NCBI GenBank assembly: GCA_001602645.1
Contig: LUYE01000016.1
Location: forward strand, 1 to 54,776
Source of the DNA: Methanosarcinales archaeon Methan_01
Lineage (GTDB): Archaea; Halobacteriota; Methanosarcinia; Methanotrichales; Methanotrichaceae
DNA length: 54,776 nt
Direction: 5' to 3'
The notes below the pieces were generated by a model, which was not told the DNA's origin, made no database searches, and saw nothing but the letters and a program-made list of their open reading frames with translations. A program made the position numbers and the translations under genes. How positions within the stretch are numbered: position 1 is the first letter of the stretch; each line of letters opens with the position of its first letter. Positions 1 through 54,776 of this stretch are shown here, one piece after another.

Positions 1-276
1 TATCCGGGCGAGGAGGGACGCCTCCAGGTTCTTGAAGCTCATGTTGCAGATCTGGATGTAAAACCCCGGCCTCCCGTCGGGGGTCTCAGTCCGCCGGGCC
101 CTCCGCTCGATCCCCGCCTCCGCCGGGCACATGATGACGGAGGTCCCAAAGCCCGTCGCCTCTCGGGCCGCCTCCATCGCCCACCGTTCGGTAATCGCCG
201 TGATCAGAACCCTCGCCACCTTTATCGGAAAGCCCTCCGCAAAGGTATCCTCGATCTCTACGCCGTTTATCTCCAT
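1..276 (-). CDS. ftr: Formylmethanofuran:tetrahydromethanopterin formyltransferase (N-terminal part)
   Basis: The first 92 codons of a minus-strand gene that runs off the left edge; only the N-terminus is visible. Ftr moves the formyl group from formylmethanofuran to tetrahydromethanopterin in the cytoplasm. In an acetoclastic methanogen it serves one-carbon oxidation or biosynthesis. The translation starts [12 protein letters not shown] and contains [18 protein letters not shown], both strongly typical of Ftr. The ATG at 276 follows a GAGGAG ribosome-binding site. It lies 61 bases downstream of purO on the same strand and may be co-transcribed. The family is about 297 residues, so roughly two thirds is missing because of the window edge. 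Confidence 0.93.
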
Positions 277-337
277 CCCGTCCACTCCTCAAGATCTTCG
301 ACAACAGTTTAATAATTCGAATCGCGTGAATTTGAGT

Positions 338-967
338 TCATACCTTCGGCTTCAAAATTTCCTGGGGCTTTGGGTTGTACGCGGCAAGGCTGAAGCCTCC
401 GTCGTCGAAGGCCGCCGCCGAGCAGACCGGCCTTTCAAAGGGGAGGTCGAAGGCCGCCCTCGCCACCTCCTCGGCGTCGCCCCCGGCGACGGCCACCTCC
501 TCAAACTCCGTCTTCTCGTAGGTGGCGACCATGAAGGCCCCGCCCCCGGTGAGGTCGAACTCCTTCACCCTGATCTCGTCCTTCCGGGAGATCCCCAGCC
601 ACCCCCGCCCCCCCATCACCGCCCCGGCGATCCGGGGGGTGTCCAGCTCGTCCCTCTCGTAGCCGAAGGCGGTGAGGCTGAAGGCGATAGCCTCAAGAGG
701 CCTCGTCCCATCGTTGATCTTCTCGGCGATCATGTCCGCCTGGGTCCCGTTGGCGACGACCGCCGCCCTCCCGGCGACCCGGATGGCGTTGTAGGCGATG
801 TAGGGGTTTCTCTCCAGATCTTGAGGATTCAGGGGCGATACGAGAACGAGATCGCCCCGGACCCTCGCCCGCCGGTTGGGAAAGGAGCGGGACGACACCC
901 GGTATCCGACCCACGCCCTTCCTCTCGTCCCGCCTATGACCACGATCCTTCCTACGTACATATCCAT
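338..967 (-). CDS. purO: Archaeal IMP cyclohydrolase PurO
   Basis: A 209-residue protein of the archaeal PurO family, which closes FAICAR to IMP in the last step of purine synthesis. It is unrelated to the bacterial PurH cyclohydrolase domain. The N-terminal MYVGRIVVIGG followed by GYRVSSRSFPNR (residues about 20-33) is the family signature, and the length is normal. The first codon encodes MDM; the second methionine (961) matches many homologues and is equally possible. It sits 39 bases downstream of porB and upstream of ftr in the same direction. Confidence 0.93.
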   Translation of the reverse strand: MDMYVGRIVVIGGTRGRAWVGYRVSSRSFPNRRARVRGDLVLVSPLNPQDLERNPYIAYNAIRVAGRAAVVANGTQADMIAEKINDGTRPLEAIAFSLTAFGYERDELDTPRIAGAVMGGRGWLGISRKDEIRVKEFDLTGGGAFMVATYEKTEFEEVAVAGGDAEEVARAAFDLPFERPVCSAAAFDDGGFSLAAYNPKPQEILKPKV

Positions 968-1006
968 CCTCCAGAAGGTAGAGGTCCTGGGGGGTCCTCG
1001 TCCCCC

Positions 1007-1885
1007 TCAGTCCAGAAGGCCGAACTTCTCGGCGTTGGCGTCGGCCATCGCCTGGATCTGCGCCAGGACCTCCGCTCCCCCCTCCGCCCGGAAGAGGTGC
1101 TTGTACCTCCCCTGGGTCTTGAGGTAATCCTCGACGGGCCTCTTCCTCCGGACCTTCGTCACCCCGGCGAGGGCGCCGTCGACGTACTCATACAAAGGCC
1201 AGAGGCAGGTCTCGACGACGAGCCTCGCCTGCTCGATGGTGTCCCCCGCCTCGAAGCTCCAGCCGGTGATGCAGGGGGCGTTCACCTGGATGTAGGCGGG
1301 GCCGTCGGCCGATAGAGACCTCCTTACCTTCCGCCGGAGGTCGACGGGGTAGGCGATGGAGGCGGTGGCGACGTAGGGGACGCCGTGGGCTACGGCTATC
1401 GCCGGCAGGTCCTTCTTCGGCCTGGGATTACCAAGGCTCAGCTTCCCCGTCGGCGTCGTCGTCGTCTTGGCGCAGAAGGGGGTCGAGCCGCTCCTCTGGA
1501 CCCCCGTGTTCATGTAGGCCTCGTTGTCGTAGCAGACGTAGGTGATCCTGTGCCCCCGGTCGAACATCCCCGAGATCGAGCCGAAGCCGATGTCGAAGGT
1601 GGACCCGTCGCCGCCGATGACCAGGAGGTTTATGTCCGTCTTTCCGAACCTCTTGAGGGCCACCTCCACCCCGGAGGCGACGGCCGCGGGGTTCTCGAAG
1701 AGGGAGTGGATCCAGGGGACCCTCCAGGAGCTCTCCGGGAAGGGGGTCGAGGTGACCTCGAGGCATCCCGTAGGCGAGACGACGATGGTGTTGGGACCCG
1801 CAGCGTCCAGGACGAGCTTTATCGCCGTCGGCATTCCACATCCTGCGCAGGCCCTGTGGCCGGGCGCAAACAAACTCTCTTCCAT
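1007..1885 (-). CDS. porB: Pyruvate:ferredoxin oxidoreductase, beta subunit (TPP-binding)
   Basis: A 292-residue PorB, the thiamine-pyrophosphate subunit of the four-subunit archaeal pyruvate synthase. The enzyme reductively carboxylates acetyl-CoA to pyruvate with ferredoxin, the main entry of acetate carbon into biosynthesis here. The TPP motif begins at GGDGSTFDIGFG and closes at CYDNEAYMNTG. Iron-sulfur cysteines are seen in CAGCGMP near the N-terminus, in PTGCLEV and in APCITG. The length is normal for PorB. It is the last of the four por genes, 10 bases after porA. Confidence 0.95.
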   Translation of the reverse strand: MEESLFAPGHRACAGCGMPTAIKLVLDAAGPNTIVVSPTGCLEVTSTPFPESSWRVPWIHSLFENPAAVASGVEVALKRFGKTDINLLVIGGDGSTFDIGFGSISGMFDRGHRITYVCYDNEAYMNTGVQRSGSTPFCAKTTTTPTGKLSLGNPRPKKDLPAIAVAHGVPYVATASIAYPVDLRRKVRRSLSADGPAYIQVNAPCITGWSFEAGDTIEQARLVVETCLWPLYEYVDGALAGVTKVRRKRPVEDYLKTQGRYKHLFRAEGGAEVLAQIQAMADANAEKFGLLD

Positions 1886-1895
1886 GATAATCCTC

Positions 1896-3074
1896 CTAGA
1901 GACACTCTGGCTTCACGTCGAAGATCTCAAACTCCGCCTCGATCCCGGCGTCTTTGACCTTCGACGCCCTCTCGACGATCCCTCTTATCTGCTTGACCCC
2001 GATGTCCCTGCCGCCGAGGCCAGCCGCAAAACCGATGATCGGCATCCTCGCGGGGCTGTTGTAGAAGGCACCCTTGAGGTCAGTCAGAAGGGCGCTCTCG
2101 TAACCCATCGAGAGATCCTTCTCGATCGTCACTATGACGTTTGCATCCTTGAGGGCCTTCTTCAGCTCCTCCTCGGGGAAGGGCCGATAGCTGCGGATCT
2201 TGACGAGGCCCACCTTCACCCCTTCGGACCGGAGCCCGTCGATCGCCTCCTTGATCGTCCCTATGACGGAGCCCATGGCGACGAGGGCGACCTCGGCGTC
2301 CTCCATGGCGTAGGTATCGATGAGGCCACCGTATCCCCGGCCGAAGACCTCCTCGAACTCCTTCGAGGCCTCAGCGATCTTCTTTTTCGCCCTCTCCATC
2401 GCCTGATACTGGAGGTACTTGAACTCGGTGAACCAGCTCGGATCGGCGAAGGCCCCGAAGGTCTTGGGATCCTCTGGGTCGAGGACGTCCTCCGGCCTGA
2501 AGGGCGGGAGGAACTCTCTGACCTTCTCGATATCGAGGAACTCCACCGGCTCGTAGACGTGGGTGAGGATGAACCCGTCCATGCAGGCCATGGAGGGGGT
2601 GAGGATCTTCGGGTCCTCGGAGATCTTGTAGAGCTGGGGGGTGAGGTCCATCGCCTCCTGGACGTTCTCGGCGTAGATCTGGATCCAGCCCGCATCCCTG
2701 GCGGCCATGGCGTCCTGCTGATCGTTCCAGATGGAGAGGGGGGCGCTCAAGGCCCTGTTAACCGTCGTCATGACGATCGGAAGCCTCATCCCCGAGACGT
2801 TGAAGAGGACCTCGAACATCAGGGCGAGCCCCTGGGAGGTCGTCGAGGTGTAGGTCCGGGCCCCCGCAGCAGACGCCCCGATGAGGGAGGAGAGGGAGGA
2901 GAACTCCGACTCGACGTTGATGTACTCGCAGTCTAGCTCACCATTGGCTACGAACTCCGAGAGGTGCTCGACGATGTGGGTCTGGGGGGTGATCGGATAG
3001 ACCGATATGACATCGGGAGAGCAGCACCGGACGGCGTCGGCTATCGCATAAGATCCTTCCACCACTTTCTTCAT
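1896..3074 (-). CDS. porA: Pyruvate:ferredoxin oxidoreductase, alpha subunit
   Basis: A 392-residue PorA, which carries the pyrimidine-binding and core domains of pyruvate synthase. It begins MKKVVEGSYAIADAVR and has YPITPQTHIVEHLSEF at about residues 26-41, the hallmark of 2-oxoacid:ferredoxin oxidoreductase alpha subunits. TSSQGLALMFEVLF follows. The ATG at 3074 directly abuts the porD stop codon, indicating translational coupling. The length matches homologues. Confidence 0.95.
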   Translation of the reverse strand: MKKVVEGSYAIADAVRCCSPDVISVYPITPQTHIVEHLSEFVANGELDCEYINVESEFSSLSSLIGASAAGARTYTSTTSQGLALMFEVLFNVSGMRLPIVMTTVNRALSAPLSIWNDQQDAMAARDAGWIQIYAENVQEAMDLTPQLYKISEDPKILTPSMACMDGFILTHVYEPVEFLDIEKVREFLPPFRPEDVLDPEDPKTFGAFADPSWFTEFKYLQYQAMERAKKKIAEASKEFEEVFGRGYGGLIDTYAMEDAEVALVAMGSVIGTIKEAIDGLRSEGVKVGLVKIRSYRPFPEEELKKALKDANVIVTIEKDLSMGYESALLTDLKGAFYNSPARMPIIGFAAGLGGRDIGVKQIRGIVERASKVKDAGIEAEFEIFDVKPECL

Positions 3075-3335
3075 CTACTTCTCCTCCAGGACCATGGTGA
3101 TCGCACCCCGCGGGCATTCGTGGGCGCAGACGCTGCACCCCTTGCAATAGTCCAGATCCGGAACGAAGTTCCCCTCGATCTGGTGGATGCAGCTCTCGGG
3201 ACAGTAGATCTCGCAGAGGCTGCACTTGATGCACTTATCGTGATCGAAGACGGGAACGAAGGTCCTCCAGGCGCCGGTCTTGGTGATCTCGGTGCTCCCC
3301 GGCTCCACCACCATTTTAACTATACACCTAGTCAT
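3075..3335 (-). CDS. porD: Pyruvate:ferredoxin oxidoreductase, delta (ferredoxin) subunit
   Basis: An 86-residue 2x[4Fe-4S] ferredoxin-type subunit that passes electrons between the TPP centre of Por and soluble ferredoxin. Two classic cluster motifs are visible: [15 protein letters not shown] and [12 protein letters not shown]. The gene overlaps the end of porC by four bases and abuts porA, so the four por genes form one tight operon in the order C-D-A-B. Confidence 0.95.
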
Positions 3336-3871
3336 CGGCTGACCCCCTCGTAAGCGGTCTTTATGGCTGCCAGGTTCTTCTCACCGAGGGACCCGCTGAA
3401 CCGGCTCAATATGGCCTTGTTTATGCTCTCGAGGCTCACCTCGCCGGTGGCGCCGCAGAAGGCTCCGAGCAACGTCGTGTTGACGATGGGCCTCCCCAGC
3501 TTCTCGAGGGCGATCTTGGTGGCATCGATGGTGACGACATCCGCCTTGGTTTTGAGCTTGAGGTCTTTTGTATCCCTGTCGGTGTTTATGATTATCTTCC
3601 CCTCCGGCTTGAGGCCGCTCGCCACGTCGACGACCTCCAGGAGGGTGACGTCCTGGACGATGACATAATCGGGCTCGTAGATCTGGCTTCTGATCCGGAT
3701 CGGCTCGGATGCAATTCGGGTAAAAGCCATGACTGGAGCGCCTCGCCGCTCCACACCAAAGGCTGGAAAGGCCTGGGAGTACTTCTTATCCTCAAAAGCC
3801 GCAATCGCTATCAACTCAGCAGCAGTAACAGCTCCCTGGCCACCCCGGCCGTGAAATCGAATCTCCTTCAA
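3332..3871 (-). CDS. porC: Pyruvate:ferredoxin oxidoreductase, gamma subunit
   Basis: A 179-residue gamma subunit (PorC/PorG). It starts [20 protein letters not shown], the invariant N-terminus of this subunit. [16 protein letters not shown] at about residues 35-50 is the second signature. The start codon is TTG at 3871, chosen because GGAGGTCACCGG lies just upstream and homologues begin exactly here. It is the first gene of the por operon; a TATA-like sequence on the same strand lies at about 3913-3923. Confidence 0.94.
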
Positions 3872-3909
3872 CCGGTGACCTCCTCATCGGCGTGAGGCAG
3901 CGACAGGAT

Positions 3910-3962
3910 ATAGCCTTTTCGGAGATCGAGCCGACGGAGGCGCATCAGCACATTTTTATATC
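3910..3962. promoter_or_regulatory. Divergent promoter region between porC and the 3992 gene
   Basis: Two TATA-like boxes point away from each other. On the minus strand, AAAAGGCTATATCC (about 3912-3925) sits about 40-50 bases before the porC TTG. On the plus strand, CATTTTTATATC (about 3950-3961) sits about 30 bases before the ATG at 3992, which would give a very short leader. Positions are read by eye. Confidence 0.55.
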
Positions 3963-3991
3963 GGACGGGAGCGTAAGGAAAAGAGTTTCCC

Positions 3992-4714
3992 ATGAAGGAT
4001 GATGCTGAAGAGGAGAACGGCAAAGACGAAAGGGACTGTCAGGACGAGCTGCTCTTCGCGGTCAAGGCAGCCCAGCAGAGCCTCACCGAGGGGACCAGCC
4101 CCAACGTCCGGGAGGTCCTGGGCTTCGTCGAAGGGATGGCCCCCTTCCTGGACAGGGATACCCTGATCCAGCTCAAGTGCGCAAGCTGCGACAACTACGC
4201 CCCGTCCTTCTTCTCCGGAGAGGAAGAGTTCGGCGTCGTGGAGCCGCGAGCCTATTGCCACTCCAAACGGCAGCCTCTCCACCACCTCAACCTCTTCACC
4301 ATAGCCAAGTGCCTGGAACACTCCCGAGAGGGACAGGAAGAGCTGCTGGAGCTGGCGAACTCTGTGGTGGAGGAGGACCTCCGGCCAGCCCTCGCCGACA
4401 AGAAGCTCTACGACAGAAACGCCTTCGCCAGCTACGATGTGGACTACCGGACGATCTCCAAGCGGAGCATGGTCTGCATAGTCTTCGGCCACGATGACGA
4501 GGGCGAGTTCGTGGAGAGCGGGATCAGAGTTTGCATTCTGAGAAGGCTGGACCCGGGCTTCGGCGAGGATACCGCCAAGATCAGGGCGGTCCAGACCTAC
4601 GGCCGGCCCGTCATGGTGGTGATGGCCGCCCGCCAGATCCGGCGACAGATGGATATCGACGAGGTCTTCGAGGGGATCGCCGAGAAAAGGGAGATGGACA
4701 TCGTCTATCTCTGA
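3992..4714 (+). CDS. Unrecognised protein with Cys/His motifs
   Basis: A 240-residue soluble protein that I do not recognise. It has an acidic N-terminus, a KCASCDNYAP motif near residue 58 and AYCHSKRQPLHHL near residue 87, so a metal- or cluster-binding site is possible. The C-terminal half looks like an ordinary alpha/beta domain ending MDIVYL. No signal peptide or membrane segment is seen. It is transcribed alone, divergently from porC, behind a good TATA box. I considered a methanogen DUF such as DUF2115 but could not match its motifs. Codon use resembles that of its neighbours, so it is a real gene. Confidence 0.8.
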   Translation: MKDDAEEENGKDERDCQDELLFAVKAAQQSLTEGTSPNVREVLGFVEGMAPFLDRDTLIQLKCASCDNYAPSFFSGEEEFGVVEPRAYCHSKRQPLHHLNLFTIAKCLEHSREGQEELLELANSVVEEDLRPALADKKLYDRNAFASYDVDYRTISKRSMVCIVFGHDDEGEFVESGIRVCILRRLDPGFGEDTAKIRAVQTYGRPVMVVMAARQIRRQMDIDEVFEGIAEKREMDIVYL

Positions 4715-4771
4715 TCTCTTTTTGGCTTCGATCACAAGTACTAAATAACTAATTGAAGGATGTTTATTGCA

Positions 4772-6583
4772 ATGGCAGACTGCATTGTGCCCGATACGAG
4801 CGTGGTGATCGACGGCAGAGTTTCGGCCAGGGTCGCCTCCGGCGAATTTGAGGGCAAACGAGTGGTAGTCCCCGAGGCGGTGGTGGCGGAGCTGGAGGCC
4901 CAGGCCAACCACGGCCGCGAGACGGGGATCAAGGGGCTTGAAGAGCTGAGACGCCTCTCGGAGCTGGCGAAGGCCGGCAAGATCGAGCTGGAATACGTGG
5001 GAGTGAGGCCCGACCTGGACCAGATCAAGCTCGCCGGAGGCGGCGAGATCGACGCCATGATCAGGGACGTGGCCCTGGAGATCGGGGCCTATTTCCTCAC
5101 CAGCGACTCGATCCAGTCGAGGGTGGCGGGGGCGATGGGGCTCGAGGTGGAGTACGTCCGACCCCAAAGGGAGGAGATCAAGCCGATCTCCCTTGAGAAA
5201 TATTTCACCCCCGACACCCTCTCCGTCCACCTCAAGGAGGGGACGATCCCCATGGCGAAGAGGGGGAAGGTCGGAGAGTTCAACCTCGTCAAGATCGGAA
5301 ACAGGAGCCTCAGCGAGAGGGACCTCCGGGATATGGTGAGGGAGATATTCGAGAGGGTCAAGTCCGACCCGGGCGCCCACATCGAGATGGAGAAGATCGG
5401 CGCCGCCGTCGCCCAGCTCGGACCCATGAGAATCGCCATCGCTCGGCCCCCCTTCGCCGACGGCCTCGAGATAACGGCGGTGAGGCCCGTGGCCAAGGTC
5501 GACCTGGAGGACTACCGGCACAGCGACGAGCTGAAGGCGAGGCTGAAGGAGGCCCACCGGGGTATCATGATCGCAGGCCCCCCCGGCTCGGGGAAGTCCA
5601 CCTTCGCCGCTGGCGTCGCCAAGTACCTCCAGAAGTGCGACTACATCGTCAAGACCCTGGAAGCTCCAAGAGACCTCCAGGTCCCGGCGGAGATCACCCA
5701 GTACGGACCCCTGGAGGGGTCCATGGAGGCCTCGGCCGACATCCTCCTCCTGGTGAGGCCCGACTACACCATCTACGACGAGGTGAGGAAGACGAACGAC
5801 TTCCAGGTCTTCGCCGACCTGAGGATGGCGGGGGTCGGAATGATCGGGGTCGTCCACGCCAATAAGCCGATCGACGCCCTCCAGAGGCTGATCGGCAGGG
5901 TCGACCTGGGGATGATCCCCCAGGTGATCGACACCATCGTCTTCATCGAGAAGGGGGAGGTGACGAAGGTCATGGACGTCGAGTTCATGGTAAAGGTGCC
6001 CGCCGGGATGACCGAGGCGGACCTCTCCCGGCCCGTCATCGTCGTCAAGGACTTCGAGACCGGGAAGGCGGAGTACGAGCTCTACACCTATGGCGAGGAG
6101 ATCGTCGTCATGCCCATCTCCGCCGAGGGGAAGAAGCCCGCCTCCTGGGACCTCGCCTCCCTCCAGGTCCAGAAGGAGATGGCAACCCACCTCAAGGGAC
6201 CCTTCGAGGTGGAGATGATCAGCGACTCCTCGGCGGTGGTGAAGGTCCAGGAGAACGAGGCGGCGAGGATCATTGGAAAGTCGGGCAAGAGGATCGAGGA
6301 GATCGAGCGGACGCTGGGGATTCACATCGACGTCCAGACCTTCGACAGCCGGGAGGAGCCCCTGGCCCCCCACATCGAAGACACCGGCCGCCACCTGGCA
6401 ATCTGGGTCGGCGGAAAGCCCGGCGAGCGGGTCGAGATCTTCCTGGGAAAGGAGCCGGTCTTCACCGCCACCGTCGGCCGCCGAGGCGACATCCGGATGG
6501 TGAAGTCCTCAGACCTCGCCAAGCAGATCATGCTGAGGCTGAAGCACGGCGAGAAGCTGGAGGCGAGGAAGATCCGGGAGTGA
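4772..6583 (+). CDS. PINA-type ATPase: PIN, PilT/VirB11-like AAA and KH domains
   Basis: A 603-residue protein built as in archaeal PINA. Residues about 4-130 are a PIN nuclease-like domain starting CIVPDTSVVIDGR, with the acidic pair seen later in GGGEIDAMI and TSDS. An ATPase core follows, with Walker A GPPGSGKST at about 269-277 and the PilT-like VVHANKPIDAL. A KH RNA/DNA-binding domain with ARIIGKSGKRIEEIE lies near residue 495. Sulfolobus PINA is a hexameric ATPase that works with Holliday-junction proteins Hjc and Hjm. ATG 4772 (MADCIVPDT) has GAAGGATG about nine bases upstream; an in-frame ATG at 4760 is the alternative. Confidence 0.88.
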   Translation: MADCIVPDTSVVIDGRVSARVASGEFEGKRVVVPEAVVAELEAQANHGRETGIKGLEELRRLSELAKAGKIELEYVGVRPDLDQIKLAGGGEIDAMIRDVALEIGAYFLTSDSIQSRVAGAMGLEVEYVRPQREEIKPISLEKYFTPDTLSVHLKEGTIPMAKRGKVGEFNLVKIGNRSLSERDLRDMVREIFERVKSDPGAHIEMEKIGAAVAQLGPMRIAIARPPFADGLEITAVRPVAKVDLEDYRHSDELKARLKEAHRGIMIAGPPGSGKSTFAAGVAKYLQKCDYIVKTLEAPRDLQVPAEITQYGPLEGSMEASADILLLVRPDYTIYDEVRKTNDFQVFADLRMAGVGMIGVVHANKPIDALQRLIGRVDLGMIPQVIDTIVFIEKGEVTKVMDVEFMVKVPAGMTEADLSRPVIVVKDFETGKAEYELYTYGEEIVVMPISAEGKKPASWDLASLQVQKEMATHLKGPFEVEMISDSSAVVKVQENEAARIIGKSGKRIEEIERTLGIHIDVQTFDSREEPLAPHIEDTGRHLAIWVGGKPGERVEIFLGKEPVFTATVGRRGDIRMVKSSDLAKQIMLRLKHGEKLEARKIRE

Positions 6584-6718
6584 AGAGCTCCCCCTTCCTC
6601 CTCATCCCTCCCTTCCTCCGTCCCCGATCTCCTCATTTTAACCGCCTCGGCCTCATGCCGGCTCGGATTTTTTGGTTATTTTAAATTGTATATGTATATA
6701 TTCCCGGCCCGGCTGCCC

Positions 6719-7585
6719 TCAGATCCCCAGGGTCAGCCTGATGGTGTTTCTCACCGCCGGGGCGAGCCCCAGGGTCAGGAGGGCAAGGCGGGTCAGGCTC
6801 TCGAGGGACGGATCGTCCCGGAGGGCCCTCTCGACGAGGGCGAGGACGGGGATGAGGATCAGGAGCTTGAGGGGGAACATCACCAGGGCGGTCCCAGCGA
6901 GATCGATGAGGAGGCTTGGGACGACGTGCTTCTCGACGTAGCCGAACCAGTCCACCCCGACGTAGGTGGAGGCGGCGTCGAACATGTGGGCGAAGATGAG
7001 GAGGAGGTTGGGCCGCCCCGAGAGGGGGGCGATCTTGAGCTTCAACCCGGCCGCCGCCACCGCCAGGGTCGCCGCCGACCCGATGGCCAGGATCGCAAAG
7101 GGCGTCCAGGGGCTCTCCACCCCCAGGGTGGCGAGGAGGGCGAGGTTGGTCGCCGTCCAGGCGAGGCCGACGACGGCGTACCCGAAGATCCAGCGCTCCC
7201 CCAGGGCCCATCGGCTGAGGAGGAGGCCTGCCAGGGTCGCCACGGCGGCGAGGAAGTATATCAGCGGCGTAATCAGCAGATACTTGAGGGGAGCCGCCAC
7301 CAGCTCCGCGTCCTCGACGACCCGGAGGCTCGCCCCCGCCAGGATGTAGGGGACGGTGGCGAGGACGAACCGCTCGTCGATGGCGATCTCAAGCCGCCGA
7401 AATAGCCTGAGGAGAAGCAGGATCATGCCGCCCAAGAGGAGGGCCCAGGTGACGGTGTTGACGGGATTGTATCCGGTGTCGTAGAGGATGGGGTCGACGT
7501 AGTGATCGTATATCCAGGGGTGCAAGGGATCCCAGCTCCTGCCGAAGGCGGTCGATCTCGGACTGAAGGGTGTTGGTAGCGGCAT
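6719..7585 (-). CDS. DUF63 family polytopic membrane protein
   Basis: Up to 288 residues with about seven or eight hydrophobic segments, for example NTVTWALLLGGMILLLLRLF and LITPLIYFLAAVATL. The pair IDERFVLATVPYILAG and VDWFGYVEKHVVPSLLIDL is typical of the archaeal DUF63 family, whose function is unknown. The ATG at 7585 may be too far upstream because a TATA-like GGTATATTA (7586-7594) sits right against it. A TTG at 7525 would start the protein just before the conserved HPWIYDHYVDPI. It converges with the PINA gene, with 135 bases between them. Confidence 0.85.
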   Translation of the reverse strand: MPLPTPFSPRSTAFGRSWDPLHPWIYDHYVDPILYDTGYNPVNTVTWALLLGGMILLLLRLFRRLEIAIDERFVLATVPYILAGASLRVVEDAELVAAPLKYLLITPLIYFLAAVATLAGLLLSRWALGERWIFGYAVVGLAWTATNLALLATLGVESPWTPFAILAIGSAATLAVAAAGLKLKIAPLSGRPNLLLIFAHMFDAASTYVGVDWFGYVEKHVVPSLLIDLAGTALVMFPLKLLILIPVLALVERALRDDPSLESLTRLALLTLGLAPAVRNTIRLTLGI

Positions 7586-7727
7586 GGTATATTAGAGGAT
7601 CGTTCTGGGGAATGGAGAAAGGGGGATCAGAGGCCGATGAGGGGAGGAAGCGGGGGGATGAGATGGAGAGGACGGATCGAGGCTATAGACAGCGCTTATC
7701 CTCATCGGGAGCGGGAAGGGCGCGGAA

Positions 7728-7738
7728 GATTTATATAG
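7728..7738 (+). promoter_or_regulatory. TATA box of the proteasome beta gene
   Basis: GATTTATATAG in a GC-rich surround, 55 bases before the psmB start, with the purine-rich GGGCGCGGAA just upstream as a possible B-recognition element. It implies transcription starting near 7762 and a leader of about 30 bases. Confidence 0.65.
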
Positions 7739-7792
7739 TGATGGTGGCGAAGGGAGTTCGTCCGTTTTCTGATTTTAATTCGAGGTATTTAG

Positions 7793-8416
7793 ATGGTCGA
7801 GGTGTTCAAAGGCACAACTACGGTGGGAATCGTCTGCAAGGATGGTGTAGTCCTCGCTTCGGAGAGCCGGGCTACCATGGGCCACTTCATCGCCAGCACC
7901 ACAGCCCAGAAGATATACCAGATCGCCGACCGCGTCGGCCTGACCACCGCGGGAGTGGTCGGCGACGCCCAGTCCCTCGTCAGGATGATCCAGGTCGAGT
8001 CCAGGCTATACAACATGCAGAGGGGCGAGCCGATGACGGTAAAAGGGACGACCTCCCTCCTCTCCAACGTCCTCTCCTCTAGGCGATACTTCCCCTTGAT
8101 GGTCCAGCTCCTCCTCGGCGGGGTGGACAAGAAGGGGCCCCAGCTCTTCTCCCTGGACGCCCTGGGCGGCTCGATCCAGGAACAGAAGGTGGTGGCCACG
8201 GGATCCGGCTCCCCCACAGCCTACGGCGTCCTGGAGGCCCTCTACGACCCCGAGATGACCGTCGAGGAGGGGATGAAGCTGGGGATCCGCGCCATCCACA
8301 ACGCCATGAAGAGGGATTCCGCCTCGGGTGACGTCATTCAGGTGGTCAAGATCACCGCCGAGGAGTATGAGGTGGAGGATGAGTCCGCTGTGGAGAAGAT
8401 CCGGCAGGCGCTCTGA
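7793..8416 (+). CDS. psmB: Proteasome beta subunit, archaeal 20S
   Basis: A 207-residue catalytic subunit of the archaeal 20S proteasome. The propeptide is only MVEVFKG; autocleavage after Gly7 would expose Thr8 of TTTVGIV as the N-terminal nucleophile. Counting the mature threonine as 1, Lys33 is present ([10 protein letters not shown]). Position 17 is Glu rather than the more common Asp; I recall the same change in other Methanosarcinales. It is followed 28 bases later by the aCPSF1 gene, a common euryarchaeal arrangement. Confidence 0.96.
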
Positions 8417-8444
8417 AAAATAAACTTTTTTTGGATGGGTTTAA

Positions 8445-10352
8445 TTGTCTGTTGAGGAAGTGCTCCTTGAGCTCAAGCGGAGGGTACAGACCAAACTGCC
8501 TCCGAACATAAACGTCACCGGCATAGAATTCGAGGGCCCCGAGCTGGTAATATACACCGACGACCCGAGAAGGCTGGCGGACGATGGAGAGATAGTCCGA
8601 TCCCTAGCAAAAGATCTGAGAAAGAGGGTGGTGGTGAGGCCGGACCTGAAGGTCCTGGCAGACCCGGAGGGAGCGGTCAAGAAGATCCAACAGGTGGTCC
8701 CCCCCGAGGCGGGGCTGACCAACTACTACTTCGACAGCGAGACCGGGGAGGTGGTGATCGAGGCGGAGAAGCCGGGGCTCGTGATCGGTCGGCACGGTGC
8801 CACCCTCAGGGAGATCACAAAGCTGATCGGCTGGACCCCGAAGGTGGTGAGGACGCCGCCGGTCCGGTCCGCCACCATCGCCAACACCAAAGAGTACCTC
8901 CGGTCCGTCCAATCCGAGAGGAAGGAGATCCTCAAGACGATCGGCAGGAGGATCCACCGGGATGTCGCCTCGAAGGATCAGTGGGTGAGGATAACTACCC
9001 TCGGCGGGTGTCGGGAGGTCGGCAGGAGCTGCATGCTCCTCTCGACCCCTGAGTCGAAGATCATCGTCGACTGCGGCGTAAACGTCGGCTCCGACGACAG
9101 TGCGACGCCGTACCTATACGTACCCGAGGTATACCCCTTAAACCAGATCGACGCCGTCGTCCTCACCCACGCCCACCTGGACCACGCCGGCCTCGTCCCG
9201 ATGCTCTACAAGTACGGCTATGAGGGGCCGATCTACTGCACCCCCCCCACCAGGGACCTATTTGTCCTCCTCCAGCTCGACTACATCGACATCGCCGGAC
9301 GCGAGGGGAAGAGGATGCCCTACGAGTCGGCGATGATCCGGGAGGCTCTTAAGCATACCATCACCCTGAACTACGGCGACGTCACCGACATAGCCCCCGA
9401 TACGAAGCTCACCATGCACAACGCCGGCCACATCCTCGGCTCTGCCATCTGCCACTTCCACGTGGGAGACGGCCTCTACAACGTCGCCTTCACCGGGGAC
9501 TTCAAGTTCGAGAAGACGAGGCTCTTCGACCCCGCCGTCCACTCCTTCCCGAGGCTGGAGACCCTGGTGACGGAGGCGACCTACGGCGGATCGAACAGCA
9601 CCCAGCCCTCTCGGAAGGAAGCCGAGGTGAGGCTCCTGAAGGTCGTCCGGGATACCATAAAGCGGGGCGGAAAGGTGATCATCCCCGCCTTCGCCGTCGG
9701 CAGAAGCCAGGAGGTGATGATAGCCCTGGAGGAGGCTATCAGGAAGAAGTCCCTCGACGAGATCAGCGTCTACCTCGACGGGATGATCTACGAGGCGACG
9801 GCGATCCATACATCGTATCCCGAGTACCTGAACAACGAGCTCAGGGACCTGATCTTCCACAAGGGGATCAACCCCTTCCTCTCGGAGTGCTTCGTCCAGG
9901 TGGAGACCTCAAACCAGAGGGCGAAGATCGTGGAGGGCGACCCCTGCGTCGTCCTGGCGACGAGTGGGATGATGAATGGCGGGCCGATCCTGGAGTACCT
10001 GAAGGCCCTCGGCCCCGACGAGCGGAATACCCTGGTGATCGTCGGCTACCAGGCGGAGGGGACCCTCGGCCGCCGGATCCAGAAGGGGTGGAACGAGGTC
10101 CCCCTCTCCGCCGAGGGGAGGACCCAGACCGTCAAGATCAACCTGGAGGTGGTCACCGTCGACGGCTTCTCCGGCCACTCGGACCGAAACCAGCTGATGG
10201 ACTACATCAGGAGGGTCTACCCCAAACCCTCGAGGGTGATCACAAACCACGGCGACGAGGCGAACTGCCTCGACCTCGCGAGCTCCATCTACAAGAAACA
10301 CAGGATACCGACGATGGCGCCGATGAACCTGGAGACGGTGAGGCTCGTCTGA
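8445..10352 (+). CDS. fttA: aCPSF1/FttA, KH-domain metallo-beta-lactamase ribonuclease and termination factor
   Basis: A 635-residue archaeal CPSF1 orthologue, a beta-CASP nuclease that cleaves nascent RNA at U-rich sites and terminates transcription. Residues about 1-145 hold two KH-like modules, with [15 protein letters not shown] in the second. The metallo-beta-lactamase domain shows [10 protein letters not shown] at about 243-252, followed by FTGDFKFE and the beta-CASP insert. The C-terminal [13 protein letters not shown] carries further metal ligands. The start is TTG at 8445; no in-frame ATG precedes the conserved LLELKRRVQ region. Length and layout are normal. Confidence 0.95.
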
Positions 10353-10363
10353 TCCGGGCTGGA

Positions 10364-10424
10364 GGGGGCTTTTAGGCCCCGGGGGCCGGGGGATGGGGCG
10401 GCCCCATCCCTCCGCCGCCTTTTG
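10364..10424 (+). terminator. Stem-loops downstream of fttA, ahead of the regulator gene
   Basis: Two adjacent inverted repeats lie in the 156-base gap: GGGGGCTTTTAGGCCCC (10364-10380) and GGATGGGGC-G-GCCCCATCC (10391-10409). A short T run (CCTTTTGATG) follows at 10419. They could form terminator hairpins for fttA. The second, nearly uninterrupted repeat could instead be an operator for the regulator starting at 10509. Confidence 0.45.
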
Positions 10425-10508
10425 ATGACGAATCCGGCATTTTGGGCGACGGGTTCCTCAAAAGATTTATCAAATTTGAGCGCCAATGGGCGGACGAGGT
10501 TTTGTGCG

Positions 10509-11024
10509 ATGGGAAAGAGAACTCGGATCATCAACGATCCCTCAGATCTGGTTCCTCTGCTCCTGGCTTTCGGTTCAGAAGTTCACAAACGGGTCTTCGA
10601 AGAGCTCTGCGAGGATTGGCGGACGGAGGCGGAGCTCTCGGAGCTCATGAGCGACGAGAGGGGGGTTCATAGGAGCCTCGAGCTTCTGAAGAAGAGCGGC
10701 CTCGTGGAGACGAAGTGGAAGATGCCGAAGCCCGGGGAGAGCCCGGAGAAGGAGTACCATTCCAGCTACTCCCGGGTCCAGGCGAACTTCGTATGCCCCC
10801 TGGAGGATCTGAGCGAGCTTATATACATCACCTCGATGTCGGATGATGAGCTCCGGGATACGACCGAGAGGATCCGAGAGATCGTCGCCAACGGCAACAC
10901 CTCCCTCTCCAACCTGTCTCGAGAGCTGAATCTCAGCCAGGCCTTCATAAGAGGGGCTGCCAAACGGGCGGAGGGGCTCGCCGTCAGAGGCCAGAGGATC
11001 GAGCTCTCCAAGGATGAGGGTTGA
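10509..11024 (+). CDS. ArsR-like winged-helix transcriptional regulator
   Basis: A 171-residue protein with two putative winged-helix regions: LVPLLLAFGSEVHKRVFEEL leading into an HTH ending HRSLELLKKSGLVE, and LSNLSRELNLSQAFIRGAAK at the C-terminus. This resembles archaeal ArsR-type regulators. The start at ATG 10509 is chosen over upstream in-frame codons because TATA-like GATTTATCAAA lies near 10465. It is directly followed (3 bases) by a second regulator, so the two are probably co-expressed. No ligand-binding cysteines are obvious; the target genes are unknown. Confidence 0.78.
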   Translation: MGKRTRIINDPSDLVPLLLAFGSEVHKRVFEELCEDWRTEAELSELMSDERGVHRSLELLKKSGLVETKWKMPKPGESPEKEYHSSYSRVQANFVCPLEDLSELIYITSMSDDELRDTTERIREIVANGNTSLSNLSRELNLSQAFIRGAAKRAEGLAVRGQRIELSKDEG

Positions 11025-11027
11025 AGA

Positions 11028-11816
11028 ATGGTAGACGTTCTACAGAGCAAGAGGGACAGCTCGCGGTTTCAGATCCTGGTGGAGATCGCCGCCAACCAGC
11101 CGAACGTCCGGCAGAAGGAGGTGGCGGAGAGGCTCGGCGTCACCCCCCAGGCGATCTCCGAGTACATCAAGGACCTGGTTGCCGACGGGCTTGTCGTATC
11201 CGACGGGAGGATGAGGTACCGGATCACGAAAGAGGGGGTGGAGATGCTCCTGGAGAGCGCCGCCGAGCTGAAACGGTACGCGAGATACGTCATGGAGGAG
11301 ATCATAAGCCACGTCTCCGTCTGGGGAGCCATCGCCGACCTCGACCTCGAGGAGGGGGAGACCGTCTCCCTGGAGATGAGGGGCGGCCTCCTCTACGCCG
11401 GCAGGAAGGAGGGGGTCGAGGCGAGCGGGGTGACCATCGCCGAGGCCCGGGCCGGGGAGGACGTGGGGGTCTCAAACCTCAAGGGGCTGATCAGCCTCAA
11501 GGAGGGGACGGTCACCGTCTGCAAGGTCCCCCGGGTCCAGATGGGCGGCTCCCGGAAGGTGGACCTCGCGGCCCTCTCCAGGATCGTCCTCGCCAGCGAG
11601 ATGGTGGGGGCCCTGGGGATAGAGTCCCTCGTCGCCCTCAGGAAGGTCGGCCGGGATCCGGACGTCTTCTTCGGGGCTAAGGAGTCGGCGGTGGAGTCGG
11701 CCTTCCACGGGGTATCCTCGGTGATCGTCTGCGTCGACGAGCAGGTTCCAAACCTCATGGGGAGGCTCGAGGGCGAGGGGCTGAAGTACGAGCTCGTCGA
11801 CCTCACCGCCTCCTGA
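11028..11816 (+). CDS. MarR/HTH-type transcriptional regulator with C-terminal effector domain
   Basis: A 262-residue protein. Residues about 10-65 form a winged HTH (QKEVAERLGVTPQAISEYIK, then DGLVVSDGRMRYRITKEG). Residues about 95-262 are an alpha/beta domain with a TVTVCKVPRVQMGG strand that may bind a small ligand. This architecture occurs in a family of predicted archaeal regulators whose ligands are unknown. It sits between the 10509 regulator and a Ski2-like helicase (10 bases downstream), so regulation of RNA or DNA processing is possible, but that is inference. Confidence 0.78.
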   Translation: MVDVLQSKRDSSRFQILVEIAANQPNVRQKEVAERLGVTPQAISEYIKDLVADGLVVSDGRMRYRITKEGVEMLLESAAELKRYARYVMEEIISHVSVWGAIADLDLEEGETVSLEMRGGLLYAGRKEGVEASGVTIAEARAGEDVGVSNLKGLISLKEGTVTVCKVPRVQMGGSRKVDLAALSRIVLASEMVGALGIESLVALRKVGRDPDVFFGAKESAVESAFHGVSSVIVCVDEQVPNLMGRLEGEGLKYELVDLTAS

Positions 11817-11826
11817 TCGGGTCGAG

Positions 11827-14265
11827 ATGCCGATCGAGGTTCTGGCGAGGGCAGATAAGGCCCGAGTCCTCATCCTCCCCCTCCGGGGCGGTGAACCCCT
11901 CTTCGAGGGGCAACTCCGCCTCCAGGATACTCCGAAGGGCCCCCGCCCCAAGAAGTTTCTCATAAACAAGGACGGGGACGAGAGGTACCTCCAGCCCGAA
12001 GACCTGGTCAGGCTCCTCCGGAAGGCGGGGAAGACCTACATCGCCCGGGGCGACCCCTCCCTGGAGGCGAAGTTCGTCGAGTTTCTCGACGCGTTTCAGA
12101 TCCCTCACCGGAAGGTATCGATCTGTCAGCATTGCCTCTCGGAGAAGAGGAGGTTCACCCCCCTGGACAACAAGGCCGTCAGGCACAAGGGCAGCCTGAT
12201 CTGCGAGCGGTGCGCCCTGGAGGAGCTCCAGCGGGAGGCCGACTTCCGACACCTCGGCCGGGCGGCGAAGGTCCACATGGCCCGGGTCCTCCTCAAGAGG
12301 AGGGACCTCGACGACGTCCTCGGCCTCCTGGCCCTCGATAGGCTCGAGGCCGACCTGACGAAGTTCGACGAGATCCCGGCCGAGAGGGAGGAGGACCCGA
12401 TGGCCGTCGAGGCCCTCGACCTCCCTCCCGAGCTGAAGAGCTTTCTTTTGCGAAGGACCAAGGCCCTCCTCCCGGTCCAGGCGAAGGCGATCCGGCAGGG
12501 GCTCCTGGAGGGAAGAAGCCTCCTGGTCGTCTCGGCCACCGCCACCGGCAAGAGCCTCGTGGGGGAGATGGCGGGGATCAAAAACTTCCTGCAAGGAAGG
12601 GGGAAGCTCCTCTTCCTCGTCCCCCTGGTGGCCCTCGCAAACCAGAAGTACGACCAGCTCTCCCTCTATCGGGACCTGGGGGCCAGGGCTGCCATCCGGG
12701 TCGGCGTCTCCAGGATCAAGCTCGGAAAGGCGAAGAGGATGAACCAGGACCTCAACTCGGAGATCATCGTCGGGACCTACGAGGGGGTGGACAAGCTCCT
12801 CCGGACCGGCAGGGGCCTGGGGAAGGTGGGGACCGTCGTCATCGACGAGGTCCACATGCTGGAGGAGAAGGAACGGGGCCACAGGCTATCGGGGCTGATC
12901 GCAAGGCTCAGGTTCTCCTACCCCGCCGCTCAGTTCATCTACCTCTCGGCGACCGTCGGAAATCCCGCCGCCCTGGCGGTCCAGCTCGGCTCCGACCTCG
13001 TCGACTACCAGGTGAGGCCCGTCGCCATCGAGCGCCACCTGATCTTCGCAGAATTCCGGGAGAAGAGGGGGCTTTTGAGACGGCTCGTCAAGGAGGCGGC
13101 GTCCAAGACCTCCTCGACGGGGTACAAAGGCCAGACGATAATCTTCACCAACTCGCGGAAGAACTGCAACAGCCTTGCCACGGCGATACCCAACTCCGCC
13201 GCCTACCACGCCGGGATGCAGTACGACCAGAGGCGCAAGGTGGAGGCCCTCTTCGGCAGCGGCGGGATCGACGCCGTGGTGACGACGGCGGCCCTGGCCG
13301 CCGGCGTCGACTTTCCCGCCTCCCAGGTGATCTTCGACTCCCTCGCCATGGGGATCGAGTGGCTCAGCGTCCACGAGTTCAACCAGATGCTCGGAAGGGC
13401 CGGCAGGCCCGGCTACCACGACCGGGGGATCGTCTACCTCCTCCCCGAGCCGGGGAAGAAGTACCAGGGCGGGAAGGGCGAGTCGGAGGATGAGGTGGCC
13501 CTCCGCCTCCTCCGGGGAGAGATGGAGGACGTCCTCCCCGAGTACGGGGAGGAGGAGCAGCAGGAGGAGGTCCTGGCCAACGCCGGCGTGGCGAGGAACA
13601 GGGAAGAGCTCCTCCAGCTCCACAGGCTGACGATCGGCCTCGACGACCTGGGATCGAGCCTCGCCTCCCTGGAGGAGGCGGGCCTCGTCCGAGGGATCTC
13701 CCCCACCCGAATCGGCGGGGCGGCGGCCGCCCACTTCCTCACCCCAGAAGAGGTACGGGTGGTGAGAAAGGGGCTCGCCGAGGATAGAGGGGCCCTGGAG
13801 ATGGCCGTCGACCTGGATAAGTTCACAGACCTCTACCTCAAAGCCGCAGAGCGGATATCGGCGACCCTCAGGATGCAGGTCTCCTCGAGGGCCCTCCACG
13901 GCTCGGTGATGGATCTCTTGAGCAGCGAGGACCTGTCCAAGCTCGACCCGAAGCTGAGGGAGGAGCTGATGAACCTCGCAAAAGACTTCACCCGATGCGG
14001 CTGCCGGGACTCCCCCTACTGCGGCTGCCCCGAGAGGGGGGTCTCCCTCAAGATCCTGGAGCTCCGGGCCGAAGGGATGAGCCCGAGCCGGATCGTCCAG
14101 GAGTTCACCGACTCTTACGGGGTCTACGCCTACACCGGCGACCTGATAAACTACCTGGACGCGGTCGTTCGCCGCCTGGAGGCGATCGAGGAGATGGCCC
14201 GGGTCCTGGGAAAGAGGGGGACGGCGGCGGAGGCGAAGCTCCTCCGGGAGAGGATCGAGGGCTGA
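11827..14265 (+). CDS. Ski2-like DEAD/DEAH helicase (archaeal, DUF5814-type N-terminus)
   Basis: An 812-residue superfamily 2 helicase. The N-terminal 215 residues contain a CxxC pair (ICQHCLSEK and CERCALEEL), probably a zinc site, as in the archaeal DUF5814 helicases. Motif I is SATATGKSL (about residue 239), motif II is VIDEVHML (about 338) and motif III is LSATVGN. Motif VI lies in FNQMLGRAGRPGYHDRG. A C-terminal CGCRDSPYCGCPERG may bind a second metal, followed by a helical tail. It is related to Hel308/Ski2 enzymes. The gene closes a three-gene run with two regulators. Confidence 0.88.
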   Translation: MPIEVLARADKARVLILPLRGGEPLFEGQLRLQDTPKGPRPKKFLINKDGDERYLQPEDLVRLLRKAGKTYIARGDPSLEAKFVEFLDAFQIPHRKVSICQHCLSEKRRFTPLDNKAVRHKGSLICERCALEELQREADFRHLGRAAKVHMARVLLKRRDLDDVLGLLALDRLEADLTKFDEIPAEREEDPMAVEALDLPPELKSFLLRRTKALLPVQAKAIRQGLLEGRSLLVVSATATGKSLVGEMAGIKNFLQGRGKLLFLVPLVALANQKYDQLSLYRDLGARAAIRVGVSRIKLGKAKRMNQDLNSEIIVGTYEGVDKLLRTGRGLGKVGTVVIDEVHMLEEKERGHRLSGLIARLRFSYPAAQFIYLSATVGNPAALAVQLGSDLVDYQVRPVAIERHLIFAEFREKRGLLRRLVKEAASKTSSTGYKGQTIIFTNSRKNCNSLATAIPNSAAYHAGMQYDQRRKVEALFGSGGIDAVVTTAALAAGVDFPASQVIFDSLAMGIEWLSVHEFNQMLGRAGRPGYHDRGIVYLLPEPGKKYQGGKGESEDEVALRLLRGEMEDVLPEYGEEEQQEEVLANAGVARNREELLQLHRLTIGLDDLGSSLASLEEAGLVRGISPTRIGGAAAAHFLTPEEVRVVRKGLAEDRGALEMAVDLDKFTDLYLKAAERISATLRMQVSSRALHGSVMDLLSSEDLSKLDPKLREELMNLAKDFTRCGCRDSPYCGCPERGVSLKILELRAEGMSPSRIVQEFTDSYGVYAYTGDLINYLDAVVRRLEAIEEMARVLGKRGTAAEAKLLRERIEG

Positions 14266-14272
14266 GACGAAG

Positions 14273-14560
14273 GATCCTATCCTCAGCATCGGCAAAGCCC
14301 ATCACCTCGACCGGCTCCCGAATCCGGGATGGCAGATGACCTCCTACCCGGGGCCGACGGCAACGCCGCCGTCTCAGGCCAAGGAGGGGATATCCATAGA
14401 CGGCCCTGTGATCACGAGGATGGCGGTCTACCCCGACTTCTTCCGCTATTAGTGGAGGCTTATCCAGACATGCCAGCTGCGGCCTGGAAGGCTACCACGC
14501 CATAGCCGTCTTCGGCTACAACAAGACGGACGAAGATGGGGAGATGAAGATCTTCCGGAG
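14273..14560 (+). pseudogene. Remnant of a papain-family (C1A) cysteine protease
   Basis: This stretch has no intact gene, but its plus-strand frames read like the C-terminal half of a C1A protease. One frame gives TSYPGPTATPPSQ, then DGPVITRMAVYPDFFRY and a stop at 14450. About 25 bases further, in another frame, GLEGYHAIAVFGYN appears, which is the block around the catalytic histidine. The normal order in secreted archaeal papain-like proteins is the same. The catalytic cysteine half is absent. At least one frameshift and one stop mark it as decayed. It borders the surface-protein island. Confidence 0.6.
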
Positions 14561-14673
14561 ATCTCCATCCATCGGCGGAGGGCCCCCTGGAAGGCCCCCA
14601 GGCTCTGGAGCCCATCTTTGAGCCTCGCCCGCGATTATATAAAGACAGTCTGAAAGGATTCTGGTGATCATTC

Positions 14674-15210
14674 TCACAGAAGGTAGTCTATCGACACCTC
14701 AGCCCCGTCCAGATCGTAGCCGATAACCTCCACCACCAGTGATCCCTCCTCCTCGACGACGGAGACTTCGAGCCCCTCCGAGGCGGTGACGGCCGACGGC
14801 GTCGCCTCTTTGGGGAGATAGAAGGCCAGATGGCACTCCTCCCACCAGCCGTCAGCCTCAAATTCGAGGGTCGTCACCCCATCTCGGATCGACGTCAGGG
14901 CGTCGCTCAGGGCGTAGAGCTCCCCGAGATCCTCGTCGTACTCGACCTCGGAGCCCGCGAGGAAGGCGAGGTCGTCGAGGCTATCGGCCTTCAGGTAGCC
15001 GACGATCAGGGCCCTTCCTCCATCGTCGATATATGCGTCCAGAAGGATGCTCCCAAAAGCCGATCCAGCCTCGCTGCCACCTCCGGCGACCGCCTCGTCT
15101 CGCCCCGAGGCCGGGGCGAGGGCGAGGAGGATCAAGAGGGCGATCAATGGGAACGATCCGCCGGCCGAGCCCCAGCGTCCGGGGCGGTCTCTGAGATCTC
15201 TTCCGATCAA
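14674..15210 (-). CDS. Secreted protein: free-standing copy of the extracytoplasmic sensor domain
   Basis: A 178-residue predicted secreted protein. Residues about 19-35 (FPLIALLILLALAPASG) form a signal-peptide core behind an Arg-rich start. Residues about 50-178 are clearly homologous to the sensor domain of the regulator at 16289-17326: both share a GY.K...LAFL.GS pattern, a YDE...LYA..ALT pattern, FYL, EGL and VVE..GYD in order. Here there is no membrane anchor and no HTH. The start is TTG at 15210, following GAGGGG. It is 12 bases after the upstream gene on the same strand, hence an operon of two. Confidence 0.75.
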   Translation of the reverse strand: MIGRDLRDRPGRWGSAGGSFPLIALLILLALAPASGRDEAVAGGGSEAGSAFGSILLDAYIDDGGRALIVGYLKADSLDDLAFLAGSEVEYDEDLGELYALSDALTSIRDGVTTLEFEADGWWEECHLAFYLPKEATPSAVTASEGLEVSVVEEEGSLVVEVIGYDLDGAEVSIDYLL

Positions 15211-15222
15211 CTCGAAGACCCC

Positions 15223-16164
15223 TCAGATCCCTAAGGCCGGGGGAAGAGGCCGATCCAAACCCCCTCCAACCATGGCCGGGCCGCATCCCCATCCAGGCCC
15301 TCCGAAGAGCCCCGGGGAGGAGGGAGAGAGGCCCAGGTCCAGGAGGATCAGATCGAGGGGGTCTGGCCGCCGGGGGCCGAGGTGAGAGAACGGTCCGCCG
15401 ACCGAGCTCCGGGCTGCTGCGACCGGGTCCCACCCGGGGCCTCCGGGTGCCAGCCCCCATCCGGAGGTAATGCCCGCCAGGGGGCATCCCTCCATCCCTA
15501 CCCCTGCACCGATGGAGGGGTCCAGGATGACGGCGTAGCTTCCGGCATAGGGGCCGCTGAAGACCAGGAGGCTTCCGACGCTGATCTCCGATCCGTTCTG
15601 CTGGAGGATCTCGACGGTGAGCTTGCCCACCATCTCCGGCCCCGACCCGGGGGAGGGGATCGCCCCCCATCCCCCCGCCGGCACCATCAGGTCCGCCTCC
15701 AGGGTGGTCGTCCCCCCCTCCAAGGTGACGTTGAGGCGGTCGAGGAGGTAGGGGGCCCGGCCGAGGCGGAGGTTCCCCCGGTAGCTGTAGGCCCCGTCCT
15801 CCCCCTCGATCTCCTCCTTGATCTCTCCCAGGGTCCGGTTCTCTCCCAGGAGCCTCCGGACCCGGGATGGGTCGACGCCTCTCACCCTTTCGACCTGCAG
15901 CCTCACAGGCAGAGCCTCGTCTTCAGAACTGAAGGCAAACCCCACCTCCGAGATGAAGATCGATATCAGTATCCCAGGTCCGTCCCCGTGGCAGCCGATC
16001 CCGGCGATCTGGTATGCTACGGGACAAGGGCCCCCCTCCCTCAGCCCGTCCCCGATGCATGCCGGGGCGTCGAATGTCAGGGGCTCTCCCGCTCCAATAA
16101 CGCCCCCTAGGATCAGGGCCGCCACTCCCAGCCAGAGGCCCCTCCGGATCGGATGGCCCGTCAA
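15223..16164 (-). CDS. Secreted protein of unknown function
   Basis: A 313-residue protein that I do not recognise. Residues 1-25 are a signal peptide (RRGLWLGVAALILGGVIGAG). Cysteines in PACIGDG, GPCPVAY and IGCHGDG near the mature N-terminus may form disulfides or bind metal. The middle part is rich in beta strands (GKLTVEILQQNGSEISV). The last 100 residues are Gly/Pro-rich with little structure and may be a wall-spanning or degenerate tail. The TTG start at 16164 has GAGGTGATGAC directly upstream. It precedes the free sensor-domain gene in the same operon. Confidence 0.65.
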   Translation of the reverse strand: MTGHPIRRGLWLGVAALILGGVIGAGEPLTFDAPACIGDGLREGGPCPVAYQIAGIGCHGDGPGILISIFISEVGFAFSSEDEALPVRLQVERVRGVDPSRVRRLLGENRTLGEIKEEIEGEDGAYSYRGNLRLGRAPYLLDRLNVTLEGGTTTLEADLMVPAGGWGAIPSPGSGPEMVGKLTVEILQQNGSEISVGSLLVFSGPYAGSYAVILDPSIGAGVGMEGCPLAGITSGWGLAPGGPGWDPVAAARSSVGGPFSHLGPRRPDPLDLILLDLGLSPSSPGLFGGPGWGCGPAMVGGGLDRPLPPALGI

Positions 16165-16288
16165 GTCATCACCTCTTCCAGACTCTCAAAACCTCGCCGT
16201 CCCCGATTTGGGGGTACTTCTGACCCGGCCACCCCGCAGAATTGGGGGCGTCCGGCAGGGATATCCGACCACCATGCCTCCACCGCCG

Positions 16289-17326
16289 TCATCTCCCCCC
16301 CCAGTTTAGCCGCTCGGAGAGCTCGATGACGTTGGTCCTTCCCCGTTCCTTCTTCGTCACGATATTTCTCCTCTCAAGAGAGACTATGATCCCGGTTAGG
16401 GAGGATTTGGGGATCCCCGTCTCGTACCTGATATCCGCCTGAGTCATCTTCCCCTCGTGCTTTATGAGAGCCTCCAAGACCGACCTTTCCCTCTCGGTGA
16501 GGGTATCCATCACCGCCACCATCTCCGCCGAGATCGAGGCGGCGATGGTGGCCTCGGGGGCAGGAAAGGCTGCCTCGACGGGGCCCGAAGATTGGAGGGG
16601 GGCTTCCTCCGAAACCATCTGATCTTGCTCATCCTCGGCCTCCGGGAGCCCGAAGACCGGGGCCGCCGTCTCGGATTCAAAAGCCACCTCATCCGCTGGA
16701 GGCGAGGCTGCCTCCTTACGCCCTCGGACCATGACCGCGGCGACGATCAAGAGGGCGACGAGGAGGCCCCCCCCCAGGAGGAGGGAGAGGCTGGAGGGTT
16801 TCGGCGTCGGGAGGGCCGCAGCCTCTGCTTCGGCGCCTGAGACCGGCTGGCGGTACATGACGGCGGCCCCGGGATTCGTCACGTCGTAGCCGTGGAACTC
16901 CACCACAAAGGAGTCGCTAGAGGAGGAGACGAGGTAGTCGAGCCCCTCGGTCCCGGAGATGTTGGTGAGCTGGACGTTCTCTGATAGATAGAAGGTGACG
17001 TGATACTCGCCGTAGCTCCCTTCAGCGGATAGCCGGATCTCCCAGTCGTCCCCGCTCTTTTTGGTGAGGGCGTTGGTCACCGCGTAGAGCTGGAGGGCGC
17101 CCTCGTCGTACTGGTAATCGGAGCCGTTGAGAAAGGCGAGGCCAGCGATGCTCTTCGCATATCCGGTGACCAGTGCCTTCCCGGCGTCGTCGGCATATAT
17201 GTCCAGGACGAGACCCCCCACTTCGTCGATCTCGGCCCCTGATGCGAGAAAGGCCGGGCTGATAAGGACTGCGGCGACTGCGAAGAGGGTCAGAGTCCAT
17301 CGGCAGAGGCTGTACTTCTCCGTCAT
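16289..17326 (-). CDS. Membrane-anchored winged-helix regulator with extracytoplasmic sensor domain
   Basis: A 345-residue one-component signalling protein. Residues 1-31 are a signal peptide or first helix, and about 32-165 are an outside beta-rich domain. Residues about 180-201 are a membrane helix (LLLGGGLLVALLIVAAVMV), followed by an acidic Ala/Pro-rich cytoplasmic linker. Residues about 275-340 are a winged HTH with LTERERSVLEALIKHEGKMT and GIPKSSLTGIIVSLERR. The order outside sensor, helix, inside DNA-binding domain resembles the DUF7345/DUF7343-type archaeal regulators. ATG 17326 is chosen because GAAGGAGATCG precedes it; the open frame extends further but without signal-peptide logic. 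It is divergent from the surface protein at 17507. Confidence 0.8.
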   Translation of the reverse strand: MTEKYSLCRWTLTLFAVAAVLISPAFLASGAEIDEVGGLVLDIYADDAGKALVTGYAKSIAGLAFLNGSDYQYDEGALQLYAVTNALTKKSGDDWEIRLSAEGSYGEYHVTFYLSENVQLTNISGTEGLDYLVSSSSDSFVVEFHGYDVTNPGAAVMYRQPVSGAEAEAAALPTPKPSSLSLLLGGGLLVALLIVAAVMVRGRKEAASPPADEVAFESETAAPVFGLPEAEDEQDQMVSEEAPLQSSGPVEAAFPAPEATIAASISAEMVAVMDTLTERERSVLEALIKHEGKMTQADIRYETGIPKSSLTGIIVSLERRNIVTKKERGRTNVIELSERLNWGGR

Positions 17327-17364
17327 CGATCTCCTTCGGCAACCCCGGTTCTGACCGGAGGTTG

Positions 17365-17400
17365 GTGGTCGAATATATTTAAGATTTGGGCATATAGAAT
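17365..17400. promoter_or_regulatory. Divergent promoter between the anchored regulator and the surface protein
   Basis: An AT-rich island (GAATATATTTAAGATTTG, about 17372-17389, then GCATATAG) in a 180-base intergenic gap. Read on the minus strand, CTTAAATATATTC is a good TATA box about 45-55 bases before the regulator start at 17326. On the plus strand GCATATAGAATT could serve the 17507 gene with a longer leader. The regulator's own operator may be here, but I see no clear inverted repeat. Confidence 0.5.
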
Positions 17401-17506
17401 TCAATGAAAAGGGCACCCCAGGCGATGATGAGACGCCCGGGATGCGAGACGAACCTCGGCCCTCCTCATAGACGCATAATTGATAAACGATCAGGTTCAA
17501 CTAGAG

Positions 17507-18760
17507 ATGCTCTACATGACCGGGAAGTATTATCGCATCGGCATGGGCCTGGGGCTGTTCCTCTCGCAGGTCTTCCTCCTCCTGATGACCTCCGCCTTCA
17601 TCCCAGGGGCGGCAGGCCTAGAGGCGAACGAGTACGGCGAGATCGACGATACCCCAGAAGCCCCGAATCCTGCGACCTCCGAAGAGGCGGCGAGCCCTGC
17701 CGTCTCCGAGGGCCCAGAAGCCGATGAGGAGGCCTCGGAGCCGACGGTTCCGTTGGAGGAGCCGAGATCATCTCCCGAGGCGGATGGCTCCGGGGAGGGT
17801 TTGGCGGCCGAGATCGGCTCGTTGGAGACTAACGAGACGACCTCCCCGGAGGAAGAGGCGGCAGAGCCGACGATGGCCGAGGCGATCGTATACGTCTTCA
17901 ACCGAGACGACGACACCCTGAGCATATCCCTCTTCATAGACTCGGAGCTGGCGGGTACCGAGGAGGTCTCCAAGGATAAGGAGAAGAAGTTCGGGAGCTA
18001 TGAGCTCGAGGCCGGATCCCACGACTTCAGGATCAGCTGGTGGGACGATGACACCAAGATGACCTACCAGGAAGATCTAGCAGCCTCGGTGGAGGGAACG
18101 ACGGCGGTCACCCTCTATGCGGCCGAGAACACGGAGCCGGAGGAGTTCGAGGTGACGGTGATGTTGAGGAACGACAACGACGAGGACCTGGAAGCCTACC
18201 TCTACATCGACGGCCTCTACGAGAAGATGAAGACCGCGAAGAAGACGAGCACCACCGACTTCGGCAAGTTCGACATGGAGGAGGGGACCCACGTCCTGGC
18301 GGTGAGGTGGCAGGACCCGGCGACCAAGATCGAGTACGAGAAGAGGAAGACCCTCAGGGTTGACGGAAAGGACGCCGTCACCTTCTACGCCCCGGCGGGG
18401 ATGGCCTTCGAAGGGGCAGAAGAGGCGAAACAGACGACCTCATCGAAGACTTCCAGCCCATCCTCCTCGGCTAAGGCCGAGACCTCATCCGAGGCGAAAG
18501 AGCCGTCGTCCCCGACGAAGGGCGGGGGCGAGGTGGGAGAAGCCTCCGCCAGCCCCGCGGTCGGCGATCAGAAGGAGAGATCGTCAGAATCCCGAGATGT
18601 TGGAGTTGGAGGGGCGGAGACGGTGGAGAAGGCAGATACAGCGATCGGCCGCGAGGCAGAGCCTCATGAAGCGGAAGAGTCGGATTCGTCGCGGGAGACG
18701 ATCCTGATATCCGCCCTCGGGGCGATCCTCGCCATCTACCTCCTATTCTTCAGGCGTTGA
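17507..18760 (+). CDS. Membrane-anchored surface protein with two tandem beta domains
   Basis: A 417-residue protein of unknown function. An N-terminal signal (GMGLGLFLSQVFLLLMTSAF) is followed by an acidic Glu/Ala/Ser/Pro-rich spacer (about 35-120). Two related beta domains of about 90 residues come next. The first runs from AIVYVFNRDDDTLSISLFID to AVTLYA, the second from VTVMLRNDNDEDLEAYLYID to AVTFYA. A second low-complexity Ser/Lys/Glu spacer leads to a C-terminal helix TILISALGAILAIYLLFFRR. ATG 17507 is favoured by AGGTT ten bases upstream; ATG 17516 is also possible. Its stop is 4 bases before the next gene, so the two are co-transcribed. Confidence 0.75.
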   Translation: MLYMTGKYYRIGMGLGLFLSQVFLLLMTSAFIPGAAGLEANEYGEIDDTPEAPNPATSEEAASPAVSEGPEADEEASEPTVPLEEPRSSPEADGSGEGLAAEIGSLETNETTSPEEEAAEPTMAEAIVYVFNRDDDTLSISLFIDSELAGTEEVSKDKEKKFGSYELEAGSHDFRISWWDDDTKMTYQEDLAASVEGTTAVTLYAAENTEPEEFEVTVMLRNDNDEDLEAYLYIDGLYEKMKTAKKTSTTDFGKFDMEEGTHVLAVRWQDPATKIEYEKRKTLRVDGKDAVTFYAPAGMAFEGAEEAKQTTSSKTSSPSSSAKAETSSEAKEPSSPTKGGGEVGEASASPAVGDQKERSSESRDVGVGGAETVEKADTAIGREAEPHEAEESDSSRETILISALGAILAIYLLFFRR

Positions 18761-18764
18761 TCCG

Positions 18765-20318
18765 ATGAGAGTTCTCCTGGCATATCTGCTCCTGACATCG
18801 ATGATCGGGACGGCGGTGGAGTGGGGGGACCGGGTCGAAGGGGAGCTCCGATGGGGAGAGACCCTCCAGCTCGGGGATTATTCCCTGGAGGCTGCGGACT
18901 TCACCCCCGAGGATAAATCGCCGCGGATGGTGATGCTGAACCTTCGGAAGGGTGGAGAGCTGATCGCCACGAGGCCCCTGAAGTCGGGAGAGAGCTTCAC
19001 CATCGACGACGAGGTGATGGTTGTAGCCGGCGATGTTATGATGATAGACTACCTCCTGGACGGGTCGGCGGAGCCGAAGGCATCGGTCTCCCTCCTCCTC
19101 CGAGCGGTCCCCGACCTCCAGATCCGGGTCGTCTCGAAGGAGGATTCTTACCGGGGAGGCGACCGGGCGAAGGTCGAGGTCGAGGTCGAGAACGTCGGAA
19201 TGACGGAGGCGGAGGACGTGAAGCTGGAGGTGAACTTCGACCCCGAGATCGCAGGAGAGAGGTTTTCGATATCGAACCTCGCCCCGGGCGATGTCTGGGA
19301 CGAGGACCCTTCAACCCGGAAGGTCGATCCCCTGGAGGTGAACTTCAGGGTCCCGTCGGTGGCGGGGCCCCAGGTGGTCCGGGTCGAGGCTCGGGCCCGG
19401 TACCTCGACACCGAGGGAGGGGTTCACGAGTCGGTGGGCGGGACGAGCTTCGACCTCTTCGGCCCCCTCAGGGTCTTCAAGTATGCGGATGACGAGATCA
19501 GGTTCGGCGAGGAGAGCTACGTCCACCTCTCCGTCAGCAACGGCGGTGACAGGAGCCTGGTGGTCGCCCTAACCGACTCGGCGGGTCGAGATTTTAAGAC
19601 GGATTCCTCCCTGGAATGGAAGATGACGATACCGCCGGGGGAGAGCAGAACCGCCAGCTACACCGTCGATGCTAAGAAGCCTGGGGATGGGCAGACCCTC
19701 CCGCCCGCCGAGGCCACCTACTCCGTCGACGGCACTATTTATAAGGTCAAGTCGTCGAGCCCCGTCGTCGATGTCATCGGACCTCTGGTGGAGGTGGCCA
19801 AAGGTGCATCCTCCGCCAGAGTCAGGCCGGGGGAGACGGTGACGGTGACGGTGACCGCAAAGAACGTCGGGAACCGGAGGACGAAAGCCTCTCTGAAGGA
19901 GACCGTCCCGGCATGGGCGACCCTCGTCGCGGGGGAGACGGAGATCAACCCTCTCCTCTTGCCAGGGGAGGAGGCGGCGATCGTCTACACCATATCCTGC
20001 CGGGATCCGGGTAGCTACGAGATCCCGGCGACGGCCGTCTGTTACCGGGACGACCGAGGAACCGCCTGCACCCTGGAATCCTCGCAGCTGAGGATAGCCG
20101 TAGAGGAGGAGGAAGAGGAAGCTCCGACCGACGATGGCGGTATGGGGGCCGCCCCGGAGGAAGCCCCCATCCCTTCCGGTCAGGTCGAGGGGACAGCATA
20201 TAAAGGCGATATCAGCAGGGCCGGCGGCCGGGACGAAGTCGCTCGCGATCCTCGGATCTTCTGGGCCCTGCCGGCTCTGATCCTGATCATATTCATCGCC
20301 TTCGATCGCTACCTATGA
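18765..20318 (+). CDS. Membrane-anchored S-layer-type protein with CARDB/NEW3-like domains
   Basis: A 517-residue protein with a signal peptide at 1-18, a small N-terminal beta domain, then repeated immunoglobulin-like domains. KVEVEVENVGMTEAEDVKLE and VTVTVTAKNVGNRRTKASLK are the edge strands typical of CARDB/NEW3-like modules in archaeal surface proteins (COG1361 group). A Glu-rich spacer (about 450-480) precedes the C-terminal membrane helix FWALPALILIIFIAFDRYL, so the protein faces outwards on the cell membrane. It probably takes part in envelope architecture or binds a partner; no enzyme motif is present. It directly follows the tandem-domain surface protein. Confidence 0.78.
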   Translation: MRVLLAYLLLTSMIGTAVEWGDRVEGELRWGETLQLGDYSLEAADFTPEDKSPRMVMLNLRKGGELIATRPLKSGESFTIDDEVMVVAGDVMMIDYLLDGSAEPKASVSLLLRAVPDLQIRVVSKEDSYRGGDRAKVEVEVENVGMTEAEDVKLEVNFDPEIAGERFSISNLAPGDVWDEDPSTRKVDPLEVNFRVPSVAGPQVVRVEARARYLDTEGGVHESVGGTSFDLFGPLRVFKYADDEIRFGEESYVHLSVSNGGDRSLVVALTDSAGRDFKTDSSLEWKMTIPPGESRTASYTVDAKKPGDGQTLPPAEATYSVDGTIYKVKSSSPVVDVIGPLVEVAKGASSARVRPGETVTVTVTAKNVGNRRTKASLKETVPAWATLVAGETEINPLLLPGEEAAIVYTISCRDPGSYEIPATAVCYRDDRGTACTLESSQLRIAVEEEEEEAPTDDGGMGAAPEEAPIPSGQVEGTAYKGDISRAGGRDEVARDPRIFWALPALILIIFIAFDRYL

Positions 20319-20344
20319 AATTAAATTAAAATGATTTGATTTAA

Positions 20345-21544
20345 ATGAGACCCGACGATCCTCGCCACTTTCGGGCAGCCTCCTCAAGCCGCCCCGCCAT
20401 CGCCGCCGCCCTCCTGGGGGGGGCTCTGGTGGTCCTGATGCTCCAGCCCGCCCTCGGCCAGGCGCCGGACCTCTCGTGGGAGAAGTCCTTCGGCGGACCG
20501 GGGGACGAAAGGGGGATCTCCCTCCTGGAGACGGCCGACTCCAGCCTGGCGGTCGTCGGCTACACCTCCTCCAAAGGAGACGGTGGCAGGGACCTCTGGC
20601 TGATCAAGACCGATTCGGAGGGGGAGCTGGAGTGGGATCGGGCGATCGGAGGCCCCGGCGACGAGGAGGGGTGGTCCCTCCTGGGGACGGAGGACGGATA
20701 TGTCATCGCTGGGGTCTCGGGCTCCGGGGAGGCCGGCGGAAAGGACCTCCTCCTCGTCAAGACCTACTCCGACGGCTACGAGAGGTGGACGAAGACCTTC
20801 GGAGGTCCGGGCGACGACTGGGGGGTCGCCGCGGTGAAGACGGAGGCGGGATACGTCGTCGCCGGGTCCACCACCTCCCGAGGCTCCGGAGGCTCTGACG
20901 GCTGGATCCTTCTGGTCGACCCCGACGGAAACCTGGTGTGGGAGGTCGCCATCGGCGGCTCGAAGAACGACGGATTTTCGTCGATCGTGGAGGTGGAAGA
21001 CGGCTACGTCGCCGTTGGGACCACCGAGTCCTACGGGGCGGGAGGGAGGGACGTCTGGCTAGTCAAGGCCGACGGCGAGGGGAAGAGGGTATGGGAGAAG
21101 ACCTTCGGGAAGGACGGCGACGAGAGGGGGAACTCCGTCCTGAAGATGGCGGACGGCTATATCATCGTCGGGACATCGTCCGCCGATGCCCCGGGTGGAA
21201 GGGACCTCCTCCTCCTCAAAACCGACCTGGAGGGCGAGAAGGTCTGGGAGGAGACGATCGGGGGCCCCGGCGAAGACGGCGGCTGGCAGGCCCTGGTGGA
21301 TGAGGACGGCGGCATCGTCGTCGTCGGCTACACCAGGGGGGCTGGCGACGAGGATATCTGGCTCCTGAAGGTCAGCTCCGTCGGCGAAAAGCTCTGGGAT
21401 GACGCCTTCGGGGGGGAGGGCTTCGACCTCGGAAGGTCGATCGTCCCGACGAAGGACGGGGGATGGGCGATGACCGGCTGGACGGAATCCGGGGGCCCGA
21501 GGGGCCAGGACCTCTGGCTCGGAAAGGTCGAGAGGGGAGGATGA
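20345..21544 (+). CDS. Secreted seven-repeat beta-propeller protein
   Basis: A 399-residue exported protein. A long basic N-terminus and hydrophobic core (AAALLGGALVVLMLQPALG) form the signal. Seven repeats of about 50 residues follow, each reading W.K.FGG.GDD.G.S....DGY...G.T.S.G.GG.D.WL.K.D..G, starting near residues 46, 98, 149, 200, 251, 302 and 352. Seven such units make one closed propeller. No catalytic or anchor motif is seen, so binding or scaffolding is the likely role. An AT-rich block reaches to the ATG, so the message may be leaderless. Its stop overlaps the methyltransferase start (ATGA). Confidence 0.8.
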   Translation: MRPDDPRHFRAASSSRPAIAAALLGGALVVLMLQPALGQAPDLSWEKSFGGPGDERGISLLETADSSLAVVGYTSSKGDGGRDLWLIKTDSEGELEWDRAIGGPGDEEGWSLLGTEDGYVIAGVSGSGEAGGKDLLLVKTYSDGYERWTKTFGGPGDDWGVAAVKTEAGYVVAGSTTSRGSGGSDGWILLVDPDGNLVWEVAIGGSKNDGFSSIVEVEDGYVAVGTTESYGAGGRDVWLVKADGEGKRVWEKTFGKDGDERGNSVLKMADGYIIVGTSSADAPGGRDLLLLKTDLEGEKVWEETIGGPGEDGGWQALVDEDGGIVVVGYTRGAGDEDIWLLKVSSVGEKLWDDAFGGEGFDLGRSIVPTKDGGWAMTGWTESGGPRGQDLWLGKVERGG

Positions 21545-22221
21545 TGGACGGTCCCCGAAGGGGGGCCAGGGCCCCCAGCAGGCCCGCCGGGGGCCTTGGT
21601 GAAGGCACCGAAGGGGTCTATCCCCCCGCCGAGGACACCCACCTCCTCCTCGCCGCCTCCCTGAAGGAGGTGGCCCCCGAGGATGCCGTCCTGGAGATCG
21701 GGTGCGGCAGCGGCATAATATCGAAGGCCCTCCGCCACCGGGCCCGGTGGGTCGTCGCCACCGACGTCAACCCCGCCGCCTTGCGTCGCCTCCGGCGGGA
21801 GGGAGTCGAGGTCCTCCGGGCCGACCTCTTCGCCGGGATCCGGGGGAGGTTCGACCTCGTCCTCTTCAACCCACCGTACCTGCCCACCGAGGAGGACGAG
21901 GTCCTGGCGGGGTGGATCAACTTCGCCTTCGACGGCGGAAAGACGGGCAGAGAGACGATAGGCCGGTTCCTGGAGGGGCTGAGAGATCGCTTGGTGCCGG
22001 AGAGGGGGCGCGCCCTCCTAGTCGTCTCAAGCCTCAGCGGCCCCGATGAGGTCGAGGAGAAAGCGCGATCTTTGGGGCTTACGGTCGAGGTGGTCGCTCG
22101 CGAGAGGTGGTTCTTCGAGGAGCTTTTGGTCGTGAGGCTCTCCCCCACCCCGTCGGCTGGGGCTGGGGGCTGCCCGGGACGGGGCTTTGCCACTGGCCGA
22201 GATCTTCGCGAACCAATTTAG
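21541..22221 (+). CDS. HemK2/Mtq2-like protein-glutamine N5-methyltransferase
   Basis: A 226-residue SAM-dependent methyltransferase of the archaeal HemK2/Mtq2 type, which methylates the Gln of the GGQ loop in release factor aRF1. The SAM site is VLEIGCGSGIISKAL, the acidic residue ends strand 2 in VVATDVNP, and the diagnostic catalytic motif is FNPPYLPT. The first 25 residues are low-complexity Gly/Ala/Pro/Arg, and the last 24 (Gly-rich) extend beyond the usual end. The ATG at 21541 overlaps the stop of the propeller gene; the internal ATG at 21544 is equivalent. Coupling to a surface-protein gene is unusual. Confidence 0.82.
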   Translation: MMDGPRRGARAPSRPAGGLGEGTEGVYPPAEDTHLLLAASLKEVAPEDAVLEIGCGSGIISKALRHRARWVVATDVNPAALRRLRREGVEVLRADLFAGIRGRFDLVLFNPPYLPTEEDEVLAGWINFAFDGGKTGRETIGRFLEGLRDRLVPERGRALLVVSSLSGPDEVEEKARSLGLTVEVVARERWFFEELLVVRLSPTPSAGAGGCPGRGFATGRDLREPI

Positions 22222-22483
22222 GATTACATGATGGATACAGATTAAATGATATTATTGTAATGAAAAATAGTTTTTCCAGCGGCATCACTGACGAAATGCC
22301 GATGGGAACTGGACAATCGAAGTAAAAGATTTACCGCCATCCTCATATAGTCTTGGATCGAGACCGTAGCAGAAATATCTCCGGGTGATCGATCCCCGCA
22401 GTTTTGCCAGTTGATAGCAATAATGCCGTAATTCAATAAACTTATATGGGTGAACAACAACGTGTTATAGCAGAGGTAATCTC
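22222..22483 (+). promoter_or_regulatory. Intergenic region with TATA box for the first DUF1699 gene
   Basis: 262 bases, AT-richer than its neighbours, with no gene. AACTTATATGG at 22438-22448 is a TATA box 36 bases before the DUF1699 start. GAGGTAATCTC just before the ATG contains the ribosome-binding site. An earlier AT-rich patch (ATTAAATGATATTATTG, near 22242) may be a second promoter or an upstream control site. Confidence 0.5.
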
Positions 22484-22888
22484 ATGATGAAGATCAGAGT
22501 CGTCAGTTCGAAGAAGGAGATAGACCAGCTCAACCGGAATGAACAGATGATCCACCTGGCCTTTAGAGCGTCCAACACCGACATATTCAGGCTCCTCCAG
22601 GCCTGTCCCAGGCTGAGAGCGATCCAGGTCCCATCCTCCTACTACAAGACCATGTCCCACGCGGGCCAGATGTTCTTGGAGATGCAGGGGATAGAGATCG
22701 TCGAGGGGGACGTCTGGGGCCACCGGAAGGACATAGACGAATACTACACCGTAGACGACAAGGTGATAGAGAGGATAAACAGCCTCCAATCCGAGGGGAT
22801 GAACCACGACGAGATCGCCAGCAAAGTCTCGAGGGAGTCGAAGCTATCGCCGGCCATGGTCAAGTACATGATAAAACAGGCGACCTGA
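22484..22888 (+). CDS. DUF1699 family protein, first copy
   Basis: A 134-residue protein of the Methanosarcinales-restricted DUF1699 family (function unknown). It starts MMKIRVVSSKKEIDQL. The conserved block is RLRAIQVPSSYYKTM and IEIVEGDVWGHRKDIDEYY. The C-terminal 40 residues (INSLQSEGMNHDEIASKVSR) look like a helix-turn-helix with the pattern of a resolvase-type recognition helix, so nucleic-acid binding is plausible. It is about 65 percent identical by eye to the second copy 177 bases downstream. Confidence 0.85.
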   Translation: MMKIRVVSSKKEIDQLNRNEQMIHLAFRASNTDIFRLLQACPRLRAIQVPSSYYKTMSHAGQMFLEMQGIEIVEGDVWGHRKDIDEYYTVDDKVIERINSLQSEGMNHDEIASKVSRESKLSPAMVKYMIKQAT

Positions 22889-23065
22889 GGAAGCCGGAAT
22901 GTCTCCATCCACTGCCGCGCCGACGGCTATCGCCCCATTACAGTCGGGGTTCCTGGGGGGATTGGTCCGACGGCGTCTCGGAGGAGGCGTTGCGGCCTCC
23001 TGCCGCCATTTCGACGGCATCAAGGGCGGCTTCATAGATACCGTTCTTGGTTTGGAGGGTCGTAT

Positions 23066-23470
23066 ATGATAAAGATCAGGATCGTCAGTTCAAAAGATGA
23101 TATAAACGACCTCACGAGGAGCGATCATACAGTTCATCTGGCCTACAGGGCCACCAGCACCGACATGTTCAGGCTCCTCCAGTACAGTCCCCGGCTCCGC
23201 GCCGTCCAGGTCCCGCCCTCGTACTACAGGAATATGCCCAACACCGCCCGGGCCTTCCTGGAGACTCAGGGGGTGGAGATCATCGAGGGAGACGTCTGGG
23301 GTCATCGAAAGGACATCGACGAGTACTTCGTCGTCGACGACGAGATGATAGGGAGGATAACAGACCTCCAGTCAGGCGGCCTGAAAGTCGAAGAGATCTC
23401 ATCGAGGATATGCTGGGAGTCGAAGCTATCGCCGGCAATGGTCAACTACATCATCAAGCAGAGGACTTGA
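23066..23470 (+). CDS. DUF1699 family protein, second copy
   Basis: A 134-residue paralogue of the preceding gene, exactly the same length and collinear throughout. It starts MIKIRIVSSKDDINDL and contains RLRAVQVPPSYYRNM and EGDVWGHRKDIDEYF. Differences cluster in the N-terminal helix and the putative HTH (GLKVEEISSRICWES versus GMNHDEIASKVSRES), suggesting that specificity has diverged. GGAGGG lies upstream of the ATG. No clear TATA box was found in the 177-base gap, so it may be read from the first promoter. Confidence 0.85.
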   Translation: MIKIRIVSSKDDINDLTRSDHTVHLAYRATSTDMFRLLQYSPRLRAVQVPPSYYRNMPNTARAFLETQGVEIIEGDVWGHRKDIDEYFVVDDEMIGRITDLQSGGLKVEEISSRICWESKLSPAMVNYIIKQRT

Positions 23471-23539
23471 TGCGGCACTGGCCGACGATCCTTCCCCCTT
23501 CTCCCGGTGGGCAGCAGAGCGGCCTCCCTTAGGAGACCT

Positions 23540-24502
23540 CTACTCCTCTTTTCTATCGTCCTCTTCGCGAGCGGCGAGGCCATCCAGCATCTCCACCATC
23601 CGGTCAAGAACCTCGACGACCCCGGCGCCGCTTGTGGTGGACATCGCCATCTCGGCCCCCTCGTAGCCGGCGAGGTCGACCTTGTTCGCCACCACCAGAA
23701 CCGGAAGGCGGAGCCAGCTTTTGACGTCGGCGAGGAGGCGGAGCTGCTCCTCTAAAGAGAAGCCGCAGTACTCGCTCGGGTCGAGGATGAAGAGGACGGC
23801 GCCCCGAAGGTGTCTCAGGGCCGCTACCGCCTGAAGCTCGATCTCGTTCCTCGCAGAGAGAGGGCGATCGAGGAGGCCCGGGGTGTCCACCACCTGATAC
23901 CTCTGGTGGCCCCGGATGAAGTGGCCCACCCCCACCCCCCGCGTCGTGAAAGGATAGCTGGCGATCTCGGGCCTCGCTCCGGTGACGGAGGATATGAAGC
24001 TCGACTTCCCGACGTTCGGGTATCCGGCGACGATGATGGCGGGGAGGTCGGGATCGACCGTCGGCATCAGCCTCAGCCTCTGGCGGGCGTCGTTGAGGAA
24101 GAGGAGGTCAGGATCTATCGACTTCATCACCGAGGCCATCCTCCCGAAGGCGGCCCTCCTGATGGAAGGCTTATCCGGGGCACTCTTCATCCTCGTCAGG
24201 TGGTCCCTGGTGATCGACCTGATGGTGGAGGCGGCCCAGGATACCCGGGATAGATGGATCCTCATCTCGTCCACCCCCACGGCGGCGTCGACTAGGTCGT
24301 GGTAGAAGGGGGGGATGTTCATGAAGGAGGGGTACTTTCGGACCAGGTTTGACAGGTTGTCGGATAGGATGTTTCCGGCGGTCATCAGCATCGCCTCGTC
24401 CTTCTTCTGTCCTGTGGCCGCCCTCTTCGACCGTCTGAAAGCCCGGTCCACCAGCTCTTGGGACGTGGGGACGGTAGGAAGCTTTTCGAACATAACCGCC
24501 AT
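23540..24502 (-). CDS. NOG1-type GTPase
   Basis: A 320-residue GTPase of the archaeal NOG1 family, linked to large ribosomal subunit assembly. The N-terminal helical domain begins MAVMFEKLPTVPTSQELVDR. The G domain has GYPNVGKSSFISS (G1), ASYPFTTRGVGVGHF (G2), VVDTPGLLDRP (G3) and VVANKVDL (G4). The open frame extends 18 codons upstream, but ATG 24502 matches family starts and has AAAGGAGCG before it. Its minus-strand TATA (complement of CAAATAAAATG, 24553-24563) lies back to back with the gar1 promoter. Confidence 0.92.
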   Translation of the reverse strand: MAVMFEKLPTVPTSQELVDRAFRRSKRAATGQKKDEAMLMTAGNILSDNLSNLVRKYPSFMNIPPFYHDLVDAAVGVDEMRIHLSRVSWAASTIRSITRDHLTRMKSAPDKPSIRRAAFGRMASVMKSIDPDLLFLNDARQRLRLMPTVDPDLPAIIVAGYPNVGKSSFISSVTGARPEIASYPFTTRGVGVGHFIRGHQRYQVVDTPGLLDRPLSARNEIELQAVAALRHLRGAVLFILDPSEYCGFSLEEQLRLLADVKSWLRLPVLVVANKVDLAGYEGAEMAMSTTSGAGVVEVLDRMVEMLDGLAAREEDDRKEE

Positions 24503-24574
24503 GGACGCTCCTTTGAGGAGATAAACTTTGAGTCCCTGGGGCGGAAATCTCATCAAATAAAATGTTTGCGGAAC

Positions 24575-24584
24575 CTTTATATAC
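24575..24584 (+). promoter_or_regulatory. TATA box of the gar1-tfb operon
   Basis: CTTTATATAC, preceded by GCGGAAC as a likely B-recognition element, 35 bases before the gar1 TTG. It shares a short AT-rich segment with the divergent NOG1 promoter (24553-24563). Confidence 0.65.
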
Positions 24585-24618
24585 GATGATCCCGAACAAG
24601 TTGGGGTGAGGTGACCGG

Positions 24619-24894
24619 TTGAAGAGGTTGGGCACCACCCATCACTCCGTCCAGAAGAAGTTGATAGTGCGCGTTGAAGCCAGCGTTGAAAGGAAGGAAG
24701 AGCTACCGAAGATCAATTCTGTCGTCGTAGATCAAAAGAAATCCAAGATCGGCCGGGTTTTTGACATATTCGGTCCGACGGATCGGCCCTACATCGTCGT
24801 CAAACCCTATCGAAACGTCGATCCGGCAGTTCACCTGGGAAAAAGACTCTATTTCGAGGAGCGCGGATTTGGTGGAAGAAATAGAAAAGATTAG
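24619..24894 (+). CDS. Gar1-like H/ACA RNP protein
   Basis: A 91-residue Gar1, the H/ACA box ribonucleoprotein subunit that helps Cbf5 release substrate RNA during guided pseudouridylation. The beta-barrel core is visible as [20 protein letters not shown] and [13 protein letters not shown]. The start is TTG at 24619 behind GAGGTGA; a TTG three codons later is possible. Its 3' end overlaps the tfb start by about 23 bases. The gar1-tfb arrangement is, as I recall, conserved in euryarchaea. Confidence 0.88.
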
Positions 24895-25885
24895 GGAGAT
24901 TGAACGGTCTGAGAAGGAGAAGATCCAGGAGAAGATCAAGCTCAGGCGGGAGAAGGAGAAGGTAGACGAGTTCGAGAAGTTCATCGTCGAGTGCCCTGAG
25001 TGCGGTAGCCACGCCCTCGTCCACGACTACGAGAGGGCGGAGCTGGTCTGCTCCGACTGCGGCCTTGTCATCGACGAGAACTTCATCGACCAGGGGCCTG
25101 AGTGGAGGGCCTTCGACCACGACCAGAGGATGAAGAGGTCGAGGGTCGGCGCTCCCATGACCTACACCATCCACGACAAGGGGCTCTCGACGATGATAGA
25201 CTGGAGGAACCGGGACTCCTACGGCAAGACCATATCATCCAAGAACCGGGCCCAGCTCTACCGCCTCCGAAAGTGGCAGCGGCGGATCCGGGTCAGCAAC
25301 GCCACCGAGCGGAACCTCGCCTTCGCGCTCTCCGAGCTGGACAGGATGGCCTCGGCCCTGGGCCTCTCCCGGAACGTGAGGGAGACGGCCGCGGTGATCT
25401 ACAGAAAGGCCGTCGACAAGAACCTGATCAGGGGGAGGAGCATCGAGGGGGTCGCCGCCGCCGCCCTCTACGCCGCCTGCCGGCAGTGCAACGTTCCTAG
25501 GACCTTAGACGAGATCGCCGAGGTATCGAGGGTTTCGAGGAAGGAGATCGGGAGGACCTACAGGTTCGTATCGAGGGAGCTGGCCCTGAAGCTGATGCCG
25601 ACGAGCCCCATCGACTACATACCCCGGTTCTGCTCCGGGCTGAGCCTAAAAGGCGAGGTCCAGGCGAAGGGGATCGAGATCCTCCGCCAGGCGGCGGAGA
25701 AGGAGCTGACGAGCGGCAGGGGCCCCACGGGGGTCGCGGCGGCGGCGATCTACATCGCCTCGATCCTCTGCGGCGACCGGAGGACCCAGCGGGAGGTGGC
25801 GGACGTCGCGGGGGTGACGGAGGTCACCATCCGGAACCGCTACAAGGAGCTGGCCGAGGAGCTGGGGATCGAGATCATCCTCTGA
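24872..25885 (+). CDS. tfb: Transcription initiation factor B (TFB)
   Basis: A 337-residue TFB that bridges TBP-bound TATA DNA and RNA polymerase. After a charged coiled N-terminus comes the zinc ribbon CPECGSH...CSDCG (about 41-64). The B-reader follows, with DQGPEWRAF and [17 protein letters not shown]. Two cyclin-fold repeats follow (about 140-235 and 236-330), the second ending in [17 protein letters not shown], the BRE-binding HTH. GTG 24872 (or TTG 24869) is chosen because GAGGAG lies nine bases before it; the longer frame to 24761 would overlap most of gar1. It converges with truA; their coding ends overlap by 11 bases. Confidence 0.94.
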
Positions 25886-26684
25886 ACTCCTCCATGGACC
25901 TGGCGAGGACCCCCGTCGCCTCCGCCAGGGCCTGATCCCTTTTCAGTACGGCAGAGAGCCTCTCCTTTGCCATCCTCATGGAGTAGGGCTCGACCCTCCA
26001 GCTTACCCCCTGATACCCCACGTCCATCATGATCAGCCCCTCCGCCGGAGCGGGGGCGACCCCCCGGTTCGTCTCGGGATCGAGGAGGCTGCCTACCCAG
26101 GCCAGGTCCCGCTCCCCGGACCCCACCAGCTCCAGGACCGTCGCGATCTTCCTCACCATGTTCCAGAGGAAGCCGTCGGCCCTGACGTCGATGACGACAA
26201 TCCCCTTCTCCTCCGTCAGATCGAGCCTCATCAGGTTCCGGGCCGATGGTCCCCTCTTCTCCGAGGAGAGGTTTCTGAAGTTGTGGACGCCGACGAGCTC
26301 CCTCGCAGCCTTTCGCATACGATCGAGGTCGAGGCCGCCGCCGGGGAGGAGGTACCTGTACTCCCGCCAGAGGGCGGCGTGACGGGCGCTGAAGTTCTCG
26401 GGGACGGGGGCCCAGGCCCAGGCCCAGACGTCGGTGGGGAGCCGGCTGTTTACGACCCGGGGGACGGCGAGATCGGCCTTGGCGGGGTTGACGTAGAAGT
26501 CGATCACCTGGCCGAGGGCCGATACCCCCCGGTCGGTCCTCCCGGCGTAGCAGAAGCTCCCGTCGTTTATCCCCAGGGAGCGGAGGGCGTCCCTGACGGC
26601 GGCCTGGACCGTCGGGACAGCTGGCTGGTGCTGGAAGCCGTGGTAGCCCCGGCCGAGATAGCCGAGCTTGAAGGCGACTTTCAT
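25875..26684 (-). CDS. truA: tRNA pseudouridine(38-40) synthase TruA
   Basis: A 269-residue TruA that makes pseudouridine in the tRNA anticodon arm. It begins [20 protein letters not shown]. The catalytic aspartate is in [15 protein letters not shown] (about residue 53), and the second core block is [14 protein letters not shown]. The open frame continues 86 codons upstream, but that part is low-complexity Pro/Arg and lacks homology, so ATG 26684 is used. It overlaps the tfb stop by 11 bases on the opposite strand. Confidence 0.93.
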
Positions 26685-26755
26685 GTTAACGGATGCGCCC
26701 AGAGGGTTTCGGTGGTCGAAGCTATCGGGACCGGGCCCATCTAGCTTGCATCGGA

Positions 26756-28018
26756 TCAGATCTCCCGGGGGTCGGTGATCTCGCCGGTGATCGCCCCGGC
26801 GGCAGCCGTCGCCGGCGAGCAGAGGTAGACTCTCGCCTTCGGGCTTCCCTGGCGGCCCTGGAAGTTCCGGTTGGAGGTGGAGAGGGAAGCCTCCCCGTCC
26901 CCGAGGAGGCCGAAGCTTCCGCCCATGCAGGGGCCGCAGCATGGGGATTCGACGATGGCCCCCGCCTCCATGAACTTCTCTACGAGCCCCGCTCGGAGGA
27001 CCTTCATGTACTCGGTCCTGCTGGCGGGGATCACCACCATCCGCACCCCCCGGGCCACGGGCTCGTCCCCCATAACCTCAGCGGCGAGGGCGAGGTCCTC
27101 GAACCTGCCGTTGGTGCAGGAGCCGAGGAAGACCTGGTCGATCTTCGTCCCGGCGAGGTCGCCGGCCGGGACGACGTGGTCGACGTGGTGGGGGACGGCT
27201 ACCTGGGGCGGAAGGTCCGAGACCTCCCAGACCCGCTCGGTGAAGGAGGCGTCCTCGTCGCCGTGGAGGACCTTCTCGCCGTCGAAGTCCGGGACCCGCT
27301 CTCGGATGTAACCCAGAGTCGTCTCGTCGGGGTCGACGAGGCCGGCCTTCCCCCCCATCTCGATCGCCATGTTCGTCATCGTCATCCTCTCGGGGACGGA
27401 CATCTTCGATACCGCGGAGCCGGCGAACTCGCAGGCCTGGTAGGTGGCGCCGTCGGCGCCGATGTCGCCGATCATCCTCAGGATGACGTCTTTTGAGGTG
27501 ACGAGCCGGGAGAGCCTCCCCTCAGCCCTGAGCCGCAAGGTCTCGGGGACCATGAACCAGAGCGTTCCCGTAGCGAAGACCGAGGCCATGTCGGTGCTGC
27601 CGATCCCGGTCGAGAACGCGCCGAGGGCGCCGTAGGCGCAGGTGTGGGAGTCGGAGCCGACGACGAGGTCGCCGGGGAGGACGTGCCCCTTCTCCGGCAT
27701 CACCTGGTGGCAGACCCCCTCGAAGACGTCGTAGTTTAGGATCCCCTGCAAGGCAGCGAACCTCCGGAGCATGATGTGGTTCTCGGCGGCCGCGAGGCTG
27801 TCTGCCGGGACCTGATGGTCGAAGAGCACGACTATCCTAGAAGGGTCCCAGACGTGCGCGTCCTCGCCTGCGATCTCGCGAAACCCCTTCACCGCCAGGG
27901 GGCCGGTGATGTCGTGGACCATGGCCCGATCGATATCGGCCATCACGAACTCGCCAGCTTTCACCTCCTTCTTCGAGGCTCGAGAGAAGATCTTCTCAGA
28001 GAGGGTTAGACCTGCCAT
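26756..28018 (-). CDS. 3-isopropylmalate dehydratase / homoaconitase large subunit
   Basis: A 420-residue aconitase-family large subunit. It starts [19 protein letters not shown]. The sequence has [20 protein letters not shown], the iron-sulfur cysteines in FLGSCTNGR and [11 protein letters not shown], and a final [14 protein letters not shown] arginine loop. Methanogens keep two such enzymes: LeuC for leucine, and HacA for the 2-oxosuberate chain of coenzyme B. The large subunit alone does not tell them apart, and no small-subunit gene is adjacent. ATG 28018 is chosen; the frame extends 58 codons upstream without homology. Confidence 0.92.
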
Positions 28019-28151
28019 GGCCAGGGAGATCTCCGCCAAAATAGATAAAGCTTGACCCGGCCCTTCGGGGGTCGATGAGAAGATGGCGGGATTGGGAGAA
28101 CGGATCGATAATAGACATTTTAGTCGAATTTTTGAGGAAAAAGAGACCCCA

Positions 28152-28235
28152 AAACCCTTAAATAACGCCGTCATCATTACCCCAATGCACATTAGAGTAC
28201 ATCAAGACTCATCGTTTCTGGAGGATATGCCTTTG
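28152..28235 (+). promoter_or_regulatory. Promoter and start region of the TrpB2-like gene
   Basis: CCCTTAAATAACG (about 28157-28169) is a TATA-like box. GGAGGA at 28220-28225 is a strong ribosome-binding site only one base before ATG 28227 but seven before TTG 28233. That suggests TTG 28233 ([16 protein letters not shown]) as the true start, with ATG 28227 the conventional choice. Confidence 0.5.
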
Positions 28236-29585
28236 AAAACTAAAATTCTGCTGGATGAAGAAGAGATACCTAAGCGGTGGTACAACGTCGCCGCAGACCT
28301 TATAACTCCCCTGGACCCGCCCCTGAACCCCCAGACCGGAAAGGTCATCGACCCCAAAGACCTGGAGATGATCTTTCCGAGGGAGCTGATCCGGCAGGAG
28401 ATGTCCACCGAGCGGTGGATCGACATCCCCGATGAGGTCCGGGAGATCCTCAAGCTCTGGAGGCCGACCCCCCTCTTCCGGGCCCACCGCCTCGAGGAGC
28501 ACCTCAAGACCCCGGCGCGGATATACTACAAGTACGAGGGGGTCAGCCCCGCCGGGAGCCACAAGCCGAACACCGCCGTCGCCCAGGCTTACTTCAACAT
28601 GAAGGCCGGGATCGAGAGGATCGCTACCGAGACCGGCGCCGGCCAGTGGGGCTCGGCCCTCTCCATGGCCACGAGCTTCTTCGGCCTCGAGTGCCGGGTC
28701 TACATGGTCCGGGCGTCCTTCGACCAGAAGCCGTACCGGAAGAGCATCATGCAGGTATGGGGCGCCGAGTGCGTCGCAAGCCCCAGCGAGCTGACCAACT
28801 CCGGAAGGGCGATCCTAAAAGAGCACCCCAACACCGGCGGTAGTTTAGGAATCGCCATCTCCGAGGCCGTCGAGGACGCGGCCACCCACGATAACACCAA
28901 CTACGCTCTGGGATCCGTCCTAAACCACGTCCTCCTCCACCAGACCGTCGAGGGCCAAGAGCTCAAAAAGCAGATGGCGACCGTCGACGACTATCCCGAC
29001 GTCATATACGGCTGCGTCGGCGGCGGCTCTAACTTCCCCGGCATGTGCTTCCCCTTCGTCCCCGACAAATTGAAGGATAAGAAGGAGATCAAGATGGTCG
29101 CCTGCGAGCCCGCCGCCTGCCCCACCCTGACGAAGGGGCTCTACACCTACGACTTCGGCGACACCGCGCGGCTCACCCCCCTCCTCAAGATGTACACCCT
29201 GGGCCACGACTTCATCCCGCCATCGATCCACGCCGGAGGGCTCCGATACCACGGCGACGCCCCCCTCCTCTGCAACCTAGTCCACGACGGCGTCATCGAG
29301 GCGATGTCCTTCCACCAGAACGAGGTCTTCAAGGCCGCCGTCACCTTTGCTCGGACCGAGGGGATCCTCCCCGCCCCCGAGTCCTCCCACGCGATAAAGC
29401 CGGCCATCGATGACGCCATCGCCTGCAAGAAGACCGGCGAGGAGAAGACGATCGTCATCTCCCTCAGCGGCCACGGCCACTTCGACCTCTCCAGCTACGA
29501 CGCCTACTTCTCAGGAAATCTGGTGGACTACGAGTACCCCGAGGAGCTGGTGAAGCAGTCCCTGGCGAAGATCCCCAAGTTCTGA
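28227..29585 (+). CDS. trpB2: Tryptophan synthase beta-like protein TrpB2
   Basis: About 450 residues of the TrpB2 branch of PLP-dependent tryptophan synthases, recognised by the N-terminal [15 protein letters not shown] and the long insert before the core. The PLP lysine is in [16 protein letters not shown]. The glycine-rich phosphate loop is [12 protein letters not shown], and the C-terminal [13 protein letters not shown] is conserved. TrpB2 enzymes join indole and serine, sometimes without a TrpA partner. No trpA or other trp gene is nearby, so this is an orphan copy, possibly for indole salvage. Confidence 0.92.
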
Positions 29586-29620
29586 GTTCCGAAGGGGACG
29601 GGGGGAGCAGACTGAAGAAG

Positions 29621-30742
29621 GTGGGGTTCCTCGTCAACCCCATCGCCGGCATGGGCGGTGCCGTCGGCCTCAAGGGGACCGACGGCCTCGTCGAGGAGGC
29701 GCTGGCCAGGGGGGCGGTCGCCGTCGCCCCCCGCCGGGCGGAGGCGGCCCTAGCTGGGCTCGTAGGCCTCGACGTCCTCTTTCTGACCGCCGCCGGCGAT
29801 ATGGGAGAGGCGTCCCTCAGAAGGTACGGCCTCCGATGCCGGGTGGTCCACCGGCCTTCGGGCACGTCGACGGCGGAGGACACCCGGGAAGTCTGCCGAT
29901 GTTTCATCGAAGAAGGCGTCGACCTGATCGTCTTCTCCGGCGGCGATGGGACCGCCCGGGACGTCGCCGGGGTTGTAGGATCGAGGGTCCCCATCATCGG
30001 GATACCCGCAGGCGTCAAGATGCACTCGGGGGTCTTCGCCGTAAGCCCCCAGGCGGCGGGAGAGCTCATCCGGGGATATCTGGAAGGGAATCTCCAAACG
30101 AGGGAGACGGAGATCCTGGACGTCGACGAGGAGAAGTACCGGGCCGGGACCCTCGACACCAAGATCTACGGGGTCGCCGCCGTCCCCTACCAGCCGGTCC
30201 TCGTCCAGGAGAGGAAGCAGATCTACGCCGCGAGCTCCGAAGAGGATTTTAAAGAGGAGATCGCCGCCTTCGCCTCGGAGTTCATGCAGGACGGCTCCGC
30301 CTACATCCTGGGGGCGGGGACGACGACCGCCAAGATCGCCGAACTCCTTGGCGTTGAGAAGACCCTCCTGGGGGTCGACTTGGTGAAAGACGGCCGAGTG
30401 ATCTGCCGCGACGCCTCCGAAAGCGACCTCCTCCGAGAGATCGAGGCGGTGGGGAGGACGAAGATCGTAGTCAGCCCCATCGGAGCCCAGGGGTTCATCC
30501 TGGGGAGGGGAAGCCAGCAGATAAGCCCCCAGGTCCTCAGAAAGGCCGGGCCGGAAAACCTGATCATCGTCGCCACCCCCCACAAGCTGAAGGAGACGCC
30601 CCGCCTCATGGTGGAGACCGGAGACCCCGAGCTCGACGAGATCATATCGGGAAGGCGACAGGTGATCTGCGGCTACAGGATCGCCCAGCGAAAGGAGGTT
30701 GTTGCCACCTCAAAGGTCGGGACGGACGGAGAAAGCCCGTAG
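29621..30742 (+). CDS. ATP-NAD kinase family protein (COG3199-like)
   Basis: A 373-residue protein. It starts GFLVNPIAGMGGAVGLKGTD and has the NAD-kinase signature VFSGGDGTARDVAGVV near residue 105. The C-terminal half contains SPIGAQGFILGRGSQQISP. This is the COG3199 group, related to NAD kinases but longer, whose true substrate is uncertain. GTG 29621 is the start given. The codons just upstream read CTG-AAG-AAG-GTG after GGGGGAG, and homologues often begin MKK, so a rare CTG start at 29612 is possible. It lies 35 bases after trpB2. Confidence 0.83.
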   Translation: MGFLVNPIAGMGGAVGLKGTDGLVEEALARGAVAVAPRRAEAALAGLVGLDVLFLTAAGDMGEASLRRYGLRCRVVHRPSGTSTAEDTREVCRCFIEEGVDLIVFSGGDGTARDVAGVVGSRVPIIGIPAGVKMHSGVFAVSPQAAGELIRGYLEGNLQTRETEILDVDEEKYRAGTLDTKIYGVAAVPYQPVLVQERKQIYAASSEEDFKEEIAAFASEFMQDGSAYILGAGTTTAKIAELLGVEKTLLGVDLVKDGRVICRDASESDLLREIEAVGRTKIVVSPIGAQGFILGRGSQQISPQVLRKAGPENLIIVATPHKLKETPRLMVETGDPELDEIISGRRQVICGYRIAQRKEVVATSKVGTDGESP

Positions 30743-30800
30743 CATAAGGGCTGCCGCTCAAATGCGGGCATCATCGAAGTTCATTTTTAATGCTGATCTT
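30735..30800 (+). terminator. Hairpins and T-rich run after the NAD-kinase-like gene
   Basis: AGCCCGTAGCATAAGGGCT and GCCGCTCAAATGCGGGC form two short adjacent or alternative stems over the stop codon region. CATTTTTAATGC follows at about 30782. This is consistent with an archaeal U-tract terminator at the end of the trpB2-kinase unit, which converges with the ATP synthase operon. Confidence 0.35.
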
Positions 30801-30901
30801 AAGCCGACGATCGGGTCTGAGTTGCCTTTCGATGCATCAAAAAATAGAGGTCTGAGGGAGCCTCCGACCCAAGATCTTGGGGGCCGGGGCCCCTCGCGCC
30901 T

Positions 30902-31078
30902 TCACCTCAGAGAGTTCCATAGGGCGATCAGGTGATCGCCGTACAGAACATAAATGAGGACGAACACCCCGAGGATGACGTACAGGTTCGAGATGTAGAC
31001 GAGGACCTGCAGCAGTCGTGCCTTCTTCTCGGGGGTTCCAAACCACTCTTTCGCCTTTCGTTCAAGCAGGTTCGCCAT
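30902..31078 (-). CDS. atpG: Small membrane protein AhaG/AtpG-like, end of the ATP synthase operon
   Basis: A 58-residue gene reading MANLLERKAKEWFGTPEKKA, then a single membrane helix (VLVYISNLYVILGVFVLIYV) and a short tail ending WNSLR. It lies 21 bases downstream of atpD on the same strand. In Methanosarcina mazei the operon is ahaHIKECFABDG, where AhaG is a small hydrophobic protein in just this place; its role is unsettled. Position, size and helix make this the likely equivalent. The overlapping reading in another frame is Arg/Pro-rich nonsense. Confidence 0.8.
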   Translation of the reverse strand: MANLLERKAKEWFGTPEKKARLLQVLVYISNLYVILGVFVLIYVLYGDHLIALWNSLR

Positions 31079-31099
31079 ACGATGACGCCATCGAGATGC

Positions 31100-31804
31100 C
31101 TATCCCGCCTTGGCTGTCGCCTTCTTGGCCGCAGCCGACTCCGCCAGCTTCGCAGCCTCGGCGGCCTTCGCTGCCCTCTGGGCCTTGCCCTTGAGCATCT
31201 TCAGCTTTACGAGGTTGTCTCTCTCCATCTCTTCCAGTGCGAAGCCGATGAACCGGACGGTATCGTGGATGTCGGGGATCACTTTGAACTCCAGAGCGTT
31301 CACCCGTCTCTTGGTGGCGTCGATGTCCTCCACCAGCTTGATAAGGGCGGTCTCCACCTCTGCAGCGGTGATGATCTTATCCACCAGGCTCTCGTAGGCC
31401 TCAGCAGCTTCGTCGATGGCAGCGCTCGTACCGATGATGCCGTATCCGCGCTCGAACATCTGCTTCTGAACTGAATCTGCCGTAATCTTCGGCACTACGA
31501 CGCCCATGATGTTCCTGCTTTCCAGCTCTACAGCCGGCTCCTTCTGGAGGGCGAAGGCGACGCTCTTGATCGCGAGCGCACCTTCGGTAGCCTTGGCCAT
31601 GTTGAGGCTCTGCTGAGCTTTTATGAAGTCCTCGACCAACTCCTGACGGATGGTCCTCGCCTGGTTGAGGACCTCAAAAAACTCGATCATCAGACCGTCA
31701 CGCTTCATCTTCAGAAGATTGTGACCCATCTGAGCGACCTTGATCCTCCTCTTTAGGGCGATAAGGACTGCCCTGGTCGGCTTCGTCCCACTGATTACGG
31801 CCAT
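31100..31804 (-). CDS. atpD: A-type ATP synthase subunit D (central stalk)
   Basis: A 234-residue long coiled-coil rotor shaft subunit of the A1 domain. It starts MAVISGTKPTRAVLIALKRR, has the family MKRDGLMIEF, and later FKVIPDIHDTVRFIGFALEE. The C-terminus is Ala/Lys-rich (about 205-234), longer than in many homologues. It begins five bases after atpB. Confidence 0.96.
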   Translation of the reverse strand: MAVISGTKPTRAVLIALKRRIKVAQMGHNLLKMKRDGLMIEFFEVLNQARTIRQELVEDFIKAQQSLNMAKATEGALAIKSVAFALQKEPAVELESRNIMGVVVPKITADSVQKQMFERGYGIIGTSAAIDEAAEAYESLVDKIITAAEVETALIKLVEDIDATKRRVNALEFKVIPDIHDTVRFIGFALEEMERDNLVKLKMLKGKAQRAAKAAEAAKLAESAAAKKATAKAG

Positions 31805-31808
31805 GATC

Positions 31809-33191
31809 TCACTCTTTCTTCCTGTACCTGGGGTGGTACTTCTTGATGAGGTGGTCGTCGATCCTCGTCAGCATCGTCTCGGGGAGGGCCGATAGGAGGT
31901 TCCATCCGATGTCCAGAGTATCGAAGATGGACCGGTCCTCGTCTCTGCCCTGGTTGACGAACTTGCGCTCGAAGGCATCTGCGAACTCCAGGACGAGCCG
32001 GTCCCTCTCAGAGAGAGCTTCCTTACCGACGATGGCCACGAGGCCTCGGAGATCGCATCCCTCTGCATAGTAGGCGTAGAGCTGGTCTGAGACCGCCCTA
32101 TGATCCTCTCGGGTGTGGCCTGCTCCGATGCCGGAGTTCATCAGCCTGCTGAGGGACGGCCTGATGTCGATGGGTGGGTAGATGCCCTTTCGGTGAAGCT
32201 CACGAGAGACGATCAGCTGGCCCTCGGTGATGTAGCCGCTGAGGTCGGGGATCGGGTGGGTGATGTCGTCGCCGGGCATGGTGAGGATGGGGAACTGGGT
32301 GATGGACCCCTTCTTGCCGGTGATGATCCCAGCCCTCTCGTACTGGATGGCGAGGGTGGTGTACATGTAGCCGGGATATCCTCTTCGGCCGGGCACCTCT
32401 TCACGGGCGGCCCCCATCTGTCTCATAGCCTCGCAGTAGTTGGTCATGTCGGTGTAGATGACCAGCACGTGCATATCGAGGTCGAAGGCGAGGTACTCAG
32501 CGGTCGTCAGACCAAGCTGAGGAGTGAGCAGCCTCTCGACAGCGGGGTCGTCGGCCAGGTTCAGGAAGACGACCGCCCTTTCCAGGGCGCCGGTCCTCTC
32601 GAAGTCGGCCATGAAGTGCTGAGCTTCCTCGTTGGTGATCCCCATGGCGCAGAAGACGACGGCGAAGGACTCGGCCTCGCCGAGGGCCTTGGCCTGCCGG
32701 GCGATCTGGAGGGCCACATCGTTGTGGGGGAGACCCGCTCCGGAGAAGATTGGAAGCTTCTGGCCCCGGACTAAGGTGTTGGTCCCGTCGATGGTGGAGA
32801 TCCCGGTCTGGATGAAAGCCCTGGGCTTCTCTCGGGCGGCGGGGTTGATGGCCGCACCAGAGATGTCTTTCGATACGTCGGGCACTATTGGCGGGCCGCC
32901 ATCTCGGGGCTGACCAGACCCAGAGAGGACTCTCCCGATGATGTCGGGAGAGAGGGGCATCTTGATCACGTCGCCGGTGAACTTGACGGTGGACTCCTTG
33001 CCGAGGCCGCCCGTCCCCTCGAAGACCTGGACGACGACGACTTCGTTGGAGGTGTCAAGAACCTGACCCCTCTTCAACTCCCCCGTCTCGGTCCGAATCT
33101 CCACCAGCTCGTTGAAACCTATGGGCTCGGTCTTCTCGACGAAGAGGAGAGGGCCCTTGATCTCGTTAATAGTCTTGTACTCCTTGGTCAT
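31809..33191 (-). CDS. atpB: A-type ATP synthase subunit B (regulatory, nucleotide-binding)
   Basis: A 460-residue non-catalytic subunit of the A3B3 head. It starts [19 protein letters not shown]. The degenerate P-loop region is [16 protein letters not shown] (no GKT), as expected for B. The family signature [12 protein letters not shown] lies in the C-terminal half. Twelve bases separate it from atpA. Confidence 0.97.
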
Positions 33192-33203
33192 TGATAACCA
33201 CCC

Positions 33204-34937
33204 TCATGACATCGTCTTGAACTCGCTCTCCATCTGAGCCAGGACTTTATTCAGCTCGGGCTCGTAGTCCTCGAGAAGTCTGACCTTCGCCAGAGCGTCC
33301 TTCGAGGGCGTCTTGAGGATCACATCCGTGGGGATTCCGCGGGCGAGGGCCTCGAAGGCGTGGTCCCTGAAGGAGAGGATCGCCTTGAGGAGGTCGAACT
33401 GCTTCTTGTAAGGACAGAAGGTGTCGACCGGGTGGAAGGCGCTCTGAGCCAGCCAGAAGTTGATGATCATCCTCGCGACCTCGAGGGTCAGCTGCTGGTC
33501 CTCCGGGAGGGCGTCGGACCCGACGAGCATCACGATCTCTTCCAGCTCGGCGTTCTCCTGGAGGATCTCCATGGCCCGCCTCTTGTTCTTGTTCCAGTCG
33601 GGCGAGACGTTCTCTACGAACCACGGCTCGAGGGTCAGGTCGTAGAGGGAGTAGCTGTCCAGCCAGTTGATCGACGGGAAGTGACGCCTCTGAGTGAGCT
33701 TCGAGTCGAGGGCCCAGAATACCTTGGTGATACGGAGGGTGTTCTGAGTGACGGGCTCGGTGAAGTCTCCGCCGGGCGGACTGACGGCGCCGACGATGCT
33801 GATGGAGCCCTCGGTCCCCTCCAGGGTCGTAACCCTGCCAGACCTCTCGTAGAAGTCGGCGAGCCTCGCCCCGAGGTAAGCGGGATATCCTTCCTCACCA
33901 GGCATCTCTTCAAGACGGCTGGAGAGCTCTCTCATCGCCTCGGCCCACCGAGAGGTGGAGTCGGCGGTCATCATCACGTCGAATCCCATATCTCGGTAGT
34001 ACTCGGCGGTGGTGATCCCGGTGTAGATGGACGCCTCTCGGGCGGCCACGGGCATGTTGGAGGTGTTGGCGTAGACGATGGACCTCTCCATCAGGGGCCT
34101 GTTGGTCCTGGGGTCCACCAGCTCCGGGAACTCGTGGAGGAGGTCTGCCATCTCGTTGCCGCGTTCGCCGCAGCCGACGTAGACGACGATGTCGACATCC
34201 GACCACTTGGAGAGGGTCTGCTGCATGACCGTCTTTCCGGTTCCGAACCCTCCGGGGATGGCTGCAGTGCCGCCCTTGGCGAGGGAGAAGAACCCATCGA
34301 TGACCCTCTGACCAGTTCTCAGGGGGATGGTGGGGGCCTGCTTCGCCCTGGATGGTCTAGCTCTCCGGACCGGCCAGTACTGGATCATGGGGAGCTCCGT
34401 CCCGTCCTCCAGGACGCAGATCGTATCCTCGACGGTGAAGTTTCCGGAGTGGATCTCCTTTACCGTGCCCCTCTTGCCTGGGGGCATCATGATCTTGTGC
34501 TTGATGAGGAGCTGCTCCTGGACCGTCCCTAACGTCTGTCCGGGCTCCACCTTGTCGCCCTTCTTCACGACGGGGGTGAACTCCCACTTCTTCTTGTGGT
34601 CGATACCATCAACGAAAAGACCTCTGCTGATGAAGTTTCCAGACGCCTCCACCAGCTTGGGGAGAGGTCTCTGGATGCCATCATAAATAGAGGTAAGAAT
34701 CCCTGGACCGAGTTGTGCCACCAGCGGTGCTCCAGTCTCCTTGACAGGCTCCCCCGGCTTCACGCCAGCGGTATCCTCGTATACCTGGATGACGTGCTTG
34801 TCCCCGGCGATGCCGATGATCTCGCTCATCAGCCCCTCTTCGCCGACCAGGACCAGGTCGTACATGTGAGATTTCAGACCTGTAGCCTGCACCACCGGCC
34901 CGGCAACTCTGTGAACCTTGCCCGTGCCTACTTCCAT
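33204..34937 (-). CDS. atpA: A-type ATP synthase catalytic subunit A
   Basis: A 577-residue catalytic subunit. The P-loop is GGFGTGKT at residues 229-236. The non-homologous insert characteristic of A/V-type A subunits spans about 110-200. The arm motif [12 protein letters not shown] is present. It starts at ATG 34937, overlapping the end of atpF by 10 bases, so translation is coupled. No intein interrupts the P-loop. Confidence 0.97.
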
Positions 34938-35227
34938 AAATCAACACCTATTGCCCTTTTAATCTTCTCTCTCATCTCTGTGCTCTGCTCAGTTCCGATG
35001 GCTATCACCGTCGGCTTGACGGACTCGGTCAGCGTTCCCCTGAGCCTGGAGGGTAGATTGTTGAAGTCCGCCTGGCCCAGGACGACGATCCCGACCTCGG
35101 GGTCCGCCATGACCGTCTCTATCTTTGAGATGAGCTCCTCCTGGGTAGTGGCCTCGTAAGCTTTCCTCACTCCCGCCAGGGTGAAACCTATCACAGCATC
35201 ACCGCTGCCGATAACAGCAATCTGCAT
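34928..35227 (-). CDS. atpF: A-type ATP synthase subunit F (central stalk)
   Basis: A 99-residue subunit starting [20 protein letters not shown], with a Rossmann-like fold (GIVVLGQADFNNLP). It binds subunit D in the rotor and tunes ATPase activity. Its start overlaps the atpC stop by one base and its end overlaps atpA. Confidence 0.95.
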   Translation of the reverse strand: MQIAVIGSGDAVIGFTLAGVRKAYEATTQEELISKIETVMADPEVGIVVLGQADFNNLPSRLRGTLTESVKPTVIAIGTEQSTEMREKIKRAIGVDLWK

Positions 35228-36270
35228 TACGCCACCACCTGTTCTTCGATGACCTCAGCAGGAAGTCCCGCCTCTTTGCCGCGGACGATCTTCCTGATGT
35301 TTGAAACCTCGGTGTCCTTGCTGACGATGTAACCCAGCACCGGAAGGATGGAGAGCGGATGATAGTTCGATATCGCCCAAGCGTACCTGACCAGGTATGC
35401 CCGAAGGCGCGCCTCTATCCTGCTCACTCCGCCTCCTTCTCCCACTACGTCCGATATGGCGCTCCAGAAGGGATAGCCTTCAAGTCCCCTGACGAACTCG
35501 TTGTAGGATTGGCCCGCCATCCGGCTCAGCTCTTCGTGGAGCTTTCCGCCGGGGATCAGGTTATCCTGTATTACGCTTGCCTCGATCCCGGCCTTGTTCA
35601 TCCGGAAGAGGGTGACCAGGTTCTTGACGTCTATCTCCTTTCGGACGTACTTCAGCAGGAGACCGCCTCCAACGGAGAGGGTTCCGCCGACAGCGCGCTC
35701 CATCCGGAAGTAGTAAAGCTTGTCCAGGGCGTTCTCCACCGAAGAGAGCATCTGTCCATCGTAGTGGGCCAGAGCTTCGTAGTAGTCGGTCCCGTCGAAG
35801 GCAGAGATGACCTCCTCGACCCGCTCCTTCTTGGCCAGACCCTCCAGGAACTCCGGATCCAGCTCGCCGGCAGGGACCAGGTACTTCATAATCTCCTCTT
35901 CGCTGGCCCCGTAGAACTTGCCTCGGAGTATCGTTTTGATGTTCCAGATATCCCAACGCCTCAGGTACTCCAGGATGAGAAACTGAGGTTCATCGATCGA
36001 GACCTCCAGGAGTTTCCTGTAGGTCTTTGCCAGGTTGGCGAAGGTGGCGTACTCCACCAGCTCCGCTCCGGAGTGGTCCTTCGCCATCAGGTCGATCTCT
36101 TCCTTGTATTGGGTCTCCTCTAGGTACCGCGTGATCTCTGGTATGTCCATGCCCAGCATTCTCTGATACATCTCGTGGGGGATGAGCTTGGTCTTCATGG
36201 CCCTGACCCGCCCCGTGATGTACGCGTACTTCACCGGTTTTCCGAACTTCGGCAAACGTAGTACCGGCAT
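35227..36270 (-). CDS. atpC: A-type ATP synthase subunit C (rotor collar, d-like)
   Basis: A 347-residue subunit that couples the c-ring to the DF shaft. It starts [20 protein letters not shown], typical with YITGRVRAM. The body is a three-part helical bundle with [19 protein letters not shown] and repeat-like segments. ATG 36270 is preferred because GGTGAGG lies immediately upstream; a TTG at 36282 only adds four residues. The start is 4 bases after atpE. Confidence 0.94.
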
Positions 36271-36274
36271 GGCC

Positions 36275-36823
36275 TCACCCAAACAGGATCTTCGAGACGT
36301 CTTTCATGGACTTGCTGAATGCTTCGCTCGCCAGAGTTTCGTAGGTGTGATCGTAGCTCATCGATCCATCTTCACTCTCTATCACGACGCCGCCGACGGT
36401 GTCCACAGTCCCGGCATAGTTGGGGGCAAGAGAAGAGACGAAGGCCTGGTCCTTCTTGCTGGACTTGACCTTCATCTCCTTCAGGTTGTAGGACTTGACG
36501 ATCTCCTTGATGAGGTCCTCGTTCTCCTTAGCTGGAAGCTTCGATACCGCCTCTATCAGCTTCAAACGAGTATCCTCCATGAGATCTTTGCGCACGTTAA
36601 GCTCCGACCTCTTCACCTGAAGATGAGCGCTCGAAATTACTCTGCGCTCCAGAGCCTCTACAGCGCTGTCTGCCTCCGCCTCTTTTTCGGACTTGATTCC
36701 CGCGGCACGTTCTCTGGCTTCATTAAGTATCCTCGCCACCTCTTGCTCGGTCTCGGCGTTTATCTCCGCGACCTTGCTCTTACTGGAGGCAAGGATGTCC
36801 TCTACGACTGCGTCTAGTGCCAT
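36275..36823 (-). CDS. atpE: A-type ATP synthase subunit E (peripheral stalk)
   Basis: A 182-residue peripheral stalk subunit. The N-terminal half is a charged coiled coil ([20 protein letters not shown]). The C-terminal half is a globular domain ending in [15 protein letters not shown]. It pairs with AtpH. The ATG at 36823 lies 29 bases after atpK. Confidence 0.94.
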
Positions 36824-36852
36824 TCCTCTCGACCTCGCTCAGGATGGCTAGT

Positions 36853-37110
36853 TCACGCGAAGGGCGTCCAGGCGAACATCAGGATCAGTGAAACAGCAAG
36901 GCCGAAGATAATGAGAGTCTCGGGTAGAAGCATCAGGAAGAGACCCTTGCCCAGGAAGCCGGGCTCCTCAGCCACGACGCCCACCACAGCAGCTCCGATA
37001 CCCTGCTCACCAACACCGGCACCGATACCGGCGAGTCCGGTCGCAAGACCGGCGCCAACAGCCAGAAGTCCGTACAGCACTCCACCATCAGTTATAGTTT
37101 CTACTACCAT
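36853..37110 (-). CDS. atpK: A-type ATP synthase proteolipid c subunit
   Basis: An 85-residue two-helix hairpin. Helix 1 has GLAGIGAGVGEQGIGAAVVG with Gln36; helix 2 has LLPETLIIFGLAVSLILMF with ion-carrying Glu64 followed by Thr65. The single-hairpin form (not a fused dimer) is as in Methanosarcina. A Gln in helix 1 with Glu-Thr in helix 2 resembles sodium-binding c subunits, but the alignment by eye does not settle H+ versus Na+. Confidence 0.95.
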   Translation of the reverse strand: MVVETITDGGVLYGLLAVGAGLATGLAGIGAGVGEQGIGAAVVGVVAEEPGFLGKGLFLMLLPETLIIFGLAVSLILMFAWTPFA

Positions 37111-37143
37111 TTCCTTATCCCTCCGTTAACTAATCCTAATCGC

Positions 37144-39210
37144 TCAGTCTCTCAAGAACCTTCGGACACGTCCGAAGGGCGAATACTCGACTCCACCACC
37201 GTGCCCACTGTAGAACTTGGTGAACATCTCGACGTAATGCAACCTGAGAGGGTGCATGAACGGGGAGAGGATCCCCAGGAGCAGGTTGATGAAGTGAACC
37301 ATGATCAACACAACTATGCCGACGACGATCGCGATCGTCGTGAATCCATCGTGCGCCCCGCCGCTCAGCATCGGCATCAAGACGTAGAAACCCAGCTGGT
37401 TGGCAGCGAAAGCGACGCCCACCGACGCAAGGCCAATGGCCAGAAGTCGCAGGTAGGATATCAGGTTGCTCACAAAGAACGGTATGTGAGTCGCACCCAT
37501 GACCCCTTCCGGTCCCTTCACCATCATGATGATGGATATGACGATGACCAGGGCGCTGAGCAGCACCAGGGGGTGGCCCAAGCCACCGGCGATCAATCCC
37601 AGGAGGCCTAGGCCGAAGAATACCTGGAAGAGGAGCACGGGGAGCCGCTCGAAGTAGGCATGTCTCTTCTCGCCGTAGGCGAGTTCATTTTTGACGCCTA
37701 GGACAGAACCTATGCCGGTGTGGACGATGCCTATGAAGAGGCTAACGCCAATCAAAACCAGAACAGAAGCCGTCGCCAGCCTGTACATGGGGAAGACCCC
37801 GCCAGCGAAGCTGCCGATCTCGGGACCGATCCTTCCGAGAGGGCCGTAGAAGCCAGAGCCAAAGTCGACGCCGACATGATGCGGATCAGCCACAGTCCCC
37901 AGGAGCCCCATGTAGTGGGCACCGCTGAAGATGTAGTCCCACAACCCGAGCGGCCCGAATATTTCGCCGAACAGGATGCCGAATATTATCGCCCAGATGC
38001 TCGATATGGTGACGATGTTGATCAGAGACTGCCAACCAGGAGTCCTGAACTTTCGCCGGAGCATCATCATCACGATGAATACAATCAGGCCATACGCCAC
38101 GTCGCCCAAGATCAGCCCGAACATCAGCGGGAAGAAGACGAATATCAGGGGCGTCGGGTCATACTCCTTGTACTCGGGGATCGCGAAGAGACGGGTGATC
38201 AGCTCGAAAGGCTTCACTACGCCAGGGTTGTTCAACTTGGTGGGGATGTCCTCCCCGGCCTCCACTAGCTTATCGGCCTCAGAACCGTCGAGCTTCTCAA
38301 CCTGGACTCGTCCACCTGCAGCGCTCTCGATCTCCCTCTTCAGCGCCTCGAACTGGTCCGTAGGAACCCAGCCGTCGATGACGAAGGCGTTGTCGGTGGA
38401 GGCGAACCTCAGGGGCGACTCCGCTTTCTGGGACTTGATCGATAGGTGCTCGTCGATGGCCAGGATAAGGTCCTCATGCTGGGCCCTGATATCCTTCAGC
38501 TTCTTCACCAGCGGCGCCTTCTCCCCCTCCAGCCTCTTGGCGTCGGACTCGAGGGTGCTTATGGCGCCGGCGATGGTTCCGGTCAGTCCTCCGGGAACGG
38601 ATACCTCAGAGAACCCATGTTCAGCGAGAACGCCCGAGACCTCTCCAGCCTTCTCCACCGGCACAAATACGGCCACCGCATTGGTGCCTCCAGAGCTGGA
38701 GGTGAAGACCTCGTTGACGTAGGAGACCTTGGATACGTCAGCCTCGACGGGAGATGCGACAGTTCCTACAAAGGATGCCAGGGATTTGTAGCCGTGCAGA
38801 AGCTCCATATCGAGGGTTAGACCCGCGAGGGGCTTCAAAGCTCTGGCCTGATCTTCCTTGATCTTGACTTCGTTATCGATCTCCGCGATCCGCTCGGCGG
38901 TGGCGATGACGTCGTTGCCGACGGTGTCGAGGATGCCATCCATCTGAGAGAGGACCTGAGACTCGGGGAACTGCTTGTCAGGCATCTTGTCGGTGATCTC
39001 CAGATACCTCTCGATGGACCGGAGCTTTATCAGCTGTTCGGCGTATTCAGACGACTTTCCCAGGGGCTTGCCCATATCGAAGGTCTCATCAGCGCCAGAA
39101 TAGTTGACGACGTGCAACAGGTTGAGCTCGTGCAGCTTCTCTATGACAGGTTCTATTACCTTATTCGACCCGGCGACGACAACACGACACATCTCAACGG
39201 GTCTAAGCAT
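37144..39210 (-). CDS. atpI: A-type ATP synthase subunit I (a-subunit)
   Basis: A 688-residue subunit with an N-terminal cytoplasmic half (1 to about 350) of coiled coil and small domains. The C-terminal half has about seven to eight membrane helices forming the ion half-channels. VFFPLMFGLILGDVAYGLI marks the first membrane block. ISYLRLLAIGLASVGVAFAANQLG carries the conserved channel arginine, and LHYVEMFTKFYSGHGGGVEYSPFG is the usual C-terminal end. It overlaps atpH by eight bases. Confidence 0.95.
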   Translation of the reverse strand: MLRPVEMCRVVVAGSNKVIEPVIEKLHELNLLHVVNYSGADETFDMGKPLGKSSEYAEQLIKLRSIERYLEITDKMPDKQFPESQVLSQMDGILDTVGNDVIATAERIAEIDNEVKIKEDQARALKPLAGLTLDMELLHGYKSLASFVGTVASPVEADVSKVSYVNEVFTSSSGGTNAVAVFVPVEKAGEVSGVLAEHGFSEVSVPGGLTGTIAGAISTLESDAKRLEGEKAPLVKKLKDIRAQHEDLILAIDEHLSIKSQKAESPLRFASTDNAFVIDGWVPTDQFEALKREIESAAGGRVQVEKLDGSEADKLVEAGEDIPTKLNNPGVVKPFELITRLFAIPEYKEYDPTPLIFVFFPLMFGLILGDVAYGLIVFIVMMMLRRKFRTPGWQSLINIVTISSIWAIIFGILFGEIFGPLGLWDYIFSGAHYMGLLGTVADPHHVGVDFGSGFYGPLGRIGPEIGSFAGGVFPMYRLATASVLVLIGVSLFIGIVHTGIGSVLGVKNELAYGEKRHAYFERLPVLLFQVFFGLGLLGLIAGGLGHPLVLLSALVIVISIIMMVKGPEGVMGATHIPFFVSNLISYLRLLAIGLASVGVAFAANQLGFYVLMPMLSGGAHDGFTTIAIVVGIVVLIMVHFINLLLGILSPFMHPLRLHYVEMFTKFYSGHGGGVEYSPFGRVRRFLRD

Positions 39211-39529
39211 GCAACAACCCCATAAACTCCTTCAACAGATGTTCGACCGCAGCGTTCACCTTTCCGCTGGCGCCGCTCTTCATTGCATTGACCTTTTTCA
39301 TGCCGTCATCGATGATCGCCTGCTTCTTCGACTGAACCCCCTTATCAGCATCAGCAAGACGCTTCTCATAAAACTGCTGGGCTTCAGCCTCGGCGTTTCT
39401 CACTATGTTTGTTGCTTCGGCAGTGGCATCGGCGATTCGCTTGTCTCGCTCTTGTTGGGCTCGCTCGATGCTGGCTTGAGCATCGGCTTCCGCCTGCTTG
39501 ATCTTCGATAAGATCTCGTGTCTAGTCAT
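39203..39529 (-). CDS. atpH: A-type ATP synthase subunit H (peripheral stalk)
   Basis: A 108-residue, almost entirely coiled-coil protein (MTRHEILSKIKQAEADAQAS). It forms the right-handed peripheral stalk with AtpE. It is the first gene of the ten-gene ATP synthase operon; the promoter lies about 95 bases upstream. Confidence 0.92.
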   Translation of the reverse strand: MTRHEILSKIKQAEADAQASIERAQQERDKRIADATAEATNIVRNAEAEAQQFYEKRLADADKGVQSKKQAIIDDGMKKVNAMKSGASGKVNAAVEHLLKEFMGLLHA

Positions 39530-39619
39530 CTGATCCCTCTACCCTCACTACATCCTTACCGTTTTCAGACAGCGCTACCATCACTCAAGCTGTGATAAAC
39601 GTTCTGACCTCATAACATG

Positions 39620-39640
39620 TAACAATATAAACTCTTCGGT
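39620..39640 (-). promoter_or_regulatory. Promoter of the ATP synthase operon
   Basis: On the minus strand CCGAAGAGTTTATATTG reads as B-recognition element plus TATA box. It places the transcription start near 39600 and gives atpH a leader of about 70 bases, longer than average for this window. It sits in the 144-base gap after rbcL, which is on the same strand, so read-through from rbcL is also possible. Confidence 0.65.
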
Positions 39641-39673
39641 TTTAGCCGAGATCGTCTCCCGATCTGGAATATC

Positions 39674-40843
39674 TCAGCGGGACCAGAACCTCAACGCCGC
39701 CTCCAGCTCTTTGTGGCTTCTGGCGTACTCCTCCATCGAGACGCCGGCCACCCAGGCCTCCACCGCCTGGACCATCGCCATCGCGCCTGCCGTCGTCCCG
39801 GAGGGATGGCCGTGGACCCCCCCGCCAGCCTGGACTATGCAGTCGGTGCCGTACCCCTCGAGGTTGGGATGGACCTTCCCAGGGTGGACTCCTCCAGAGG
39901 CGACGGGGAAGACGGGGCGGAGGCCATACCAGTCGTCCCGGAGGGCGTCCCTGCACTCGTCGTTCTCCTCCCGGTCGCCGGCCATCTTGCCCAGGTAGCT
40001 CCCGGTATGAAGGTTCGTCCCCCCTGCCATCCGAACGAGCCTGGATATGGGGACCATCGATATGCCGTGATGTCTGTCCCTGGTGAAGGCGCCGTGCATC
40101 GTCCTGTGGACGTGGACCGGGACCTTCACCCCCCGGGAGAGGACCTCCACCGCCGAGAACCCCGAGGTGAGGACGTCGACCATCACCATGTTGGCCCCGC
40201 GACCGATGACCTCCTCGGCCCGTTCCAGGATCTCATCGGCCCCAGTGGTGACGTTAACGGCATAGAAGGCCTTCTTCCCCGTCTCGTCTTCGACCTTGGA
40301 GAGCTCCGCCATCACCGCCTCCACCCGCTCGTCGATGGGGCAGAAGGACTGGTCCGTCAGGGTCTCATCGTCCTTGATCAGGTCGAGGCCGCCCCTCACC
40401 GCCTGCCCCGCCACCTCCGCCGTATCTTTGGGGCTCAAGCCCACCTTCGGCTTGATGATCGTCCCCACCAGGGGCCGATCGAAGACCCCCAGGATCTTCC
40501 GGGCCTCCTTAATTCCAAACCTCGGCCCTCGATGAGCTTTGACGAGGCTCTGGGGGAATATGACGTCCAGGAGCCTGACCTTCTTCAATGCCCCGAGGCC
40601 GAAGAGATTTCCGGCGACGACGGATAGGTACTGAGGGATGTTCCCCGGCTCGAAGAGCTCTTTGGGGAAGGCGATGTACGCGAAGGTCCCCTCGGCCCTG
40701 ACCACCCGGGCGGCGAGGTCTCTGGCCAGACGCTCCCGGTCCACCTCGGTCCAGGTACCCGTGGACTGCTCGGCGGCTATCGCCTCCGCGGCCTTCTCGA
40801 TCGGAAGGTCGGTCTCGACGTAATATTTCGCTATGACTTCCAT
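39674..40843 (-). CDS. rbcL: Form III RuBisCO large subunit
   Basis: A 389-residue archaeal RuBisCO that carboxylates ribulose-1,5-bisphosphate to two 3-phosphoglycerates. Every catalytic position I could map to the plant enzyme is kept: Glu25, Thr30, Trp31, Asn79, Lys131, Lys133, the carbamylation Lys157 with Asp159 and Glu160, His246, Arg247, His250, His279, loop-6 Lys286, Ser316 and Gly340-341. The N-terminus is about 35-40 residues shorter than usual (starts MEVIAKYYVETDLP). No in-frame start lies further upstream. In archaea this enzyme works with ribose-1,5-bisphosphate isomerase, found here at 51739-52674, or with phosphoribulokinase, which is not seen. Confidence 0.93.
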   Translation of the reverse strand: MEVIAKYYVETDLPIEKAAEAIAAEQSTGTWTEVDRERLARDLAARVVRAEGTFAYIAFPKELFEPGNIPQYLSVVAGNLFGLGALKKVRLLDVIFPQSLVKAHRGPRFGIKEARKILGVFDRPLVGTIIKPKVGLSPKDTAEVAGQAVRGGLDLIKDDETLTDQSFCPIDERVEAVMAELSKVEDETGKKAFYAVNVTTGADEILERAEEVIGRGANMVMVDVLTSGFSAVEVLSRGVKVPVHVHRTMHGAFTRDRHHGISMVPISRLVRMAGGTNLHTGSYLGKMAGDREENDECRDALRDDWYGLRPVFPVASGGVHPGKVHPNLEGYGTDCIVQAGGGVHGHPSGTTAGAMAMVQAVEAWVAGVSMEEYARSHKELEAALRFWSR

Positions 40844-41139
40844 AACCTGTCGCGCTCCTCATCGAAACATGTACCTCTCCTGTAATAAAGCTCTCTTCCA
40901 GCCCGAGATGCCTCAGGACCGGGGCGAGGAGACGAGGTGAGGCCGTGGAAGCCGGCGATCTGAAAGAGAGAACCGCAACAGGTAAAAGGCAAAAGGTAGA
41001 GGATCATCCAGTAGAATCACCAAGGCCGGTTGGCAAAGATCTTCATCAAACCTCCCCCGTCGGTCATCGGGCCGGGGCACGGCGCCCCGATAAAGGCCGA
41101 TTTCGAGCCGAGGGGTCGACCGGACAGAGGGGATTGTGA
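40844..41139. promoter_or_regulatory. Divergent control region of rbcL and FBP aldolase/phosphatase
   Basis: 296 bases without a convincing gene. On the minus strand GAGCTTTATTACAGG (about 40880-40893) is the probable rbcL TATA box, and GAGGAGCG is its ribosome-binding site. On the plus side AGAGGGGATTGTG precedes the ATG at 41140. I found no clear plus-strand TATA box. A 64-codon open frame (40945-41139) is basic and featureless and was not called. Confidence 0.45.
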
Positions 41140-42252
41140 ATGAATAAAATCACCATCAGCTTGATCAAGGCAGATGTCGGCGGATGGCCTGGACACGCCA
41201 CAGTTCACCCCGCCCTGAAGGAGACCGCCAGTTCGGTCTTGGCCCGGGAGAAGGCGAAAGGCGAGATCATCGATTTCAAGGTCATGTCCGTCGGCGACGA
41301 CCTCCAGCTCATGATGACCCACTTGATGGGTGAGGACAGCGCCGAGATCCACGGCCTAGCCTGGGACGTCATGTGCAAGGCGACGGAGAAGGCGAAGGAG
41401 CTGAAGCTTTACGGCGCAGGCCAGGACCTCCTCTGCGACGCCTTCTGCGGCAACATCAAGGGGATGGGGCCGGGGGTAGCCGAGATGGAGTTCACCGAGA
41501 GGGCGGCCGAGCCGGTCGTCGCCTTCATGATGGACAAGACGGAGCCCGGAGCCTTCAACCTCCCGATATTTCGGATCTTCGCCGACCCCTTCAACACCGC
41601 CGGCCTCGTCATCGACCCCAGCATCCACCATGGGTTCGTCTTCGAGGTCTGGGACATCATGGAGCACAAGAAGGTGATGATGGAGTCCCCCGAGGAGATG
41701 TACGACATGCTGGCCCTCATCGGCGCCAAGAGCAGGTACGTCATCAAGAGAGTCTACCCCAAGGCGGGGAAGCTCCCCGAGGAAGAGCCCGCCGCTGTCA
41801 TCAGCACCGAGAAGCTCTACCAGACTGCCGGAACCTACGTCGGCAAGGACGACCCCGTCGCCCTGGTGAGAGCGCAATCGGGGCTTCCCGCCCTCGGTGA
41901 GGTCCTGGAGCCCTTCTCCCTCGGCCACCTCGTCAGCGGCTGGATGAGGGGGAGCCACAACGGACCCCTGATGCCCTGCGCCTTTGAGGACGCCGTCTGC
42001 AGCAGGTTCGACGGTCCCCCCCGGGTCATAGCTGCCGGATTCCAGATCGCGAGAGGTATGCTGATCGGCCCCGTCGACCTCTTCCGAGACCCCGCCTTCG
42101 ACCTCACCAGGCAGAGGGTCCACGAGATCACCGACTACATGAGGAGGCACGGCCCCTTCGAGCCCCACCGCCTCCCGATGGAGGATATGGAGTACACCAC
42201 CCTCCCCTCCGTCCTCAAGACCCTGGGGGAGAGGTTCGAGGACGCCGATTGA
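41140..42252 (+). CDS. fbp: Fructose-1,6-bisphosphate aldolase/phosphatase (FBPase class V)
   Basis: A 370-residue bifunctional archaeal enzyme that condenses triose phosphates and dephosphorylates the product to fructose 6-phosphate, making gluconeogenesis one-way. It starts MNKITISLIKADVGGWPGH, whose Asp12 and His19 are metal or substrate ligands. The aldolase pair Tyr233 and Lys236 (in TYVGKDDP) corresponds to the Schiff-base site of characterised enzymes. GSHNGPLMPCAFEDAVCSRFDGPP and GFQIARGMLIGPVDLF are further signatures. It is divergent from rbcL, so the two may be co-regulated. Confidence 0.96.
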   Translation: MNKITISLIKADVGGWPGHATVHPALKETASSVLAREKAKGEIIDFKVMSVGDDLQLMMTHLMGEDSAEIHGLAWDVMCKATEKAKELKLYGAGQDLLCDAFCGNIKGMGPGVAEMEFTERAAEPVVAFMMDKTEPGAFNLPIFRIFADPFNTAGLVIDPSIHHGFVFEVWDIMEHKKVMMESPEEMYDMLALIGAKSRYVIKRVYPKAGKLPEEEPAAVISTEKLYQTAGTYVGKDDPVALVRAQSGLPALGEVLEPFSLGHLVSGWMRGSHNGPLMPCAFEDAVCSRFDGPPRVIAAGFQIARGMLIGPVDLFRDPAFDLTRQRVHEITDYMRRHGPFEPHRLPMEDMEYTTLPSVLKTLGERFEDAD

Positions 42253-42360
42253 GGCCGGGAAGGGCGCTCGCCCCTCCCCTCCAATCCGGCTTTATCCATG
42301 TAACCTCATCAAATAGCCGCTCCGATCCCCCGACCGCCCTCGGGAAGCATGACTGGAAAC

Positions 42361-42392
42361 GATTAATAATTATGCAGACCTATTTTTAGGTC
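42361..42392 (+). promoter_or_regulatory. Promoter with palindrome ahead of the ferredoxin-AOR operon
   Basis: GATTAATAATTATG (42361-42374) is a TATA-like box. Directly after it, GACCTATTTTTAGGTC (42377-42392) is a perfect inverted repeat with six-base arms and a four-T spacer, placed between TATA and the expected start site. That is a classical repressor position in archaea. The leader to the TTG at 42500 would be about 100 bases. Confidence 0.5.
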
Positions 42393-42499
42393 GTTCTGAT
42401 CGGCGAAGACGGCCATCTCGTTTTGCCCTTCAGGAAGAGGAGCCATTTCAGACGAATAGCCATTGCCTGGACCGATGGATATCGAGGTTGTGAGCTGGT

Positions 42500-42994
42500 T
42501 TGAAGAACTCTCAAGACCTGGTGGAGCCCAGTGCCCCAGGGATAGGGACGGGGGAGGCGGAAGGCGAGGCCGAGAGGGCGAAGAGAAAGAGGAGGAGGCT
42601 GAAGGTGGCCCACCCGGAGAGGTGCATCGGATGCCTCTCCTGCATGTTCGCCTGCAGCAGGATCAACACGGGCCGGGCTTCCCTGGCCAGAAGCGCCATC
42701 AAAGTCAAGACCCAGGGAGGCCTGGAGGGCGACTTCGCCGTGGTGGTCTGCCACGCCTGCAAAGACCCCCCCTGCGTCGCAGCCTGCCCCACGGGGGCCC
42801 TCGAGCAGAGGGAGGACGGAAGGGTAGTCTTCCACCGAGACCTCTGCGAGGGATGCGGCGCCTGCGCCGAAGCCTGCCTCATCAGAGCCATCTCCCTAGA
42901 CGCCGAGGGAAAGGCGGTCAAGTGCAAGCACTGCGGGGCATGTATCGCCTTTTGCCCCCACGGCGTCCTGGAGATGGAAGAGGTGGAAGATTGA
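42500..42994 (+). CDS. Four-cluster ferredoxin subunit partnering the aldehyde oxidoreductase
   Basis: A 164-residue iron-sulfur protein with 16 cysteines in four [4Fe-4S] motifs: CIGCLSCMFAC, CHACKDPPCVAAC, CEGCGACAEAC and CKHCGACIAFC. The layout is like the electron-transfer subunits of DMSO-reductase-type enzymes and of WOR5-type aldehyde ferredoxin oxidoreductases. The N-terminal 35 residues are charged and probably not conserved. The start is given as TTG 42500, but a GTG nearer the first cluster is possible. It is followed by the AOR gene after 25 bases and almost surely forms a complex with it. Confidence 0.85.
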   Translation: MKNSQDLVEPSAPGIGTGEAEGEAERAKRKRRRLKVAHPERCIGCLSCMFACSRINTGRASLARSAIKVKTQGGLEGDFAVVVCHACKDPPCVAACPTGALEQREDGRVVFHRDLCEGCGACAEACLIRAISLDAEGKAVKCKHCGACIAFCPHGVLEMEEVED

Positions 42995-43019
42995 TGGCCA
43001 GACGTAGGAGGTGGACAGG

Positions 43020-44753
43020 ATGCTGAGAAGAGTCCTTTACATCGATCTCGACAAAGGCGAGAGCTTTGTTGAGGAGAGGCGCGACCTCTTCGAGGAGTGG
43101 CTAGGCGGGACGGGGGTCGCGACCCAGCTCCTTCTGGAGGAGTGTCCCGCAGGGACCGATCCCCTCTCGCCAGAGGCCCCGATAATATTCAGCATCGGCC
43201 CCCTAAACGCCCTCTTTCCTGCGATGACCAAGACCGTCGCCACCTTCAAGTCCCCCCTCACCGGCGAGCTCGGCGAGTCCTACGCCGGCGGGAGGCTCGC
43301 CATGGCCATGAGGTTTGCGGGCCACGAGTCGATCGTCATCAGGGGCGCTGCCGACCGGCCCTGCTACATCTCCATCAGGGACGACGACGTCCAGATCAAG
43401 GACGCGAGGTCGATATGGGGGATCCCAGCCACCGTCGTCGGCTACATCCTGCGCGACGTCGAGACGGGCGTCGGCCGAAGGTCCATCATCAGGATCGGGC
43501 CCGGAGGCGAGAGGCTAGTCAAATATGCGGGGGTCGTCGTCGACACCTATCGGCACTTCGGAAGGCTCGGCCTCGGCGCCGCCTTCGGGTCGAAGAACCT
43601 GAAGGCGATCGTCGTCTCGGGGACCGAGGACGTCGAAGTTCCAGACTCCAAGAGATACAGGGAGATCTACAAGCGGCTCTACGATACCGTCGTCCAGACC
43701 GACGTCATGGAGAAGTATCATGACATCGGAACCCCCATCAACATCAACGTCCTAAACCAGCTGAAAGGGCTTCCCACCCGAAACTTTCAGGAGAGCAGCT
43801 TCGAGGGGGCGGAGAAGATCAGCGGCGAAGTTCTCGCCGACGACTACCTCTTCAGGCGAGTCTCCTGCGCCCACTGCCCCATCGGCTGCATCCACATCGG
43901 GATGCTCAAGACCTCCTTCTCCCGCGACCACGAGTACGAGATCAGGAAGATATCTTACGACTTCGAGCTGATCTACGCCCTCGGCTCAAACCTCGGCGTC
44001 TCATCCCCCGAGGGGGTCTTAGAGCTGATCGAGGCCTGCGAGCGGCAGGGGATCGACGCCATCAGCACCGGTGTCGTCCTAGCCTGGGCGACGGAAGCCC
44101 TAGAGCGGGGCCTTATAACCCCCGAGGACGCCCTCAGCGTAAACCTACAGTGGAACGACGTCGATGAATACCTGAAGGCCATAGACAACATAGTCAAGAA
44201 GCAGAATGAGTTCTACTCAGCCCTGGCCGAAGGGGTCGAGGCGGCCTCGGAAAGGTATGGCGGTCGGGAGTTCGCCATGGCCCTCGGCAAGAACGAGGTT
44301 CCCGGCTACCACACCGGCCCCGCATCCATCGTCGGCCTCACCGTGGGGGTGAGGCACTCCCACCTCGACAACGCCGGATACAGCATCGACCAGCGGGCGG
44401 CGAAGAAGCCCCTCAGCCCCGAGGAGATGGTCGACGCCATCATCCGGGAGGACGACTCGAGGGGCGTCTACAACTCCCTCGTCGGCTGCCTCTTTGCTAG
44501 GGCGGTCTACACCACCGAGAACGTCATCGAGGCCCTGGGCTCGGTGGGGATCGAGAAGACGGAAGGGGAGCTGGAGGAGCTCGGCCGGAGGATCTTCGAC
44601 GAGAAGTACAGGTTCAAGAGGCGGGAGGGGTTCGACCTGGAGGCTGCCCCGGTCCCCAGACGGTTCTACGAGACCGTCTCTGCCGTCGGAATGATCGAAC
44701 CAGAGACGATCGAAGAGATGATGAAGATATACCGGAGGCGGCGAGGTTGGTGA
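43020..44753 (+). CDS. aor: Tungsten aldehyde ferredoxin oxidoreductase family protein
   Basis: A 577-residue AOR-family enzyme holding a tungsto-bispterin and one [4Fe-4S] cluster. It begins MLRRVLYIDLDKGESF. GELGESYAGGRLAMAMRFAG lies in the pterin domain, the cluster ligands are CAHCPIGC with a later cysteine in LVGCLFA, and GRLGLGAAFGSKNLKAI is typical. ATG 43020 is chosen because AGGAGGTG ends six bases before it. The family oxidises aldehydes to acids or reduces acids with low-potential ferredoxin. With its dedicated 16-cysteine partner it is WOR5- or BamB-like; the substrate is unknown, and the sugar-phosphate gene context allows a GAPOR-like role. Confidence 0.9.
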   Translation: MLRRVLYIDLDKGESFVEERRDLFEEWLGGTGVATQLLLEECPAGTDPLSPEAPIIFSIGPLNALFPAMTKTVATFKSPLTGELGESYAGGRLAMAMRFAGHESIVIRGAADRPCYISIRDDDVQIKDARSIWGIPATVVGYILRDVETGVGRRSIIRIGPGGERLVKYAGVVVDTYRHFGRLGLGAAFGSKNLKAIVVSGTEDVEVPDSKRYREIYKRLYDTVVQTDVMEKYHDIGTPININVLNQLKGLPTRNFQESSFEGAEKISGEVLADDYLFRRVSCAHCPIGCIHIGMLKTSFSRDHEYEIRKISYDFELIYALGSNLGVSSPEGVLELIEACERQGIDAISTGVVLAWATEALERGLITPEDALSVNLQWNDVDEYLKAIDNIVKKQNEFYSALAEGVEAASERYGGREFAMALGKNEVPGYHTGPASIVGLTVGVRHSHLDNAGYSIDQRAAKKPLSPEEMVDAIIREDDSRGVYNSLVGCLFARAVYTTENVIEALGSVGIEKTEGELEELGRRIFDEKYRFKRREGFDLEAAPVPRRFYETVSAVGMIEPETIEEMMKIYRRRRGW

Positions 44754-44824
44754 CCCCGCTCCAAAGAGCCCCGAGAGGAAGGGCGAAGATCTTGCCACCT
44801 CAGCCATAAACGGAGATGTCATCT

Positions 44825-45760
44825 GTGATCTACACCATAACCCTGAACCCCGCCCTGGACAGGACCCTCTGGGTCAGCGAGATCAAGGAGGACGTATCGA
44901 ACCGGATCATCCGGGAGGAGAGCTACGCCGGAGGGAAGGGGATCGACGTCTCAAAGGTCCTGACCGCCCTCGGCGTCCCGAACCGGGCCCTAGGCTTCGT
45001 CGCCGGCTTTGCGGGCCGCCAGCTGGAGGCCCAGCTGATCAGGGACGGGACCCAGTGCAGCTTCATCCCCGTCTCCGGCGAGACGAGGACTAACATCGTC
45101 ATCCACGAGCTTGCGAGCGGAAGGCAGATCATCCTCAACTCCGCCGGCCCCGAGGTGAAGCCCTTCGAGCTCCTCGAGATCGCCGACGTAGTCCGAACGA
45201 TCGAGGATCCGGAGTTCATCAGCATCGGTGGGAGCCTCCCGCCCCGGGCCCACCCCGAGATCTATCGGAAGATCATCGAGACGGCTCGGCTCCGAGGGGC
45301 GAAGGTGGTCCTGGACGTCGACCGGGACGCCCTCTCGGTGGGGATCCGCGGAAAGCCCGACGTCATAAAGCCGAACATCCACGAGCTCTCCGCCCTGGTG
45401 GGCAAAAAACTTGAGAAGAGGGGGGAGATCCTGGAGGCGGCCCGGGAGATAAACCGGCGCGGAGTGGGTATCGTCCTGGTCTCGATGGGGCCGAGGGGGA
45501 TCCTCCTCGTCTCCGACGGGAGGGCGTACCAGGCGGTTCCTCCGGAGGTGGAGGTGGTGAACACCATCGGCGCCGGAGACTCCTCCGTGGCGGGGTTCAT
45601 CTGCGGCCTCGCCTCGGGAAAGGACCTTCCCGAGGCCCTGATCGCGGCAACGGCCGCCGGAACGGCGACGACGCTTCGGCAGGGGACTGCCCTCGCCACC
45701 AGAGAGGACGTCGAGAGGCTCGTCCCTCAGGTTAGGCTCGAGACGATATCGGAGGAGTGA
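44825..45760 (+). CDS. PfkB-family sugar-phosphate kinase (1-phosphofructokinase/LacC-like)
   Basis: A 311-residue ribokinase-fold kinase. It starts IYTITLNPALDRTLWV, typical of FruK, LacC and archaeal PfkB-type phosphofructokinases. ESYAGGKGIDVSKVLTALG is the substrate-side signature and NTIGAGDSSVAGFICGL holds the catalytic Asp. GTG 44825 is preferred because homologues start at IYT and GGAG lies nine bases upstream; the ATG at 44816 has no spacing. Next to an aldolase it most likely phosphorylates fructose 6-phosphate or 1-phosphate, giving FBP; the exact substrate is not decided by sequence. Confidence 0.87.
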   Translation: MIYTITLNPALDRTLWVSEIKEDVSNRIIREESYAGGKGIDVSKVLTALGVPNRALGFVAGFAGRQLEAQLIRDGTQCSFIPVSGETRTNIVIHELASGRQIILNSAGPEVKPFELLEIADVVRTIEDPEFISIGGSLPPRAHPEIYRKIIETARLRGAKVVLDVDRDALSVGIRGKPDVIKPNIHELSALVGKKLEKRGEILEAAREINRRGVGIVLVSMGPRGILLVSDGRAYQAVPPEVEVVNTIGAGDSSVAGFICGLASGKDLPEALIAATAAGTATTLRQGTALATREDVERLVPQVRLETISEE

Positions 45761-45765
45761 GGAAG

Positions 45766-46692
45766 ATGACGAGAAGAATGGAACGAGAAGAGGTGCTGGT
45801 CCCCGCGGACGTTCCGCCCGGAAGGCGGTGGGACTACCAGGAGAACTACCTGAAGATCACGAGAGAGAGCGGCCGGCTGATGCTCTTTGCCGGAGACCAG
45901 AAGGTCGAGCACCTCAACCGAGACTTCAGCGGCCCGGGGATCAGCTCCGAGGACGGCGACCCCGAGCACCTCTTCCGGATCGCCGACCGCGGGAAGATCG
46001 GGGTCTTCGCCGCCCAGCTCGGCCTCATCGCCCGGTACGGGATGGACTACCCGAGGGTTCCGTACCTGGTCAAGCTCAACTCCAAGACCGACCTGGTGAA
46101 GGCCGACCAGAGGGACCCCATCAGCCGCCAGCTGGTCGAGGTCTCCCAGGTGGAGGAGTTCGCGAGGGAGAGCGGCCTAGCCGTCCTGGGGGTCGGCTAT
46201 ACGGTCTACCTGGGGAGCGAGTATGAGGCGGAGATGCTCCGGGAGGCGGCCCAGATCGTCCTCCAGGCCCACCGGCGCGGCCTCATCACCGTCCTCTGGA
46301 TCTATCCCCGGGGCAAGGCCGTCAGAGACGAACGGGACCCCCAACTGATCGCAGGGGCGACCGGAGTCGCCGCAGCCCTGGGGTCGGACTTCGTCAAGGT
46401 CAACTATCCGAGAAAGGAGGGGGCGAGGTCCGAGTTGATGTTCAAAGAGGCGGTGGCCGCCGGCGGGAGGACGAAGGTCGTCTGCGCCGGCGGGTCGAGC
46501 CGCGACCCCGAGTCCTTCCTGAAGGAGCTTCACGACCAGATCCACATCAGCGGCGCCGCCGGGAACGCCACCGGGAGGAACATTCATCAGAAGAACCTCA
46601 AAGAAGCGGTCAGGATGTGCGACGCCATCAGCGCCATCACCGTCGAGGACAGAAGCGTCGAAGAGGCCCTCAGGATATTCGAGGGAGATTAG
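45766..46692 (+). CDS. DhnA-type class I fructose-bisphosphate aldolase family protein
   Basis: A 308-residue Schiff-base aldolase of the archaeal (DhnA) class. Signatures are FAGDQKVEHLN, VLWIYPRGKAVRDE, the strand with candidate Schiff-base lysine SDFVKVNYPRKEG, and CAGGSSRDPESFL. Length (usual about 260-310) is at the upper end. ATG 45766 follows GGAGTGAGGAAG and is 5 bases after the kinase stop. Together with the PfkB kinase it could interconvert F6P, FBP and triose phosphates alongside the one-way FBP aldolase/phosphatase at 41140. Confidence 0.88.
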   Translation: MTRRMEREEVLVPADVPPGRRWDYQENYLKITRESGRLMLFAGDQKVEHLNRDFSGPGISSEDGDPEHLFRIADRGKIGVFAAQLGLIARYGMDYPRVPYLVKLNSKTDLVKADQRDPISRQLVEVSQVEEFARESGLAVLGVGYTVYLGSEYEAEMLREAAQIVLQAHRRGLITVLWIYPRGKAVRDERDPQLIAGATGVAAALGSDFVKVNYPRKEGARSELMFKEAVAAGGRTKVVCAGGSSRDPESFLKELHDQIHISGAAGNATGRNIHQKNLKEAVRMCDAISAITVEDRSVEEALRIFEGD

Positions 46693-46707
46693 GGAGACCG
46701 GATCTTC

Positions 46708-48066
46708 GTGCAGGCGATAATTCTCGCGGCGGGGGAGGGGAGAAGGATGCTCCCCCTCACCGCCACCCTCCCCAAGGGGATGCTTCCCATCGGCGGAAAG
46801 CCCCTCCTGGAGCACCTGGTGGGGAGGGCGAAGGAGGCGGGGGCTGAGAGGCTCGTCATCGTCGTCGGCCACCAGAGGGAGAAGATCGTCGACGCCTTCG
46901 GGGACGGGAGCCGCCTCGACGTCAAGATCGAGTACGCCTTCCAGGAGGAGGGGCTCGGGACCGGCCCCGCCCTCCTGGCGGCCGAGGCCCTAGCCGAGGA
47001 CCGGTTCCTCGTCCTCCGAGGCGACGTCCTTCCCGACGCCGCCTACCTCAAGAGGCTGATGGCCCTGGAGGCGCCGGCTTTGGCGGTGGCGAGGGTCGAA
47101 GGACCCCGCCCGGATCGGGACTGGATCCTGGAGGTGGGCGAGGGCCGCCTAAGATCGATCTCCCATGAAGGCAAAGCGCCCCTCTCAAACCTCGTCTCTG
47201 CCGGGATCTTCCTCCTCGATGAGAGGGCCTTCGAAGCCCTCCGAAGGGTCCCCATCGGTGGAGGGGGGGAGAGGGACATTTTGGCGGCCGTCAGGGTCCT
47301 CCTCGCCGATGGGGTCTTGGTCGGGGCGGAGGTGGTGGAAAGGTGGATCGAGATCGTCTTCCCCTGGGACATCCTGAGGGCGAACGAGACCCTCATGCCT
47401 CCCGAGACCCGGGGGGTCCTGGGAGAGGTGGAGGCGAACGCCTCCCTCTCCGGGGAGGTGGCCGTCGGCAGGGGGACGGCGATCAGGTCCGGCTCCTACG
47501 TGGCGGGGCCGGTGGTGATCGGAGAAGGATGCGCCATCGGGCCCAACTGTCTCATCCGAGGCACCACCTCCATAGGAGACGGGGTGCGGATCGGAAACGG
47601 CGTCGTCATCGAGGGGAGCACCATCATGGATGGGACGGAGGTCTCCCACCTCTGCTACGTCGGAGACAGCCTCATCGGACCGGGATGCAGCCTCGGCGTC
47701 GGGACCGTCATCGCCAACCGTCGCCACGACGGCTCGCCGATCCGATCTTTCTCCGGCGGAGCAGGGGCCGAGACCGGCCGGAAGGCCTTCGGGGCGGTCC
47801 TCGGCGGGGGGGTGAAGACCGGGGTTGGGACGATCGTCTACCCCGGAACGGTGATCGAGGCGGGGCGCTGGGGACGGCCGGGCGAAGTCCTCTGGGGGCA
47901 CGTCGAGGCCGAGAAGATTGAAGAAGAAAGGGAGGACGGGGAGAAGGTGGAGGCGGAAGACGGCGATTTCGCCGACTGCCCCGGGGCCGGAGCTTTGAGG
48001 ACGAAAAGGGGGCCAAGAGGGCCGGTTCTGCCGGAGGAGATGCCCCGAGAGCCGGGGAGGGGATGA
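46708..48066 (+). CDS. Bifunctional sugar-1-phosphate nucleotidyltransferase (GlmU-like)
   Basis: A 452-residue protein. Residues 1 to about 230 are a nucleotidyltransferase with [20 protein letters not shown] and RGDVLPD. Residues about 240-400 are a left-handed beta-helix with hexapeptide repeats ([20 protein letters not shown]), giving acyltransferase or oligomerisation capacity. The last 50 residues are charged and probably disordered. It resembles archaeal UDP-GlcNAc pyrophosphorylase/acetyltransferases and glucose-1-phosphate uridylyl- or thymidylyltransferases. The start is GTG 46708. Its stop overlaps the next ATG (ATGA). Confidence 0.88.
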
Positions 48067-50162
48067 GGGTGAAGAGGAAGAACCGCCTGGCCTTTGAGAA
48101 GAGCCCCTACCTCCTGGAGCATGCGAATAACCCCGTCGACTGGCACCCCTGGGGGGAGGAGGCGTTCAGCAGGGCTGAGAGGGAGAACAAGCCGGTATTC
48201 CTATCGATCGGCTACTCCACCTGCCACTGGTGCCACGTCATGGCCGCCGAGTCCTTCGAGGACGAGGAGGTGGCGAGGCTTTTGAACGACACCTTCGTCC
48301 CGATCAAGGTCGACCGGGAGGAGAGGCCGGACCTCGACGCCGTCTACATGGCCGTCGCGCAGATGATGACCGGCTCCGGCGGCTGGCCCCTCACCGTCAT
48401 CCTCACCCCGGATAAGAAGCCCTTCTTCGCCGCCACCTACATCCCGAAGGAGTCGAGGTTTGGAAGGATCGGGATCCTCGACCTCATACCCCGGATCCGC
48501 CACCTATGGAAGAACGAGCGAGCCATGATCCTCGCATCGGCGGAGGAGATGGCCTCCGTCCTCCGTCAGCCGCCGGAGGTGGCGGACCTTCGCCTCGACG
48601 AGGCCGCCATCAGGTCGGCCTATCAGAGCCTCGTAGCCCGCTTCGACGCCTCCAACGGCGGTTTTGGGGGTGCCCCCAAGTTCCCCTCGCCGACGACCTT
48701 CCTCTTCCTCCTCCGCCACTGGAGGAGGACCGGAGATGCCGGAGGGGTGCAGATGACGGAGATCACCCTCCGCGCCATGAGGAGGGGGGGGATCTTCGAC
48801 CATGTAGGGTACGGATTTCACCGCTACTCCACCGATGCGCTTTGGCACCTACCCCACTTCGAGAAGATGCTCTACGACCAGGCGATGATATCCCTCGCCT
48901 GCCTCGAGGCCCATCAGGCGACGGGAAAGGCCGAGTACGCCAGGATCGCCCGGGAGGTCTTCGCCTACCTCCTCCGGGACCTCGCCGCCCCCGAGGGGGG
49001 CTTCTACTCCGCCGAGGACGCCGACAGCGAGGGGGAGGAGGGGAGGTTCTACCTCTGGACCCTGGAGGAGGTCCGAGCCGTCCTCGACCCCGACGAGGCG
49101 GAGCTGGTGGCGCGGATCTTCAGCCTCCGGGAGGAGGGAAACTTCCGGGAGGAGGCGACGGGAAGGCTCACCGGAAAGAACGTCCTCGCCATGAAGAGGC
49201 CCCTCGGAGATCACGCCAGGGAGCTGGGGGTGTCGGAGTCGCGCCTTCAGGAAAGGCTCGAGGCCGCCCGAGAGAGGCTCTTCGCCGCCAGGGAGGGGAG
49301 GGCGAGGCCCAAGAAGGATGACAAGGTCCTCGCCGACTGGAACGGCCTCGCCATCGCCGCCCTCGCCCGGGGCTCCCAGGTTCTGGGGGATGGGGGGCTG
49401 AAGGAGGCGGCCGATCGAGCCGCGGGGTTCATCCTCGATCGGATGAGGGATGGGAGGGGGCGGCTCCTCCACCGGTACCGGGATGGTACCGCCGGGATCC
49501 TGGGAAACCTCGACGACTACGCCTTCCTGATCTGGGGGCTCCTCGAGCTCTATGAGGCGGGATTTCGGCCAGAGCACCTGGAGGCTGCCCGCTCCCTCGC
49601 CCTGGAGATGGTGACGAGGTTTCGGGACGGGGAGGGTGGCGGCTTCTTCTTCACCCCCGAGGATGGAGAAGAGCTGATCGTCCGGAGGAAGGACGGCCAC
49701 GACGGTGCCCTCCCCTCCGGGAACGCCGTCGCCGCCTTCAACCTTCTGAGGCTCGCCAGGATGACCGGCGACCCGGAGCTGGAGGAGATAGGATCGGAGG
49801 CGCTGCAGGCCTTCGCCGCCCAGGTTATGAGGGCTCCATCGGCGTATCTCCACCTCCTCTCCGCCCTGGACTTCTCCCTGGGGCCGGCCTCGGAGGTGGT
49901 GATGGTGGGGGCGGCCGGGTCCCCGGCGACGGCGGAGATGCTGAAGGCCCTGAGGTCGAGGTTCCTCCCGAGGAAGGTGGTCCTCTTCAGGCCGGAGGGG
50001 GGTGACCAGGGGATCGCCCAGCTCGCCAGTTTCACGGCGGATATGGTGGCTCTGGAGGGGAGGACGACGGCCTACGTCTGCTCGGATAGGGTCTGCCGGC
50101 AGCCGACGACGGACCCGACGGAGATGCTGAAGGTGCTGGAGGAGGCCTCCCGGGGCTCTTGA
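48063..50162 (+). CDS. DUF255/YyaL protein: thioredoxin-like plus (alpha/alpha)6 domain
   Basis: A 699-residue cytoplasmic protein. It begins with [20 protein letters not shown] and the thioredoxin-fold motif [15 protein letters not shown] (about residues 52-66). Residues about 180-600 are an (alpha/alpha)6-barrel of the kind seen in N-acylglucosamine 2-epimerases ([20 protein letters not shown]). This widespread family (YyaL, human SPATA20) has no settled function. Co-translation with a sugar nucleotidyltransferase supports a carbohydrate-related role here, as inference. Confidence 0.92.
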
Positions 50163-50187
50163 TGTCGAAATCCGGGTTTTCTGGGCT

Positions 50188-50252
50188 ATGAAAAGCTTAT
50201 TAATGGTTAGAGGAAATCCCTCCATCGGCAGTGGGGTTAAAAAGCTGCCCAT
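50188..50252 (+). promoter_or_regulatory. Promoter and leader hairpin of the 50290 secreted protein
   Basis: AAAGCTTATTAATGG (about 50191-50205) is a TATA-like box. GGCAGTGGGGTTAAAAAGCTGCC (50228-50250) can form a small hairpin at the expected 5' end of the message. GAGGTG about six bases before TTG 50290 is the ribosome-binding site. Confidence 0.45.
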
Positions 50253-50289
50253 TATCAACGGAGTGGGATAAAATGCTAGAGGTGTTAAC

Positions 50290-50961
50290 TTGAACCTTGG
50301 ACGGATAGCCCTATCGGCGCTGATCACCATCACCCTCATATCTGGACTTTCAATGGCAGAGGATGCCGACGCATTGGTCAACGACAGCATCAACGCCACC
50401 GAGACGGGACCGTCGGAGGCCGGCGAGATGGCGCCGGAGGAAGAGACGGCCGCCTCATCGGTCCAGAGCCTCAGAGGGTCCTGGATCCTGAACACCGACG
50501 ACGGCCAGATCTCGATGGTCGTCCACCAGTCGGAGGATCTCCTCTATGGCGCCGCGAACTCCGAGGCCCCTGAGCCCTGGAACGGCGTCGTCACAGGTCA
50601 GGCCTCCGAAGAGGGATTTGAACTCCAGATCCTCTCCCTCCAGGACGGCGTCCTGGTCTCTACGATCATCGCGGGATCTGCCACCGCCGACGACCTCTCG
50701 GGAACCGTCGTCCAGTCCGACAGCCTGGGCCAGGTCAAAGAGGGTACCGTCAACGGATTTCTGGTCAGCCCTGATACCTCGGGTTACGAGCCCGCCGATG
50801 TGCCTGCCGCCGTTGCTCCTGCAGCAGCCGCGGTGACCCCGGCCCCCGAGGCTGCGACGCCAGCGACGAATAAGACCGGTGAAACTAAGCCGTATACGGA
50901 CGTCACGGCCTTAGCGGAACAGATGTTTACGACCTTTAAGGACCCATCTATGCCGATTTAA
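50290..50961 (+). CDS. Secreted protein of unknown function
   Basis: A 223-residue exported protein that I do not recognise. Signal peptide: residues 1-23 (RIALSALITITLISGLSMAE). An acidic Thr/Glu spacer follows, then a beta-rich domain (about 55-150) with SLRGSWILNTDDGQISMVVH and GFELQILSLQDGVLVSTIIAG. The C-terminal part is Pro/Ala-rich (VAPAAAAVTPAPEAATPA), as in wall-crossing linkers, and ends without a membrane helix. The start is TTG 50290, behind GAGGTG. It stands alone between its own promoter and a terminator. Confidence 0.72.
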   Translation: MNLGRIALSALITITLISGLSMAEDADALVNDSINATETGPSEAGEMAPEEETAASSVQSLRGSWILNTDDGQISMVVHQSEDLLYGAANSEAPEPWNGVVTGQASEEGFELQILSLQDGVLVSTIIAGSATADDLSGTVVQSDSLGQVKEGTVNGFLVSPDTSGYEPADVPAAVAPAAAAVTPAPEAATPATNKTGETKPYTDVTALAEQMFTTFKDPSMPI

Positions 50962-50967
50962 GGTTTA

Positions 50968-51010
50968 GCGATCTCCCCGATCGGGGGACAATCGCCAACT
51001 TTTTTTATTT
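50968..51010 (+). terminator. Intrinsic-type terminator after the 50290 gene
   Basis: GCGAT...CCCCGATCGGGG...ATCGC forms a strong nested stem (50968-50995, inner palindrome 50975-50986), followed directly by CTTTTTTTATTT at 50999-51010. It is the clearest terminator in the window. Confidence 0.7.
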
Positions 51011-51100
51011 GACCCATTTATGGCCATTTCTTGGCCATCATTCCGGAGGAGGAGAACATCGTCCGAAAGGATTTTAATGCTGTTCTGCCAATAAAAGGTC

Positions 51101-51685
51101 ATGCGAAGAGCATTACCGGTTCTTCTGTTGGTCCTCCTGGCGGGGCAGGCTGAGGCTTCGGTCTTCTTCAAGATAGTGGAGGTGCCGACGATTTACGTCA
51201 GCCCCGAGGCGGAGGCGGGGTTCAACGTCTCCATCCAGAACCTCGGGAGCGAGAGCACCTATGCGGGGCTGAAGTTCAGGAACATCCCCGAGGGGCTATC
51301 GATAACAGGTCCCAAGTGCACGAAGTGGGTGGATTCCGGAACTGTTCTGGAGTTCGACTGTCAGCTCAAGGTGGAGGCTGGGAACGTCTCGCCGGGAGAC
51401 TATTCCTTTGATGTCGGGATCGCTGCAAAGGGCGCTCCACCGGAGTGGGCCCCCGTCCAGGTGATCGTCACCGAGGGATCTGCCTCCGCGATCGGAGAGG
51501 CGGGGGGATCAGATATTGAAGAGGACGAGGAGGAGTACCCACCCTGCCCCATTGTAAGGGAGGAGGGGGGAGCTCCTGCTCCGGCCGAATCTCAGGAGGC
51601 TGAGGGGATGCCGGGGTTCGGGATCTCCGCCGCCCTGGGAGCGATGGCCCTGCACCTGATCTCGGGGAGGGGCAGGAGAGGCTGA
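51101..51685 (+). CDS. Exported protein with PGF-CTERM-like archaeosortase signal
   Basis: A 194-residue surface protein. The signal peptide is residues 1-19 (LPVLLLVLLAGQAEAS). Residues about 25-125 are one NEW3/CARDB-like beta sandwich (AEAGFNVSIQNLGSESTYAG) with two cysteines (GPKCTKW, FDCQLKV) placed for a disulfide. An acidic Pro-rich linker leads to the C-terminus MPGFGISAALGAMALHLISG, followed by RGRR. The PGFG motif, hydrophobic helix and basic end are the layout of PGF-CTERM proteins, which archaeosortase A cleaves and lipid-anchors. A TATA-like GATTTTAATG (51069-51078) makes the message nearly leaderless. Confidence 0.77.
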   Translation: MRRALPVLLLVLLAGQAEASVFFKIVEVPTIYVSPEAEAGFNVSIQNLGSESTYAGLKFRNIPEGLSITGPKCTKWVDSGTVLEFDCQLKVEAGNVSPGDYSFDVGIAAKGAPPEWAPVQVIVTEGSASAIGEAGGSDIEEDEEEYPPCPIVREEGGAPAPAESQEAEGMPGFGISAALGAMALHLISGRGRRG

Positions 51686-51738
51686 GAAGGTCTGAGAGGG
51701 AGGCCAGAGGAGGGGGGTGGGGGGCTGAGGAGAAGGGG

Positions 51739-52674
51739 TCAGAGGGCCCGGCCCTCCATCTCCCAGCCTAGCATCTCCTTTATGACGAGGTAGCTCATCT
51801 CCGGCGGGATCGCCCCCACCTCGGTGCAGATGACGTCGATGTACTGGTGGGGAGTGACGTCGAAGGCGGGGTTTCTCACCCGGACGTGCAGTAGCTCCGA
51901 TATCCCGGGGTAGACCTCCTCGGCGGCCCTCTCCTCGATGGGGACGAGCTCCCCCATCATCGTCTCGGGGCTGAACTTGTAGGTCTCCGCCGCCACGACG
52001 AAGCTCGTCCTCGCCTCGGAGGCGGCGAGGGCGATCGCGGCGGTCCCGATCTTGTTCACCAGGGAGCCGTTTGCGGTGATCACGTCGGCGCCGACGATCA
52101 CGTGGTCTACCTCGTTGATCACCGACCTCACCGCCGAGTCGACGACCAGCTCCGTCTCGATCCCCCAGCCGTCCAGGGTCTTGATCGTCAGGTGGCCCTG
52201 ATACCTAGGCCGCGACTCGGTGGCGATGACTTTGATATCCTTGCCGGAGTCGAAGGCCGTTTTTATGATCGAGAGGGCGACGGAGGAGTTGCAGTGGGTG
52301 AGGATGACATCGCCGTCCCGGACCCTCCGGGACCCGATCTCCCCGATCCTTTCGACGGCCCTGAGGGACCGCTCGACGAAGGCGTCGGCGTTCTTCGCCA
52401 GGGAGGTTCGGGCCGATTCCAGGTCCTCCCCGTCGTAGCGCATTACCATCCTGATGGCGTTGGATAGCGACACCGCCGTCGGCCTCGTCTTCAGCAGGAC
52501 GTCGGCGGCCCGGCCAACCTGGGCGTTGAACTCATCGATCCCGGCCGGATCGATGGAGAGGGCAAACTCCTTCAGGGCAGAGGCGGCGGCCCTCCCGATG
52601 AGGGCAGCCCCCCGGATCTCCATGGACCTGATCTTCTCGGCCGTATCCGCGAGATCATCCATTGGGCGGGTCAT
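51739..52674 (-). CDS. Ribose-1,5-bisphosphate isomerase
   Basis: A 311-residue member of the archaeal e2b2/R15Pi family (eIF2B-alpha-like fold). It converts ribose-1,5-bisphosphate to ribulose-1,5-bisphosphate, the RuBisCO substrate, in AMP degradation. Expected catalytic residues are visible: the cysteine in ILTHCNSSVALSII (about 125) and the aspartate in HVIVGADVITANGSLVNKIG (about 193). ESRPRYQGHLT is the phosphate-binding segment. Methylthioribose-1-phosphate isomerase is a relative, but the RPRYQGH motif and an RuBisCO gene 11 kb away favour R15Pi. It converges with the 51101 gene. Confidence 0.9.
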   Translation of the reverse strand: MTRPMDDLADTAEKIRSMEIRGAALIGRAAASALKEFALSIDPAGIDEFNAQVGRAADVLLKTRPTAVSLSNAIRMVMRYDGEDLESARTSLAKNADAFVERSLRAVERIGEIGSRRVRDGDVILTHCNSSVALSIIKTAFDSGKDIKVIATESRPRYQGHLTIKTLDGWGIETELVVDSAVRSVINEVDHVIVGADVITANGSLVNKIGTAAIALAASEARTSFVVAAETYKFSPETMMGELVPIEERAAEEVYPGISELLHVRVRNPAFDVTPHQYIDVICTEVGAIPPEMSYLVIKEMLGWEMEGRAL

Positions 52675-52687
52675 GATCCTCCGGGCT

Positions 52688-53173
52688 TCAGGCCGTCACG
52701 ACGACCTTCGCGAATCTCGCGACCCGCTCGCCGAGCTTTCGGCAGGCGATCAGGGCCGAGGCGTCGGGGGCTCCTACGGCGACGGCGCCGTAGTGGCCCC
52801 CGGTCTCGAGGGGGTCTCCGACGATCACCATCCCGTGGATCAGCATCGCCTCGATGATGGAGATCAGCGTCGTCTCGTTTCCGCCCGTGGGGCTCCCCGA
52901 GGAGGTGAAGGCCGCGCCGATTTTGTCCTCGAGGCGGCCCCGGACCCGGACCGACCTGTCGATGAAGCCCTTCATCTCGCCTGATAGGGTCCCGAAGTAG
53001 GTGGGGGCACCGAGGACGATCCCGTCGGCTCCGGTCAGATCCTCCAAGGTCGCCTCTTCGAATTTCTTCAAAACCGCCTCCGCACCACCGTTCCGCGCGC
53101 CTTCGGCTACAGCCGCCGCCATCTTGGCGGTGTTCCCGCTCCGAGAATGGTAGACTACCAAAACCTTCGTCAT
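52688..53173 (-). CDS. Flavodoxin/WrbA-like FMN protein
   Basis: A 161-residue flavodoxin-fold protein. The FMN phosphate loop is VVYHSRSGNTAKMA (residues about 6-19), with the isoalloxazine contacts in LGAPTYFGTLSGEMK and TSSGSPTGGNETT. It lies between true flavodoxins and WrbA NAD(P)H:quinone oxidoreductases. ATG 53173 is chosen because GAGGTGAACGAG precedes it; a GTG three codons upstream is less likely. It is 13 bases upstream of the R15P isomerase gene and so probably shares its transcript. Confidence 0.88.
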   Translation of the reverse strand: MTKVLVVYHSRSGNTAKMAAAVAEGARNGGAEAVLKKFEEATLEDLTGADGIVLGAPTYFGTLSGEMKGFIDRSVRVRGRLEDKIGAAFTSSGSPTGGNETTLISIIEAMLIHGMVIVGDPLETGGHYGAVAVGAPDASALIACRKLGERVARFAKVVVTA

Positions 53174-53322
53174 CTCGTTCACCTCAAGATCCTGCTAAGA
53201 TCATCCTGGTCAGATCATCCTGCTCTGAACTGCTCGGAATATATCCGCCGCCTTCACTATTAATCTTCCTCTGATCATGGAGAAGCCCCACCGGCGGCGT
53301 GGGCTGAGCCTCCGCCTCAAGC

Positions 53323-53676
53323 CTACCCCTTCCGGAGGACGATCCGGTCCCCCGCCTCGACGCCGGGAAATACATCGAGGCCGGAGACGATCCTCCCGAT
53401 GTGGTTGACCGCCGAATAAGGCTGGGTCCGGCCGAAGAATATGCAGAAGGCCGAGCCCGGCGTCCAGAAGGAGACGTCCCCCGCCTCCGACGACGGAGAC
53501 GGGTTCTCGTCAGCAAGGCCGAAAGGAAGAGAGAAGTAGACCTCCTCCCCCCAGAGCTGGGCCCTCGCCTCCAGGGGGAGCCGCCCGATTATCTCCGCAG
53601 CGGTCCGGGGGTTTCGGTCGTCGATCTCCGCTCGGGCCGAGCCCTTCCCATCCACAAAGATCTCGATGTAAGCCAT
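53323..53676 (-). CDS. Cyclophilin-like fold protein (DUF369/TM1367-like)
   Basis: A 117-residue single-domain protein. RNPRTAAEIIGRLPLEARAQLWGEE, read as AAEIIGRLPLEA and QLWGEEVYFSLP, plus GDVSFWTPGSAFCIFFG and NHIGRIVSGLDVF are the strands and turns of the small cyclophilin-like family. Its members lack proven prolyl isomerase activity. GAGGTGG precedes the ATG and a minus-strand TATA (complement of TATTTTATCTT, 53699-53709) lies upstream. It is separated by about 150 bases from the flavodoxin-like gene. Confidence 0.85.
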   Translation of the reverse strand: MAYIEIFVDGKGSARAEIDDRNPRTAAEIIGRLPLEARAQLWGEEVYFSLPFGLADENPSPSSEAGDVSFWTPGSAFCIFFGRTQPYSAVNHIGRIVSGLDVFPGVEAGDRIVLRKG

Positions 53677-53697
53677 ATCTTGCCACCTCTCTTCGCT

Positions 53698-53810
53698 CTA
53701 TTTTATCTTTCTTGAGGACGGTATGATCCAAAGGAGGTGTTGACCGTTCCCGAGGCAAACCCATTTATTTAGATGAGATGAGGATCGAATAACTTGGCAG
53801 GTGATAAGAG
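53698..53810. promoter_or_regulatory. Divergent promoters of the cyclophilin-like gene and the DUF433 remnant
   Basis: On the minus strand AGATAAAATAG (53699-53709) lies about 30 bases before the cyclophilin-like start. On the plus strand CCATTTATTTAG (53760-53771) lies 40 bases before the DUF433 ATG, which has GGCAGGTGATAAGAG as leader and ribosome-binding site. Confidence 0.55.
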
Positions 53811-54047
53811 ATGATCTGGAAAGATCGGATCGTCGTCGATCCTGAGATCCTCGCGGGAAAGCCCGTGATCAGAGGCACGCGCCTCGCCGTTGAGCTCGTC
53901 ATCGGCCTTCTCGCTCAGGGGTGGTCCGAGTCGGAGGTCCTGCGGAACTATTCTGGTTTCATATATTTAGAGGAGAGTTCGCTCCTAGCCATTATCACGG
54001 GAGCCCGGTGTACTATCCCGTCTTTTTCTCGTTCGAAGATGGCATGA
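53811..54047 (+). pseudogene. DUF433 antitoxin-like gene, 3' end lost
   Basis: A 78-codon frame whose first 48 residues are a normal DUF433 antitoxin (KDRIVVDPEILAGKPVIRG, LLAQGWSESEVLRNY). After SG the reading changes abruptly to sequence that is just the antisense of hicA (IYLEESSLLA onwards), so the last third is not DUF433. Such proteins are usually about 75 residues, ending in a helical segment, and are followed by a PIN-like (DUF5615) toxin gene. Both are missing here. Promoter and ribosome-binding site are intact, so a chimeric product could still be made. Confidence 0.75.
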
Positions 54048-54139
54048 CTGGTTCCGCTCTGCCGAATGAACCTGGCACCGCCTCGATTAAGTAGCGTTAC
54101 AAACTTCTGGCTCGAGATGGGTGGTATCTTTTTAGACAC
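53948..54139 (-). pseudogene. hicA: HicA-type toxin gene, C-terminus truncated
   Basis: A 63-residue HicA/YcfA-like mRNA interferase. It starts MSKKIPPISSQKFVTLLNR, and the active histidine is in RQSGTSHAIFERE (about residue 32), followed by HRAPVIMARSELSSKYMK. Family members continue 15-20 residues with a last helix; here a stop follows PE at the point where DUF433 sequence begins on the other strand. Loss of the helix may inactivate it. Its start overlaps the end of hicB by eight bases, as in normal hicBA pairs. Confidence 0.75.
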
Positions 54140-54422
54140 TGGCAGAGACCTCGAAGGTGATGCTCTCTGAATAAAACCAGTTGGACGAAGGCCTTACATA
54201 TTCGACGTCGTCGATAAGAAATTCTCGAAGAATATCAAGGGAGACTGGCTTTATATCATTCAATAATCCTTCATCCTTCATATACGAGATGTACTCATCA
54301 CAGGCTTCCAGAAGCATCCTCCTTGCTTCCTCTATGCTATCGCCCTGGCTAGATATATTGATCTCAAGACAAAGGGCTACATAATGATTTCCAGATTTCT
54401 TTATTATTCCAGTAAGCGGCAT
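54132..54422 (-). CDS. hicB: HicB-type antitoxin
   Basis: A 96-residue HicB-like protein. The partial RNase-H-like fold starts LTGIIKKSGNHYVALCLEIN and continues SSQGDSIEEARRMLLEACDEYI, the standard HicB core that binds HicA. The C-terminal third (about 60-96) does not show an obvious Arc or HTH DNA-binding motif. It is the first gene of the pair, with a TATA box on the same strand at about 54472-54482 and a GATCAGGT leader. It looks intact although its toxin is truncated. Confidence 0.82.
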   Translation of the reverse strand: MPLTGIIKKSGNHYVALCLEINISSQGDSIEEARRMLLEACDEYISYMKDEGLLNDIKPVSLDILREFLIDDVEYVRPSSNWFYSESITFEVSASV

Positions 54423-54776
54423 ACCTGATCATCCGTCCGGTTTTCAGCAGATCATAATAGGTCTCGTTGATGTATAAAACCTCACTTTAGCCTGGGCATC
54501 ACAGCATCATCTGCAATACTTGATGTAGAAGGCTGGTTGTGCATCCAAGTACAAGCTCATCGAGATACGGCTTGGTCTGCCTCCGTCCAGGAGACGTGTC
54601 AATGGCGGGCAGAAACGTTGAGAACAGAGGAGATCAAAATGAATATCCATGAAATCAGGATCGGTATCGTGTCTCTTCGGATATTTCAACCAAATGCAGG
54701 CGCACCACCATGAGTAGATCGTGACCTCATAATAGGTTGATTTATATACTTGTGACTTGCTATTTATATCGAGGGA
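54423..54776. other. Gene-poor right edge with three AT-rich promoters
   Basis: 354 bases with no supportable gene. The hicB promoter (minus strand GGTTTTATACATC, about 54471-54483) is at the left. At the right end two plus-strand TATA boxes, GATTTATATAC (54739-54749) and CTATTTATATC (about 54760-54771), point out of the window towards an unseen gene. A 60-codon minus frame at 54507-54689 shows no family features. Confidence 0.55.

Follow-up and report, generated by a model that had tools for sequence, protein, structure and literature searches.

A transmembrane regulator of Methanothrix-family archaea, its secreted neighbor and a free copy of its sensor domain

Introduction

What might a regulator's sensor domain do as a separate, secreted protein encoded close to the regulator itself? 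The question is raised by three genes on the minus strand of the window, i.e., the whole stretch of 54,776 nucleotides from Methanosarcinales archaeon Methan_01 (contig LUYE01000016.1) that was analyzed here. They encode a transmembrane transcription regulator (REG), a secreted protein (SECR2) and a secreted free copy of the REG sensor (SOL). How archaea read signals from outside the membrane is, to our knowledge, poorly understood.

Results

REG (345 aa; 16289-17326, minus strand, ATG at 17326) is composed, in order, of a signal segment, a beta sensor domain, one transmembrane helix, a linker and a C-terminal winged HTH. The sensor spans residues 35-160 approximately (16847-17224, minus strand; profile match 16844-17224). 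The membrane helix (residues about 183-207; 16706-16780, minus strand) coincides with a weak TM-region match at residues 185-204 and is retained among orthologues; it is followed by the residues RGRK, consistent with a sensor outside and a C-terminus inside. The winged HTH (residues 276-336; 16319-16501, minus strand) matched DUF7343 (E 5.2e-14) and MarR_2 (E 6.6e-7), both above cut-off, and REG is the sole DUF7343 match at E <= 0.001 in its own genome. These matches, together with hydropathy, support the topology given in the original prediction, namely an outside beta domain, one membrane helix and an inside winged HTH. Signal segments and membrane helices were called from hydropathy throughout, gene starts were set mechanically, and several of the genomes are fragmented. 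No Pfam or NCBIfam family scored above cut-off for the sensor, no sequence relatives of it were found in the PDB, and DUF7343 was not mentioned in the literature searched.

SOL (178 aa; 14674-15210, minus strand, TTG start) consists of a signal segment and the REG sensor domain alone. The two sensors share 38% identity over 124 aa (E 2e-25), as expected from the earlier claim that the small protein is the regulator's outside domain, and the shared motifs that were listed then align in register. A search of the genome with REG returned, besides REG itself, only SOL (E 2e-20), and the free copies from four genomes of the genus are 37-41% identical to REG. SOL was modelled as an all-beta protein (pLDDT 93); the best matches of the model, to a yeast oligosaccharyltransferase subunit (E 7e-3, TMq 0.53-0.62), were not significant and were not used. 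The core of the sensor fold is preserved in SOL (L41, Y44, G55, F65, L80-A82, L87 and G146). T54, T84, T88, Y131 and the juxtamembrane Q160, all invariant or nearly so in REG, have been lost, and SOL may therefore no longer bind the same thing as the REG sensor.

Between REG and SOL lies SECR2 (15223-16164, minus strand; conserved domain at about 15511-15978), on which the original prediction did not remark. The SOL start is 12 bp past the SECR2 stop. SECR2 is modelled with eight beta strands and, following strand 2, a pair of helices (pLDDT 85). Foldseek matched the model weakly to barrels, calycin-like ones and their relatives, with nitrophorin as the best (E 0.018); for fHbp the probability reached 0.97 but TM was below 0.4. 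TM was at most 0.40 among the matches listed and none was significant, so the model gives a hint of a calycin-like barrel rather than a fold assignment. No Pfam or NCBIfam family scored above cut-off for SECR2. Homology to the sensor was rejected (hhalign Prob 0.1, E 0.52). A CAP-repeat chain in the PDB gave a marginal, partial match (E 8e-4, about 29 columns, with no stretch passing alone), which was not used. The C-terminal tail (15223-15470, after about residue 230) is rich in G and P and varies in length and sequence among orthologues, which may reflect drift of the reading frame in GC-rich DNA.

A REG orthologue is present in all nine genomes of the genus and SOL in four, which share the order REG-SECR2-SOL. 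The other five have no free sensor match even though their contigs continue beyond SECR2, and these absences therefore look genuine. Across the family, the sensor domain occurs in 50 of 50 genomes, and free copies of ~150-200 aa were found in 23 genomes from six genera (g1, g4, g5, g7, g8 and g11). These 23 are the genomes whose neighborhoods were read, leaving out G024, in which the candidate free sensor was a REG cut by the contig end. All six g9 genomes have a single sensor match each (REG) and no SOL. Since SOL is absent from these six as well as from five genomes of the genus, it is dispensable for the regulator. In a sample of 393 genomes from the phylum, the sensor domain was confined to the Methanothrix family (f1), f11, f6 and a single case in f38; outside the Methanothrix family no free sensor was found in this sample, and full-length matches sit in regulator-sized frames. 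The named loci with a sensor belong to Methanothrix/Methanosaeta/Methanocrinis, Methanophagales (ANME-1) and Methanoperedens, and no free sensor was found in the latter two.

SECR2 lies downstream of REG on the same strand in 64 of 71 informative named loci (those with room to see SECR2). The spacing is within 100 bp or overlapping in 32 of the 64, across all three lineages; seven loci with enough room have no SECR2 near REG. The SOL start follows SECR2 by 4-40 bp in 18 of 18 named loci. A SECR2-SOL pair is detached from REG in G012, G048 and G049 (genera g5 and g11), and several genes separate it from REG in G011. SOL had been expected to sit beside the regulator in relatives, and its distance from REG is no more than 5 kb in 18 of 23 SOL-bearing genomes. 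The co-occurrence of REG and SOL thus holds; however, the constant partner of both is SECR2. SECR2, which accompanies REG on the one hand and SOL on the other, is thus the link between the two, and since it follows REG in three lineages while SOL is restricted to the Methanothrix family, the conserved unit is REG-SECR2. Shared gene sets do not prove binding.

G015 has three REG paralogues in tandem (L082, G015:C1:2942000-2958000; 3952-11039). A separate secreted protein is encoded ahead of each of them, and two of these proteins have TPR repeats. It looks as though the related sensors take their input from different secreted partners, so that what the sensor reads would be a secreted protein. 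Some ANME-1 genomes carry a pair of REG genes, back to back and abutting (L142, L150 and L153), and in L150 and L153 SECR2 comes after the second. The space between REG and SECR2 is occupied in genera g8 and g9 by secreted proteins whose helical units repeat an N-M-T-L-x-E-I-like motif (L067:5654-6421, L069:6593-7300 and L085:5005-5691).

The simplest view of SOL is that it derives from a duplication of the REG sensor within the Methanothrix family and was lost more than once. On a tree built from 69 sensor domains, 2 changes account for the SOL label, compared to a shuffled mean of about 20, and a single SOL clade is not rejected (AU p 0.43). That SOL is the derived form follows from its absence in the outgroup lineages, ANME-1 and Methanoperedens; it is the later duplicate, placed behind SECR2. 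SOL pairs have dN/dS values of 0.15-0.46, like those of REG and SECR2, and by this measure SOL is under purifying selection. Its branches are long in G014 and G012.

The region between REG and the divergent gene SEC426 contains two blocks that are conserved in nine genomes. The first, CCCAAATCTTAAATATATTCG (17370-17390, minus strand), is the probable BRE/TATA promoter of REG, judging from the archaeal consensus. The second, ATCRTTTATSAATYRTRCGT, lies at the divergent promoter; in the window this block, ACGCATAATTGATAAACGAT (17472-17491, plus strand), is a probable TATA of the divergent operon and a possible operator. Its degenerate consensus has one exact match per genome (9/9), and no other copy with <3 mismatches was present in any of the nine genomes; other sites at 3 mismatches were at about control level. 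Because the block has no second close site, no regulon could be read off, and control by REG may be local if REG binds there.

SEC426 itself (17480-18760, plus strand; likely real start 17516) is an exported protein with a C-terminal TM segment. The original prediction had pointed to a divergent exported gene next to the regulator, and this gene is real and present in all nine genomes of the genus. It is followed by a CARDB/DUF11-repeat surface protein with a C-terminal TM segment (18765-20318, plus strand; also 9/9) and a secreted SBBP/delta-60-type beta-repeat protein (20345-21544, plus strand). An envelope-sensing role would fit these secreted neighbors. Further along the window, 22484-23470 holds two tandem 134-aa paralogues, >60% identical to each other's orthologues, and the pair is kept in the seven genomes of the genus whose loci cover this interval.

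Discussion

We propose that REG is a one-component regulator, SECR2 a secreted co-sensor and SOL a soluble competitor, a proposal that we hold tentatively and whose chances as a whole we put somewhat short of even. The outside beta domain of REG would report through its one membrane helix to the cytoplasmic winged helix. SECR2 would probably bind the REG sensor and supply or present the signal, in a role that may be likened to those of ToxS, TcpH and VtrC for ToxR, TcpP and VtrA. SOL most likely would still bind the partner of the sensor (probably SECR2, or its ligand) and, as a soluble competitor, could buffer the signal and set the threshold of REG. The likely target of REG would be the adjoining divergent promoter region and hence the neighboring exported proteins. 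The sequences themselves show gene linkage, conservation, the domain architecture, the homology and purifying selection. What we infer is the binding of SECR2 to REG and to SOL and, beyond it, the direction of regulation, the ligand, the target and the regulon.

SECR2 and SOL might instead be on the output side, as envelope proteins expressed under REG, such as a surface component or a shuttle associated with export of the MacB type. REG would then sense the state of the envelope, and SOL would share the sensor fold by descent only. This reading, which we consider unlikely, draws on the MacB-type transporters that adjoin both SECR2 paralogues and REG. Of nine Methanoperedens-like loci (grouped by hand, as were the ANME-1-like loci, from locus titles and sequence likeness), eight have a MacB-type permease next to REG-SECR2, as do some Methanothrix-family genomes. 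In the genome of the window, a MacB-type ABC transporter gene set comes directly after two SECR2 paralogues, one of which has no evident signal segment (L196, G000:C4:8500-20000; 2193-6270), and the same arrangement is found in G005 (L198). However, MacB transport was rejected as a universal neighbor of REG: it is lineage-specific, and most of the ANME-1 and Methanothrix loci have no MacB close to REG. A sensing pair would, moreover, be expected to look like this, with one regulator and one secreted protein that stay linked from lineage to lineage. Proteins similar to the N-M-T-L-x-E-I repeat proteins described above also precede the SECR2 paralogues in G000:C4.

The original prediction offered ligand carrier, decoy and co-receptor as possible roles of SOL; competition for SECR2 is the one that we favor. 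As a ligand carrier or co-receptor, SOL would bind the small ligand of the REG sensor and deliver or display it to REG, with SECR2 being a separate matter. SOL is secreted, keeps the residues of the sensor fold core and is usually found within 5 kb of REG, all of which would suit such a function. However, SOL is tied more tightly to SECR2 than to REG, including in the detached SECR2-SOL pairs, the REG-invariant T84 and T88 are not kept, and many genomes do without SOL. We regard this alternative as distinctly unlikely. It is very improbable that SOL is merely drifting or decaying after duplication and plays no part in signaling: its absence from five of nine genus genomes and g9 and its long branches in G014 and G012 would agree with decay, but intact frames with signal segments persist in six genera, and the dN/dS values and the fixed place behind SECR2 already disfavor it.

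The proposed co-sensing arrangement has parallels among known systems. REG carries a DNA-binding domain and at least one membrane helix in a single chain, two features of transmembrane transcription regulators (TTRs); these are single-pass proteins with a predicted DNA-binding domain and a membrane helix in one chain, and are reported to be common in archaea (Demey et al. 2023, PMC10269533). In the co-component systems ToxR/ToxS and VtrA/VtrC, the membrane regulator has an extracytoplasmic partner, encoded after it, that has a lipocalin-like barrel (Kinch et al. 2022, PMC9214523; PMC4933562). There, too, the partner gene comes after the regulator, is unrelated to it and often has short or overlapping spacing. 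We read REG-SECR2 as analogous to these pairs, to which no homology was detected. VtrC (PMC4933562) resembles the SECR2 model in its eight strands, although the barrel match of SECR2 was not significant. ToxR and VtrA have an N-terminal CadC-type HTH and a C-terminal sensor, whereas REG has the opposite order, with a C-terminal, MarR/DUF7343-like winged HTH. In addition, the REG sensor is all-beta and archaeal, and the third gene is a free copy of the sensor. Because topology and HTH class differ, we do not claim membership in the co-component systems. A broader reading would have an archaeal co-component system of separate origin from ToxRS/VtrAC, in which a membrane regulator works with a secreted barrel co-sensor. 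ANME-1, Methanoperedens and acetoclastic Methanothrix would share it, and in Methanothrix a soluble sensor duplicate that competes for the co-sensor would tune it; taken jointly, these elements make a possible but doubtful case.

ArnR and ArnR1 of Sulfolobus acidocaldarius are, like REG, archaeal membrane-bound one-component regulators, and they control surface structures (PMC6396743). Unlike REG, they have an N-terminal HTH, a HAMP-like region and a sensing domain close to the membrane anchors, and neither a secreted partner nor a free sensor copy appears in the parts of that article available to us (PMC6396743). No description of the REG sensor family with a secreted partner and a free sensor copy was found in the literature searched, and novelty is judged here against this limited set and general knowledge.

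In these acetate-using, methane-making archaea, the REG-SECR2(-SOL) set seems to represent a mode of cell-surface sensing not yet described for archaea. If the proposal is correct, signals from outside would reach a transcription factor with no kinase involved, by way of a two-gene cassette that archaeal methane producers growing on acetate share with archaeal methane oxidizers. The soluble sensor copy would be a tuner added by the Methanothrix family. REG, SECR2 and SOL form a small, defined set of proteins whose binding is directly testable.

Follow-up and report, generated by a model that had tools for sequence, protein, structure and literature searches.

Six open reading frames were confirmed at the locus within the window (the whole stretch of DNA that was analysed, 54,776 nucleotides of contig LUYE01000016.1 from Methanosarcinales archaeon Methan_01): ECTO (14674..15210), X (15223..16164) and REG (16289..17326) on the minus strand, and P17 (17507..18760), P18 (18765..20318) and P20 (20345..21544) on the plus strand. 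All six are real genes, having protein-level relatives in other species and the same order in Methanocrinis. ECTO and X are separated by 12 bp and P17 and P18 by 4 bp, and REG and P17 are divergent, with 180 bp between them. The REG frame is open to position 17500, its likely start being 17326, and the likely start of P17 is 17507 (alternative, 17480). The range first assigned to the island, 15223-21544, omits the gene at 14674; the next gene downstream of the island is a methyltransferase gene (21463-22221).

A preliminary description had read this locus as five genes for exported proteins around one membrane regulator, a reading borne out by the ORFs, by hydropathy and by the relatives in other species, and its statement that no enzyme is present among the named genes is right by Pfam and NCBIfam. 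The signal-like N-terminal segments it reported were recovered by hydropathy in ECTO, X, REG, P17 and P20, the segment of P18 being short and below the threshold used. C-terminal membrane segments, described for some of the proteins, were located by hydropathy at residues 396-417 of P17 and 495-517 of P18, and none was detected by this method in X, ECTO or P20. Linkers of acidic or low-complexity sequence can be seen in P17 (88 D/E of 417 residues) and P18.

P17 is composed of a signal peptide, an acidic linker, two tandem beta-type repeats of ~75 aa, a Ser/Glu linker and a C-terminal anchor, and matches no Pfam family. P18 combines a CARDB domain, above the Pfam cut-off (42.3 bits vs 22.7), with BatD/DUF11-type domains and a C-terminal membrane anchor. 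P20 carries a signal peptide and seven propeller-like repeats of ~51 aa; its match to NF047494 (SBBP lipoprotein LipL53 family; E 8e-13, 47.8 bits) lies below the NCBIfam cut-off of 400.

The regulator REG and its exported partners

REG (345 aa) is best read as a one-component transmembrane envelope sensor. Its chain consists, in order, of an ectodomain (16832..17230; residues 33-165), predicted as a beta sandwich with a pLDDT of ~97, a membrane helix (16718..16801; residues ~176-203, placed by the model and the single internal segment found by hydropathy), a flexible acidic linker and a C-terminal DUF7343 winged helix (16313..16528; residues 267-338), also confidently predicted and presumably cytoplasmic. 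The winged helix matches PF24034 above the Pfam cut-off (E 5e-14; 51.9 bits vs 27.6). In alignment A5, which holds 61 of 71 REG rows (70 and the window) and 9 of 19 ECTO rows (18 and the window), PF24034 is matched by 61 of the 70 members, the other nine being ECTO sequences, without a winged helix. Alignment A1 was built from 48 REG rows, from which one short REG (L078) was dropped.

The REG ectodomain matches no Pfam family. Its top fold match is the second lumenal domain of ribophorin I/Ost1 (8agb_E; Z 11.7, rmsd 3.5, 133 aligned residues), and Foldseek returned 6c26_1 at E 9e-5, a likeness of fold only. Identity to Ost1 is 9-15%, the ribophorin I family PF04597 was matched in none of 21 genomes at E<=1 in the sequence-family search, and it is absent among the 25 families listed for A5. 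There is thus no sequence link between the REG ectodomain and ribophorin I, and the fold match shows no function.

ECTO (178 aa), which had escaped the preliminary description as a relative of the regulator, has a signal peptide and a domain as in the REG ectodomain, with no anchor. The two are paralogues (14683-15099 is 37% identical to REG residues 81-216), and from its sequence ECTO is a predicted secreted, unanchored copy of the outer domain of REG. It matches no Pfam family. Twenty ECTO-type rows, that of the window included, were obtained from the window and loci L051-L110 (one truncated ECTO, L105, was omitted from alignment A2); in the tree they form clusters apart from REG, and the operon position of ECTO is kept.

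X is exported and belongs to no Pfam family. For its conserved core (residues ~65-217) the model predicts a calycin-like barrel of eight strands, into which a helical hairpin is inserted, and after it a Gly-rich tail of low model confidence; the core may resemble a calycin/lipocalin-like barrel (7n34; Z 10.2, rmsd 4.0, 102 aligned residues), and Foldseek gave no match at E<=0.001.

Conservation of the locus across genomes

All 50 of the 50 Methanotrichaceae genomes searched carry REG, in one of them only as a fragment. It is accompanied by an adjacent X at 33 of 40 Methanotrichaceae loci, at 24 of 26 loci from ANME-1 or from records that group with ANME-1, and at 5 of 6 Methanoperedens-like loci. 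In the genus Methanocrinis, P17 adjoins REG in all nine genomes (own included) with P18 behind it, and P20 is in place in eight, the ninth contig ending first; REG and P17 have remained neighbours in all nine despite divergence to about 50-65% identity. ECTO is missing from 5 of the 9 loci, and the genome taken as M. harundinacea has no ECTO beside REG.

Comparison across genomes had been proposed as a check for conserved order. One order does hold across Methanocrinis, but outside the genus REG-X(-ECTO) and P17-P18 lie on different contigs or far apart. The homologues are thus not scattered singly, which had been named as the outcome that would speak against an assembly, and neither do they form one unit. 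P17 neighbourhoods outside Methanocrinis were taken from 14 of the 21 positive genomes, and at all 14 loci read P17 and P18 are adjacent, without REG or P20 beside them. Elsewhere than in Methanocrinis, P17-P18 has a divergent partner, c8, and its own, different conserved upstream box. P20 is found in the cluster only in Methanocrinis. The island therefore consists of two older modules, module A (REG, X and ECTO, minus strand) and module B (P17-P18, plus strand), and one gene, P20, put together in this genus.

In the REG-P17 intergenic stretch (17327..17506), an alignment of nine Methanocrinis sequences displays a conserved TATA-like block on the REG side (near 17367-17390) and a conserved AT-rich block on the P17 side (near 17470-17495). 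No operator for REG was found in the alignments of this stretch or of regions upstream of REG elsewhere, all of which gave only promoter-like blocks.

Relatives of X and c6 head a MacB-type ABC operon (c6-X-X-ATPase-c27-permease) in the same genome, on another contig than the window, and this operon also occurs in relatives. A MacB-type permease lies in the REG locus itself in 5 of 6 Methanoperedens-like, 2 of 26 ANME-1-type and 3 of 40 Methanotrichaceae cases (10 of 72 in total, the window not among them), and the ATPase and adaptor were also found beside REG(-X). A conserved GAAC array belongs to the MacB operon and not to REG.

The sheath was considered as follows. None of the island proteins matched SH_a, SH_b, SH_c or MspA, the proteins inferred to form the sheath of M. 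thermoacetophila, at E<=1 by phmmer or hmmsearch, and the sheath-like genes of the own genome lie on other contigs; for both reasons the proposal that the island is part of the Methanothrix sheath was rejected. Island and sheath proteins are alike in being exported in the same organisms, and they share no sequence similarity. According to PMC10470525, MspA is Mthe_1069 and Mthe_0069 is a gas-vesicle gene. In two genomes of one genus c6-X-ECTO adjoins sheath genes, and in another genus X-ECTO lies two genes from a sheath gene, which leaves room for a regulatory connection with the envelope. A coupling of sheath and REG across the phylum sample is unsupported: in family f9, full-length REG occurs in 3 of 7 sheath-matching genomes and in 25 genomes without a sheath match, a count to be read knowing that sequence searches miss divergent sheath proteins.

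Interpretation of the two modules

The explanation we favour, to which we give an even chance, is that two conserved modules were joined in Methanocrinis and that module A is a transmembrane signalling unit for envelope sensing with envelope-gene output. The folded outer domain of REG would read the state of the cell envelope, and one helix would pass the signal across the membrane and, through the flexible acidic linker, to the winged helix, which would bind DNA. X may be a co-encoded exported ligand-binding or adaptor protein. ECTO, being the sensor domain in soluble form, might vie with REG for a shared partner, which would set the threshold of REG. The output would most likely be envelope genes, namely the own operon and the MacB-type exporters carrying X relatives and, in Methanocrinis, perhaps also the divergent P17-P18-P20 surface proteins. 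This explanation is supported by the universality of REG in the Methanotrichaceae searched, the adjacency of X, the domain order and folds, the place of ECTO in the operon, the MacB links and the position of X-ECTO next to sheath genes; the lack of an operator, the location of the GAAC array, the loss of ECTO in part of Methanocrinis, the separation of P17-P18 from REG in other genera and its different upstream box there, and the separate distribution of sheath genes and REG in f9 count against it.

A single surface structure built from the five exported proteins, in the sheath or in granule contacts and with REG as its dedicated regulator, is unlikely. The Methanocrinis order, with P18 and P20 following as far as contigs reach, and the two C-terminally anchored proteins with linkers agree with such a structure, yet this order is weak evidence for an assembly because the flanking housekeeping genes keep theirs too; the modules separate outside the genus, the proteins resemble none of the inferred sheath proteins, and the X family is tied to REG and MacB cassettes. 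It is somewhat more plausible, though still doubtful, that the modules are chance neighbours, module A controlling only itself and a MacB-type exporter under hydrophobic or peptide stress, with P17-P18-P20 having landed beside it. The divergent partner and upstream box of P17-P18 elsewhere and the association of REG-X with MacB in several lineages fit this, whereas the divergent REG-P17 pair, maintained in all nine genomes (as are the housekeeping neighbours), argues against it.

Least probable of all is an archaeal checkpoint of surface N-glycosylation, in which X and c6 would be sequon-bearing reporters, the outer domain of REG, derived from or sharing ancestry with ribophorin I, would read the presence of glycan, and REG-X(-ECTO, -c6) would adjust envelope and exporter genes. 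Besides the top fold match, the X sequon (39 of 39 sequences in A3; 43 of 58 in A6, which holds 58 of 66 X rows, 65 and the window) and the N at position -2 of the helix-cap motif (98 of 107 c6/X motifs vs 33 of 451, obtained by subtraction, in all other ORFs) point in this direction. However, likeness to ribophorin I is confined to fold, and most Methanoperedens-like and some ANME-1 X proteins have lost the sequon, the cap motif being mostly retained.

For the favoured signalling unit, several known systems offer comparison. In Ost1 the second lumenal domain lies ahead of a membrane helix, as does the similarly folded REG ectodomain, but in REG a winged helix replaces the cytosolic part; REG is not known as an oligosaccharyltransferase component. 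Bacterial BceRS-BceAB-type systems perform exporter-linked sensing, in which the membrane sensor goes genetically with an ABC transporter of the FtsX/MacB type, and REG may be comparable, given the permease in part of its loci; REG differs in being one-component, with no kinase, and in the genome of the window the exporter is on another contig. ArnR and ArnR1 are membrane-bound one-component regulators of surface structures in Sulfolobus, the HTH of ArnR being N-terminal. REG likewise has an HTH and a membrane segment in one chain; in REG the winged helix is formed by the C-terminal part (residues 267-338 of 345), the membrane helix comes after a large folded domain, and exported partners are co-encoded. 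DUF7343 proteins share the DNA-binding domain, the ectodomain, X and ECTO being outside any Pfam family. PMC13286277 names ArnR/ArnR1 and classes CsmR, which was tried as a possible relative and rejected, as an Lrp/AsnC-type regulator. The REG module is a previously undescribed switch. The literature search gave no listing on DUF7343 or these island genes, which does not prove absence in print.

Significance for methane-cycling archaea

As relatives are present in other methane producers as well as in methane eaters, REG with its secreted partners is probably a way to monitor the outer surface and not a surface building block. According to PMC11417166, the range of Ost1 reported so far is eukaryotes, TACK and Asgard. 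An Ost1-like fold beyond this range would bear on the origin of the eukaryotic subunit, if homology were shown. Methanothrix-type archaea and ANME-1 play a major part in the biological production and removal of methane, and REG, present in every Methanotrichaceae genome searched and, with an exported partner, in many ANME-1-type genomes, offers a concrete handle on the sensing of the unusual envelope (sheath, S-layer) of these organisms.

Organisation of the island

The window was placed in contig 71 of a 2.6 Mb genome assigned to the genus Methanocrinis. The parts named in the preliminary description were correct, six island genes being confirmed: the ORFs of a secreted copy of the regulator's outer domain (ECTO), of an exported barrel protein (X) and of the transmembrane regulator itself (REG) lie on the minus strand, and those of two C-terminally anchored surface proteins (P17, P18) and of a repeat protein behind them (P20) lie divergently on the plus strand. 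The likely REG start is separated from the likely P17 start by 180 bp. In the Methanocrinis alignment, a TATA-like block is kept on each side of this stretch, in which no nameable operator was found. A tandem pair of similar 134-aa proteins is encoded at 22484-22888 and 23066-23470, in an order kept across the genus.

P17 was present in 30/50 Methanotrichaceae genomes (including 9/9 Methanocrinis) and matched 14 genomes in a 392-genome sample, 13 of them in this family; it has no Pfam family. In the loci read outside Methanocrinis, P18 directly follows P17 (14/14), a divergent small membrane protein (c8) is always present (14/14), and REG is never a neighbour of P17-P18. The single assembly first proposed has therefore given way to two modules, united in one genus. 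Outside Methanocrinis, a different upstream box, TAGATAATCTTTTCG with variants, lies between c8 and P17 (L092-L110); it was not seen upstream of P17 in Methanocrinis. P18 carries CARDB and BatD/DUF11-type domains, and P20 seven repeats of about 51 residues each.

The regulator and its exported partners

In the AlphaFold2 model of REG, residues about 36-160 fold with confidence into a beta sandwich (pLDDT near 97); a helix (182-201) leads into a linker of low confidence, and residues 267-336 form a confidently predicted winged helix. This is the DUF7343 domain, which forms the C-terminal end (PF24034, E 6.6e-14). The outer domain matched no Pfam family. Its best structural match was the second lumenal domain of ribophorin I/Ost1 (8agb_E, Z 11.7, rmsd 3.5, 133 residues; for 7oci_A, Z 11.6, rmsd 3.1, 130 residues), and the same protein was the top Foldseek match (E 9e-5, 9% identity). 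The search output gives complex titles only, and the matched chains are taken to be the Ost1/ribophorin I subunit. Sequence comparison did not connect the two: the PDB gave 7 weak matches, OST absent among them, and ribophorin I (PF04597) matched 0/21 relative genomes at E<=1. As judged on the predicted model, the likeness is a resemblance of fold, family membership not being demonstrated.

ECTO consists of a signal peptide and a domain of the REG outer type, and lacks an anchor; its 9 rows in a 70-row tree need 2 changes, versus a shuffled mean of 8.7, and may have one origin. The X core is predicted to be an eight-strand barrel with an inserted helical hairpin. X has no Pfam family; since its best structural matches were small barrels (Z 9-10) and Foldseek returned nothing at E 0.001 or better, it is called simply a calycin-like barrel.

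REG was found in 50/50 Methanotrichaceae genomes (G047 with a fragment only). A scan of genome contigs returned 74 loci, grouped by us from record title and tree. X is a same-strand neighbour of REG in 33/40 Methanotrichaceae loci (6 without X, 1 without room), in 24 of the 26 loci titled Methanophagales/ANME-1 or grouping there in the tree, and in 5/6 Methanoperedens-like loci (the sixth lacks room). The match in two DPANN loci was weak and confined to the winged helix. Among 392 sampled genomes of the phylum, 82 matched REG at E<=1e-10, and by our count of the listing 45 had E below 1e-90: 15 in family f1, 28 in family f9, which we take to be ANME-1, and one each in f4 and f36. Matches in family f2 concern the winged-helix side alone. 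Most Methanothrix genomes show the operon order NadE-REG-c6-X-ECTO, where NadE is presumed from its sequence. Three REG paralogues are clustered on one strand in G015 (L064). In the tree, whose root is only the midpoint, REG rows of ANME-1 type are gathered in a single clade (100/98), nested in a starred set that also contains Methanocrinis and other Methanotrichaceae; this placement may reflect transfer between these lineages.

A permease, presumably MacB-type from its sequence, lies within the REG locus in 5/6 Methanoperedens-like, 2/26 ANME-1-type and 3/40 Methanotrichaceae loci. On contig 4 of the window's own genome (L190), an operon c6-X-X-ATPase-c27-permease is found without REG; an operon of the same make-up is present at L192 in the putative M. 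harundinacea genome, and c6, X, c27 and the permease recur in this order at L214-L217, in another four Methanocrinis genomes. The c6-X-X-MacB operon is preceded by an array of GAAC sites at a 30-bp spacing and then of GTTC sites, at about -184 to -80 from c6 (L190 = G000:C4, L192, L214-L218). The strict three-site pattern occurs upstream of this operon in G000, G008, G009, G010 and G014 and upstream of c6-X-X genes in G012; the putative M. harundinacea genome keeps only part of it.

Glycosylation and sheath readings

The neighbour protein c6 is small and secreted, with repeats of ~19 residues such as ENMTLAEIRELREKK, most of which (L060-L180; e.g. L193:7365-8117) bear an N-x-T sequon; X has one copy of the motif. 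Sequons number 3.05 per 100 residues in c6, versus 0.52 when shuffled. In X, N-x-S/T is found in the helix-cap motif of 39/39 Methanotrichaceae proteins (alignment A3) and of 43/58 in alignment A6. N precedes the cap motif in 59/67 cases in c6, 39/40 in X and, by subtraction, 33/451 in the remaining ORFs. On these grounds, the idea that REG-X (with ECTO and c6) acts as a checkpoint for surface N-glycosylation is retained, as a very improbable one.

The island had also been suggested to be part of the sheath. Sheath proteins were assigned from map position and features in the putative M. thermoacetophila genome (SH_a, SH_b and SH_c, L187; MspA-like, L186), guided by PMC11576556 and PMC10470525. 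Against these, the island proteins and family profiles gave nothing at E<=1, and SH_b finds 13 places in the window's own genome, 0 on contig 71, so that by sequence the island is not sheath. SH_a-SH_c do lie directly after c6-X-ECTO in two genomes of one genus (G048, L200; G049, L193), and in G004 (L203, L090) X-ECTO is followed by one 192-aa gene and then SH_a, with a short SH_b relative two genes before REG. These neighbourhoods are post hoc observations in 2/11 genera and, sheath genes being many per genome, may be due to chance. In family f9, full-length REG occurs in just 3/7 genomes with sheath matches, which speaks against a tight link between sheath and REG.

In our reading, two conserved units are joined here in one genus: a transmembrane sensor-regulator together with its exported partners, and a pair of surface proteins, both anchored. 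The functions given to them are putative.
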